Part shown: piece after piece, positions 1 through 36,307 of the stretch
Position numbering within the stretch: position 1 is the stretch's first letter
Layout: every line of letters starts with the position of its first letter
Virus record (IMG/VR): IMGVR_UViG_3300028417_000013
Span: 1-36,307 of that record
Direction: 5' to 3' (one strand)
Source: a virus
Length of the DNA stretch: 36,307 nt
Position numbers and translations under genes: made by a program
Notes under the pieces: generated by a model
The model's input: only the letters and a program-made list of their open reading frames with translations
Told to the model about the DNA's origin: nothing
The model's database searches: none

Positions 1-67
1 CGCGATGCCCTAAATCATCAGCAATTTTATTTTCTACTAATTTAAGTAAATCAATCTGCTTTGTCAT
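1..67 (-). CDS. Start of an unknown gene after the alternative fibre end (partial)
   Basis: An open frame starts with ATG at 67 and runs off the left edge. The visible 22 residues begin MTKQIDLLKLVENKIADD, and the start overlaps the end of the fibre frame by 17 nt, as is usual for coupled phage genes. It lies in the part of the contig (1-147) that seems to be a variant branch, so it probably belongs to a related phage or genome variant. The main path has a different gene after the fibre (35294-35572). Function is unknown and the fragment is too short for a family call. Confidence 0.35.
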   Translation of the reverse strand, partial: MTKQIDLLKLVENKIADDLGHR

Positions 68-1001
68 TGTGCTGAACCAGTTCAGCGAATCGTTCATCTT
101 CAGGTTTTTTGCGAGAAAGCGAAGCCATGCTAAGGGGGTAATCATAAAGCGCGCTAACCGATATCATTGAAGCATTAGCACTATCAGCGACAACGCCAGC
201 GGTTACATCGATATCGTGAGAGGCATCAGCTGCGTTGTTTGATAGAATTACTCCAGATTTATAACCATTTAGCAATGCCTGTAAAACACTATCAGCTGTT
301 GTTCCTTGCGCCGATGTTGCAAAATCTGCAATATCGCTTTCAACGATGTCGCCAAGACCATATTTTGTTTTCAATGTTGTAAGAGTACCAATACTTAAAC
401 GAGTAAGTGTCGCGGATGGAGTTTCATTTTTCCATAGAGCCGCAGCCTGATCGTAATACATGCTATCATCATCATTCAGGCCAGTGAATAATGTATCAAA
501 TCCCGCTAAAGATATACTTGAAGGATCAGAACCGTCAATACTACCAGTAGTGCCATTATATGTTAAAAATTGTCCGTCAGTTGGCGTAGAGATTATAGGA
601 TTTGTTACACTAGATGCTTCTAAATATTTCAATGAAAATGTTGATGAATCCCTTAATTGCTGAATTTGCAATACAACATTATTTAACGCTACCTCGATAG
701 CAGTCTCTTTTAATCTTGTGATATCTGAAAATTCTGTAGTTTGATCATAGTCAACTTCTCTGCGGATGATAATATCACCAACGGCAGTAAGGGGGGCAAC
801 AGCAAATGTCACAGTTCCACCAACAAAACTTGAATTTATTGCTTTTGTAATACCTGATGTAATCGGTGTTTCAACGTCATTCAAGACAGAAAATACTTTG
901 AAATCCCCCTCTTCGTAAACGAAAAAAGCAAAATTAAATATGGTTGTAACGCCATCAGCAGCGGCAACATTGAATCCGGGTGTGTCTGGAACGCCTGTCA
1001 T
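51..1001 (-). CDS. Tail fibre protein, T7 gp17-type N-terminus (alternative short 3' end)
   Basis: This 316-residue frame begins MTGVPDTPGFNV. Residues 1 to about 120 resemble the T7 tail-fibre N-terminal domain, which anchors the fibre to the tail: a hydrophobic beta-rich start, the RREVDYDQTTEF stretch, then a helix with QIQQLRD. The start has a good site, AAGGAG, just upstream. Residues 244-285 are encoded in the 126-bp repeat shared with the right end of the window. After Leu285 this copy has a short 31-residue end (YDYPLSMASL onward) unlike a normal fibre tip. The right-end copy instead continues for 195 residues in a pattern typical of fibre C-termini. The true fibre is probably the composite of 480 residues, with the end at 51-147 a variant. 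The N-terminal assignment is firm; the end is uncertain. Confidence 0.85.
   Translation of the reverse strand: MTGVPDTPGFNVAAADGVTTIFNFAFFVYEEGDFKVFSVLNDVETPITSGITKAINSSFVGGTVTFAVAPLTAVGDIIIRREVDYDQTTEFSDITRLKETAIEVALNNVVLQIQQLRDSSTFSLKYLEASSVTNPIISTPTDGQFLTYNGTTGSIDGSDPSSISLAGFDTLFTGLNDDDSMYYDQAAALWKNETPSATLTRLSIGTLTTLKTKYGLGDIVESDIADFATSAQGTTADSVLQALLNGYKSGVILSNNAADASHDIDVTAGVVADSANASMISVSALYDYPLSMASLSRKKPEDERFAELVQHNDKAD
148..273. repeat. 126-bp direct repeat, copy 1 (inside the fibre gene)
   Basis: Bases 148-273 are identical to 36182-36307. The match breaks at 147 (a) against 36181 (c), and the flanks toward lower coordinates are unrelated. The other side cannot be compared because the window ends. 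The repeat encodes about 42 fibre residues in the same frame in both places. Copy 1 does not start at base 1, so this is not a plain end-to-end overlap or a terminal redundancy. It is the pattern expected when a circular assembly path rejoins itself beyond a short side branch. Confidence 0.95.
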
Positions 1002-1042
1002 TTTAATTTCTCCTTAAATTATTTATAACATTAAAACTTATA

Positions 1043-4000
1043 TTAGTCACCTTCGGCAACACTATCAGGAAATCCGAACAACTTCATTGTACCTTGCTTT
1101 ATATCACCAAAGTCAATATCTTCCATGCCTTCCATGATCTGTTCAGCTTGCGGGGTCATTAGACCAAATATAGAACCTAAACCCATTGCTGTATCAGCAA
1201 GATATTCGGTAGCCAGCTCAAAATCACCTTCACCAGCATTTACTAATGCGCTATATCCATCACCTATTGTATCATATACATTCGGCGCCCATTTCAATAA
1301 GCCGCCGTTTGGCGTTGACTTCCCGCGCGCTTTGCGAATACCAAAGTTAAGCAGGTCAGAAAACAAAGGAATAGCATTCAAAGAGCCGAGAACTAATGTT
1401 ATAGCCTGATCCTCTTCATCAAATTCACCAAAGAGCAAGCCATTCGATAATGCACGATAAAATTGCGGTATCAACACATGATAAATTAAAAACCGTTTGC
1501 CAAACTCTTTCTTGCTGATCTCTTTTTTGAAAAAGAACTGTCTAAATGCGCGGATCTCACCCCTGAATTGGGCGAACGGTGCAGACTGAAACATCGATAA
1601 TGTGCGGCCAACTGCTTCATCCATTTGCATCAACGACATTTGATCGACGTCCTTTGATTGCTGTGTTTTCCGTGAAGAATCTTCAAATGCACTCACCGCC
1701 TTCGCATGGTAACTTTGCTTTGTAGCCTTGCCAGCACTCACGTCAGCATCAAATTTCTTGCTTGCTTGTTCTAAAGACAGGCCACCAGTAACCATTTGTT
1801 CGATCGCAGAGTGACGATACACAGGCCACCCGCCCAGATATATCGCACCACGATCACCAAGCTTGGTGAATATCAATGTGTAATCGATCAGGTTTTCTTT
1901 TTTGTCCTGAATCTTTTTCAGCGTCAGATTATCAAAGGTTTTCCCCATGCGCGCGATGTCAGCTTCTTCGGAATACCCTCGATCAAGAAGGAACTCTGTG
2001 CCGCCTAAAATCTTGACAGCTTCCGAAGCGTTGAAGGCGAAGTGACGTGTGCCGTCAACAAGCGCGGCCGCAGGAATAAATTCACCGTATGCAAAATATG
2101 AAGACATCTGCGTTAAACCTATTTTTGCTTTTCCACCTAAGACAGAGGTAGCAAAGTTACGGTTCATATAGTTGAATATACGTTCAATTTCGTTAGCTTC
2201 ACGCCCACCCTGTCCAGCAATTCGTTCAATAATTTTACTGACATTTTTTGCATAACTATCGCCGAATTTCTTATTGAGCTTGCGCCGCAAATTTGCATTT
2301 CCAAACACATCATTAAGCATCATTGTCTTTTCACGAAAGGCTATAAAATGCGCCATTTCAGCAGTATGAGAGGCAAATACCTGAATATCAGAACGTTTTG
2401 ATAATGCAGAGGTGGCCTTCGCATCACGAAGTTTAAGAGCAGAACCACCAGCAAGTGAGCGACGAAAATTAGTCTCTCGTCCAAACTGATCCGTTGCCCC
2501 TTCTTCAAGGTCAACATCACGCGAGATCGGAGAATAAAAATCAGTCTTCGGAAGGTTAATCCCAAATACGCGGGAGTACACTTCATTTATTTCTTCATAG
2601 AAACCCTCGTAGATTTCAAGCTGTTTTTCAGCAAAATGAATATCTTCCGGCGTTAAAATATCAAAAATTCCGCGAAGCATTTGATCCGTGTAGGCGTTGC
2701 CGTTTTCATGTTGGATCGTTTTTTCTCTAAGTTTTTCATTCTGATATTCCATCCACAACTTTCTTGCTTGCGCCCTAGAATATTCAATATGAATTTCATC
2801 ACCATTCATGTCTTTGAATACACCAATGTCAACAGGAACAGAGCTTTCATCGAGAACACGCATCACATCGCGGTTTTTTCCGCCAAACGCTTCTTTAGCA
2901 GCTCCGACCATGCGTTCATTCATAACTCGAACAATGCGTTTCTTATTAGAAATTTCCCCGCCGATCTCTAATTCATTAACAGTTTCAGCAGGTGCGATCC
3001 TATCAATATAATCGTTCCAGCTTTCAACAGCCCAAGCGACCTTTTCCCTTGCGGCCTTTCGAACACCGGCTCGGCGTTTTTGTGCCAACAGATTACCTTT
3101 AGGATCGATTTGTATATCAATGGCGGCTCTTATTTCTTTGGCTTCCTGGTGTCGGGAAGCCAATCTTTTTTCTGCTTCCTCAAGCCCGAACTTCTGGATG
3201 GCTTCAATACTATCAGCAACGCGCCCGATGAACTGTGCGCTAACTTCCTGCGGCGCTGCTTTCATTTGAAGGACTGCATTCGCCAAGGGGTCAGGAGCAT
3301 CAGCTTTCAGAAATGTTTCAAGCATTTCAGAGGCAGGAGAGAAACCCTTTTCTTCATCAACTTTTCCAGATTTATTATAAAGCTCTTGCAAGTATTCAAG
3401 GCGTTCTTGTGTGGCGGCGTCAAACTTCCCTACGCGCTTTCCAGCTTGTGGCTTACGTTGCAATTTCTTTTTAGATAGAAGTTTTTTGATGCGCGCCTTT
3501 TGCACTCTAATTACTTTGTCTGTTAAAATTCGCTCAATACGACGTTCAAAATCAGGCGCGGCCTTACGAAGCTTTGCAGCGCTATCTATATTCTTAATCG
3601 CTTTGATAAATTTGGCACGATCAGCACCTTCAGGAAGATTTGTTTCTATTATTTCTATTGCAGCTTCCTGCGCAGCTTTTACATCTTTCTTAGCTAGTCG
3701 CACACCTTCTTTAAATGTTTGCTTGAATGATTTTACTGCGCGCGCATTTTCCTGTATTTCTTGATTTGCAATATCGCGTTGTTCGTTAAAGTCAAGGATT
3801 GCATTCCGCTGTTCAAGTTCTGCAATATTTAATTCACTGACAACATCAGCACCCAATGACTCGGCTTCGAGGGCATCCAGCAAGCCTTGCACATCGCTTT
3901 CAGATACACCTTCGCCACCTTCATCACGTAGAAAACCAGCTTCAACAGCCAGTTCACGCGCTTCATCTAGGGATAGCTTTCCGTTTTTATTGGCCACACC

Positions 4001-5623
4001 CTTCAAATCAGGGGCTTCTTTGCGTGTGAAACGTTGCGCTTCGAAGGTGTCAACCTTCAAGCCGCCTTGTTCTTTCAGAAATTGCGACAACGATTTTGGC
4101 CGCTTTGGCACAGCTAGAAAATTTGTTCCCTCTTGCGCTTCGATCTGTTCTATTTTCTTATCTGCATTTGCATCCCGCATTTCAGTCAATGCTTCAAACG
4201 TAGCACGATCAAGCTTTGAAATATCGATAGGTTTTCCAGTTGCAAATTGCTCTAAGTATGACAAAGCTTTTTTAGTTGACGCGGCATCAGCCTCCCCCTT
4301 CATCCCAGACACTTCCGTTTCGATTTCCGTCGCAACAATTCCTTCTAATACAGGGGATTGTTCAAGCACTTTTTCAAGGAAATTCTTAGCGAGATCCGCT
4401 GTAACAGCTCCATCAGTTTGTTTTTCTACACGCTTGGATAATACACCCATACTTAAAGATGTAGTTCCGCCACCAAGAGATCCAAGGAACGCAGAATAAG
4501 CAGCTTCTTCTAGCGCGCCCCTGACATCAACCTCACGAATGCCTGATGTTTGTGTAATAATGCTTTCAGCCCCAGATTGGAGGAATTCTTGCATAGCCTC
4601 TTCACCCATGCGCAAAATATGCTTGCGAACACCAGTAGAATTTTCAGCTATTTTAAAAAAGTAATTAACTCCTATAAATTCAAGCGCACCCTCGACATTT
4701 CCAGCAAGCAGAGCCTTTGCTCTGGCCTTTTCAACGCCAATGCCTGCGTCTCTAGCTTCAAGATAAACAGATGAATTTTGCAATTCAGAGAACACAGCCA
4801 CAGAGGCTACAGGATTTTTTGTTACGACAGCCAGTCCGATCGACACGCCAATAGATGTTGTAACGCCACCAAAGTCATAAAGTATACGTTCAGCCAATAC
4901 ACTTTCTTCTTTGGTTGGTTTAGCAAAATGTTTTTCAATTATATTGTCAGCATTAATGCGGATCTTTCCGACTGATTCACGCAAAGTTTTTTCTTTTGCA
5001 CGGAATTCCTCGATCTTTTTCACATCACCTTTTCTAATAGCTTTTTTTACTTTTGCCAGGACAATGTCTTCGGGTTTACGCGTAAGGAAGGCGATAGGGT
5101 TCATTCTGTCATTAGTATCACGTAATAAGGCGCGCGCTTCTTCATCCGTTAACTTTTCACCAGATAAAACTTTACGACGTAGTGCCTCCAAATCCTCTTC
5201 AAGCCCCTGTTTAATGGCGTCAGCAATCTTTAAACGTGCGCCAGCTTCACCAGTAGCACCAAGACTAACAAACGTAGCCGCTGCACCCTTAAACGGCAAC
5301 GCAACCACATCAGCAGTTTTTTCAAATAATTTATTAAATCCAAAGAACTGTTCGACCTCGGATTCATTGTTATTCTGAATATGATCAGAAAATACAATTT
5401 CATTTTCTTGCATACCGACAGGAGCATCGATGACACGGTTTTCTTTTTCAAGATAATAGCTTTGTGTTTCCTGTGGCGTCTGAACGCTTTGCGCGCGTTG
5501 AAGATCAGCTTCACCGAACTGAACAGTTTCTCCAACCTTGACGTCCTCGAATGGCATTGCACGGTTCAAATCTTCTTGTGTGAAGTTCACTGTTTCGCCA
5601 AGTGGCGTTTCTTCTAAGCCCAT
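1043..5623 (-). CDS. Giant internal virion protein (T7 gp16 position)
   Basis: At 1526 residues this is the largest gene, and it sits where T7 gp16 lies, just before the fibre. By position it should be packed in the head and ejected to help span the envelope during DNA entry. The N-terminus carries two copies of a GETV-F-(Q/A)DL-RA motif, at residues about 9-22 and 31-44. Then come long charged helices, a Gly/Ala-rich hydrophobic stretch around residues 250-290, and a C-terminal helical part with a FFKKEISKKEFGKRF segment and hydrophobic patches. The last part resembles large polyvalent-protein-associated domains (weak). I see no clear lytic transglycosylase motif, unlike T7 gp16. The start overlaps the stop of the previous gene, suggesting coupled translation. 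Role by synteny is good; biochemical activity is unknown. Confidence 0.75.
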   Translation of the reverse strand: MGLEETPLGETVNFTQEDLNRAMPFEDVKVGETVQFGEADLQRAQSVQTPQETQSYYLEKENRVIDAPVGMQENEIVFSDHIQNNNESEVEQFFGFNKLFEKTADVVALPFKGAAATFVSLGATGEAGARLKIADAIKQGLEEDLEALRRKVLSGEKLTDEEARALLRDTNDRMNPIAFLTRKPEDIVLAKVKKAIRKGDVKKIEEFRAKEKTLRESVGKIRINADNIIEKHFAKPTKEESVLAERILYDFGGVTTSIGVSIGLAVVTKNPVASVAVFSELQNSSVYLEARDAGIGVEKARAKALLAGNVEGALEFIGVNYFFKIAENSTGVRKHILRMGEEAMQEFLQSGAESIITQTSGIREVDVRGALEEAAYSAFLGSLGGGTTSLSMGVLSKRVEKQTDGAVTADLAKNFLEKVLEQSPVLEGIVATEIETEVSGMKGEADAASTKKALSYLEQFATGKPIDISKLDRATFEALTEMRDANADKKIEQIEAQEGTNFLAVPKRPKSLSQFLKEQGGLKVDTFEAQRFTRKEAPDLKGVANKNGKLSLDEARELAVEAGFLRDEGGEGVSESDVQGLLDALEAESLGADVVSELNIAELEQRNAILDFNEQRDIANQEIQENARAVKSFKQTFKEGVRLAKKDVKAAQEAAIEIIETNLPEGADRAKFIKAIKNIDSAAKLRKAAPDFERRIERILTDKVIRVQKARIKKLLSKKKLQRKPQAGKRVGKFDAATQERLEYLQELYNKSGKVDEEKGFSPASEMLETFLKADAPDPLANAVLQMKAAPQEVSAQFIGRVADSIEAIQKFGLEEAEKRLASRHQEAKEIRAAIDIQIDPKGNLLAQKRRAGVRKAAREKVAWAVESWNDYIDRIAPAETVNELEIGGEISNKKRIVRVMNERMVGAAKEAFGGKNRDVMRVLDESSVPVDIGVFKDMNGDEIHIEYSRAQARKLWMEYQNEKLREKTIQHENGNAYTDQMLRGIFDILTPEDIHFAEKQLEIYEGFYEEINEVYSRVFGINLPKTDFYSPISRDVDLEEGATDQFGRETNFRRSLAGGSALKLRDAKATSALSKRSDIQVFASHTAEMAHFIAFREKTMMLNDVFGNANLRRKLNKKFGDSYAKNVSKIIERIAGQGGREANEIERIFNYMNRNFATSVLGGKAKIGLTQMSSYFAYGEFIPAAALVDGTRHFAFNASEAVKILGGTEFLLDRGYSEEADIARMGKTFDNLTLKKIQDKKENLIDYTLIFTKLGDRGAIYLGGWPVYRHSAIEQMVTGGLSLEQASKKFDADVSAGKATKQSYHAKAVSAFEDSSRKTQQSKDVDQMSLMQMDEAVGRTLSMFQSAPFAQFRGEIRAFRQFFFKKEISKKEFGKRFLIYHVLIPQFYRALSNGLLFGEFDEEDQAITLVLGSLNAIPLFSDLLNFGIRKARGKSTPNGGLLKWAPNVYDTIGDGYSALVNAGEGDFELATEYLADTAMGLGSIFGLMTPQAEQIMEGMEDIDFGDIKQGTMKLFGFPDSVAEGD

Positions 5624-7782
5624 TATTCAATCCTTACGCCTGATTTTCCATCCGGGTTCATGCGGAATTTAACGCCGTCAATTATTTTGATAACATTTTT
5701 GTTTGAAATAGATGCATCAGCCTTTGGGCGATTTGAGTGCGCACCTACAAAAATGCGATCACCGTCGATCGTAAATACCTGATTAGGTGGTTTATCCAAT
5801 GACGCCGCGCCCGGAACTTCTTCAAATAAATGTTCTAGCAAAACTTCATCAGCGATTTTCTGCATGGCCTTAGTTACTTCTTTGTCTGATAAGCCAGCAC
5901 TATCAATACCATCAAGACCAGTGGATTTCTCGCTGTAAGACATAAACATTCTGTTTCTAAAGGCTGGATTGTCTGTTACCCCACCAAAATATCGGAACGC
6001 CTTTTCATCATGCGTATATGATGCCGTATAAGACGGTTTTCCTATCCCTTCGCCGGCAGCCGTTAGATCTGACCCCAAAGACTTCATCATGGCTTTAGTT
6101 TCGCTAGGCGTGATTTCGCCGCTGCGTGATTTCTGCATGGTTTCCACCATCATATCCCCAATATCATCAAGCATTCCCTCTGATACTGTAACGCGCTTCT
6201 TACCGTCTTTATTACTTTTATTAAACATAAGCTCTTTCCTGACATACATATCAGCAATCGCATTAGGATCATATTCAGCTTTTTTCAAAGCCTTCACACC
6301 AGCAAGAAACTTTTCAGCTTCGGCCGCGTATTTATCACCGATTATATTTTTAAAATCAGCCTCACGAAGAGCTTGGATCTTTTTTTCGTGTGAAACATTC
6401 TCGTCATAAATTAACTTATTCAATTCATCTTCATTTGATTTAATAGTAAATACACTAATCGTATTTGCTATTTCAAGTTCCGCTTTTCGTGATTTTTCTT
6501 TATCTGCCAATGCTTGCGGAATCTTAGCGCGCGCGTTTGATAATATAGCCGAATCCACAAGTGAAGCATGTTTAAGAAAGTCTTCGCCACCACCATCAAG
6601 CGTTTGAACATAGTCAGTCAATTTATTCATGCGATTACCCCAACCCTCGGCATAACCAGCGTATTTATCAGGATTTGCAGCTACCAAACCAGCATATTTT
6701 TCTTGACGAAGAACGATCAATGAATATGGATTTCCGTTAGCTTCATCGATCATGCGCCACGTGTCTTTATCGTTACCATGATTTACAAGCGCATCATAAG
6801 CCACGGCCTGAAATTGTGAATCAAATTTATCAAGTCGTTTATCGTAATATTTTGTTTTCAGAATTTCGGCAGCACCTTCGGCCGTTAAATTGCGCACATC
6901 TACATTAGGATTTGCTATAGAATTTATACCATATTTTGCTATGCCACCGTCAGGTTCTTGCGCAATCTTTGCTCCACCTTCAATGTCCATCATAATAAAA
7001 TCTGTCAAAGCATCGCGTCCACCTTGTCCATATTCGATAACGCGCCGCGCAGCCGTTGGGTTATCTTGCATTTGACGGAAAAGAAAGTCCTGCGCAGCGT
7101 TATCAATGCCGAACTCTGTCAGCTTCAATGTGTCTTGTGGACTAAGAATTTCTTTGCCTACTTCCATGGCGTAGTCCCCGATCGCCTTTTGATGATCGAC
7201 AAAGCCTTTCCAATCTGGATTTGACAGCGCAAAGTTTGCATTCATATCATCAATCGCCTTTTCCGCGCCTGTGAATGTATTTTTAACGCGCTGTCCAGAT
7301 TCGAAGTTGAATGATTTTTCAAAGGTAGCAGTTCGATCACGATCGGCCAATTGACGGAAATGATCAAGATTAAAATCTTTTCCATCGCCTAACAGGTTTA
7401 CTTCCTCTTCAATTAAAGCAGATTGTTCGCGGTGGAATTGGTCAAAGCTGTCAGCAAAGCCGCCGGGATCGGCTTGTGCAGCATTTCTGCGCTCTTGATA
7501 TTCAGGAATAATTTCACGTTTAAACTGATTGTAACGCTCTTGTGCGCGCAATTTACCATCAGCTTTTTTCTGAATGGCTAGATTATTCTCTTCTGTTTTT
7601 CTTTCTCTAGTTAAACTTGTAGCTTCCGCACCTGCACGGCGAGCATTTTGTTCTGCTTGCTGTGCATTAAGACTATGTTGTCGCGCGGCGACACCGCCAC
7701 CGGCTGCGGAGGCCGCGCCGATGCTTTTTGCACCCGATCTATTAAGGAAAACTTTTTGTGTAAATTGTGGGATTCTTGCCAT
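5623..7782 (-). CDS. Internal virion protein (T7 gp15 position)
   Basis: A 719-residue, mostly helical, charged protein beginning MARIPQFTQKVFLNRSGA. It lies between the gp14-like and gp16-like genes, and its length is close to T7 gp15 (747 residues). It opens with a Gly/Ala-rich segment (AASAAGGG), followed by a long coiled-coil-like region rich in Gln, Ala and Arg. Such proteins form part of the ejected core stack that builds a channel through the periplasm. It starts 4 nt after the previous gene's stop and overlaps the start of the next, so the three internal proteins look translationally coupled. No enzymatic motif was seen. The assignment rests on order, size and composition. Confidence 0.72.
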   Translation of the reverse strand: MARIPQFTQKVFLNRSGAKSIGAASAAGGGVAARQHSLNAQQAEQNARRAGAEATSLTRERKTEENNLAIQKKADGKLRAQERYNQFKREIIPEYQERRNAAQADPGGFADSFDQFHREQSALIEEEVNLLGDGKDFNLDHFRQLADRDRTATFEKSFNFESGQRVKNTFTGAEKAIDDMNANFALSNPDWKGFVDHQKAIGDYAMEVGKEILSPQDTLKLTEFGIDNAAQDFLFRQMQDNPTAARRVIEYGQGGRDALTDFIMMDIEGGAKIAQEPDGGIAKYGINSIANPNVDVRNLTAEGAAEILKTKYYDKRLDKFDSQFQAVAYDALVNHGNDKDTWRMIDEANGNPYSLIVLRQEKYAGLVAANPDKYAGYAEGWGNRMNKLTDYVQTLDGGGEDFLKHASLVDSAILSNARAKIPQALADKEKSRKAELEIANTISVFTIKSNEDELNKLIYDENVSHEKKIQALREADFKNIIGDKYAAEAEKFLAGVKALKKAEYDPNAIADMYVRKELMFNKSNKDGKKRVTVSEGMLDDIGDMMVETMQKSRSGEITPSETKAMMKSLGSDLTAAGEGIGKPSYTASYTHDEKAFRYFGGVTDNPAFRNRMFMSYSEKSTGLDGIDSAGLSDKEVTKAMQKIADEVLLEHLFEEVPGAASLDKPPNQVFTIDGDRIFVGAHSNRPKADASISNKNVIKIIDGVKFRMNPDGKSGVRIE

Positions 7783-7785
7783 GAT

Positions 7786-8304
7786 CTACCTCTTTGGCTT
7801 ACTTGATGGTGTGGGTGTTCTACCAGTTTTAACTCTTCCAAAGTTTTCTTTACCAGAAAACGCACCGGCATCTGATGCGCCCTTAGCCGCACCGAGAACA
7901 GTCATAGCCGTTCCAAATATATCAGCTTTTTGAACTGGCTTTTGGCTTGCTTGACCTTCAAGGATGAAACCTTCAGCGCGAGCTTCTGCATTTTTAATTG
8001 CAGCTTGTGAGCTTTTTTCACCAAGATCAGTTGTTTCGTCTGTTACCAACAAAGGTGATCCATCTAGGGTTACGCCAGATTGAAGGAATGCGGCGATCTG
8101 TGATGATCTCACACGCTTTGCATCAAGTCGTGCTTGTCGCGCTGTCTCTGCACCCTCTTCACGAGATAAGCGAGCATTTTGTTCTGCCTGTGCCGTTGCG
8201 GCTGCATTTGATTTCTTTGTCTCCTTGGCAGCTTTACGCTGATCAACAAACCCTTTAACGGCCGCCATGGCTTGCATTGCAAACATTGCTACTTCTAAGC
8301 CCAT
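7786..8304 (-). CDS. Internal virion protein (T7 gp14 position)
   Basis: A 172-residue protein starting MGLEVAMFAMQAMAAVKGF. A short hydrophobic N-terminal helix is followed by a long Ala/Glu/Arg coiled coil with repeated QARLDAKRVR-type heptads. The middle SQIAAFLQSGVTLDGSPLLV resembles the 'ASGVxLxGSP' stretch common in podophage gp14-like proteins. In T7 gp14 forms the outer-membrane part of the ejected channel. The gene ends with TAG, while most genes here end with TAA. The next gene starts 4 nt later in the same frame, so readthrough would fuse the two proteins. Assignment is by motif and order. Confidence 0.75.
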   Translation of the reverse strand: MGLEVAMFAMQAMAAVKGFVDQRKAAKETKKSNAAATAQAEQNARLSREEGAETARQARLDAKRVRSSQIAAFLQSGVTLDGSPLLVTDETTDLGEKSSQAAIKNAEARAEGFILEGQASQKPVQKADIFGTAMTVLGAAKGASDAGAFSGKENFGRVKTGRTPTPSSKPKR

Positions 8305-8307
8305 TGA

Positions 8308-8751
8308 TTAATCCTCCAAATATTTCGCAAACCGAATATAGTCGCGTTTCTTATCATCATAATAGCGCAAAACACCCTCATTTTGAAACCCTAACAATCT
8401 ACACCATTTATGTTGCTGTGTGGCCTCTTTCAAATTCGCAGTTTCTACGCGGTGCAATCCCATATCTATCATCATATTTTCAAGTTGCGCTTTAACAACC
8501 CTTAAAACGGCAATGCTACTTCCTTGCGCATATTCTGAAACCATTGTCCAGCAATGCCCTGTATGATTTGTCGTCTGTAAAATACCGCCCACAACTAGGA
8601 TGCGCCCATCTAAAGCAGCAGTAAAGCAAACCCCATGTTCGGCCATAGGGTTCGCCATGTCACTTGAAATTTCACCGTATCTTTCGACATCGCCATCGGA
8701 TTGCTTAAATAAATCCATGTGAGCAGATTTATACGGTATCAAACTTATCAT
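8308..8751 (-). CDS. GNAT-like acetyltransferase (T7 gp13 position)
   Basis: A 147-residue protein with a GNAT-like layout: an N-terminal strand and helix, ILVVGGIL as central strand, a variable VLRVVKAQLENMM helix, then VETANLKEATQQHKWCRLLGFQNEG, which matches the end of the GNAT fold. Podophages often carry such a protein between the tail tubular and internal virion genes, where T7 has gp13. It may modify a virion or host protein, but the substrate is unknown. The acetyl-CoA loop (Q/RxxGxG/A) is not clear; EYAQGSSIAV is at the expected place, so binding may be weak or lost. Its ATG overlaps the stop of the upstream gene by 4 nt. Confidence 0.7.
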   Translation of the reverse strand: MISLIPYKSAHMDLFKQSDGDVERYGEISSDMANPMAEHGVCFTAALDGRILVVGGILQTTNHTGHCWTMVSEYAQGSSIAVLRVVKAQLENMMIDMGLHRVETANLKEATQQHKWCRLLGFQNEGVLRYYDDKKRDYIRFAKYLED

Positions 8752-11258
8752 GGATCGTTTGTCTCCATTAGGGGTTGAAGATATTGAATATTTGAAGGTA
8801 CAGGCTTATCATGCATCCAGTAAAGATGTTTTTCTTGCTCCCACCCATCAGGTATTTGAACTTCCAGAACTCCTGAAACTAAATGTGGTGGTCGTCCTGA
8901 AACTTCTCCAGGCTCTCGATATGGTGGATGTTCCAAATTATAAAGTGATGTTCCGAATTTTGTTCCAAGTGATGCACGAACGCGCACACCAAGTTTTGTT
9001 ATTGCACGAGATTTTGTCATCGCACTTCCTATTTCTGCACCGCCATTTATATCTTCTGTTTTACCTATACCGATAAAGCCAAGTCCAGCAATCACATATC
9101 CAGCATCATCATCAAGAGTAACAGCTCCGTCAGTGACTACCGCGCCCTCTTGAACACCGCCATCAGCCAGTATTACCACGGTTTCGCCTTCTAAATGATT
9201 AAGGCCAGCCAAGCCTTTAGCCATATAATACCATTCGCCAATAGCCCAATTCGCAGTTTCTACGTAATACTTGATAGTCCCTGTTACTTCTGTAGTAGAA
9301 TTAAAGTTGTCAATTTCAATTTGACCACCATCAGGTGATTGTATTCTACGCAGTTCGGTTGCCATTTGAGCCGTGAAGAATGGCGCACTGGCCGTCACAG
9401 TTACAGCATCGCCAACATCAAGATCACCTGTAATTGTTAGACCAACCGTCGCAGCATCTCGGCCGTCATATGTCAGGGCGGAATCACAATGCACAAGCGT
9501 TTTCTGAACGTTCCACAAGGCTGTCAACCATGCGCAGTCGTCAGTAACTTTGTTATATTCACCAGTGAAATAATCTTCAAAAATAGGAATTTCCTCCATA
9601 TTCGGCACATATTCAATAGACCTTCTCGTTTGGCCGTTAATTGTGCGTGTGACCATTTGCCACAATTCATCATCTTCATCAGCATCGGGGATTGTCGCAA
9701 TAGAACCCCACAGGCCATTAGTTTTGTGCAAATGCCATGCCACTACTTGTTGAGCAGGATCGAAAGTAAGGCCTGTAAGCTTACCGTCATTACGAACACC
9801 CCATATAATATTTGGTGTTCCAGCCGTGAAACTGAATTGTTTAAATTTTGATTTCCCGATATGGTCAGCTAATAAAGTTCTATCAGGTGATGTATAGCCG
9901 TCTTGAAGTGCGTTATATTCGAAGCTGCGCACGGTGCGGCCGTTCCTTTGTGGATACAGGATGTAAGAATCAAGCCGTATTGGCCGAACCTTTGATACAC
10001 CGTTGAACGATGTTGGCTTCACGGAAATATTTGTAGGAGTGATTGCACTATTGTCACCGCCGCCAGTTATACGAAATTCAGCCCCAGAAGTTCCCACGCC
10101 AATATAATTTTCCGCGCCCAATATCCAGCGAATACGGTTTGCCTGATCTGCACGCAATTTATAGATAATCGCATCACCGTCAAGTGTGCCAGTAGTGAAA
10201 TCATCAAGTTCGCCATCTTCACGAGTTTTAGAAAACCACATGCGGGTAGGATAAAAATCAGATGCGCCATAGATTAGACGCCCATCAAACAATGTCACGA
10301 TTGATGGGTAAGAAAACGCTGTGAATTTTTCTGATATCCCTGCGCTTCCATATGCTGTGTTATCGGTGCTGTCATATTCTTCAAGTTCGAATGTAGTCCC
10401 GCTAACATTACGAACCGTGAAGCTCTTGTCGTTTACCTCGGTCATGCCAATAACACCAGAAATAAAAGCAATATCGCCATTACTATAGGTATTTACAGCA
10501 GAAACAACGGCAGGATTAGCTTGTGTTATGCCTGTTATGGCTATACTAGCGGCCTTTGTTGTCCCAAATGGATTTGATAAAATATCAAATGCAGCATTCG
10601 TCCACGCTGTATGTGACGTTCGTGTTAATTTTTGCGGGGCATAGTTAGAATGCACAAGATACATAGTATTTTCGGTTTGCGTGTAATCAAATTCAAACAG
10701 GTCAGCTTCCAATAATGGGCTTGCCACCTGTACTATTTCTGCAACGCTTCCGCCAGAGGTGTATGCTGAATAGGTTGTTGTATCCACGGCGATAGTTATG
10801 TTGTTAGGATCAATAACAGACGCTACAGCGAACTCTAGGCCATTTAATTTAGTCATTCCGCCGATGCCTGACAGATAAATCGGCTCACCGACAAGCAATC
10901 CATGGCCATTGATAGTTATTTGAGCCGCCGCCGCCTGTGTTATTGCTGTAATGGCTATCGGTGTAAAAGTATTTAATCCATGATCTTTATACATCCGAAT
11001 GAACGAATCTGTAAATTCAAGAATGTAGGCTTGTTCAGTTTGGTATATAAATGGCACAAGGCGCGCCATATTATTGTCTTTGGTAGTCGCCACAAAAATA
11101 GAACCTTCACGAAGAGAAGCTTCGCCCTGCGCTGTCACCTTATAGTTTTGAAGGTAATCTAGAGCTTGGTCATAGAAATCTAAATCAGCCCGACCGCGAA
11201 GCTTGGGGCTGATATATCCGTAATTCATAGCTGTGAAATCAGGGGTAACTCTTGCCAT
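8748..11258 (-). CDS. Tail tubular protein B-like (T7 gp12 type)
   Basis: This 836-residue protein directly follows the gp11-like gene and should form the short tail's nozzle. The first 90 residues (YGYISPKLRGRADLDFY, then ASLREGSIFVA) match the N-terminal pattern of podophage gp12-like proteins. Two copies of a roughly 70-residue beta domain follow, at about 101-170 and 239-306. Each has an ITxITQA opening, a hydrophobic strand, SG(I/V)xGMT(K/E)(L/V)N, and a Ser/Thr-rich end. Domains of this kind are often inserted in phage tail proteins. The region TLFDGRLIYGAS is typical of the family's beta-propeller. The C-terminus ends with a dense Pro/Trp/Tyr segment. Family and role are confident. Confidence 0.88.
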   Translation of the reverse strand: MARVTPDFTAMNYGYISPKLRGRADLDFYDQALDYLQNYKVTAQGEASLREGSIFVATTKDNNMARLVPFIYQTEQAYILEFTDSFIRMYKDHGLNTFTPIAITAITQAAAAQITINGHGLLVGEPIYLSGIGGMTKLNGLEFAVASVIDPNNITIAVDTTTYSAYTSGGSVAEIVQVASPLLEADLFEFDYTQTENTMYLVHSNYAPQKLTRTSHTAWTNAAFDILSNPFGTTKAASIAITGITQANPAVVSAVNTYSNGDIAFISGVIGMTEVNDKSFTVRNVSGTTFELEEYDSTDNTAYGSAGISEKFTAFSYPSIVTLFDGRLIYGASDFYPTRMWFSKTREDGELDDFTTGTLDGDAIIYKLRADQANRIRWILGAENYIGVGTSGAEFRITGGGDNSAITPTNISVKPTSFNGVSKVRPIRLDSYILYPQRNGRTVRSFEYNALQDGYTSPDRTLLADHIGKSKFKQFSFTAGTPNIIWGVRNDGKLTGLTFDPAQQVVAWHLHKTNGLWGSIATIPDADEDDELWQMVTRTINGQTRRSIEYVPNMEEIPIFEDYFTGEYNKVTDDCAWLTALWNVQKTLVHCDSALTYDGRDAATVGLTITGDLDVGDAVTVTASAPFFTAQMATELRRIQSPDGGQIEIDNFNSTTEVTGTIKYYVETANWAIGEWYYMAKGLAGLNHLEGETVVILADGGVQEGAVVTDGAVTLDDDAGYVIAGLGFIGIGKTEDINGGAEIGSAMTKSRAITKLGVRVRASLGTKFGTSLYNLEHPPYREPGEVSGRPPHLVSGVLEVQIPDGWEQEKHLYWMHDKPVPSNIQYLQPLMETNDP

Positions 11259-11897
11259 TTATGTCACCACTCTTCCTTGATAATCCGTCCCATTTATAGA
11301 ACGTCCTTCTTTTGCAGCCTTCCATTTTGATTTACGGATTTTGTATTGTGGCGGCGATTCTTGACCATCAACACCTTTGCTTTCTGTTAGCTTGTCTTTG
11401 TATGAGTTTTCCATTGTCTCAACCATTGAACGATTACCAGTCATATCGTAAGCGAGATAGACGGCTAGTTTCCGCGCCCATAACTGAATAAAGTTCGGAG
11501 TCATTTTACTAATATCTTCTTGGTCAAAGATATATCCTAACTCGATCGGCGCGCTCAAATTTGTATAAATAAAACCAGCCTTTACCTTGTAATCGGTTTC
11601 TGGAATTAATTCATCGCCAACCCAAGATAAGCGGATATAGTTCGTGGGTAAAAGATATTTATTTCCAAAACGGCCAGCAGTAGGAGCAGGTGATGCGGCT
11701 GGTAATGAAATCTCGGTTTCTGCAAAATTCCAAATATGATCTATAAGAACTTCACGACGCGCTTCGTCTATCCATTGTGCGGCTTTTTTGGCGAATTTAC
11801 TGCCTTTATCTGGCGGCTCAATGTTCGTAACAGCGTCAACTTTAAGAAGGCCGGCTGTAAGATTTGCAAGTCCTGTATTTGTGGAAACGCGCGCCAT
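11259..11897 (-). CDS. Tail tubular protein A-like (T7 gp11 type)
   Basis: A 212-residue protein with an N-terminal helical part (AKKAAQWIDEARREVLIDHIWNFA), then the hallmark GRFGNKYLLPTNYIRLSWVG and a C-terminal helix with WARKLAVYLAYDMTGNRS. This matches podophage gp11/gp4-like adaptor proteins, which join the portal to the nozzle. It is the first gene after the capsid cassette terminator at 11919-11960, so its expression needs readthrough or another promoter. It abuts the gp12-like gene without a gap. The ATG at 11897 has only a moderate upstream site (AAGAGG). Confidence 0.88.
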   Translation of the reverse strand: MARVSTNTGLANLTAGLLKVDAVTNIEPPDKGSKFAKKAAQWIDEARREVLIDHIWNFAETEISLPAASPAPTAGRFGNKYLLPTNYIRLSWVGDELIPETDYKVKAGFIYTNLSAPIELGYIFDQEDISKMTPNFIQLWARKLAVYLAYDMTGNRSMVETMENSYKDKLTESKGVDGQESPPQYKIRKSKWKAAKEGRSINGTDYQGRVVT

Positions 11898-11918
11898 GTT
11901 ATACCTCTTAACGTTAAT

Positions 11919-11960
11919 ATTAAAGAAATAGGCCGACGTTCTGGTGAGTTCGTCGGCCTA
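11919..11960 (-). terminator. Rho-independent terminator after the capsid cassette
   Basis: Bases 11929-11938 (TAGGCCGACG) and 11951-11960 form a perfect 10-bp stem with a 12-nt loop. Read on the - strand the stem is followed by a U-rich tail (TTTCTTTAAT). It lies between 11975 (stop side of the preceding gene) and 11897 (start of the tail gene). It would end most transcripts coming from the capsid promoter at 13540-13568. Confidence 0.85.
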
Positions 11961-11974
11961 TCCTAAGCACCCAA

Positions 11975-12463
11975 TTAAGCCGCAAGACCTTCTAGGATGG
12001 CAACCACATCGCCAGCAGCACTTCCAACCGTGATACCGGTTAAAATGATGTCATAGCGAGATTTTGCAGTTGTAGGAGTAAGACCAAGCAATTCAGCAAT
12101 GCTTTTCAGCGCGCCGAGATCTGCAATGTCCACATTCTCCAAGCCGTCAATTACTCGTGATGCACTCGAAAGATCGATCGCATCAGCGAATAGATTGTCG
12201 TCAACTACTACGCCTGTTTCTGAATTTGCAACGCCGATATTGTAATCTGTACCAGCTGTAATCGCGTCACACATGACGGTCAAAGCAACAGGAACAAAAG
12301 AAGATGGTACATTTGCAAAAAGCAGATACGTTGAAGTGTCATCATCAGCAGCGAGAATCGCAGTCGCCCCTACTGATTTAACAACTTCATGCGCATTACT
12401 TCCAGGTTCGGTTTTTTCCCCTACGTTGGAAGCATCGTTAGTAAAATAATTTTGAACAGTCAT
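11975..12463 (-). CDS. Probable head decoration or capsid-associated protein
   Basis: A 162-residue acidic protein, rich in Ala, Val, Asp and Thr, beginning MTVQNYFTNDASNVG. It follows the major capsid gene after 24 nt, with an AAAGAAAGGAAT ribosome site. It shares the capsid promoter and lies before the terminator at 11919-11960. High-level expression with the capsid protein suggests a stoichiometric head component. The alternating hydrophobic pattern fits a beta-rich fold. No catalytic motif or named family was recognised; the decoration role is inferred from context only. Confidence 0.5.
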   Translation of the reverse strand: MTVQNYFTNDASNVGEKTEPGSNAHEVVKSVGATAILAADDDTSTYLLFANVPSSFVPVALTVMCDAITAGTDYNIGVANSETGVVVDDNLFADAIDLSSASRVIDGLENVDIADLGALKSIAELLGLTPTTAKSRYDIILTGITVGSAAGDVVAILEGLAA

Positions 12464-12487
12464 TTTACTATTCCTTTCTTTTTAAAG

Positions 12488-13381
12488 TTATGGTGTGTGT
12501 GTTGTCTGAAATTCCTGAATCCGCACGCCTTCTTTACGCACAGCACCAAGCATCAACACGGCTTGCACCTGTTTAGCACGGTTCATATCAGGACGGATAT
12601 CGACATACACTTCGGCGTCTTTAGCTAATCCAACCTCAATGCCACCACTTGCAAGTGCGATACATGAACGCACATTACCAGCAGAAACAGCTAGGATTGG
12701 ATTTGCAATCTTGCCACCGAAATGAGTGAAATCAAGTCCAGCACCGTGAACAATCTTGCCTTTTTCGACAACAAGTTCACGAGTGAAATCACCAGACGTC
12801 AACTCATTTTCTTGCATAAAGTCAGTATGTTCTTCACCGGAAATCAAGAGGGACATATCTTCTTCGATTTCTGTCCCGATCTCGTAATCCATAAAGTTTT
12901 CACCTACTTCAAGCAATTTTTCGTATGTTGAACCAGCCGTTGCATCAACAGTTATAACGCCATCAGCGGCCGCAGTTACTGCGGTTGTCATGTCGCGTCC
13001 TGTATAAACAGTGGCCAGAGCAGCTTCAACCACCATGCGGTCAAACTGTCGGTACATTGCTTTTGCAACAGCAGCGGAATAGTTGCGTTCTGGATCTATT
13101 AGAACACCAACTTCATCTTTGTTGTCCAGATATATAGTACAGCGAAATTCTCGCATACGTAAACGGCGACGGCCATGCACAATATCTTGCCCTAGGGTCT
13201 TCTGGTGACGCGATGTAATTTCGATAGCTTCAAGGCTATCCATCGTTTCAACAGTTTTATCATGGGTAGACATTGGCGTGACTGTCACTTTGTCACGTAA
13301 GCGGGTTTTCATTTGCTGACCATTGGTATGCACTTGATCGGCAAACTGAATTGCCAGTGCGGTATCAACTTGATTTGTCAT
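12488..13381 (-). CDS. Major capsid protein
   Basis: A 297-residue protein starting MTNQVDTALAIQFADQVH. It matches the podophage/siphophage capsid type that starts with M(S/T)NQVDTA and has a TSRH...RRRLRMREF stretch and LIDPERNYSAAVAKAMYRQFDR. It should form the icosahedral shell. The open frame reaches up to 13456, but 13381 is chosen because TGAGGA lies just ahead and the family begins here. It follows the scaffold gene but is separated from it by a terminator, has its own promoter and carries a structured 150-nt leader. Together with the next gene it forms an isolated high-expression unit. Confidence 0.9.
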   Translation of the reverse strand: MTNQVDTALAIQFADQVHTNGQQMKTRLRDKVTVTPMSTHDKTVETMDSLEAIEITSRHQKTLGQDIVHGRRRLRMREFRCTIYLDNKDEVGVLIDPERNYSAAVAKAMYRQFDRMVVEAALATVYTGRDMTTAVTAAADGVITVDATAGSTYEKLLEVGENFMDYEIGTEIEEDMSLLISGEEHTDFMQENELTSGDFTRELVVEKGKIVHGAGLDFTHFGGKIANPILAVSAGNVRSCIALASGGIEVGLAKDAEVYVDIRPDMNRAKQVQAVLMLGAVRKEGVRIQEFQTTHTP

Positions 13382-13533
13382 TTTGAAAGTCCTCATTGTT
13401 TGGTTAAATTTAAAACGGGTAGCTTTCGAAGCGTTATCCGATAATATCGGGCGCATTCTTGCCGTTTTGGTGGCCAGCCAGCATATTTACATGCTTCAAT
13501 CTGGCCTACTAATGAGGTCTTCGGTTGTCAGAT
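13382..13533 (-). other. Structured 5' leader of the capsid mRNA
   Basis: The predicted transcript start is near 13533, giving a leader of about 150 nt. It can form a hairpin at 13472-13506: outer stem 13472-13477 with 13501-13506 (GGCCAG/CTGGCC), inner stem 13481-13484 with 13491-13494 (GCAT/ATGC). A second hairpin is CCGATAATATCGG at 13438-13450. The capsid ribosome site lies in the unpaired end. Such leaders often stabilise abundant phage mRNAs; that role is inferred. Confidence 0.5.
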
Positions 13534-13539
13534 ACATAT

Positions 13540-13568
13540 ATTCTAATCGTTTTTAAATGATTTGACAA
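13540..13568 (-). promoter_or_regulatory. Sigma70 promoter for the capsid gene
   Basis: On the - strand, TTGTCA (13568-13563) and TAGAAT (13545-13540) are separated by exactly 17 nt. Both hexamers match the sigma70 consensus at 5 of 6 bases. It lies just downstream of the scaffold terminator and upstream of the capsid gene. Confidence 0.75.
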
Positions 13569-13575
13569 GTCAATG

Positions 13576-13602
13576 AAAAAAGCCCCGCCGAATTAACGGC
13601 AG
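13576..13602 (-). terminator. Rho-independent terminator after the scaffold gene
   Basis: On the - strand, CTGCCG (13602-13597) pairs with CGGCGG (13590-13585) around a 6-nt TTAATT loop, followed by GGCTTTTTT. One pair is G-T. It separates packaging/scaffold transcription from the capsid promoter immediately downstream. Confidence 0.7.
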
Positions 13603-13630
13603 AACTTTCCAACTCAACACTAGGAAAAAC

Positions 13631-14614
13631 TTATTTTCGTTTCGCTTCCGCGTCCGTTAATTCACCTATTTGTTTATACATTGCATTGACATTCTTCTTT
13701 GTTTCAGCATGATCTTTGTGCATTGCATCACGATATGCAGGTGATGCCATAGCAGTTTGCGCCTCCGACCGTATATCTGCAAGTGACTTCCCAGAAGATC
13801 CACCACTATCAGAAATATTCTCATCTGAAAGACCATAGGTTTTCTTCATGTGTTGTGTCACCAAACCCAAAGCCGCCGCAAATGCCGGTGTATTTTCATT
13901 GCCTATAGATGCTTGGATTTGCGCGCGCAGTTTAGCATCGGGAATAGCCGCTTGCATAAGTGCGCTAGCTTCTTTGGCTATAAGCTGTTTATCTTCGCCG
14001 AAAATCTCATCCATCTTAGTATTTAAGGCTTCATTTGCAGCGGTTTCGCTTGCTTGATGTTCCTCAAACATAGCTTCACGCAAAGCGTTTGCAGCTTCAC
14101 CGGGAACATTATTCTTATGCAACAGATCAGCCCATTTGTCAGCGTGAGCTTGGTCATATGCTTCGTCTGGCATACCTTCTGGCTTTTCAAAGCCATATCC
14201 AGAAGCTTCCTTTGGAACACCAAGGGCTTCATTGAAGGCAGCGCGTTCTTCGGTGGTCGCATTCTCACCAGGAACGCCGACTTGTGGCTTACCAATCTTT
14301 GATTGCGCTTCCAATAGTGACTTTGCCATGTCTTGCACAGGATTTTCAGAATTTGCGTACTTTTCAAAGCCTGGGTTTTTGGCTAGGTCTTCACCAAGTA
14401 GAGAATTAAAGTCGACCTTGTTGGAATCGCCACCTTCGTTTTTGGATGCGTTGTCACCTTCACCGCCAGTTCCAGCATCTCCGCTTTCAAATACACCAGC
14501 TTTTCCGCCTGTGCCGTCAGTGGTTGCGCTTGCTGCGCCAGCATCACCAGCACCGCCGCCAGCTTCTTCCATACAGAACATAGGTTGAAATCCATTTAAA
14601 AATTGTAAGCTCAT
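13631..14614 (-). CDS. Scaffolding protein
   Basis: A 327-residue acidic protein directly before the capsid gene. The N-terminal quarter is low complexity (Gly, Ala, Asp, Glu). The middle has GEDLAKNPGFEKYAN and ENPVQDMAKSLLEAQSKIG, then GVPGENATTEERAAFNEALGVP and GYGFEKPEGMP, a pattern typical of phage scaffolds. The last part is helical and ends in a basic tail (DAEAKRK), the usual capsid-binding end. It directs head assembly and is then removed. Family assignment is firm. Confidence 0.85.
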   Translation of the reverse strand: MSLQFLNGFQPMFCMEEAGGGAGDAGAASATTDGTGGKAGVFESGDAGTGGEGDNASKNEGGDSNKVDFNSLLGEDLAKNPGFEKYANSENPVQDMAKSLLEAQSKIGKPQVGVPGENATTEERAAFNEALGVPKEASGYGFEKPEGMPDEAYDQAHADKWADLLHKNNVPGEAANALREAMFEEHQASETAANEALNTKMDEIFGEDKQLIAKEASALMQAAIPDAKLRAQIQASIGNENTPAFAAALGLVTQHMKKTYGLSDENISDSGGSSGKSLADIRSEAQTAMASPAYRDAMHKDHAETKKNVNAMYKQIGELTDAEAKRK

Positions 14615-14616
14615 AA

Positions 14617-15009
14617 TTATATTCCTTTTTTCTTAGGTTTAGATTTGCGTTTCGGTTCTTCTTCTGGATCAAAGAAACCAGATGGTTTTATCTCGCCGTA
14701 TTCAACACGAGCAAGAACATCAGTGTTTATATGTTTTCTTATTGCCAAATAATTGTTCAACTCCATTGCTGAATAAAGTGTTGAATACGGATCAACTTTG
14801 CCAGAAGTCTCTGCTGATAAGATGACCTTACCAAACCCTGACCTTTCCATGATCCAAGCGAGAACGCGCATTCCGTGTTCAGTTTGAAAGGTTTTGCCAA
14901 AGTCTTCGCGCATCAAGGACAACTTAAGTTCCGCGAAATCTTTGGCTTTTTTATCATCTTCCTGACGTTTTTCATCGCGTTCGGAAGGTAGCATTGTTTT
15001 ATTGTTCAT
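14617..15009 (-). CDS. Bbp19-like phage protein
   Basis: A 130-residue protein with a central block DFGKTFQTEHGMRVLAWI, then GFGKVILS and STLYSAMELNNYLAIRKHI. This resembles the Bbp19-type small protein (named from a Bordetella phage), found between portal and scaffold genes in many podophages. The C-terminus is very basic (KRKSKPKKKGI). Its role is not established. It ends 3 nt before the scaffold start, in the head gene cluster. Confidence 0.55.
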   Translation of the reverse strand: MNNKTMLPSERDEKRQEDDKKAKDFAELKLSLMREDFGKTFQTEHGMRVLAWIMERSGFGKVILSAETSGKVDPYSTLYSAMELNNYLAIRKHINTDVLARVEYGEIKPSGFFDPEEEPKRKSKPKKKGI

Positions 15010-15031
15010 TTTTCCACCAGAATATTATTTG

Positions 15032-15385
15032 TTAAATTGTACGGACAATCTTGTCAGAGAAATCTTCTCTTTTTACTCTTTTTCCTGTTAATTCAATCAA
15101 AACATTTAGATTTGGCGCACCTGCTTTTGTCCAGTGCGCATCATCATTGTTGTTTAATGATTTAAGAGCATCTACCAGAGTAAGCTTTTCAGATTTCAAA
15201 ACGTCCTCTTCTCGCTTTTTGGCGGCAACCTTGCCTTTACGCGCAAAATCGCGTTCTTCTCTTTCCTGTTTTAATGCGGCCTCACGACCAGCCGAATTTT
15301 TTTTGTCAATATCCTTCTGCTTTGCAAGGATATTTTGCTTGCGCGCTTTTTTATGTTCTGGATAGCTTTCTACGATTTTAGACAT
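15032..15385 (-). CDS. Small conserved phage head-cluster protein
   Basis: A 117-residue protein. The first two thirds are highly charged and probably coiled coil (KQEREERDFARKGKVAAKKREED). The end, DDAHWTKAGAPNLNVLIELTGKRV, is a module often seen in small proteins near phage portal and scaffold genes. Function unknown. It lies 33 nt after the portal stop in the same frame, so portal TAG readthrough would extend into it. Confidence 0.55.
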   Translation of the reverse strand: MSKIVESYPEHKKARKQNILAKQKDIDKKNSAGREAALKQEREERDFARKGKVAAKKREEDVLKSEKLTLVDALKSLNNNDDAHWTKAGAPNLNVLIELTGKRVKREDFSDKIVRTI

Positions 15386-15418
15386 TATATTTTCCTTCGT
15401 TAAGATTAACTTAAATTT

Positions 15419-17140
15419 CTAAGTGTTATCAGTATTCTGCGCTACTGCGGCATCTTTGGCAACCCCACCCAATTGTTGCATCATCTGCGCTTGCTGTTGC
15501 GCCTCCTGTGCTTCGCGCTCTTTATCGACTGCGGCCATCACATCAGCTTCTTTCTTCCACATGCGCGAATCAGCTCCTTTAATTTCTGTCAAGCGGTTCA
15601 ACGTCCAATCAGCATCTACGCGATGTCTAATTGTATCGTCAAAATTAGCCATCTGCGCAGCTATTTCAAGCATTTCCACCATTCCTTGACCTTCTTCAGC
15701 CATCATATCGCGCGCGGCTGGTGTCAGATATTCTATTTTATAAATATCCTCGTCGGCTTCCATGGCTTTTAGTAATTTTTCAGGAAGATACTTAACTTTT
15801 TCTCCGTTTGCTTCTTTCGCTTGAGCAATTGGATCACCGGGAACATAGCCAAATTTATTGCGGCGCAAGCAAATATTGAACGATGTATTGATGATAACGT
15901 CGAATTTTTCAAGCAGGATGCGACTTACAATTGATCTAAGCGTTGACTGTCTTATTGCATTACGCAAAAATGCTTCGCCTTTAGTCATTTGGACATCGTT
16001 ATTCAAATTAATTAATCGGTCGATCATAAAATGATTACTGATGTTGTTTTCAAGGTTTTCTATAACTTGCGGCGCGTTACGTATCTCTTGAATATCAAAT
16101 AATTTTCCAGTAGGAGCAACGCCGGGAGACGCTTTGTCAATGCGCAAAATATTAGTTGCGCCAGCAGATGTGTCGATATAGCTATTCCCAGCCACAGCGT
16201 CATTAATTTGATACATAGGTGGATCAAGGTTCTTTTCCATGGCCAGCATGAAATCTTCCATTACCTGATTTAACATCATAATGGATGGCAGCGCATTCAT
16301 TCCACGGCCACGGCCATATCTTTCGTTGATGCGTTTAGCGAGGCGCGCACAGGCTAGAGGTAGTTCCTGATATCCAGATTCCAAAAGTATCTTTTTACTT
16401 TCGACTTCAATATGCACGGATTTATATGGCATGTCCTTAGCAGCTATAGAATTTTCCTTGCGTTCTTTTTCAGGACGTTCGGCTATAACATGTAAAACTT
16501 GGATCTTTTCATCCATTTTACCATCTTGAAACAGTTTGCGCACTTTCGCTGAAACGTTGTCTATTTTGTATTTCTCGATTAGTTGCGACACACTGTATTC
16601 ACGACGGCGATTGAATTCGCTTGCACGGCCAGCGGCATTCTCTGCAAGGCTGAACTGCTGAATTGACCAAGGTTCGAAGCTTAAACATCCAAGTTGTGGA
16701 TTGTCGCGATTGCGTTCCTCTGTGAATACGCCGTCAGTTCCTAAAGTTATTAAGTCCAGCATACTTTCATCTAGCGCAACGGACATACCAGCCTCTTGAT
16801 CGTCCATTTCATCTTGAAGGATTTCTGTAGTTTCCTTCCAAAATGTAGCCATTTCTTTATCTTTATCGAAAACTTTTTTATTTCCTGCCAACGTATATGA
16901 CTTAACTCCTGAAGACCAAATATAACCTAGGAATGCACTTGATGAAGTTTCAGCCATATGAACAGGAGCGTCAGACCAGAGCAATGAATTTATAAAAGCA
17001 CCGGGACTACGTGATGTTTGGAAATCAGCGCGCCGCTGGTGGATATATTCTGAAACAAGCTGCCATTGCGGAAGCCACATATTACGCTCTGTAGCAAGCT
17101 GGCTTTCGCGCTCAAGGTATTCTTTAACTGTTTTTGCCAT
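15419..17140 (-). CDS. Portal (head-to-tail connector) protein
   Basis: A 573-residue protein beginning MAKTVKEYLERESQLATERN. The WLPQWQLVSEYIHQRR start, LLWSDAPVHMAETSSSAFLGY, and the C-terminal Gln-rich helix (EREAQEAQQQAQMMQQ) fit the podophage head-tail connector family. The dodecamer is the DNA gate and tail docking ring. The frame is open up to 17224, but 17140 is preferred because it follows the upstream gene's stop and fits family length. The gene ends in TAG. It is part of the terminase-portal-scaffold run. Confidence 0.88.
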   Translation of the reverse strand: MAKTVKEYLERESQLATERNMWLPQWQLVSEYIHQRRADFQTSRSPGAFINSLLWSDAPVHMAETSSSAFLGYIWSSGVKSYTLAGNKKVFDKDKEMATFWKETTEILQDEMDDQEAGMSVALDESMLDLITLGTDGVFTEERNRDNPQLGCLSFEPWSIQQFSLAENAAGRASEFNRRREYSVSQLIEKYKIDNVSAKVRKLFQDGKMDEKIQVLHVIAERPEKERKENSIAAKDMPYKSVHIEVESKKILLESGYQELPLACARLAKRINERYGRGRGMNALPSIMMLNQVMEDFMLAMEKNLDPPMYQINDAVAGNSYIDTSAGATNILRIDKASPGVAPTGKLFDIQEIRNAPQVIENLENNISNHFMIDRLINLNNDVQMTKGEAFLRNAIRQSTLRSIVSRILLEKFDVIINTSFNICLRRNKFGYVPGDPIAQAKEANGEKVKYLPEKLLKAMEADEDIYKIEYLTPAARDMMAEEGQGMVEMLEIAAQMANFDDTIRHRVDADWTLNRLTEIKGADSRMWKKEADVMAAVDKEREAQEAQQQAQMMQQLGGVAKDAAVAQNTDNT

Positions 17141-17141
17141 G

Positions 17142-17411
17142 TTATAGCCCCAATAATGATTTTGATGTGACGGTTTCGTTATCGTTTGCAAGTGGGGTGA
17201 AAGCTGTGCTTCTTTCACCAGCATTAGATCTTAAAAGTTGTTGTCGTTTTTCTTTTTCGCCTTGTTTTTTCTTAACTGCCGGATCTTCAATTGCGGTTTG
17301 CTCTGGAGCAGCTGGCGCGGCTGGCGATGCTTGCCTTCCTCCAGCAACGACAGAACTAAACAAGCCCATCCCACCCATAATTATACCGGCAGTTATTGGA
17401 TCAATTCCCAT
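17142..17411 (-). CDS. Small head-cluster protein, paralogue A
   Basis: An 89-residue protein. It starts with a short hydrophobic segment (GIDPITAGIIMGGMGLFSSVVAG), then an Ala/Pro stretch, a basic helix (KKKQGEKEKRQQLLRSNAG) and the terminal motif TSKSLLGL. The C-terminal half resembles the next small protein (17414-17614), which has KKEKKSKQSAILANAG and ends TTKTLLGL, so the two probably arose by duplication. Podophages often have small proteins ending in a (K)TLLG motif between terminase and portal; role unknown, perhaps connector-associated. Confidence 0.55.
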   Translation of the reverse strand: MGIDPITAGIIMGGMGLFSSVVAGGRQASPAAPAAPEQTAIEDPAVKKKQGEKEKRQQLLRSNAGERSTAFTPLANDNETVTSKSLLGL

Positions 17412-17413
17412 GA

Positions 17414-17614
17414 TTATAATCCTAACAATGTTTTAGTGGTTACGTTTGGAGAGCCGCCGCCAATTGACTGCGCGCCAGAAGATCCAGCATTCGCTAGAAT
17501 AGCGGATTGCTTGCTCTTTTTTTCTTTTTTGATAGCTTTTTGTGATGGCGTATCTTCAACAACTGGAGCGGAAAAGATCGGTTGCGCTTTTGGCTTACTT
17601 CCTAGAAACCCCAT
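17414..17614 (-). CDS. Small head-cluster protein, paralogue B
   Basis: A 66-residue basic protein starting MGFLGSKPKAQPIFSAP and ending in the same TxKxLLGL tail as its downstream neighbour. It lacks the hydrophobic N-terminus of that neighbour. Its start overlaps the terminase large subunit end by 20 nt, suggesting translational coupling. Function unknown. Confidence 0.55.
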   Translation of the reverse strand: MGFLGSKPKAQPIFSAPVVEDTPSQKAIKKEKKSKQSAILANAGSSGAQSIGGGSPNVTTKTLLGL

Positions 17615-19109
17615 ATCCTGCTTCCCTTCTTCTTTGCATCGTGGTTGAACCTGAACCAGACCGTGTTCTTGTCGGTGCTGTAGTGTCTATTATATCTAAA
17701 AGTTGAGGATAAGCAAATTGCAAGACAAAGTTAGTTCCAAAGTCGGGACTTGGTAGATCACGAGACTTCAAATCTTTAACAGATTCCAACTGTATTTTTT
17801 GATTAGCAGTCATAAAGTATTCAATATTTATCAAATCTTCTCGAAGACGTGGCTCATCAGGTAATTCAAATCCAGCTTCTAGTGCGCGCGCACCTCTGCA
17901 CCACATTTCAGCTCTTACATTGATGTATTTATCAGGCTCTTGCGCCTTTGATCCAGAGTTCACACCTGTAGTTGGCATGCCCCAAGCCTTCAATATATCA
18001 GTTACCCCACCACCGACACCAATATCATCAATAAAACATCGAACTTTAATATGTGCTGGCGTACGCATACGGTGAAAACGATAACTTTCAGCCACCATAG
18101 TCGCGACCTCTACGACATTTTTGCCTGAATAGGATTCTAATTCATGACATTTCGCGCCTTGATATGCTCCAATCGTGGATAAGTCGTCACCAAAACGCGC
18201 AACATCACAGCATATCGATATAGGAAACATCTCAAAACCAATGCACTTGAATTCTGTCATACAGTGATGAACAGCAGCTTCTGCAATCAATTGGTTTGAT
18301 GCTTGACGTGGGAACTTACCAAGCACACGAACGCGCACAAAATCGCTATCAATGCCATAATCATCTACCCATTGCTGTATTTTGTTCTTGTTAGTCTTAC
18401 GCGCCGTCCTCGCATCGATCGATCTTGTAATCCACCGATGGCGAAACTTACCAAAGCAAGCGCGGAAGCGGCCAGTATTACGTGTTGGATTACCAAATAC
18501 CACCCAAAGACAACGACCTGATGTCATTGCGCCCTCTGAAACGTCGTAAATAGCATCATCAATCGCAGAACCTTCATCAAATTTGTATAAAACTGCCTCT
18601 GCATGAGTACCAGCAAAGCTTTCAGTCGTATGCTTTGACCACGGGATGGCGTTTGAACACCATGTTTCAGGACGTTCTTTCAAGTAAAATTTAGTTGCTG
18701 TCCATTCAAATAAATGTTGATGAACCATCATTTTGTGCCACTTTGACAGCTCACGCCAAGTCTTAGTGGTTAGTTGATTTAAGGTGTTGGCGGTGGTGAC
18801 AACTTGCGGGTCTACGTTGGTAGACATCCACCATAAATCTATCCAAGCCATGAAGGCAGTTTTGCCAATACCATGGCCAGACGCCACGGCTATTTGAATG
18901 GGGATACGCTCTTCTTCTGGCAGGAGATTATTTGCCTCAAAGGCTTTTCCGATATCTTTCATGACGGCTATTTGCCAGCGATCAGGGTATTCATTTTCAA
19001 GCTGCGTTCCTTTTTCACCCCAAGGAAAAGCCCAAAGCACAAAACCAAGCGGATCATTTTTGAACTTGGCCATTAATTGCGGGAGATCAGTCGTCACGAT
19101 CTGGGTCAT
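17595..19109 (-). CDS. Terminase large subunit
   Basis: A 504-residue packaging motor. The ATPase domain has Walker A ASGHGIGKT (residues 76-84) and a Walker B-like VLYKFDEGS with Asp178 and Glu179. The C-terminal nuclease domain has DVARFGDD (Asp302) and FIDDIGVGGG (Asp361-Asp362) as metal ligands. The start at 19109 is preferred over the longer frame at 19145 because GGAGGGAGA lies ahead of it. It overlaps the end of the upstream small subunit candidate by 23 nt. It cuts and pumps DNA into the prohead. Packaging type (pac or cos) is not decided here. Confidence 0.93.
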   Translation of the reverse strand: MTQIVTTDLPQLMAKFKNDPLGFVLWAFPWGEKGTQLENEYPDRWQIAVMKDIGKAFEANNLLPEEERIPIQIAVASGHGIGKTAFMAWIDLWWMSTNVDPQVVTTANTLNQLTTKTWRELSKWHKMMVHQHLFEWTATKFYLKERPETWCSNAIPWSKHTTESFAGTHAEAVLYKFDEGSAIDDAIYDVSEGAMTSGRCLWVVFGNPTRNTGRFRACFGKFRHRWITRSIDARTARKTNKNKIQQWVDDYGIDSDFVRVRVLGKFPRQASNQLIAEAAVHHCMTEFKCIGFEMFPISICCDVARFGDDLSTIGAYQGAKCHELESYSGKNVVEVATMVAESYRFHRMRTPAHIKVRCFIDDIGVGGGVTDILKAWGMPTTGVNSGSKAQEPDKYINVRAEMWCRGARALEAGFELPDEPRLREDLINIEYFMTANQKIQLESVKDLKSRDLPSPDFGTNFVLQFAYPQLLDIIDTTAPTRTRSGSGSTTMQRRREAGYGVSRK

Positions 19110-19671
19110 AGTCCGTGTCTCCCTCCGCTTCAATGCTTTCTTCAACTATTGTTCCATGAATATTTGTAAATACTGGCGGATAGGATGCATCAGCAATAGG
19201 CATATCGGGGCTAATCCGCTCTATCGTTTCAAGGATAATCATTTTCTTTTCTACCCTAGTATTACCAGCGGCAACCGCAGCGGCAAGATCATCGCCAAAC
19301 TTGGTTTCATGGGAGCTGTTTATCTGAATGCTCGGCATAGCCATATGCATAAACTTAGCGGCCGTCTTCGCGCAGTCGATACGATAATTTAAGCCAATAC
19401 CCTTGGCTCTCATCATGTTGCGCTTCTTTTTCTGGCTATAAAGACGATCGACATCTTCATTCATCACGGCCACCAAAAATTCAAGCGGGTTCATGTTTGA
19501 CGTTGGAGAAAAGCCCATGTCCCGCATTTGCTGTGCTGGACTGGTTATCCCGCCGGGCTTTCCTCGGCGAGTAATGGGCGGATTATCCGAGTGTTGTGCG
19601 GGGATTGTCAGATCATAATCTGCAATCAGTTTCGGAGGCTTTGGCTTTCCCGCTTCATGCGGTTCATCCAT
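19087..19671 (-). CDS. Probable terminase small subunit
   Basis: A 194-residue protein immediately upstream of and overlapping the large terminase. It has a Pro-rich charged N-terminus, a helical centre (NPLEFLVAVMNEDV, then YRIDCAKTAAKFMHMAMPSI) and a very acidic tail (DTDYDPDRDD). The 'YRIDCAKTAAKFMH' type helix occurs in small phage packaging proteins that replace classical small terminases. Position supports a DNA-recognition role. I see no obvious helix-turn-helix, so the function is inferred. Confidence 0.6.
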   Translation of the reverse strand: MDEPHEAGKPKPPKLIADYDLTIPAQHSDNPPITRRGKPGGITSPAQQMRDMGFSPTSNMNPLEFLVAVMNEDVDRLYSQKKKRNMMRAKGIGLNYRIDCAKTAAKFMHMAMPSIQINSSHETKFGDDLAAAVAAGNTRVEKKMIILETIERISPDMPIADASYPPVFTNIHGTIVEESIEAEGDTDYDPDRDD

Positions 19672-20178
19672 TTAAACATCCACATATTTATCAGAATAAG
19701 GAAGCTGCCCATCGCTTGAATATTGCGTGTTGTCCATCAATCCTTGTGGAGCATGGCCATTTGCAAGATTGCTTGCTTCGGCGTTCCGCTGCTCAACAGC
19801 ACGATCGTAGTTTCGTTTCAAACGCTCATTGTCGCGAATGCCTTTTTCCGACATAAAATCACGCGTACGACGCTTATGCTTCAATGGTTCAGGCTTATGC
19901 TCCTCATCAAAATAGAACGTGCGAACTCGAATACCTTTCAAATCCTTGCGGATATAGCGGTTTGATGCAAGTTTTAAATCGCCTTTATTGAATGTTGCTG
20001 GCACTTCGACTATAGCTTCATAATCGGATTCCACAACCTCTTTGCGGTGTTCACCGCGCTTGGTGTATTTGCCGTAAACTTTAACTTTAACGACTGATAC
20101 AGGGGAGTTCAGTTCTGTTTCTGTTTTATGGTATCGTGGGATTGATGCAAAATGTGGGGATTGATTTCCTTGGTTCAT
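19672..20178 (-). CDS. Hypothetical phage protein before the terminase
   Basis: A 168-residue basic, hydrophilic protein. The middle contains beta-type segments (SVVKVKVYGKYTKRGEHRKEVVESDYEAIVEVPATF) followed by RVRTFYFDEEHKPEPLKHKRRTRDF and a helical part. The tail is Gln/Asn/Ser-rich. It abuts the small terminase. It may be an accessory virion or packaging protein, but no family was recognised. Confidence 0.45.
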   Translation of the reverse strand: MNQGNQSPHFASIPRYHKTETELNSPVSVVKVKVYGKYTKRGEHRKEVVESDYEAIVEVPATFNKGDLKLASNRYIRKDLKGIRVRTFYFDEEHKPEPLKHKRRTRDFMSEKGIRDNERLKRNYDRAVEQRNAEASNLANGHAPQGLMDNTQYSSDGQLPYSDKYVDV

Positions 20179-20222
20179 CTTCGCCTACTTTCTTTCTTCG
20201 GTTACTGCGCGGAATTGCGCTT

Positions 20223-20693
20223 TTAGTGCCTAGTGGTCGACATTAAATGCTGGTGAACAGCGTTCTTTGTCGTCAAGTCAGTCGCCATATTGATAGAACC
20301 TCCATCAATAACGTCATTTTTGGCCTCTGATGTATCGGCCACAAGTATATCTTTAGGACGATAAGATTGTAAAGCCTTCAAATGTTCGGAGTAAAGCATA
20401 GAGCTGAAATTAATATTTTTGTAAACAAGACCAGGTGAAACGACATATTCTCCAAATTCCAAAGCAGCTAAATCAAGATAGGATTCGCCACTAACTTCAT
20501 CGACGACGCGCGGAGCTGGCTTTACAAACTTAACGCATTGTGGACGATTTCCCTTGCCGCAATCTAACGTTAAATATTTATATATAGGAACTATTAGCAT
20601 ATCATATTGCAAATCGCCGATTTTATCAATTTTAGCTACAACGCCGCGTGCGGAATAGCTTTGGTCGTCTCTCAATCCTGTTTCAATGTCCAT
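20223..20693 (-). CDS. Hypothetical protein between beta-helix protein and packaging genes
   Basis: A 156-residue protein with mixed strands and helices (YDMLIVPIYKYLTLDCG; ESYLDLAALEFGEYVVSPGLVYKNI). It has no signal peptide or membrane segment and no recognised motif. Gene spacing (16 nt from the beta-helix gene and 44 nt before the next) suggests one transcript. Function unknown. Confidence 0.45.
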   Translation of the reverse strand: MDIETGLRDDQSYSARGVVAKIDKIGDLQYDMLIVPIYKYLTLDCGKGNRPQCVKFVKPAPRVVDEVSGESYLDLAALEFGEYVVSPGLVYKNINFSSMLYSEHLKALQSYRPKDILVADTSEAKNDVIDGGSINMATDLTTKNAVHQHLMSTTRH

Positions 20694-20708
20694 ATTTCTA
20701 ACCTATAT

Positions 20709-21764
20709 TTAAATAATTAATTTACCGCCGTTTTGACGAGTTTCGTACGCAATGCCGCAATCAGCAATCGTGTTATTCTCGATAAGACCAGTAAACGGCA
20801 CATCGTAGAAGATACCTTTATCACAATTATCTATCTTGTTATCATGTATATTAATATCAATTATATCTTTCAAATTAGCAGGATCAGCAACAGACATTAT
20901 AATCCCTCGTTTTGCGTTGCTAATAATATTATCTCTAATAGTAATATCATCTGCGCCTTCTGTACCAGAAATTCCAATTCCATAACCGTATTGAATTGCT
21001 TTATCAGTCGCTAATATTTCATTATCGTAAACCTCAATCCCAGTACCACCAACACCTATTGAGAAATATCTACCTGTTAGAGTGTTGTTGCGGATGATTG
21101 CTCCAACGCCGTTAGCGTCTTTCTTTATACCAACCATCACAATATTACCTTTGTACGCGGTAGAGTCCTCTGCAAACGCACATATATTATGCTCGATAAT
21201 AATGTTTGAACTCATGTACCCTTTGTGTTCATGCGTGATCTGAATATGATCTGCTCCACCACCATTTATATTTCCAAGATTATTGTGCGCAATATACACA
21301 TCATGAACTCCGAGCATATAAAAAACATCACCGTAAGTATTTTTACTTGTGCATTGTTGGATATTTATGCCTGTTCCACCTCTAAATGTCGTACCCTGCC
21401 CCTGTTGACTAAGATTATCTTGGAAGTTGCAGCGAAGAATTCTAATATTATTAGAGCCTCCAAAATATAAGTGCCTTTTACTACCTCTAAAATCCAAGTC
21501 TTCTATAGAGATATTGTTGACTTTATTATTTTCAGTAACTCCGTCATGCCCTTGATGCATAACAGGTTTAGGAGCTTTAGCGTTCCCAAACGCACCCCAA
21601 TGTGTTCCTGTCAAAAATTTATTTGGTACAGTGAATGTACCACCACGTTTGAACTCTACGTTCCTGTGAGCTGTTATGTCGGCTGGTACATCTGCCTGTG
21701 TCTCAATGCGTAATAATGCCGCAGTGCTTCTGCTAGAATAACCTAATTCAGATAGTTTAGTCAT
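20709..21764 (-). CDS. Right-handed beta-helix protein, tailspike or depolymerase-like
   Basis: A 351-residue protein built of parallel beta-helix rungs: repeated IxIxxNxI/L patterns such as NIRILRCNF, DVYIAHNNL, NIIIEHNIC, GAIIRNNTL, GIEVYDNEI, DITIRDNII, DINIHDNKI, TGLIENNTI. This is the pectate-lyase-like fold used by phage tailspikes and polysaccharide lyases or hydrolases. It is far from the fibre gene and has no virion anchor at its N-terminus. It may assemble onto another protein, act as a soluble depolymerase, or attach through a partner from the neighbouring lectin-like block. Catalytic residues cannot be assigned by eye. ATG follows an AAAGGAT-like leader. Confidence 0.75.
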   Translation of the reverse strand: MTKLSELGYSSRSTAALLRIETQADVPADITAHRNVEFKRGGTFTVPNKFLTGTHWGAFGNAKAPKPVMHQGHDGVTENNKVNNISIEDLDFRGSKRHLYFGGSNNIRILRCNFQDNLSQQGQGTTFRGGTGINIQQCTSKNTYGDVFYMLGVHDVYIAHNNLGNINGGGADHIQITHEHKGYMSSNIIIEHNICAFAEDSTAYKGNIVMVGIKKDANGVGAIIRNNTLTGRYFSIGVGGTGIEVYDNEILATDKAIQYGYGIGISGTEGADDITIRDNIISNAKRGIIMSVADPANLKDIIDINIHDNKIDNCDKGIFYDVPFTGLIENNTIADCGIAYETRQNGGKLII

Positions 21765-21769
21765 GTTAT

Positions 21770-22018
21770 TTATCCTTTTCTACGTTTTTTATAATACTTA
21801 ATCCAAACCCATGGAAGGTTAACTGCGATAAAAACTGGTATAACTAACCACCAAAAACCGAGCTTAATTATACCGTTTACAAGAGCGCAATCAGAGCAAA
21901 GCTTGCATCTTCCCATCATATAATCTTTATCGTGTTCATTACACAAATCACCAAACTTATTTTCAAACCAATCCCTGAACCATGGTATATTTGGCATTGT
22001 GCAATAACGTTTAGCCAT
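21770..22018 (-). CDS. Small PLA2-like membrane protein
   Basis: An 82-residue protein starting MAKRYCTMPNIPWFRDWF. It has C26-NE-H29-D30-KDY33, the C-x-x-H-D-x-x-Y pattern of phospholipase A2 active sites, with a later Asp43 and several Cys (26, 38, 41, 44). Residues about 51-73 form a membrane segment, followed by a basic tail (KYYKKRRKG). The start overlaps the upstream stop by 8 nt. Homologous-looking small phage proteins are usually unannotated. A role in envelope disruption at entry or lysis is possible but is inference; the calcium-binding loop of true PLA2 is not clear. Confidence 0.5.
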   Translation of the reverse strand: MAKRYCTMPNIPWFRDWFENKFGDLCNEHDKDYMMGRCKLCSDCALVNGIIKLGFWWLVIPVFIAVNLPWVWIKYYKKRRKG

Positions 22019-22337
22019 AGTCAGTAGCTGTCCAGTCAGCAGGTGTATCCTTCTCAACAAACACAAAGCCAGCATCTTCTAACATTTGTGTTGCGTTCGG
22101 AAACTTCGGATCAGTACTTAACGAGGTGAAATAGAATGTACCATCTGGTGAGGTTTTAACATCATCCCATTTAGTTGTTTCTTGAGCGGTAAGATCATCC
22201 ACGCCGTTTCTCTTACCTACAACACCTGTATCGTTAACTGTAAAACCCGCTTCCTGCCAGTAACCCTTTGCCATTCCATGAACAGCATCAAGACAAGCTT
22301 GCGCCATTTCAGTAGTTGTAAATTCGTATATTAGCAT
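22011..22337 (-). CDS. Small tail-associated protein downstream of receptor-binding gene
   Basis: A 108-residue protein starting MLIYEFTTTEMAQACLDAVH, then KGYWQEAGFTV, TTKWDDVKTSPDGTFYFTSL and DPKFPNATQMLED. This pattern is shared by small proteins that lie just downstream of phage tail or receptor-binding genes; they may be chaperones or tail components. The start at 22337 (GGGGAA upstream) is preferred over the longer frame at 22394. It overlaps the PLA2-like gene by 8 nt. Function is not established. Confidence 0.6.
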   Translation of the reverse strand: MLIYEFTTTEMAQACLDAVHGMAKGYWQEAGFTVNDTGVVGKRNGVDDLTAQETTKWDDVKTSPDGTFYFTSLSTDPKFPNATQMLEDAGFVFVEKDTPADWTATDYG

Positions 22338-22338
22338 T

Positions 22339-23760
22339 TTATATTCCCCATTTGTTTGAAAGGTGATTGTGTATCCCATGAAACTCTGCATCACTAAGCA
22401 CAGTATCAGAGGCGATTATTTCTAGAAATTCACCTGTATATTTATAAGAATTGAACGCACCTAATAAATCTGCCGAAATTAGTCCATCCATTTTGATCAT
22501 CCAGATGTTTTTACCTTTATTCTGCGCGTCTGTCCTACCGAGATCAATGTTAGAGCCATGGACAAAACCCTCTCCATTAACTGACACTGACCCTAATCTT
22601 CCTACAGAACCATCTATGGAGATGTCGTATGATGTATCGACATCGTTTGTACGAATAAAAGTATAGTCACCTCCGTAACCACACATAGCAGCAGCAACAA
22701 CGGCAGTCCCTACCTCTGCATTATTAGTAACAAAGATAATACTTCTAAAATCAACTTTAGGACTTAAACTTAAGAAGTCCTCATCAAATTCAAGAACATT
22801 CAAACCGTTAACAGTACTTACGCCTGTAGTTGGTTGATACGCCCCTGTGCCTTGCGTTGCGTGGTTGCCATTGCCTGATTTATCATCCCATTGGGATACC
22901 GAACCAGATGCTTCGGTAATAGTGGCTGCGTCAGATGCATCAAGCCATAAGTTTAACCCTGTAAGTCCGCTTGGCGGTATAACGTGATTAACCCACGTTA
23001 AACCCCACTTGGTGGCAAGGTACGATCCTATACTATCCATTTCGGATGGTGTTAAAGCCCGCTCATAAATTATTAATTCCAGCAAATCAAATGTAGAAAA
23101 ATCAACCATTGATGTACGTTTTAATGCGCCAACGTTGAATGTATTCAATGTTGTCACACCACCACGAGTATATGTTACAGGGGATTCAGGTGTGATACCG
23201 CCATTTTGATAGCAGTTTAATTCTACACCACTGTCATGTGTAGTTAGTATGTTCCTGGTAGAGCCATCGTAGAACGTGCCACCAAGAGGGATAATATTAA
23301 TGTTTGAAGCGTTATCACGATTTAAGAACCGCGTTCCAGAGACGCTACTACCGTCATATGATACAGGCACAAAGAAGGGGGTGTTACTTGCTGTTCTGCC
23401 CTCTGTGACCTGTGCACCAGCTGTGACCATGTTTTCAGCAACCATGAAAACGGTGCATTCTCCAGCGGCTTGCATAAAGGGGGTGCTATTTCCTAGATAA
23501 TCATTACCGTCAAACGACACACTTTTTGCTGCGGTATAAGTCGGCTGATTAGCCCCTGCGGCTTGTGAGATATGTCTACCGTTGCCTGATTTATCATCTA
23601 GCTGTGATATAGACCCAGCAGCTTCTGCTACTGTGCTTTCATCCTTCGGGTCATACCACGCGCCTACATTAGCGATATCAAGGGGGGAGAAAGTGGCTAC
23701 GCGTACAAGTGGCCTTGACAAATCTCTTAACAGAGGTCGAGACAATGCTCTTGAATTCAT
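22339..23760 (-). CDS. Receptor-binding-type protein with two concanavalin-like (LamG-type) domains
   Basis: A 473-residue protein made of two homologous halves (about residues 27-255 and 262-473). Each begins with a short Pro/Leu lead, W(Y/L)D, then A(E/T)(A)AGS(I/V)SQ(L/W)DDKSGNG, and each ends with a long alpha/beta part ending in (Y/H)LxxKWG. These are ConA-like lectin/glucanase domains common in phage glycan-binding proteins. The N-terminus (MNSRALSRPLLRDLSRPL) is basic and short and could be a docking peptide. The domain duplication suggests bivalent glycan binding. Its gene, with those of the small tail-associated protein and the beta-helix protein, forms a second host-recognition block separate from the fibre. 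Confidence 0.75.
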   Translation of the reverse strand: MNSRALSRPLLRDLSRPLVRVATFSPLDIANVGAWYDPKDESTVAEAAGSISQLDDKSGNGRHISQAAGANQPTYTAAKSVSFDGNDYLGNSTPFMQAAGECTVFMVAENMVTAGAQVTEGRTASNTPFFVPVSYDGSSVSGTRFLNRDNASNINIIPLGGTFYDGSTRNILTTHDSGVELNCYQNGGITPESPVTYTRGGVTTLNTFNVGALKRTSMVDFSTFDLLELIIYERALTPSEMDSIGSYLATKWGLTWVNHVIPPSGLTGLNLWLDASDAATITEASGSVSQWDDKSGNGNHATQGTGAYQPTTGVSTVNGLNVLEFDEDFLSLSPKVDFRSIIFVTNNAEVGTAVVAAAMCGYGGDYTFIRTNDVDTSYDISIDGSVGRLGSVSVNGEGFVHGSNIDLGRTDAQNKGKNIWMIKMDGLISADLLGAFNSYKYTGEFLEIIASDTVLSDAEFHGIHNHLSNKWGI

Positions 23761-24083
23761 TATACATGCTCCGTCAATTTCTGATTAAGTCTGTTATCAA
23801 TTTTAACTATGCTATCGCCAGCTGCTCCGTCAACTGTACGTCGGGCGCGCCAGATTTTAGAAAGATATAAATCGGCCGGAGTTTCTGAACCTGTCCAAGT
23901 ATGGATAATTTCAAAACTATCGGCACTTTCAGCTTTTCCTTCAATGACAACAGTGTCGCCAGATGCGAGTGAAATAGAAAAACGTGACGGATTGTCTTTT
24001 TTGAGGACACCAGCACTATATCTTTGAGTGCTGCCTGTTTCTGCTACCGTTGTATCAAGTATTGTTATGACTGGACTTGGCAT
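23760..24083 (-). CDS. Small hypothetical tail-block protein
   Basis: A 107-residue, beta-rich protein (FSISLASGDTVVIEGKAESADSFEIIHTWTG), reminiscent of a small immunoglobulin-like or jelly-roll domain. It starts with a strong AGGGGGA site and its stop overlaps the lectin-like gene's start. It may be a virion-associated partner of the lectin-like protein. No named family was recognised. Confidence 0.5.
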   Translation of the reverse strand: MPSPVITILDTTVAETGSTQRYSAGVLKKDNPSRFSISLASGDTVVIEGKAESADSFEIIHTWTGSETPADLYLSKIWRARRTVDGAAGDSIVKIDNRLNQKLTEHV

Positions 24084-24113
24084 ATGAAAATCCCCCTAAA
24101 TTAAAAACTGTGT

Positions 24114-24509
24114 TTATCGTATCACAGCAGTAGGAGATTTGACAACCCTCACGGAGATATCGTGGCAAGCCAGCATTAATTTTGCCTTCAATTTGAATAT
24201 GGGAGTGCTTACGCCCTTAAAGTCTTCGGTTATATACTTGTAGAAATGACCGTTTTCAGTTTCAACACTGTAAGTGAAATCAGCGATGTATCGACAAATA
24301 AGCTGGTCGTTCACCTCAAGATCAAAAGACACTTGCGTTCGAAGGTTGCTTATTTCTCCCTGATCCTGCGCGTATTTGAGGAATATATAGCGATCGCGCT
24401 CGCCTATGCTGTCAAACATGATGCGCATGTATTCCACGCGCTTGTTTCCGTACTTGGATTTGCGCGCTTTTTTGATGTTTTTATTCGCCGTGGGTATAAA
24501 TACAGTCAT
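24114..24509 (-). CDS. DUF1064-family nuclease-like protein
   Basis: A 131-residue protein with SKYGNKRVEYMRIMFDSIGERDRY near the N-terminus, LRTQVSFDLEV, YIADFTY and YITEDFKGV(ST)PIFKLKAKLM. This is the pattern of DUF1064, a phage family related to PD-(D/E)xK nucleases: Glu of GERD, Asp of IADF, then E-D-x-K. Such proteins are thought to resolve recombination or replication junctions. The start at 24509 is preferred over 24560, because family members begin shortly before KYGN and AGAGGAA lies upstream. It pairs functionally with Erf and YqaJ on the other strand. Confidence 0.8.
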   Translation of the reverse strand: MTVFIPTANKNIKKARKSKYGNKRVEYMRIMFDSIGERDRYIFLKYAQDQGEISNLRTQVSFDLEVNDQLICRYIADFTYSVETENGHFYKYITEDFKGVSTPIFKLKAKLMLACHDISVRVVKSPTAVIR

Positions 24510-24517
24510 CTCATTAT

Positions 24518-24712
24518 TTATTCCTCTCCAACGATGCGAGATATCATGTTTCCTACCCAATCGCTCTCTACATAATCGGCGCTATCTAAATATCCTGCTT
24601 GCATAAGCGCGTCTGCAACAGCCGATTGTATTTGCTTTGTTTTTAGGATTATTTTATCTTTTTCTTCAAAGGTGAAGTCTCCCTTTGGTAGGTTAACTCT
24701 TGTTTTATTCAT
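24518..24712 (-). CDS. Small hypothetical protein
   Basis: A 64-residue protein (MNKTRVNLPKGDFTFEEK) with a helical middle (IQSAVADALMQAGYLD) and acidic end. A good site, AAAAAGGA, lies 5 nt ahead of the ATG. It lies in the replication cluster, 8 nt before the DUF1064 gene. Function unknown. Confidence 0.55.
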   Translation of the reverse strand: MNKTRVNLPKGDFTFEEKDKIILKTKQIQSAVADALMQAGYLDSADYVESDWVGNMISRIVGEE

Positions 24713-24757
24713 CCTTTTTCTCCATTAGTTATATTATACAAGCTTCTTCTCTATCTG

Positions 24758-24859
24758 TCATTTTCCGTGTTCCTTTTCCGTATCTTTATCGCCGCGTTCA
24801 AACGCTTCGTAGTATTCTGTTTTAAGCGGAACGAATAAATTCTTCTGATCTATCGTCAT
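24758..24859 (-). CDS. Tiny ORF resembling the start of an ASCH-domain protein
   Basis: A 33-residue ORF, MTIDQKNLFVPLKTEYYEAF, then a charged end. 'LFVPLKTEYFEAF' is the usual start of phage ASCH (PUA-like) domain proteins of over 100 residues; here the frame stops after about 20 similar residues. It may be a remnant left by deletion, or a genuinely small peptide. The site (AGAAGAA) is weak. No downstream frame restores the missing part. Confidence 0.4.
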   Translation of the reverse strand: MTIDQKNLFVPLKTEYYEAFERGDKDTEKEHGK

Positions 24860-24936
24860 TTTGGTTCTTCTTTCTGTTTAGGTTGTGGTCTAATTACTAT
24901 TTTCTATAATTCAGTCGTTCGGGATTTCCTAATAAC

Positions 24937-25389
24937 TTAGTTCCATTTACTACCGCCAGAAACCCCTGAAACATTTGGGTCTAGCCTAGGAGATAATTCA
25001 TTCTTTTCGTATAAATATCCCTTATATGATTGCCAGCAGCTTTTCACTCTTTGCTTGTATTCACTGAACTGCATAACTCTGTTCTGGTCGTCGATACTTT
25101 CCTTTTTATCCTCCCTGATAACATTGATAATGTTTGAAGGCGTTGGCATACTGTCATTCGATCTTCTCCATAATTTAAACGCTATAATAATTTGCTCTTC
25201 GGTATATGGCTGTAAATCTTCAATAAAAGCTCGTGTGATACTTGCAAGTGCTGTTGTGTCTTTTCCGTATCTATTCAGGATATCAAAACTTTGTGAAATA
25301 TTCATGCTGATTACACTATTCTTTTTGATTGTACTCTTCGGCAATTGCTTGGCAGATTTCATCTGATGATTTCTTTTTTGATCTTCCAT
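24937..25389 (-). CDS. Helicase-loader-like replication protein
   Basis: A protein of about 150 residues. The core, IEDLQPYTEEQIIIAFKLWRRSNDSMPTPSNIINVI, matches the small helicase-loader/replisome-organiser pattern (Y(T/P)xExIxxAFxxWxR ... (M/F)PTPxxIxxxI) seen in many phages. It would recruit the host replicative helicase to the origin. The next gene upstream is a DUF1376 protein, its common partner. The start at 25389 is supported by AAGGAAAAAACTATG and overlaps that gene by 74 nt; 25305 is an alternative that avoids the overlap. Confidence 0.6.
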   Translation of the reverse strand: MEDQKRNHQMKSAKQLPKSTIKKNSVISMNISQSFDILNRYGKDTTALASITRAFIEDLQPYTEEQIIIAFKLWRRSNDSMPTPSNIINVIREDKKESIDDQNRVMQFSEYKQRVKSCWQSYKGYLYEKNELSPRLDPNVSGVSGGSKWN

Positions 25390-25855
25390 AGTTTTTTCCT
25401 TGTCTATATCTATTATTAGTAGGTGTGGGTGTGGGTGTGGGTGCATATGCCTTGGATTCGTTTTGCACTATGCTTTGCATGGTCTCTTTTTGTTTATTAT
25501 CAGTGTCTTGACCTTTTCCCCATCGTTTATTTGCTGCGGCACTGCGTTTTTCTCTAATTCCTTGCACATATACGTATTCTTTGCGCAAACGCTTTTGTAT
25601 CCAATACTTTGAGCCATCTTCTGTAATAATCTTGCAGAACTCTTGCATTATCGGGTGTATATGCTCGGCATATGCAAGTGCATCACAATTTATCCTTTTA
25701 GAAATCCAGTTCGGATCATTTGGAACTCGACAATTAGGCGTGCGCCACATCAAAATAAGAATGCGCATGTAGCGTCCAAATTCTGTATCGGTTAAATGAT
25801 AGCAATCGGCGACAACTGCGTCAGTAAATAGGGGTAAAGCTGGAAATTCGGCCAT
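25316..25855 (-). CDS. DUF1376 phage replication protein
   Basis: A 179-residue protein. Residues 1-110 match DUF1376: FPALPLFTDAVVADCYHLTDTEFGRYMRILILMWRTP, then a conserved RIL-type helix and RLRKEY...REKRSAAANKRWGK. This family is linked to replication initiation and is often followed by a helicase loader, as here. A (PT)4 linker (about 25421-25445, tandem GTGGGT units on the + strand) leads to a basic tail. It ends in TAG. It follows the ribbon-helix-helix gene with a 2-nt gap, so it is the second gene of the leftward operon. Confidence 0.85.
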   Translation of the reverse strand: MAEFPALPLFTDAVVADCYHLTDTEFGRYMRILILMWRTPNCRVPNDPNWISKRINCDALAYAEHIHPIMQEFCKIITEDGSKYWIQKRLRKEYVYVQGIREKRSAAANKRWGKGQDTDNKQKETMQSIVQNESKAYAPTPTPTPTNNRYRQGKNYGRSKKKSSDEICQAIAEEYNQKE

Positions 25856-25857
25856 AT

Positions 25858-26031
25858 TTAACCCTCCGCATTTACGGCTTCACAAGCTGCTTTTGCTGTT
25901 TGTAGTGCGTGAACTACACTATTTGATAAATTTCTATGCTCTTCCTCGCCTTTACTCTTTAACCATTCATGAAGATCAGTCGGGCAATGAAAGCCTATAT
26001 ATTTCTTGGGATTTTCTGTTTGATTTGACAT
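25858..26031 (-). CDS. Ribbon-helix-helix (Arc/CopG-type) regulator
   Basis: A 57-residue protein starting at 26031 with a strong AAAGGAGA site. It has a short N-terminal strand (KKYIGFHCP), then two helices (DLHEWLKSKGEEE and LSNSVVHALQTAKAA) separated by RN, the compact RHH layout. Such dimers read DNA with the N-terminal strand. It is the first gene leftward from the divergent control region and is the only transcription regulator candidate in the window besides a winged-helix protein. It likely controls the rightward promoter, where an operator-like motif lies. Confidence 0.7.
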   Translation of the reverse strand: MSNQTENPKKYIGFHCPTDLHEWLKSKGEEEHRNLSNSVVHALQTAKAACEAVNAEG

Positions 26032-26102
26032 TAATTTGTCTCCTTTCAGTATCAGAATTACACAAAGGAGATTTTAAGGCAACAAAAAAGATAAAAAAAG
26101 AT

Positions 26103-26145
26103 TTGACATCCAACTCATGTTGTTTTACTGTTGTTACATAGAGTT
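26103..26145 (+). promoter_or_regulatory. Rightward early promoter with operator-like repeats
   Basis: TTGACA (26103-26108) and TACTGT (26126-26131) are 17 nt apart. The -10 region lies in ATGTTGTTTTACTGTTGTT (26117-26135), which has two TGTTGTT units 11 nt apart. A flanking inverted repeat runs AACTCATGT (26112-26120) / ACATAGAGTT (26136-26145, one-base bulge). The same motif recurs at the second promoter near 27841. It starts the + strand operon and is a candidate operator for the ribbon-helix-helix protein. Confidence 0.65.
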
Positions 26146-26161
26146 AATAAAGGAAGCAATA

Positions 26162-26317
26162 ATGTTAAATAAAAACTACCCATACAAACCACAAAGATCG
26201 TTTTATGACTTCACTAATATGACGGATGCGCAGATTGAGCGTGAAATTGAAGTACAGCGAGCAGAATTTGGGCGTATTATCTCAAATGTGGTGAAATTCC
26301 CAACAAAAGGAGAATAA
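26162..26317 (+). CDS. Small hypothetical early protein
   Basis: A 51-residue protein starting at 26162 (AAAGGAAG upstream), not at the earlier in-frame codon at 26117 which overlaps the promoter. The sequence is hydrophilic (MTDAQIEREIEVQRAEFG) and probably helical. First gene of the rightward operon; function unknown, perhaps a host-takeover peptide. Confidence 0.6.
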   Translation: MLNKNYPYKPQRSFYDFTNMTDAQIEREIEVQRAEFGRIISNVVKFPTKGE

Positions 26318-26320
26318 ATC

Positions 26321-26608
26321 ATGTCTATAGAATCATGCAGATGCGGCGCAGCGGTCGATACAGATGAAGACGAGCTTGCGTATATAGTAACGTTGGAAAA
26401 TTACGAGGAAATAAAACTTGATTATTGTCTTTGTGAATATTGTCGCGATGAGTTCGTGTCGTTAATGGAAGTTAAAGAAAAAACAGATCAATTTGTTCAG
26501 GACATCTTTGACCATGTTAGTAGCGTTGGTCGCGTGGACTTTTTAGCTGATCTTTATGAGTTCCGCAGAAATATTGAAGATAAAATCAATCCAAAGAAAG
26601 GGGAATAG
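26321..26608 (+). CDS. Small Cys-rich protein, possible zinc ribbon
   Basis: A 95-residue acidic protein. Cys pairs CRC (residues 6-8) and CLCEYC (around 36-41) could bind one zinc. The remainder is helical (VKEKTDQFVQDIFDHV; FLADLYEFRRNIEDKI). It lies 3 nt after the previous gene. Function unknown. Confidence 0.6.
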   Translation: MSIESCRCGAAVDTDEDELAYIVTLENYEEIKLDYCLCEYCRDEFVSLMEVKEKTDQFVQDIFDHVSSVGRVDFLADLYEFRRNIEDKINPKKGE

Positions 26609-26610
26609 TC

Positions 26611-26925
26611 ATGTCAGAGCAAAAATATCTTTATTCAATTTATGAGATTTCAGAAGTTAAGCCAGGCGCAGAGTCAGGGCTAGGAGATTGTATTTGTGAA
26701 GAATACAATAGAGATGAGGTTATCAAAAAAGCCGTTGATTACTTCGAGCAAAATTCTGTCGATAACATGGAATTTGGCGAAGGCGCGCTGGACGTTAAGC
26801 TTATTATTCACGACGAAAAAACTGAAAACGAAACGATCGAAGATTTAACGATCGAATGGCTTGCCGAAGACGACGGATATGACGGCGGTGCTTTCGATTG
26901 CAACACATCAAGAGGGGTTAAATAA
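26611..26925 (+). CDS. Small acidic hypothetical protein
   Basis: A 104-residue, strongly acidic protein (MSEQKYLYSIYEISEVK; later EDDGYDGGAF). Strands and helices alternate. Acidic early phage proteins can mimic DNA and block host nucleases, but no specific family is recognised and that idea is speculation. Its start is 2 nt after the previous stop with a GGGGAATAG site. Confidence 0.6.
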   Translation: MSEQKYLYSIYEISEVKPGAESGLGDCICEEYNRDEVIKKAVDYFEQNSVDNMEFGEGALDVKLIIHDEKTENETIEDLTIEWLAEDDGYDGGAFDCNTSRGVK

Positions 26926-27063
26926 ATGTTTAACCAAATATACAAAACAAACGCGATGATCGCTGACAGCTTAAAGGCGCATCACGCAGCCATCAAATGG
27001 AATTCTTACCTAAGTATGCTTTATGTCTGCGCAGCCGTTGCAATCGGGGGGGTGGTTCTATGA
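26926..27063 (+). CDS. Tiny membrane peptide
   Basis: A 45-residue ORF starting directly after the previous stop (AGAGGGGTT upstream) and overlapping the next gene by 4 nt. The last 18 residues (LSMLYVCAAVAIGGVVL) form a likely transmembrane helix. Tight spacing on both sides supports it as real. Function unknown. Confidence 0.5.
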   Translation: MFNQIYKTNAMIADSLKAHHAAIKWNSYLSMLYVCAAVAIGGVVL

Positions 27064-27320
27064 CAACATGCACACGATGTGAAAACACAGGTTTTTTAAA
27101 TCTTCACCAAATGAACAACGAAGATTTAAGGCAAATGGATATTGCTAAAGACCCGCAAGAATTTGTTTTAGGGTGGATAAAAAGGAACTCTGGTCATGAC
27201 ATCCAGGTGTGCGATTGCTGCGGCGATGGCGAAGGATGGTATGGAGTCCAAGGGGAACATTACAAAGGCGAATGCCAAAGCGTCTATGATTACAACGGCG
27301 GACTTTGCGAGTGTCACTAA
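27060..27320 (+). CDS. Small zinc-ribbon protein (DnaJ-type CxxC)
   Basis: An 86-residue protein with CTRCENTGFLN at residues 4-14 (a CxxCxxTGFxx knuckle like DnaJ zinc repeats), later CDCCGDGEGWYG and C-terminal CQ and CECH. It could bind one or two zinc ions. The start at 27060 (ATGA overlap with the upstream gene) is chosen over 26997. Function unknown; possibly a protein- or nucleic acid-binding factor. Confidence 0.6.
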   Translation: MTTCTRCENTGFLNLHQMNNEDLRQMDIAKDPQEFVLGWIKRNSGHDIQVCDCCGDGEGWYGVQGEHYKGECQSVYDYNGGLCECH

Positions 27321-27832
27321 TGAAAAGTAAAATGCCACCAAAGGGCGCAGGGAGATCGGATATTTTCTATACTCCTGAATCGGCCATACTCCCAGTTATT
27401 GAGTACATCCCTAAAGGATTCAAGATATGGGAATGTGCGCAGGGCGAAGGGTATATGGTTGATGTTTTTAGAAGCCATGGATTTGATTGTATAGGTACGG
27501 ATGAAACAGAAGGATTTGATTTTTTAGACACTTTTTCTTCTGCGCTAGTAGGTGATTTTGATTGCATCATAACTAACCCACCTTACAGCATCAAAGATAA
27601 GTTTTTAGAGCGTTGCTACGATATAGGAAAGCCATTTGCTCTTTTGATGCCAATTACAGCACTAGGAGAGCAGGCGAGGGTGAAAATGTATAAAGATCAT
27701 GGAATAGAGATACTGCTTCTACCTAAACGAGTTGATTTTATAACGCCATCAGGCGAGGGGCAAGGCGCTTGGTTTTATTGTGCTTGGTTTTGCTGGAAAT
27801 TACTCCCTGAACAAATTAATTTTGCCGATTGA
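27320..27832 (+). CDS. Phage DNA adenine N6-methyltransferase-like protein
   Basis: A 170-residue protein. Motif I is ECAQGEG (residues 38-44), followed by an acidic strand end (IGTDETEGFDF), motif IV TNPPY (85-89), and a helical-beta core ending in GAWFYCAWF. This is the short, single-domain SAM-dependent N6-adenine methyltransferase fold. There is no separate target-recognition domain, so specificity is probably low or set by loops. It starts with ATG at 27320, overlapping the previous stop by one base (TAATG). It may protect phage DNA from host restriction. Confidence 0.82.
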   Translation: MKSKMPPKGAGRSDIFYTPESAILPVIEYIPKGFKIWECAQGEGYMVDVFRSHGFDCIGTDETEGFDFLDTFSSALVGDFDCIITNPPYSIKDKFLERCYDIGKPFALLMPITALGEQARVKMYKDHGIEILLLPKRVDFITPSGEGQGAWFYCAWFCWKLLPEQINFAD

Positions 27833-27860
27833 CATTGTTTCAATGTTGCTTTAACGTTGT
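27829..27860 (+). promoter_or_regulatory. Second rightward promoter with the shared motif
   Basis: TTGACA (27829-27834) and TAACGT (27852-27857) are 17 nt apart. The flanking ATGTTGCTTTAACGTTGTT (27843-27861) matches the first promoter's motif at 16 of 19 bases, with TTGACAT at the same distance. It overlaps the methyltransferase stop codon and drives the recombination genes. Confidence 0.6.
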
Positions 27861-27883
27861 TTTTATAAACCCAAAAGGAGACT

Positions 27884-28156
27884 ATGACTACCAATACCGA
27901 AGAAAACAAAGAGCTTATTGTAATCAACAACGATTTCAAACCTATTGAAGTTTTCAGTGCCGCAAAAGGGCTTGATCCAATTATCGAACAGATCCGCCAA
28001 AAGGTTAAATCAGAGATTTTCGATGTAACAACCGAGGCCGGACGTAAAAGAATGGGTTCTGTCGCTCGTCAAATTGGCTCGTCAAAATGTAAGCTGGAAA
28101 AAATGGCGAAAGAATTAACAGAAGACTGGCGCACAGAAACAATATCCGCAACGTAA
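27884..28156 (+). CDS. Shortened phage protein (N-terminal domain only)
   Basis: A 90-residue protein. FDVTTEAGRKRMGSVARQIGSSKCKLEKMAKELTEDW matches the N-terminal domain of a common phage protein (DUF1351-like class) that is usually over 200 residues and continues into a coiled coil after this point. Here it stops with TETISAT. A good AAAAGGAGA site and promoter lie upstream. It may be a functional minimal form or the truncated remnant of a longer gene. Such proteins lie beside recombination genes, as here with Erf. Confidence 0.6.
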   Translation: MTTNTEENKELIVINNDFKPIEVFSAAKGLDPIIEQIRQKVKSEIFDVTTEAGRKRMGSVARQIGSSKCKLEKMAKELTEDWRTETISAT

Positions 28157-28191
28157 AAATTAACTATTAACCAACTGAAAAGGAAAAAACT

Positions 28192-28995
28192 ATGGAAAAT
28201 ACACCATCAAATACAGGCGAAAAACAGGAAGTTTTTATCCCTCCTGAACCAGAAACACCAACGCAGCAAGTCGTTGTTGTTGGCACAGCCGAACAGCAGA
28301 TGATACAAAGCATCGCGACAATGGTTTCAGACCCAGCGTGTGACGTAGATAAGATGGGAAGAATGCTGAATATCCAAATAACTATGATGGATAGGCAAGC
28401 CAAGATGGACTTCGATCAAGCCCTAGCACGTGTTCAAGCTGATATGCCACGCATCACAGAAAAGGGAGCCATCAAAAACAAAGCTGGTTTCGTAACTGCG
28501 ACGTACTTGAAATATGAAGACATTGACCGAGAGATACGCCCACGCTTGCAGAAGGAAGGTTTTTCGCTCATGCACACCCGATCAGAGGTGAACAACAAAA
28601 TGGTTGTCAAGACGACCTTAAAGCACAAGGCTGGACATGAAGAAGCTGTCGAAATGCCACTTCCTTATGATGCGCCAAACGCCATGAAGAACGCAGTGCA
28701 AGCTGCCGTTTCTACATTCTCATACGGAAAGCGCGTCAATGTCTGTTCTCTTCTTAATATTGTGGCACAGGGCGAAGATGATGATGGCCAGATGGCAGAG
28801 GCAAATCCAATCACAGATGAACAGGCAGCCGAAATAAAACAAAGCCTTCAACGCCTGTTTGAAGCTGGAAAGAACGTCGATACCCGCAAGTTCTTGAACT
28901 ATATCGGAGCTGATACCGTTGACGAAATCCCCGCATCAAAATTTGAAGATGCTATTGCACTTTTGAAGCGCAAAGAAGGCGAAGGTGAAGCATGA
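28192..28995 (+). CDS. Erf-family single-strand annealing protein
   Basis: A 267-residue protein. The core is FDQALARVQADMPRITEKGAIKN...KYEDIDREIRPRLQKEGFSLMHTRSE, then AVQAAVSTFSYGKRVNVCSLLNIVA, typical of Erf proteins. These form rings and anneal complementary single strands. It has a Pro-rich N-terminal arm of about 40 residues and a C-terminal helical domain (after residue 205) that may bind host SSB. The start has an AAAAGGAA site. It works with the YqaJ exonuclease two genes downstream; an HNH gene lies between them. Confidence 0.9.
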   Translation: MENTPSNTGEKQEVFIPPEPETPTQQVVVVGTAEQQMIQSIATMVSDPACDVDKMGRMLNIQITMMDRQAKMDFDQALARVQADMPRITEKGAIKNKAGFVTATYLKYEDIDREIRPRLQKEGFSLMHTRSEVNNKMVVKTTLKHKAGHEEAVEMPLPYDAPNAMKNAVQAAVSTFSYGKRVNVCSLLNIVAQGEDDDGQMAEANPITDEQAAEIKQSLQRLFEAGKNVDTRKFLNYIGADTVDEIPASKFEDAIALLKRKEGEGEA

Positions 28996-29462
28996 TTGTA
29001 AAGATGGGTCAGGAAAAATCTATGATTATCGATGATTGCGATTATCATTTAATAAAAGATCATACATGGTCTTATGATGGGAGATACGCGAGATCAACAC
29101 GTCGTACTAAACGAAAATATGCGCATCGATTGATAATGAAAGCAAATAAAGGGCAGATGATAGATCATATAAATGGCGATAAGCTGGACAATCGAAGGGA
29201 GAACTTACGCTTTTGCAGCCGACACCAGAATGCAGCAAACATGCAGAAAATGCGCGGCGGTTCAAGTAAATTTAAAGGAGTTTCTTTTGATAAAACTACA
29301 CAAAATTGGCGCGCAAAAATAGGATTTCATGGTAAAAGTTTATGCGCCGGCAGACATGAAACACAAACAAAAGCTGCCTTAGCTTACAACAAAAAGGCTT
29401 TAGAATTATTTGGTAAATTTGCACATTTAAACGAGGTAAAAAACGATGACTTTACATTTTAA
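28992..29462 (+). CDS. HNH homing-type endonuclease with AP2 DNA-binding domain
   Basis: A 156-residue protein. HRLIMKANKGQMIDHINGDKLDNRRENLRFC is a classical HNH motif (DH-NGDKLDNRRxNLR). The C-terminal half, KFKGVSFDKTTQNWRAKIGF...KKALELFGKFA, is an AP2 domain as in phage homing nucleases. It starts in an ATGA overlap with the Erf stop and ends 17 nt inside the exonuclease start. It sits between two partner genes, Erf and YqaJ, in a typical free-standing homing site. It probably spreads by cutting related phages. Confidence 0.88.
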   Translation: MIVKMGQEKSMIIDDCDYHLIKDHTWSYDGRYARSTRRTKRKYAHRLIMKANKGQMIDHINGDKLDNRRENLRFCSRHQNAANMQKMRGGSSKFKGVSFDKTTQNWRAKIGFHGKSLCAGRHETQTKAALAYNKKALELFGKFAHLNEVKNDDFTF

Positions 29463-30168
29463 TATTATACAGAACACTTCATCTTGGATGGATGCGCGGG
29501 GAGGACTCGCCACCTCGTCGGCCTTTGGGAGAATTATTACGCCATCGGGAAATAAAAGCACCCAGATGGACGACTATGCAACGCAAGTCGCTCTAGAATT
29601 GGTTCTTGGAAGGTCAATTGATCGAGATATAAGCAATATGTATCAAATACAATGGGGGAATGAATACGAGGGGAAGGCGGCGGATTTGTATCAATTCGAA
29701 ACTGGATACGATCTTGAACATGGCGGGTTTTTCTGTGATGACCACTTCAAGCGCGGTGCGTCTCCTGATGCTATTGTGATAGAGAACGGCGAACAGATAG
29801 GGTTAGTTGAGATTAAATGCCCTGAAAATCCAATAAAACACGGCGGATTCATGTTCAAGAGAACGATCAACAAAACATACAAACCGCAGCTATTCGGACA
29901 AATGATTATCACGGGCTTTGAATGGGTGGACTATTTTTCTTTCTATCCAGAGCTTCCACACGTGAAGATCCGCACAAGAAAGGAATCTGACATGGAGTTC
30001 TATCGTAAACTTGAGAGTTTACTTGATGAATTTGCGGATTTGGTTCAAGAAAAGCTCGAATCTATGGTGAGATGCGGACATATCAATGAAGTGCCTGTTA
30101 AATTTATTGAGCCTACAAAAGAAACCATCAAACCAGACGTTCCAAACGACGTTCTAATGGGTGGGTAA
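29446..30168 (+). CDS. YqaJ-type (lambda-exonuclease-like) recombination exonuclease
   Basis: A 240-residue protein with the PD-(D/E)xK core: WGNEYE (Glu75), GASPDAIV (Asp108) and VEIKCP (Glu122, Lys124). This matches YqaJ/lambda Exo active sites. It resects double-strand ends 5' to 3' for annealing by Erf. The ATG overlaps the end of the HNH gene by 17 nt. The C-terminal helical part ends with a short tail. Family assignment is firm. Confidence 0.92.
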   Translation: MTLHFNIIQNTSSWMDARGGLATSSAFGRIITPSGNKSTQMDDYATQVALELVLGRSIDRDISNMYQIQWGNEYEGKAADLYQFETGYDLEHGGFFCDDHFKRGASPDAIVIENGEQIGLVEIKCPENPIKHGGFMFKRTINKTYKPQLFGQMIITGFEWVDYFSFYPELPHVKIRTRKESDMEFYRKLESLLDEFADLVQEKLESMVRCGHINEVPVKFIEPTKETIKPDVPNDVLMGG

Positions 30169-30169
30169 C

Positions 30170-30451
30170 ATGGATTATTATTTCAACCCAGCCACAGAAA
30201 AACATTTCCCCGATATGATGATCGGGTGGCCGCAATATCACAACGACAACCAAAAGGAAAATAAACAAATGCCCGACAAAAAGAAAAATAAGACGTGGGA
30301 GGACGCCATACAAGCAGCCGTAGAACATCATCAAGATATCATCAAAGACATGGTCAACATAATTAAACAGCAATCGGAAATTATCGAAATCCATGCCTCA
30401 AAAATTAGAACCCTAGAAGAATTTCAGGCGGTGGAAAATGTCACAAACTAA
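30170..30451 (+). CDS. Hypothetical protein with coiled coil
   Basis: Starting at ATG 30170, this is about 93 residues. An aromatic N-terminus (MDYYFNPATEKHFPDMMIGWPQY) is followed by a basic patch and a helix (AAVEHHQDIIKDMVNIIKQQSEIIEIHASKI). An alternative start at 30270 with AAAAGGAAA upstream would give only the helical part. It overlaps the following gene by 14 nt. No family recognised. Confidence 0.5.
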   Translation: MDYYFNPATEKHFPDMMIGWPQYHNDNQKENKQMPDKKKNKTWEDAIQAAVEHHQDIIKDMVNIIKQQSEIIEIHASKIRTLEEFQAVENVTN

Positions 30452-30701
30452 CCACACAAGGACGCAAGAACTTTCTTCGATGGCATTATTTGGCTTAGAA
30501 ACAAAACTTCGCAAGTACCTCACGGAGAAATTTCAAGCAGAAATAAATAAAAAGGTCGATGAATTAGTCGGGCAATTTATGTCTGAATTCTCCGTGAATG
30601 CAGAAAGCGCACTAGATGTCTATAAAAACGAAACAATAGTCGTCGTAAAAACATTTTTTAACAATGAGGAGCAATCGAAAGATGGAAAACACACAGAATA
30701 A
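30438..30701 (+). CDS. Hypothetical helical protein
   Basis: An 87-residue protein, mostly helical (LETKLRKYLTEKFQAEINKKVDELVGQFMSEF). It overlaps genes at both ends, which supports translation. No recognised family; perhaps a small oligomeric or nucleoprotein factor. Confidence 0.5.
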   Translation: MSQTNHTRTQELSSMALFGLETKLRKYLTEKFQAEINKKVDELVGQFMSEFSVNAESALDVYKNETIVVVKTFFNNEEQSKDGKHTE

Positions 30702-31170
30702 AATGGAAGTTATCTACAACAAGAGACCGCCGAACTTTGATGTAATTGTCAAAGCCTTTCCAATGGCTGCGAACGATGGAGTGGTCTTTGCTTATGGTGA
30801 CGAAATTTACGTTCCTAGCGGTAAAGAATTAACCCACCACTTAAAAGTTCATGAAGCCACACACGGCATCCGCCAAAAAGAATTTGGGCTTGATGAATGG
30901 TGGCAACGCTACATAGAAGACGAAGCCTTTCGATATTATGAAGAGCTTGTCGCGCACTTTTCTGAATATATGTCGATGATCTCTGAAAACGATGTTCGCC
31001 CATATCGCAGGAAATGCATGGGTTTTATAGCCCAGAAGCTCGCACACCCTCTATATGGGTGCAAAGGCGGGGCTGCAAAAGCTAAGCGGGATCTAAAAAG
31101 CATGGAACGTGAATATCGTGAAGGCAAAGGAACTTCTGAAACTGGCGCACAAGGAAAAAGTTGTGGATAA
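30682..31170 (+). CDS. Zincin-like putative metalloprotease (HExxH)
   Basis: A protein of 162 residues starting MENTQNKMEVIYNK (GAGGAG upstream). It contains HEATH (residues 57-61), a HExxH zinc site, in the context LKVHEATHGIRQKEFG. A further Glu lies about 27 residues later (YYEELVAHFSEY, Glu87/88), where a third ligand would be expected. Other helices are rich in aromatic residues. Unusual for a phage early gene, it may cleave a host factor or process a phage protein. The fold is inferred from motif spacing only. Confidence 0.55.
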   Translation: MENTQNKMEVIYNKRPPNFDVIVKAFPMAANDGVVFAYGDEIYVPSGKELTHHLKVHEATHGIRQKEFGLDEWWQRYIEDEAFRYYEELVAHFSEYMSMISENDVRPYRRKCMGFIAQKLAHPLYGCKGGAAKAKRDLKSMEREYREGKGTSETGAQGKSCG

Positions 31171-31516
31171 CAAAATAATATATTTAACGCAAGGCTTCGT
31201 CGCTATAGTGAGCGCAGCCGATCACGAAAAAATAAAAATATATATGTGGCATGTTCACAGGTCAGGGGGTAAAGGAAAGAAGCTCGGCAATCCTTACGCC
31301 AGAACAACAATCAGCGGAAAAAAGGTATATATGCATAGGCTTATTGCATCACCAGAAGATAATCTTCAAGTTGATCACCGTAACGGACAAACCCTTGATG
31401 ATCGCCGCGTTAACATTGAGCCAGTAGATAATAAAACCAACCAGCGCAGAAAAATAAAATATACAGGAGTTAGGACAAAAAAAGAAAAAACTACCTTGAC
31501 TTTAGACTTGTTTTAA
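31163..31516 (+). CDS. Second HNH endonuclease
   Basis: A protein of about 117 residues from GTG 31163 (AAGGAA 7 nt upstream); a longer frame from 31109 lacks a clear site. It has the IIYLTQGFVAIVSAADHEKI start and the MHRLIASPEDNLQVDHRNGQTLDDRRVNIEPV core typical of small phage HNH nucleases (DH-NG--LDDRRxN). It lacks the AP2 domain of the first HNH gene. It lies just after the zincin-like gene. Probably a mobile gene. Confidence 0.8.
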   Translation: MDNKIIYLTQGFVAIVSAADHEKIKIYMWHVHRSGGKGKKLGNPYARTTISGKKVYMHRLIASPEDNLQVDHRNGQTLDDRRVNIEPVDNKTNQRRKIKYTGVRTKKEKTTLTLDLF

Positions 31517-31569
31517 GCAACATTTAAACCACCACAAAGCAACCACTAACCAACAAAAGGACTAAGACT

Positions 31570-32142
31570 ATGAATAAAGAAAACCAAGAGCCGCAAAATT
31601 ATGAAGTTGAATCTGGTGTGACGGATATAACTGAAACAGTTTCCAGCGTAGCGCAAGAAACAATGGTTGGAGATCTGCGCGATGTTTGCTTACAGATAAT
31701 TCGCAACCCATCACTAACAGGCAAGGCATGGAAGGATATGAGCGAAGCACAACAGCGCGACGTAGCACAACAAATCACCGATCGCGTGTCGGATGCAGTC
31801 ATAAAATCTGTTCGGATAATCGCAGCTAACGGCCAACGTCAAATTATCGGAACACTTGAGCAGGTAACCAATAAAGACGGCATGAAGTCTGTTATCAAGA
31901 CAAGCGCACATGATGAGCTTCGCCACGAATTAAATGATGCTGTTGGAAGCTGTGTGGCAATCGTTTTAACTGGCGCGGAAGAATACATAGGCGTTGGTGA
32001 AAAAGTTAAGATCGATAAGGATCAGCCAGAGCTTATCGAAGACCTAGAAACAACGGAGGACGAAGCACATGACCCAGAAACAGGCGAGATCGAAGACCCT
32101 GAAATCGAAGCACTCGATCAAGAGTCGGCGAACTACACTTAA
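31570..32142 (+). CDS. Hypothetical early protein
   Basis: A 190-residue protein. An N-terminal acidic arm is followed by a globular part (VVGDLRDVCLQIIRNPS-like helix, SVRIIAANGQRQIIGTLEQVTNK, then SVIKTSAHDELRHELNDAVG and a VAIVLTG strand). The final 40 residues are acidic. A strong AAAAGGAC site and TTGACT upstream indicate expression. It often sits near recombination genes in similar phages, but no known function. It overlaps the next gene by 74 nt. Confidence 0.55.
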   Translation: MNKENQEPQNYEVESGVTDITETVSSVAQETMVGDLRDVCLQIIRNPSLTGKAWKDMSEAQQRDVAQQITDRVSDAVIKSVRIIAANGQRQIIGTLEQVTNKDGMKSVIKTSAHDELRHELNDAVGSCVAIVLTGAEEYIGVGEKVKIDKDQPELIEDLETTEDEAHDPETGEIEDPEIEALDQESANYT

Positions 32143-32371
32143 TCCTGCAAGGCTGGAACTGACGGAGGCGCAAACAGAGGTTTATAAAACCGTGCGCAGT
32201 CGTCAGGCGCTGGGTTTGACCACCACCAGCACAGATGTCACGAATGATCGTGGCTTAAAAGACCGCACTTCGACATACAGAGTTTTAAAATCTCTTATCG
32301 AGAAAGGCATAATACAAACTTACGGCGGCAAATATTACAAGCTCGCTGAACAAACTGAAAAGGAACTATGA
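32069..32371 (+). CDS. Winged-helix DNA-binding protein
   Basis: A 100-residue protein with a basic N-terminus (KTLKSKHSIKSRR) and a winged-helix core (LTEAQTEVYKTV, TSTDVTNDRGLKDRTSTYRVLKSLIEKGIIQTYGGKYYKL). The recognition helix would be DRTSTYRVLKSLIEKG. It could regulate phage or host transcription. A GGAGG site precedes the ATG, which lies inside the previous gene. Confidence 0.65.
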   Translation: MTQKQARSKTLKSKHSIKSRRTTLNPARLELTEAQTEVYKTVRSRQALGLTTTSTDVTNDRGLKDRTSTYRVLKSLIEKGIIQTYGGKYYKLAEQTEKEL

Positions 32372-32760
32372 CTATGACTATGACTATTAATGAATTAACA
32401 ATTGGCCAAGCAAAAGAGCTGACTGCACTTTTTGGTGGTAATCAAGCTGTCAATGATGGTTTGAATGACATGATCGGTGATAAAGTCATAATTAGGACTT
32501 ATTCTGCTGGCGTTTGGTTTGGTGTTTTATCAAAAAAAGCTGGCAATGAAGTTATTCTGTCTAATGCTAGGAGATTGTGGTACTGGAAGGCTAAAAAAGA
32601 AATTAGTTTAAGCTCGGTTGCCTTATATGGAATTGATGAAAGTGATAGCCGTATAGTCGTGCCAATTGATAGCGTATGGCTTGAAGCAATAGAAATAATC
32701 CCATGCTCTGATGCTTCTATAAAATCCATAGAAGGGGCTAAAAATGAGCAAGCTAGATAA
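32368..32760 (+). CDS. DUF6948-like phage protein
   Basis: A 130-residue protein. GDKVIIRTYSAGVWFGVLSKKAGNEVILSNARRLWYWKA...LSSVALYG, then SVWLEAIEIIPCSDASIKSIE, is the conserved pattern of a phage family often encoded next to Gly-rich repeat proteins. The beta-rich fold has no known activity. The start ATGACTATGACTATGACTATT contains three tandem ATGACT units (MTMTMTIN), so initiation may occur at several codons. It overlaps the previous gene by 4 nt. Confidence 0.7.
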   Translation: MTMTMTINELTIGQAKELTALFGGNQAVNDGLNDMIGDKVIIRTYSAGVWFGVLSKKAGNEVILSNARRLWYWKAKKEISLSSVALYGIDESDSRIVVPIDSVWLEAIEIIPCSDASIKSIEGAKNEQAR

Positions 32761-32974
32761 ACCTGCTGGCTCTGGCTATGGCGATGGCTCTGGCTATGGC
32801 GCTGGCAATGGCTATGGCTCTGGCAATGGCTCTGGCAATGGCTATGGCTCTGGCTATGGCGATGGCTCTGGCGATGGCTCTGGCAATGGCTCTGGCTATG
32901 GCTCTGGCTATGGCGATGGCTCTGGCTATGGCGATGGCTCTGGCGATGGCTCTGGCAATGGCTCTGGCGAATAA
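32744..32974 (+). CDS. Gly-Ser-Tyr-Asp/Asn repeat protein
   Basis: A 76-residue protein. After MSKLDKPAG, almost all residues alternate Gly with Ser, Tyr, Asp or Asn (GSGYGDGSGYG...). No fold or catalytic motif. It starts inside the end of the DUF6948-like gene (17-nt overlap), a pairing seen in other phages. Such [G/S]Y[G/S] low-complexity chains resemble those that form condensates or flexible coats, but this is inference. The same DNA is also open in another frame (Ala-Leu-Ala-Met repeats). Confidence 0.6.
   Translation: MSKLDKPAGSGYGDGSGYGAGNGYGSGNGSGNGYGSGYGDGSGDGSGNGSGYGSGYGDGSGYGDGSGDGSGNGSGE
32768..32968. repeat. Tandem 6-bp (GGC-NNT) repeat array
   Basis: About 33 units of GGC followed by TCT, TAT, GAT or AAT. 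The units are ordered in irregular 12- to 24-bp blocks. Expansion or contraction by 6 bp keeps the reading frame, so length variants should be tolerated. Confidence 0.9.
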
Positions 32975-33018
32975 TTAAACTTTATCAAATCTAAACCTAA
33001 GAAAAAAGGAATATAATT

Positions 33019-33234
33019 ATGACTTCACTATCAGGAAAAGTAAAATTCTTCAACCACGATAAAGGCTTCGGATTTATCACCCCAAATGATGGCAGTGGTG
33101 ACGTTTTCGTCCATATCACGGCCATTCAAGATTCTCACCTCGACAGCTTGAGCGATACCGACGAAGTGACGTTTGACAAAGTTGAAGGTAAAAACGGCAA
33201 ATTTCAGGCTGAAAACATCAGTATCACAAATTAA
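33019..33234 (+). CDS. Cold-shock (CspA-type) RNA chaperone
   Basis: A 71-residue CSD protein with RNP1 KGFGFI (15-20) and RNP2 VFVHI (29-33), starting GKVKFFNHDKG. It binds single-stranded RNA and DNA and can melt structures or act as an antiterminator. Standard family length. It follows the repeat protein after 44 nt (AAAAAGGAA site) and precedes a tRNA-like RNA. Confidence 0.93.
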   Translation: MTSLSGKVKFFNHDKGFGFITPNDGSGDVFVHITAIQDSHLDSLSDTDEVTFDKVEGKNGKFQAENISITN

Positions 33235-33240
33235 CCTTAT

Positions 33241-33303
33241 GGGGATGGTTGCATAGTTCAATGCGTGTAATTCTAAGTAGCAGGTGGAAACCCTGCCATC
33301 TCC
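33241..33303 (+). ncRNA. 63-nt tRNA-like structure without anticodon arm
   Basis: Acceptor-like stem: GGGGATG (33241-33247) with CATCTCC (33297-33303), 7 bp with one G-T. T-arm-like: GCAGG (33280-33284), loop TGGAAAC, CCTGC (33292-33296), perfect 5 bp, directly adjoining the acceptor strand as in tRNA. D-arm-like: TGCA (33250-33253), 8-nt loop, TGCG (33262-33265). Only 14 nt lie between D and T arms, too few for an anticodon arm. The D loop has TTC and the T loop has GAA, a possible reversed loop contact. The element is followed by TACA, not CCA. It could be a degenerate tRNA, a tRNA mimic or a processing signal. Confidence 0.45.
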
Positions 33304-33338
33304 TACAACTTAATCATAAAATAAGAAGGACTAAAAAT

Positions 33339-33623
33339 ATGCCTATTTATCTAGTAAAAACACCAAACGGCCAAAAAATGGTTAACGCACCAACCAAGGC
33401 CAGAGCTATCAACCATGTAATCAAGAATACCATCACAGCAGAGGCGTTGAGCGCCGAAACTGTAGTAGCACGCATGGAAGATGGTGAAGCCGTTGAGAAG
33501 GTCGGATATGCATCCGAAGCACCTGTTCAGCCAGAAGCTACAGAAGAGACAGGATTTTATTCCAATGAGGAATTAGATGCAGCTCATGACGAGGTTGACC
33601 ACACCCGTCCGTTGGAGGATTGA
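33339..33623 (+). CDS. Small hypothetical protein
   Basis: A 94-residue protein from ATG 33339 (AGAAGGAC site). MPIYLVKTPNGQKMVNAPTKARAINHVIKNTI is a pattern seen in small phage proteins; the C-terminus is acidic. The earlier in-frame start at 33249 would run through the tRNA-like element and is unlikely. Function unknown. Confidence 0.6.
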   Translation: MPIYLVKTPNGQKMVNAPTKARAINHVIKNTITAEALSAETVVARMEDGEAVEKVGYASEAPVQPEATEETGFYSNEELDAAHDEVDHTRPLED

Positions 33624-33626
33624 AAA

Positions 33627-33821
33627 ATGCGCTTTATATGTATGTTGGTTTTTTGTGCTTTATTATTTGGCTGGATATCAAATGTGTACCAATATACAAA
33701 GCTTGATTTTAAAAGCCCATACAAGGCCGAAGCAATTCGGACAATAGGACTAATCCCACCTATAGGCGCGGTCATTGGTTACATTAAAATTAATGACGGC
33801 ATAACAGAACAAGGAGAATAA
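33627..33821 (+). CDS. Small membrane protein
   Basis: A 64-residue protein with an N-terminal hydrophobic segment (FICMLVFCALLFGWI) and a second moderately hydrophobic stretch (IRTIGLIPPIGAVIGYI). It probably spans the inner membrane twice. It starts 3 nt after the previous gene. Similar small phage proteins are unannotated. Confidence 0.6.
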   Translation: MRFICMLVFCALLFGWISNVYQYTKLDFKSPYKAEAIRTIGLIPPIGAVIGYIKINDGITEQGE

Positions 33822-33824
33822 ATC

Positions 33825-34262
33825 ATGGAAAACAACAAAGAATTTCCACAGTATTATCATGTTGAAGACCTCTATGGCAATGTTTTTGCCGTTGTATGTC
33901 GTGAGCATGAAACGTTATTTACAGTTATTCAGAAACGCGATGTTCGCAAGTCGTTTATCGTTTCCAAAGTTAGTAATGAGGCCGCAGTCCGAGAGCTTGC
34001 ACCAGGGCAAATGCTCGGAGCGTCAGCGCATGATTATGAAGAAGTCTTGACGAAAGAGTTTGGATTTTCTTTGTCTAATGATGTGATTTGTTATTACCCA
34101 GAACCGGAGGAAAATGCCAATGTCGAAGAAGTTTCACCAGACAGAAGCGGAGGAAGTTCGGCAGATGGAAATAAAGGAAGCGATCCAGAAATTGAACCAA
34201 CTTCCAGCACTGATGACCAACAAGAAGATAGCTGCACAGATGCTAAGTCAGCCAATAGATAA
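33825..34262 (+). CDS. Hypothetical early protein with acidic tail
   Basis: A 145-residue protein. Residues 1-90 form a mixed globular domain (VEDLYGNVFAVVCREHETLFTVIQKR; EAAVRELAPGQMLGASAHDYEEVL). Residues 95-145 are low complexity (Ser, Gly, Asp, Glu). The tail shares its DNA with another frame that has a better gene-like character (34120-34266). The real protein could end sooner in related phages. It begins with an AAGGAGAATAA site. Confidence 0.55.
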   Translation: MENNKEFPQYYHVEDLYGNVFAVVCREHETLFTVIQKRDVRKSFIVSKVSNEAAVRELAPGQMLGASAHDYEEVLTKEFGFSLSNDVICYYPEPEENANVEEVSPDRSGGSSADGNKGSDPEIEPTSSTDDQQEDSCTDAKSANR

Positions 34263-34266
34263 ATAA
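34120..34266 (+). CDS. Probable small overlapping gene
   Basis: A 48-residue frame inside the 3' end of the preceding gene, in the +1 frame. GGAGG at 34106-34110 is 9 nt ahead of ATG 34120 (another ATG at 34114 is too close). The peptide MSKKFHQTEAEEVRQMEIK, then AIQKLNQLPALMTNKKIAAQM, is a well-formed amphipathic helical protein, unlike the Ser/Asp-rich tail of the other frame. It stops right before the operon terminator. Probably a real last gene; function unknown. Confidence 0.5.
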   Translation: MSKKFHQTEAEEVRQMEIKEAIQKLNQLPALMTNKKIAAQMLSQPIDK

Positions 34267-34283
34267 TTTCACTGTGTAACTGC

Positions 34284-34321
34284 ATAGAGAAGCCCCGCCG
34301 ATTAAAGTGGGGCTTCTCTAT
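34284..34321. terminator. Bidirectional terminator between the two operons
   Basis: ATAGAGAAGCCCC (34284-34296) and 34309-34321 form a perfect 13-bp stem with a 12-nt loop. A T-rich run (GGTTTTTTC) follows about 6 nt downstream on the + strand. It lies between the end of the + strand operon (34266) and the end of the - strand lysis genes (34302-34421), so it can stop both. Confidence 0.8.
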
Positions 34322-34421
34322 ATTGTGGTTTTTTCTTTGGGATATGTAGAGGCCTGTCAGTTCGCCGCCTTCTCCATCCAGGATGATGTCTATTAGGGCG
34401 CATTGCCAAATTCTTAATCAT
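34302..34421 (-). CDS. Possible small basic peptide after the holin
   Basis: A 39-residue frame whose ATG overlaps the holin stop by 8 nt (ATGATTAA). It is very basic (RPNRHHPGWRRRRTDRPL), with Pro, and ends in the terminator loop. The overlap favours translation; overlap with the hairpin argues for caution. Such basic peptides might bind membrane or nucleic acid. No family recognised. Confidence 0.35.
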   Translation of the reverse strand: MIKNLAMRPNRHHPGWRRRRTDRPLHIPKKKPQYREAPL

Positions 34422-34902
34422 TATATTTATACCGTTTTTCTTTTCGATCGTTCCAAGTAATGCCCTCTTGTGGATCAGGCTCGTCAGGAATTGGGCGTGT
34501 TAATTTTTGCCGCTGGATTTGAGGGGTATCTTTAACTTTAAATTTTCCGAAATCCTTATGAAGACGACCACCAAAAAAGAACACGATAATTGTCCCTAGA
34601 ATCCACCAGCCTTCTTGCGGCATAGCCTGTAACGCAAGGGCAGAATTTTGAAACTTTATAGGATATTCTATGCACAACCAAAAAATATAAATTGTTCCGA
34701 ATGCAAAGATCGGACGCGGCAATCTGTTCAGGCCATCGATCAAACTATCAAACCAATTCCTTGAATGTCCGAATTCATTGGCAAACTGTGAATGTATGGA
34801 CTGAAAAGCTGCGGCATCATTTTGATCGCGTTGTTGTTTTGATCCAAAAATTGTTTTAATTAAACCGCCTATTAGCGGAATACCTTGCAATAATAAACTC
34901 AT
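34414..34902 (-). CDS. Holin of the three-TM gene-transfer-agent type
   Basis: A 162-residue protein starting MSLLLQGIPLIGGLIKTIFG (GAGGGGG upstream; longer frame rejected). After a charged helix with FANEFGHSRNWFDSLIDGLNRLPRP, it has FAFGTIYIFWLCIEYPI and ILGTIIVFFFGGRLHKD membrane segments. This is the pattern of the GTA_holin_3TM family. It releases the endolysin across the inner membrane. Overlaps the M15 gene by 4 nt. Confidence 0.82.
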   Translation of the reverse strand: MSLLLQGIPLIGGLIKTIFGSKQQRDQNDAAAFQSIHSQFANEFGHSRNWFDSLIDGLNRLPRPIFAFGTIYIFWLCIEYPIKFQNSALALQAMPQEGWWILGTIIVFFFGGRLHKDFGKFKVKDTPQIQRQKLTRPIPDEPDPQEGITWNDRKEKRYKYND

Positions 34903-35294
34903 ACAAACCCCCTCGGAAGTTGAAAATGTGGATAATCTTTGAAGTTTTTCCAATGACCTCCCCATTGAATAGGTAATCCAAGCTCATTTGCTGCACGAAA
35001 CATCAATGTTCCCATCATTAAGAAGCGTTCCCTGTCATTCCAATCAACTGGATATGGAATAAGATCAACAGCATGGCCATACCCACTACCTTGAATACGA
35101 TGTAAACTGTTCATTGTTTGGCTTGCGCCAATATCAACAAGTTGCTCTTGATCCATCTTAGTGCGTAAACCACCAAGAGGAGGTACTGTTAAGTCCAAAA
35201 TTCCGTACGAAATGGCACGTTCTGCGCACTCACAAAGCAGGGGATGAACCCCTTGCATACGATTCAATGATGTTGAGCCAAATTTATAAGCCAT
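34899..35294 (-). CDS. M15-family endolysin (L-Ala-D-Glu/D-Ala-type peptidase)
   Basis: A 131-residue protein. The N-terminal helix (VHPLLCECAERAISYG) is followed by SLHRIQGSGYGHAVDL with His65, His74 and Asp77, and WGGHWKNFKDYPHFQL with His123. These are the zinc ligands and context of VanY/M15 endolysins. The stretch between the first His and Gly-His-Ala is longer than usual (RIQGSGY). It cleaves peptidoglycan stem peptides. It sits in a holin-endolysin-membrane-protein cassette. Confidence 0.9.
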   Translation of the reverse strand: MAYKFGSTSLNRMQGVHPLLCECAERAISYGILDLTVPPLGGLRTKMDQEQLVDIGASQTMNSLHRIQGSGYGHAVDLIPYPVDWNDRERFLMMGTLMFRAANELGLPIQWGGHWKNFKDYPHFQLPRGFV

Positions 35295-35572
35295 TATTTA
35301 TTTACTTTCGCGTCCAATTTATCAAATAACTTATCTTGCTTCCGCTCAATACGTCCGAGGATTCTTTCTATATTTTTGTTCTGAATATCATTCTTCTGTT
35401 CGATGCGCCTGTCTTCTGATGCAAGCCGCTCTATGCGAGTTTCAACGCTTGAAGCCCACCAAAGGCCAGAGACGAGAATACAAACAATCGTGACCAATTG
35501 GCCGATCGTGACTTCTTTTTTTAAATGCCAACCGTTCACTCTATATTCCCCACAGTTATGTTCAACTTCCAT
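35294..35572 (-). CDS. Membrane-anchored coiled-coil protein (spanin/holin accessory-like)
   Basis: A 92-residue protein. NGWHLKKEVTIGQLVTIVCILVSGLWWASSVETRIERL has a single membrane helix, followed by a long coiled coil to the end. This is a common phage arrangement next to endolysins and could be an inner-membrane spanin or holin-like helper. It overlaps the M15 gene by one base. Confidence 0.65.
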   Translation of the reverse strand: MEVEHNCGEYRVNGWHLKKEVTIGQLVTIVCILVSGLWWASSVETRIERLASEDRRIEQKNDIQNKNIERILGRIERKQDKLFDKLDAKVNK

Positions 35573-35592
35573 AATAATATCACCAATCTAAT

Positions 35593-36307
35593 TTAAAAAA
35601 ACTCTGTCCATCCAGTTGTAACCACCCTGATAACGGCTGTGGCACTAGCCACTGTACGCACCCTAGAGGAGGTATCTGTCATAACACTACTATTAGCAAC
35701 CCCTTGGTTTGCTGAGGCATCGTATTGTGATGCGAGCGGAGCAAGAGAAGTGCTCGCCGCTAGGTCTGTTTGTTCTGGGTCAGAAACGTACACAGCCTGA
35801 CCATCTGCGTTATTTATAGTCAGTCTTGCAGCTACAGAAATTCCCAGTGGTGTTTTAACCACCCGCAGGGCTGCCGTCGTTGTTTGGGAAACAGAAATAT
35901 CAAGTGTAGGGCTATTCCAATCAAAGCGATCTCCATTTTGTTGAAAACCTACAATATTAGCAGAACCATCAGTTAGTATAGAGCCAATACGCCTGTAAGC
36001 CGCAGCACCATGATCTGCCACTAAGTTAGCGGCTGTAATAGATGTGTCAAAGCCAACATCATCCACACCCGCAACCTTTATAACAAAGACATGATACCAA
36101 GTGCTATTAGCCACCGTCAATGATGATGATAATCCGCCTTGGTTTGTACCAGTAGACCATGATGCATCTATACGCTTTGTCAGCGCGCTAACCGATATCA
36201 TTGAAGCATTAGCACTATCAGCGACAACGCCAGCGGTTACATCGATATCGTGAGAGGCATCAGCTGCGTTGTTTGATAGAATTACTCCAGATTTATAACC
36301 ATTTAGC
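35593..36307 (-). CDS. Tail fibre C-terminal part (canonical end; continues into 1-1001)
   Basis: The frame enters from the right edge and ends at 35593. Its first 42 residues are identical to residues 244-285 of the fibre at 51-1001. It then continues TKRIDASWSTGTNQGGLSS, NSTWYHVFVIKVAGVDDVGFDTS, AAYRRIGSILTDGS and a C-terminal domain ending GWTEFF. The (LTKR)(I/L)DA-W..G..GGL and TWYHVFxI..DVGFDTS..YRRIGS pattern is common in phage fibre tips. Joined at the repeat, the fibre would be 480 residues. An internal ATG at 36201 is not the true start. Confidence 0.85.
   Translation of the reverse strand, partial: LNGYKSGVILSNNAADASHDIDVTAGVVADSANASMISVSALTKRIDASWSTGTNQGGLSSSLTVANSTWYHVFVIKVAGVDDVGFDTSITAANLVADHGAAAYRRIGSILTDGSANIVGFQQNGDRFDWNSPTLDISVSQTTTAALRVVKTPLGISVAARLTINNADGQAVYVSDPEQTDLAASTSLAPLASQYDASANQGVANSSVMTDTSSRVRTVASATAVIRVVTTGWTEFF
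36182..36307. repeat. 126-bp direct repeat, copy 2 (right edge)
   Basis: Identical to 148-273 and running exactly to the end of the window. Toward lower coordinates the sequence differs. It encodes the same fibre segment in the same frame and marks the likely circular join. Confidence 0.95.

Follow-up and report, generated by a model that had tools for sequence, protein, structure and literature searches.

The question raised by this locus is whether a 63-nt stretch that can be folded like part of a tRNA, and which lies between two phage genes, represents a functional RNA and, if so, what such an RNA might do. The window, by which we mean the whole 36,307-base virus record IMGVR_UViG_3300028417_000013, carries head-tail adaptor, exonuclease and Erf-like annealing genes of phage type, and the stretch in question occupies positions 33241-33303 of its plus strand. 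We consider it probable that this is a real RNA which borrows the tRNA machinery of the cell for a role other than translation.

The tRNA-like element and its surroundings

The three helices were located where the initial annotation had placed them. The acceptor-like stem comprises seven pairs, with a single G-U at pair 3, its 5' strand GGGGATG (33241-33247) pairing with CATCTCC (33297-33303), after which the sequence continues with TACA, without CCA. Two nucleotides further on, a hairpin in the D position (33250-33265) is formed by a 5-bp stem (TGCAT, 33250-33254, and ATGCG, 33261-33265) and the 6-nt loop AGTTCA, which contains no GG. A 14-nt linker (33266-33279) stands in place of the anticodon and variable arms, and is followed by a T arm of five pairs and a 7-nt loop (GCAGG-TGGAAAC-CCTGC, 33280-33296), the stem of which runs straight into the acceptor. 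In these respects the original description is borne out: the element is tRNA-like, lacks an anticodon arm and has acceptor, D-position and T arms, the T arm directly joining a 7-bp acceptor and 14 nt being left for the anticodon/variable region. Its location between a cold-shock gene and a small gene is borne out as well.

The upstream gene (33019-33234, plus strand) encodes a cold-shock protein (Csp) of 71 aa (Pfam PF00313, E 7e-22; PHROG 729), and its TAA stop is followed by a 6-nt leader, CCTTAT (33232-33240 with the stop, plus strand). The element begins 6 nt past this stop, ends about 23 nt upstream of an AAGGA ribosome site and lies 35 nt ahead of the ATG of the downstream gene (33339-33623, plus strand), whose product of 94 aa (MPIYLV...) belongs to no known family. 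No intrinsic terminator-like site was found between the csp gene and this next gene.

Some further features were observed around the csp gene. Just upstream of it, a 76-aa ORF (32744-32974) consists almost entirely of GSG(Y/D/N) repeats, and the 36-nt leader of the gene (32986-33021) matches, at 94% identity, the opposite strand of the relative (L283, 10558-10593), away from the csp gene there. A cspA thermoregulator (RF01766) covering the element was not detected at the gathering score of 78; weak similarity to this family lies at 32900-33184 in the window (18 bits) and at 1505-1814 in the related contig L002 introduced below (67.7 bits), where it is upstream of the element.

Taken by itself, the window sequence folds with ordinary energy. 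The minimum-energy fold (-20.5 kcal/mol) has a z-score of -1.74, 12 of 200 shuffles being equally good, and with growing flanks the z-score moves to -1.26 and then to -0.30. This fold retains the acceptor and T stem, with the D region paired slightly differently, and its energy is mildly better than that of the shuffles. The bare geometry (acceptor, 5-bp hairpin and adjacent 5-bp/7-nt arm) is present at one place in the window; shuffled windows contain it 0.31 times on average, and 42 of 150 contain it one or more times, which means that one sequence alone does not rise above chance. A 5-bp hairpin in the D position arises by chance in 10.8% of shuffled window interiors and in 2.7% of shuffled L002 interiors.

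ARAGORN, one of the checks that had been suggested, called neither a tRNA nor a tmRNA in the window. In an Rfam scan of the window no family covers the element, and RF00005 was absent both at gathering and at E values up to 10. A decoding-tRNA cloverleaf with a 7-nt anticodon loop was not found, the D hairpin and T arm being separated by 14 nt. The tRNA elbow, whether D-loop GG with T-loop TTC or the AG/TGC alternative, is absent from the window (AGTTCA and TGGAAAC) and from L002 (GACAGA and TGAAAAC), so that the missing consensus GG and TTC noticed in the window hold for its relative also. Because these anticodon-arm, D-loop and T-loop features were tested for and not found, the element is not classed as a tRNA. 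It does possess a tRNA-like top half, by the working definition of a 7-bp acceptor stacked on a 5-bp/7-nt T arm and kept in relatives.

Conservation at an orthologous locus

A search with the downstream protein returned a sole close relative, contig IMGVR_UViG_3300005043_000007 (L002). It is colinear with the window for the most part, and the longer of the aligned pieces show a DNA identity of about 66-79%. Searches for more relatives with this protein, both as a single sequence and as an alignment, returned the L002 contig only, and two neighbouring proteins found no match among annotated phages. In L002, a 103-nt element occupies the identical locus, with a csp gene on one side (48 of 71 residues identical) and the homologous small gene on the other (47 of 90 aligned residues identical); the csp stop and CCTTAT leader are identical as well, being part of a 22-nt identical run. 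The 115-nt stretch holding the L002 element has a z-score of -3.25, bettered or equalled by one of 200 shuffles.

When the helices of the two elements were aligned by hand, all 17 pairs proved to be kept, six of them having changed on both sides. Three acceptor pairs differ (one compensatory, two one-sided) and none is broken. The D-position hairpin stands at an equal offset in L002 and has a loop of equal size, but each of its five pairs is replaced on both sides. No pair of the T stem is changed, and the T arm, which was not used in finding L002 (this was done by synteny), is the same at 16 of its 17 bases. The end of the linker, CTAAGTA, matches CTAGATA in L002. Compensatory changes, of the kind for which relatives were to be inspected, are present in one homologue.

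In five neighbouring genes the two sequences agree at 81 of 168 four-fold degenerate sites (48%; 52% different), a level at which neutral survival of the fold is unlikely. When neutral change at 48% identity was simulated, 6.5e-5 of the draws retained every one of the 12 acceptor and D pairs, and 5e-5 retained the T arm with no more than one change; this simple simulation ignores the freedom in the hand alignment of the hairpins, so that its odds are more extreme than the real ones. In the window, the frame of the downstream gene stays open across the element. A TGA inside the T arm closes this frame in L002, which indicates that the region is not protein-coding, and a coding reading was rejected on that account. 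The initial concern that homologues might turn out unstructured or coding did not materialise, the L002 element being structured and interrupted by this stop.

Where the window has its 14-nt linker, L002 has a middle of 54 nt with two further hairpins, an anticodon-like arm (ACGG-GTCATAA-CCGT, which looks like a CAT anticodon) and a fourth arm (CTAG...CTAG), and C-CCA stands directly 3' of the element. To judge from the two sequences, the window element resembles a fuller cloverleaf that has been shortened. It might consequently be taken for a functionless, decaying tRNA gene, given that L002 has an anticodon-like arm and a 3' CCA and the window has lost both, together with the variable arm. 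We hold this to be quite improbable, since every pair is kept at a divergence where over half of the four-fold sites differ, six pairs have changed on both sides, and the elbow of GG and TTC is already missing from L002, which receives no tRNA call from ARAGORN despite its anticodon-like arm. The more specific idea of a suppressor-tRNA relic did not survive the alignment, in which the CTA of the window falls opposite the 3' strand of the L002 fourth arm, beside the T stem, and not opposite the anticodon-like loop GTCATAA. A reversed contact between TTC in the D loop and GAA in the T loop had also been proposed; the hairpin is kept in L002, but its D loop GACAGA offers the T loop TGAAAAC no partner, and the contact is not supported.

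A covariance model was built from L002 and four elements of other phages (L092, L095, L096 and L146), with their middles removed and the window left out. It finds 33241-33303 of the window at 29.9 bits (E 9.5e-5), with the runner-up at 8.0 bits, a score to be read with the caution that the T arm alone gives 16-20 bits and that the training members except L002 were found by their T arm. The model gives a true tRNA of L092 28.9 bits, and so does not separate the elements from tRNAs sharing the acceptor and T stem. The evidence beyond chance is comparative: the L002 ortholog, the covariance-model match, and an excess of viral T arms with an adjacent acceptor, described below. That the geometry arose fortuitously in an AT-rich intergenic stretch, as its appearance in shuffled windows might suggest, is extremely improbable and already contradicted by L002, which keeps position, pairing and T-arm sequence, and by the covariance-model match.

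Similar elements in other phages

The T arm of the window kind recurs in tRNA-like elements of other phages. Seven viral stretches, the L002 contig itself among them, contain the 19-mer T arm of L002, and in five (L092, L095 and the near-identical L096-L098) it is accompanied by a fully paired 7-bp acceptor and the body of a tRNA-like element; L093 is without them. A looser T-arm pattern returned 75 viral stretches. Of 50 distinct viral sites with a T arm of the form GCAGG-TGRRAAC-CCTGC, a 7-bp acceptor abuts the T stem exactly in 19, the window among them, whereas 25 shifted offsets gave 1.2 such sites on average and never more than 3; counted by sequence family, with the window left out, the figure is 12 of 33 against 0 to 3. 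The adjacency peaks at offset 0 (18 of 49 sites), with nine sites at +1, partly from sliding. We judged eight of the 12 families to be tRNA-like (L094, L027, L019, the L122/L128 group, L140, L146, L092 and L095/L098) and four to be doubtful (L004/L025, L021/L034, L105 and L106). Genome contigs, in which at least 117 stretches matched, gave little signal: among the matches listed, RRAAC sites have an adjacent acceptor in 7 of 76 cases, against a mean of 2.1 and a maximum of 6, and several we take, by eye, to be a 23S rRNA helix. The short exact pattern GCATAGTTCAATGCG returned 57 stretches, in the printed contexts of which no element was seen by eye.

The acceptor GGATCGG is common to L092, L095 and L146, whose elements have D hairpins of 5-6 bp; ordinary tRNAs with this same acceptor adjoin the element in L092 and L095, and other tRNAs do so in L146. 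In a second group (L008/L027, L019, L103, L140 and the L128 group) the D arm is Leu-like and contains no GG, and 18/19 to 55/56 covariation in these Leu-like elements was seen by eye only, in A-rich loops. When a Leu-like D arm was combined with a free T stem, 30 stretches were retrieved; L008, L027 and L019 pass for T stem and acceptor and 27 fail, among them L288, L296, L302 and L308, which resemble Leu tRNA with a different T arm. The reduced architecture of the window is shared by a 56-nt element of L329, made up of acceptor, D arm and T arm alone and lying ahead of a gene; it has a canonical T loop, and its minimum-energy fold differs. RF00005 at E values up to 1 gave no match to the elements of L002, L008, L019, L122, L146 and L103, nor did RF00005 match those of L092 and L095-L098, where the tRNA matches fall elsewhere. 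Searches of annotated phages returned no family match for the window, L128 and L103 elements, and ordinary tRNAs plus weak matches for the L095 and L329 regions.

Several observations concern the tRNA-like and tRNA genes of these phages in their own right. The L128 element (3212-3327, 116 nt) lies ahead of genes starting MKITKRQLR.IIREA, with relatives in L122, L135, L143 and L155. In tRNA arrays of three genome contigs (L251, L262 and L276) and a viral contig (L139), many T loops TGCRA are paired with D-loop AG, not GG, and this combination looks like a swapped elbow in which 18/55 is changed and 19/56 kept. Among 150 ARAGORN tRNAs of the retrieved loci, which were selected on the T loop and not the D loop, 29 of 37 TGNRA loops go with AG without GG, and 100 of 101 TTCRA loops with GG. 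Finally, L095/L330, L328, L329, L146 and L092 carry clusters of normal, odd and suppressor-like tRNAs (ARAGORN anticodons TCA and CTA), many of them with the GGATCGG acceptor; a spacer leader repeat in these clusters ends in GTTGCGA, and the clusters are partly ahead of a secreted-looking gene.

The genomic context was surveyed for 12 elements, using mechanically called ORFs of at least 60 aa. Those of the window, L002, L103 and L329 begin 6-7 nt behind a same-strand ORF (6 in the window, 7 in the others), and in L002, L103 and L329 the downstream start lies 29-39 nt past the element. The intergenic pattern is not universal, as the elements of L008, L019 and L092 overlap same-strand ORFs, and that of L329 is also inside a second same-strand ORF of 62 aa. 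A 3' N-CCA was found only in L002 and L103 among the 12. A general companionship with phage csp genes was considered and rejected: 16 of 17 csp loci are without an element, and the remaining one, L311, is the L002 contig.

Such placement would suit a cis-acting leader that sets translation of the 94-aa downstream gene, or uncouples this gene from csp. The short distance from the element to AAGGA, the unchanged gene order in L002, and the position of the L096, L103, L128, L140 and L329 elements ahead of a gene (start codons partly by eye) are consistent with it. We nevertheless consider a leader unlikely, as the ribosome site is in no consistent helix when the flanks are folded, the downstream genes differ among phages, and a leader would have no need of a tRNA-like T arm.

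The elements vary in length, from about 100-126 nt in several phages to 63 nt in the window and 56 nt in L329, and only the top half is constant among them, the anticodon domain being variable or missing. This constancy would be expected of a trans-acting tRNA decoy or sRNA, a stable released RNA that occupies host proteins binding the acceptor-T half, for which the CCA-adding enzyme, EF-Tu, a synthetase or an antiphage toxin attacking tRNA acceptor ends are candidates. The G-U of the window acceptor lies at pair 3, the position of the alanine identity pair, and would allow charging by alanyl-tRNA synthetase. However, pair 3 is G-C in L002 and A-U in the GGATCGG elements, and an alanine identity pair was rejected for this reason; the base after the window acceptor is T, not A, and the target is putative, so that a decoy is, in our estimation, a doubtful explanation. 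A wider proposal, that of a scattered class of phage RNAs which keep only the acceptor-T half, are matured by host tRNA enzymes and mimic the top half in trans as decoy or cofactor, with an optional anticodon domain, is speculative and distinctly improbable.

Proposed role and comparison with known systems

We tentatively favour a reading in which the element is a real, selected, non-coding tRNA-like RNA between co-directional genes, acting by analogy like a t-element of plant mitochondria or like mascRNA. Acceptor and T arm together form a 12-bp stack, in tRNAs the ruler for RNase P and other tRNA enzymes, which would here imitate the tRNA top half. Host RNase P would cut on the 5' side of G33241, and RNase Z or RNase E, as the 3' endonuclease, after about 33303, splitting the csp message from the downstream message, leaving trimmed, structured ends and probably releasing an RNA of 63-66 nt. 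No decoding would be involved, and the anticodon domain would be free to vary, as it does between L002, which has it, and the window. The sequences themselves establish the position and the helices, a fold kept in one ortholog, similar elements in other phages, a non-coding state in L002 and the lack of a tRNA call; that the two genes are transcribed together, that tRNA enzymes cut the transcript and what the cut would serve are inferred. Support for the reading comes from the ortholog at the matching locus with its pairing kept, the neutral simulation, the covariance-model match, the excess of T arms with an adjacent acceptor, the position of the element between genes read in one direction, and the lack of a terminator-like site. 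Among the roles initially offered (mimic, decoy or processing point), a processing point fits the location best.

Several observations speak against t-element-like processing. The window acceptor is followed by TACA, and not by the 3' RCCA that bacterial RNase P prefers; without the canonical GG and TTC, the elbow read by RNase P may be absent; and there is one ortholog, an ordinary fold energy in the window, and overlap of some elements with ORFs. The element is classed as a tRNA-like RNA and not as a t-element, to which it is compared by analogy, its processing by RNase P and RNase Z being putative.

The listings returned by the literature searches made here contained no report of such a class of phage tRNA-like RNAs. 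Few tRNA-like RNAs that serve no part in translation are known from bacteria and phages, and ARAGORN and the Rfam tRNA model miss the elements scanned here. As a free RNA, the element would be a compact mimic of the tRNA half that is recognised by most tRNA enzymes and several toxins.

Among known systems, the tRNA-like domain of tmRNA resembles the window element in having an acceptor and T arm and no anticodon arm, and a G-U at acceptor pair 3, as present in the window, is a tmRNA feature. Unlike tmRNA, the window element is without an mRNA-like domain or tag, for which the D hairpin and T arm leave no space between them, and it is not called by ARAGORN. The T-even phages have tRNA-like molecules too, namely RNA C and RNA D. 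PMC11143913 lists phage C4 antisense RNA of P1/P7, M3 RNA and polycistronic mRNAs among RNase P substrates, and its references include a title on T-even tRNA-like molecules. T-element-like processing is plausible in a phage, given that the substrates of RNase P include other phage RNAs and certain polycistronic messages. The C4, M3 and T-even RNAs are, like the window element with its presumed tRNA processing, small non-tRNA phage RNAs; they have no sequence family in common with it, Rfam being silent on the window.

In Bacillus cereus, tRNA-Other is described in PMC3399842 as a pseudo-tRNA inside a larger regulatory RNA, with a role outside translation. It is likewise tRNA-like, non-translational and placed within a longer transcript (a putative one in the window), but possesses a Trp anticodon and a tRNA-sized body, whereas the window element has no anticodon arm. 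According to PMC11658184, RNase P and RNase Z cut both the t-elements of plant mitochondria and the mascRNA of mammals, which are tRNA-like, the t-elements not being aminoacylated and mascRNA being divergent in the D stem and anticodon region. They share with the window element a tRNA-like fold at message boundaries, and CCA is encoded neither in t-elements nor in the window. They differ in belonging to an organelle or nucleus instead of a phage, while in the window both the D and T loops are without canonical residues and processing is putative. If the phage element is cut like a t-element, then phages would split their messages by tRNA punctuation, as organelles do.

Follow-up and report, generated by a model that had tools for sequence, protein, structure and literature searches.

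In a phage contig whose final bases recur near its opposite end, a short way inside the edge, the question arises as to what the bases lying outside the repeat represent. The window analysed here, namely the whole 36,307 nucleotides of IMG/VR record IMGVR_UViG_3300028417_000013, raises this question within a tail-fibre gene. A preliminary description, made from the letters alone, regarded the window as a circle of about 36,034 bp accompanied by a 147-bp branch from a phage variant, and proposed that the population may hold two versions of the fibre. The evidence discussed below retains the circle and reassigns the branch. With a probability of roughly 0.92, the contig is the complete circular map, 36,034 bp in length, of one phage, carrying a chimeric bacterial tip of 147 bp on its left end. 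The features on which this reading rests are collected in Table 1.

Table 1. Features of the window at and around the two contig ends.
Feature	Position	Strand	Basis and relationship
Hybrid sensor histidine kinase gene, internal fragment	1..81	-	81/81 identical to JAMONE010000018.1 3594-3674, Micavibrio MAG
epmA/genX-like (EF-P lysine ligase) gene, internal fragment	82..147	-	64/66 identical to JAMONE010000072.1 10876-10941, same Micavibrio MAG
Closure overlap, left copy	148..273		Within the fibre gene, fibre residues about 244-285; identical to 36182-36307
Fibre, N-terminal and middle part (first 284-285 codons)	148..1001	-	Residues 1-196 63% identical to the G001 fibre; weak PHROG tail-fibre matches
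Internal virion protein, 1526 residues	1043..5623	-	81% identical in G001, directly upstream of the G001 fibre; adjoins the fibre
Endolysin (peptidase M15 type)	34899..35294	-	Pfam PF13539, PHROG 465; 68% identical, same order in G001
Small lysis (Rz-spanin-like) protein	35294..35572	-	Weak PHROG spanin match; 32% identical protein at the same place in G001; adjoins the other side of the fibre
Fibre, C-terminal part (remaining codons of 480, and stop)	35593..36181	-	C-terminal domain common to five other viral contigs, 31-44% identity
Closure overlap, right copy	36182..36307		Extreme contig end; identical to 148-273

Closure of the contig into a circular map

Direct comparison bore out the repeat that had been described, together with its differing flanks: the two copies form a direct repeat identical at 126 of 126 positions, with a start-to-start spacing of 36,034. 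On the left, the match ends at base 147 (A) against 36181 (C), and on the right it ends merely where the contig ends. An exact repeat of 126 bases is far beyond anything for which chance could account. It joins both ends of the contig, though the left copy begins at position 148 and not at 1, and the minus-strand path that results, from 1001 to 148 and then from 36181 to 35593, is open for 480 codons and a stop without any internal stop, confirming the 480-residue fibre proposed earlier.

The gene order obtained by this joining recurs in the nearest relative found, IMGVR_UViG_3300005043_000007 (36,737 bp; G001), in which most structural proteins are 60-89% identical to those of the window and follow the same order. 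The two genomes are colinear and circularly permuted, such that window 649-20698 corresponds to G001 14973-34979 and window 23811-35298 to G001 614-12961. G001 has an unbroken series of genes for the large internal protein, the fibre, two small proteins, the small lysis protein, the endolysin, and the holin, which places side by side what in the window lies at opposite ends. The termini of G001, in turn, map to window positions between 20698 and 23811, a stretch that is continuous both in the window and in a third relative (L036). The permutation of G001 is independent support for the closed map of 36,034 bp.

The fibre itself provides a further line of evidence. Its residues from 1 to about 134 weakly resemble the N-terminal regions of tail fibres (PHROGs), and the part extending from about residue 246 to the C-terminus has homologues in the five other viral contigs of Table 1, in all five of which the domain runs through the branch point. 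Invariant residues of this domain (W50, G53, and G57, in the numbering of the 237-residue right-end frame) lie just past the branch point. The structure predicted for the fibre C-terminus is of mediocre confidence (mean pLDDT 69), and its comparison with the PDB gave no match at an E-value of 0.001 or better.

Because of the repeat, the circularly permuted relative, and the fibre homologues running through the branch point, the closure of the window into a map of about 36,034 bp is well supported as real and ordinary, as the preliminary description had suggested, and the two 126-bp copies represent a single site of the fibre gene. The molecule itself need not be circular, since concatemers or permuted linear DNA lead to the same map.

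Direct terminal repeats of 100-300 bp occur in some short-tailed phages, and the 126 bp could on that ground be considered a physical repeat present twice per linear genome, with unique phage sequence outside it. This is very improbable, given that the repeat lies in one gene whose halves adjoin in the relative, that nothing but its own fibre module and two additional small genes is present there in the relative, and that the left flank is bacterial and not phage DNA.

The overlap of 126 bp is one below a k of 127, the usual largest k in assembly. Repeats of k-mer length at contig ends are a known assembly effect of circular templates (PMC8116208), and the study with which the bacterial MAG described below shares its sample name (PMC9793634) assembled its metagenomes by metaSPAdes, with k reaching 127; that study may not be the source of the window contig. 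The window resembles the short-read contigs with DTRs treated in CheckV (PMC8116208) in that an exact repeat of about k-mer length, here near the common value of 127, joins both genome ends, but it differs from them in that the left copy sits 147 bp inside, behind a foreign tip, and in that its length is one short of 127. Because the tip precedes the repeat, the closure of the window would be missed by strict tests for end repeats; a short chimeric tip can thus conceal the closure of a complete phage genome from tests of this kind.

Bacterial origin of the terminal 147 bases

The two coding pieces of positions 1-147 were combined into one query, which was searched in viral contigs and in bacterial genome contigs. 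Among the bacterial contigs, the composite query led to two contigs of one MAG, Micavibrio sp. isolate 4281-140_metabat2_scaf2bin.024 (JAMONE01, sample 4281-140), with E-values within the genome of this MAG of 1.6e-36 for 1-81 and 1.1e-25 for 82-147. The gene at JAMONE010000072.1 is presumably epmA/genX-like, as judged from its sequence; related proteins encoded by four further alphaproteobacterial MAGs share with it the motif DYPxSMASLSRKKPxDxRxAE, and both mismatches between 82-147 and the gene fall at third codon positions. The match extends three bases (148-150) into the phage repeat, making window 82-150 identical at 67 of 69 positions, and only those three bases fit the phage as well. 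The junctions accordingly have three shared bases (epmA/phage) and none (kinase/epmA).

These two pieces, of at least 81 bp (kinase) and of 66 bp (epmA), account for all 147 bases, and both host genes are truncated in the window. Their sources are unrelated and non-adjacent, being situated on two contigs, within two different intact genes, of the one MAG. No other near-identical piece of the Micavibrio MAG was found in the rest of the window. What had been described as a different gene (MTKQIDLLKLVENKIADDLGHR), at the left edge, comes from within the histidine kinase gene of the host and is not a gene start, and the branch formerly attributed to a phage variant consists of fragments of unrelated genes of this MAG.

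The frame at 51-147, which had been described as a short atypical fibre end, is indeed open; it continues for 31 codons past the branch and ends in ...YDYPLSMASLSRKKPEDERFAELVQHNDKAD*. It is open because the phage sequence and the epmA-like gene join in phase (both at codon phase 1), so that most of it is the epmA-like frame. An in-phase join of this type is a one-in-three chance, and about 15% of random stretches of 31 codons at the GC content of the window are expected to be open.

A variant phage, contributing a short alternative fibre end and a different gene and implying two fibre versions in the population, would draw its support from this open frame and from the different C-terminal fibre module carried by the relative. 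Against it, the two bacterial gene fragments explain every base of the branch, the open frame starts out as that of epmA, in phase by chance, and the branch breaks a conserved fibre domain, ending it after about 42 residues and thereby cutting it mid-way. Searching 1-147 against related phages, as had been recommended, yielded nothing: the segment is absent from all seven phage records in which it was sought, no relative of the composite of both coding pieces was found among the viral contigs, another frame of the branch gave nothing there, and the protein search in phages with branch pieces of 25 and 22 residues was likewise empty. The existence of such a variant is therefore highly improbable. 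The alternative end does not belong to the phage, whose fibre exists here in one version, not two; the claim of two versions, and with it that of a host-range switch, is removed, as it rested on bacterial DNA, which carries no evidence on fibre variation.

As regards switching elements, no inverted repeats or repeated fibre segments were found at the fibre, and the only inverted pair of at least 30 bp in the window (14602-14647/32986-33031) is situated away from it. Among the proteins scanned, no sign of a diversity-generating retroelement (reverse transcriptase and template repeat) came up.

Fibre modules are nevertheless exchanged between these related phages, as revealed by comparing window 148-1001 and 35593-36181 with the relative (L003:6001-8091), where the N-terminal part is common and the C-terminal module differs. 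In G001, the fibre has the similar N-terminal part listed in Table 1, but it comprises 421 residues, possesses an unrelated C-terminal module, and precedes two small genes (115 and 158 residues) without counterpart at that place in the window. The general expectation that fibre tips change is consequently borne out, but as a separate fact that is unconnected with 1-147.

Direct contact of bacterial and phage DNA also brings an integrated prophage into consideration, in which 1-147 would be the host flank and the 126-bp repeat an att duplication. What adjoins the phage, however, is bacterial DNA from two unrelated loci within 147 bp, and the right end is without any bacterial flank; thus no single contiguous host locus lies on both sides. 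Moreover, the site is inside the fibre gene, where integration would cut the fibre, the relatives are not integrated at that site, and no integrase was seen among the proteins scanned, a set that covered the small ORFs in part. An integrated prophage is hence scarcely credible.

Formation of the chimeric tip

The left end is a host-host-phage chimera, most likely of in-vitro origin and retained in the assembly as a tip. The molecule would have been formed by ligation, PCR, or displacement amplification during library making, and would have been read often enough for the assembly graph to gain an edge leading into the phage loop; the tip and one turn of the loop may then have been traversed together, assembly stopping when the loop's start was met again. 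A tip exceeding the length of a single short read is normally backed by several reads, which makes repeated sampling of the chimera, or its origin in a longer read, probable.

In chimeras formed in MDA, the joined segments are mostly inverted and lie within 10 kb of each other, and they have 2-21 bases in common at the junction (PMC1855051). The window is similar to them in the abrupt abutment of unrelated sequences with few shared bases (three and zero), and different in that 147 bp contain two joins, each involving the same bacterial genome. Junctions with three and zero shared bases are at least as compatible with ligation-type or intermolecular chimeras as with those of displacement amplification. 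An origin in proximity ligation (Hi-C) was considered and rejected, no restriction-site duplication being visible at the junctions.

For random chimeras in a mixed community, two bacterial pieces from one genome would be an unlikely outcome unless the bacterium were abundant or physically together with the phage. This leads to another explanation, in which the junction arose within an infected cell: host fragments would have become linked with one another and with replicating phage DNA, either through illegitimate end joining or through annealing by the phage's ERF/YqaJ recombination proteins. Both bacterial pieces do come from one MAG, which is independently a probable host, genes for an ERF annealing protein and a YqaJ exonuclease are present in the phage, and three and zero shared junction bases are compatible with end joining. 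On the other hand, in-vitro chimeras are common and call for no special biology, and ordinary annealing by ERF-type proteins needs more than the zero to three shared bases present here. Joining in the cell is accordingly regarded as improbable, albeit worth retaining, and the same doubt applies to its stronger form, according to which chromosomal shards of about 70-80 bp become linked, during infection of Micavibrio-like cells, with one another and with replicating phage DNA frequently enough to be assembled. If this were true, in-cell host-phage chimeras would be a natural record of the host.

Probable host

Apart from the chimeric tip, the protein content of the phage points to the same bacterium. 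The phage protein encoded at 22339-23760 (minus strand) has, over the 238 residues from 17 to 254 in its N-terminal half, 58% identity with a protein of the Micavibrio MAG (E 1.7e-83), which is encoded at L028:953-1699 (minus strand) in a locus of exopolysaccharide type and adjoins a capsule-type tyrosine kinase and a glycosyltransferase. The next best match to the phage protein among 385 Alphaproteobacteria is 61% identical over only 74 residues (E 8.5e-24). Because this MAG holds by far the best homologue of the phage domain among the 385, the Micavibrio-like bacterium represented by JAMONE01 is probably the host of the phage, as far as sequence comparison can indicate.

Two other candidate lines of host evidence were rejected. 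Homologues of the terminase are present in 4/142 members of the order of the MAG against 32/385 of the class, and are thus no commoner in the order; a 32-bp match to the MAG (91%, window 31553-31584), considered as a CRISPR spacer, has no surrounding repeats.

Cultured Micavibrio are predators of other bacteria. No named Micavibrio phage appeared in the titles returned by literature searches, which does not prove that none exists. A nucleotide search of the window ends in 50,697 phage records returned only a 44-base match in the endolysin. A probable host, alphaproteobacterial and Micavibrio-like, is hereby supplied for a phage with almost no DNA match at its two end regions in the phage collection.

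Other features of the window

Several observations concern regions away from the fibre or other genomes. In the order to which the MAG belongs, a contig of 967 kb (G128:C4) carries, at about 15.5-35.6 kb (L044/L045), distant homologues of the terminase, the portal, two tail genes, and the endolysin, arranged in order, so that a distantly related prophage is probably present there.

Within the window, a gene resembling HNH/AP2 homing endonucleases (28992-29462) lies between the ERF and YqaJ genes. G001 is without a homologue of it at that place, and has only one matching a second such gene of the window, at 31109-31516.

An array of 12- and 18-bp repeats at 32736-32998, upstream of a cold-shock-like gene, encodes a low-complexity ORF rich in glycine, serine, and tyrosine. 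The same cold-shock-like gene is preceded by the second copy of a 46-nt segment (32986-33031), which is present in inverted orientation at 14602-14647; both copies end in a ribosome-binding site and an ATG, and further copies are found in G001 (94% similar) and in the Micavibrio MAG (83% similar).
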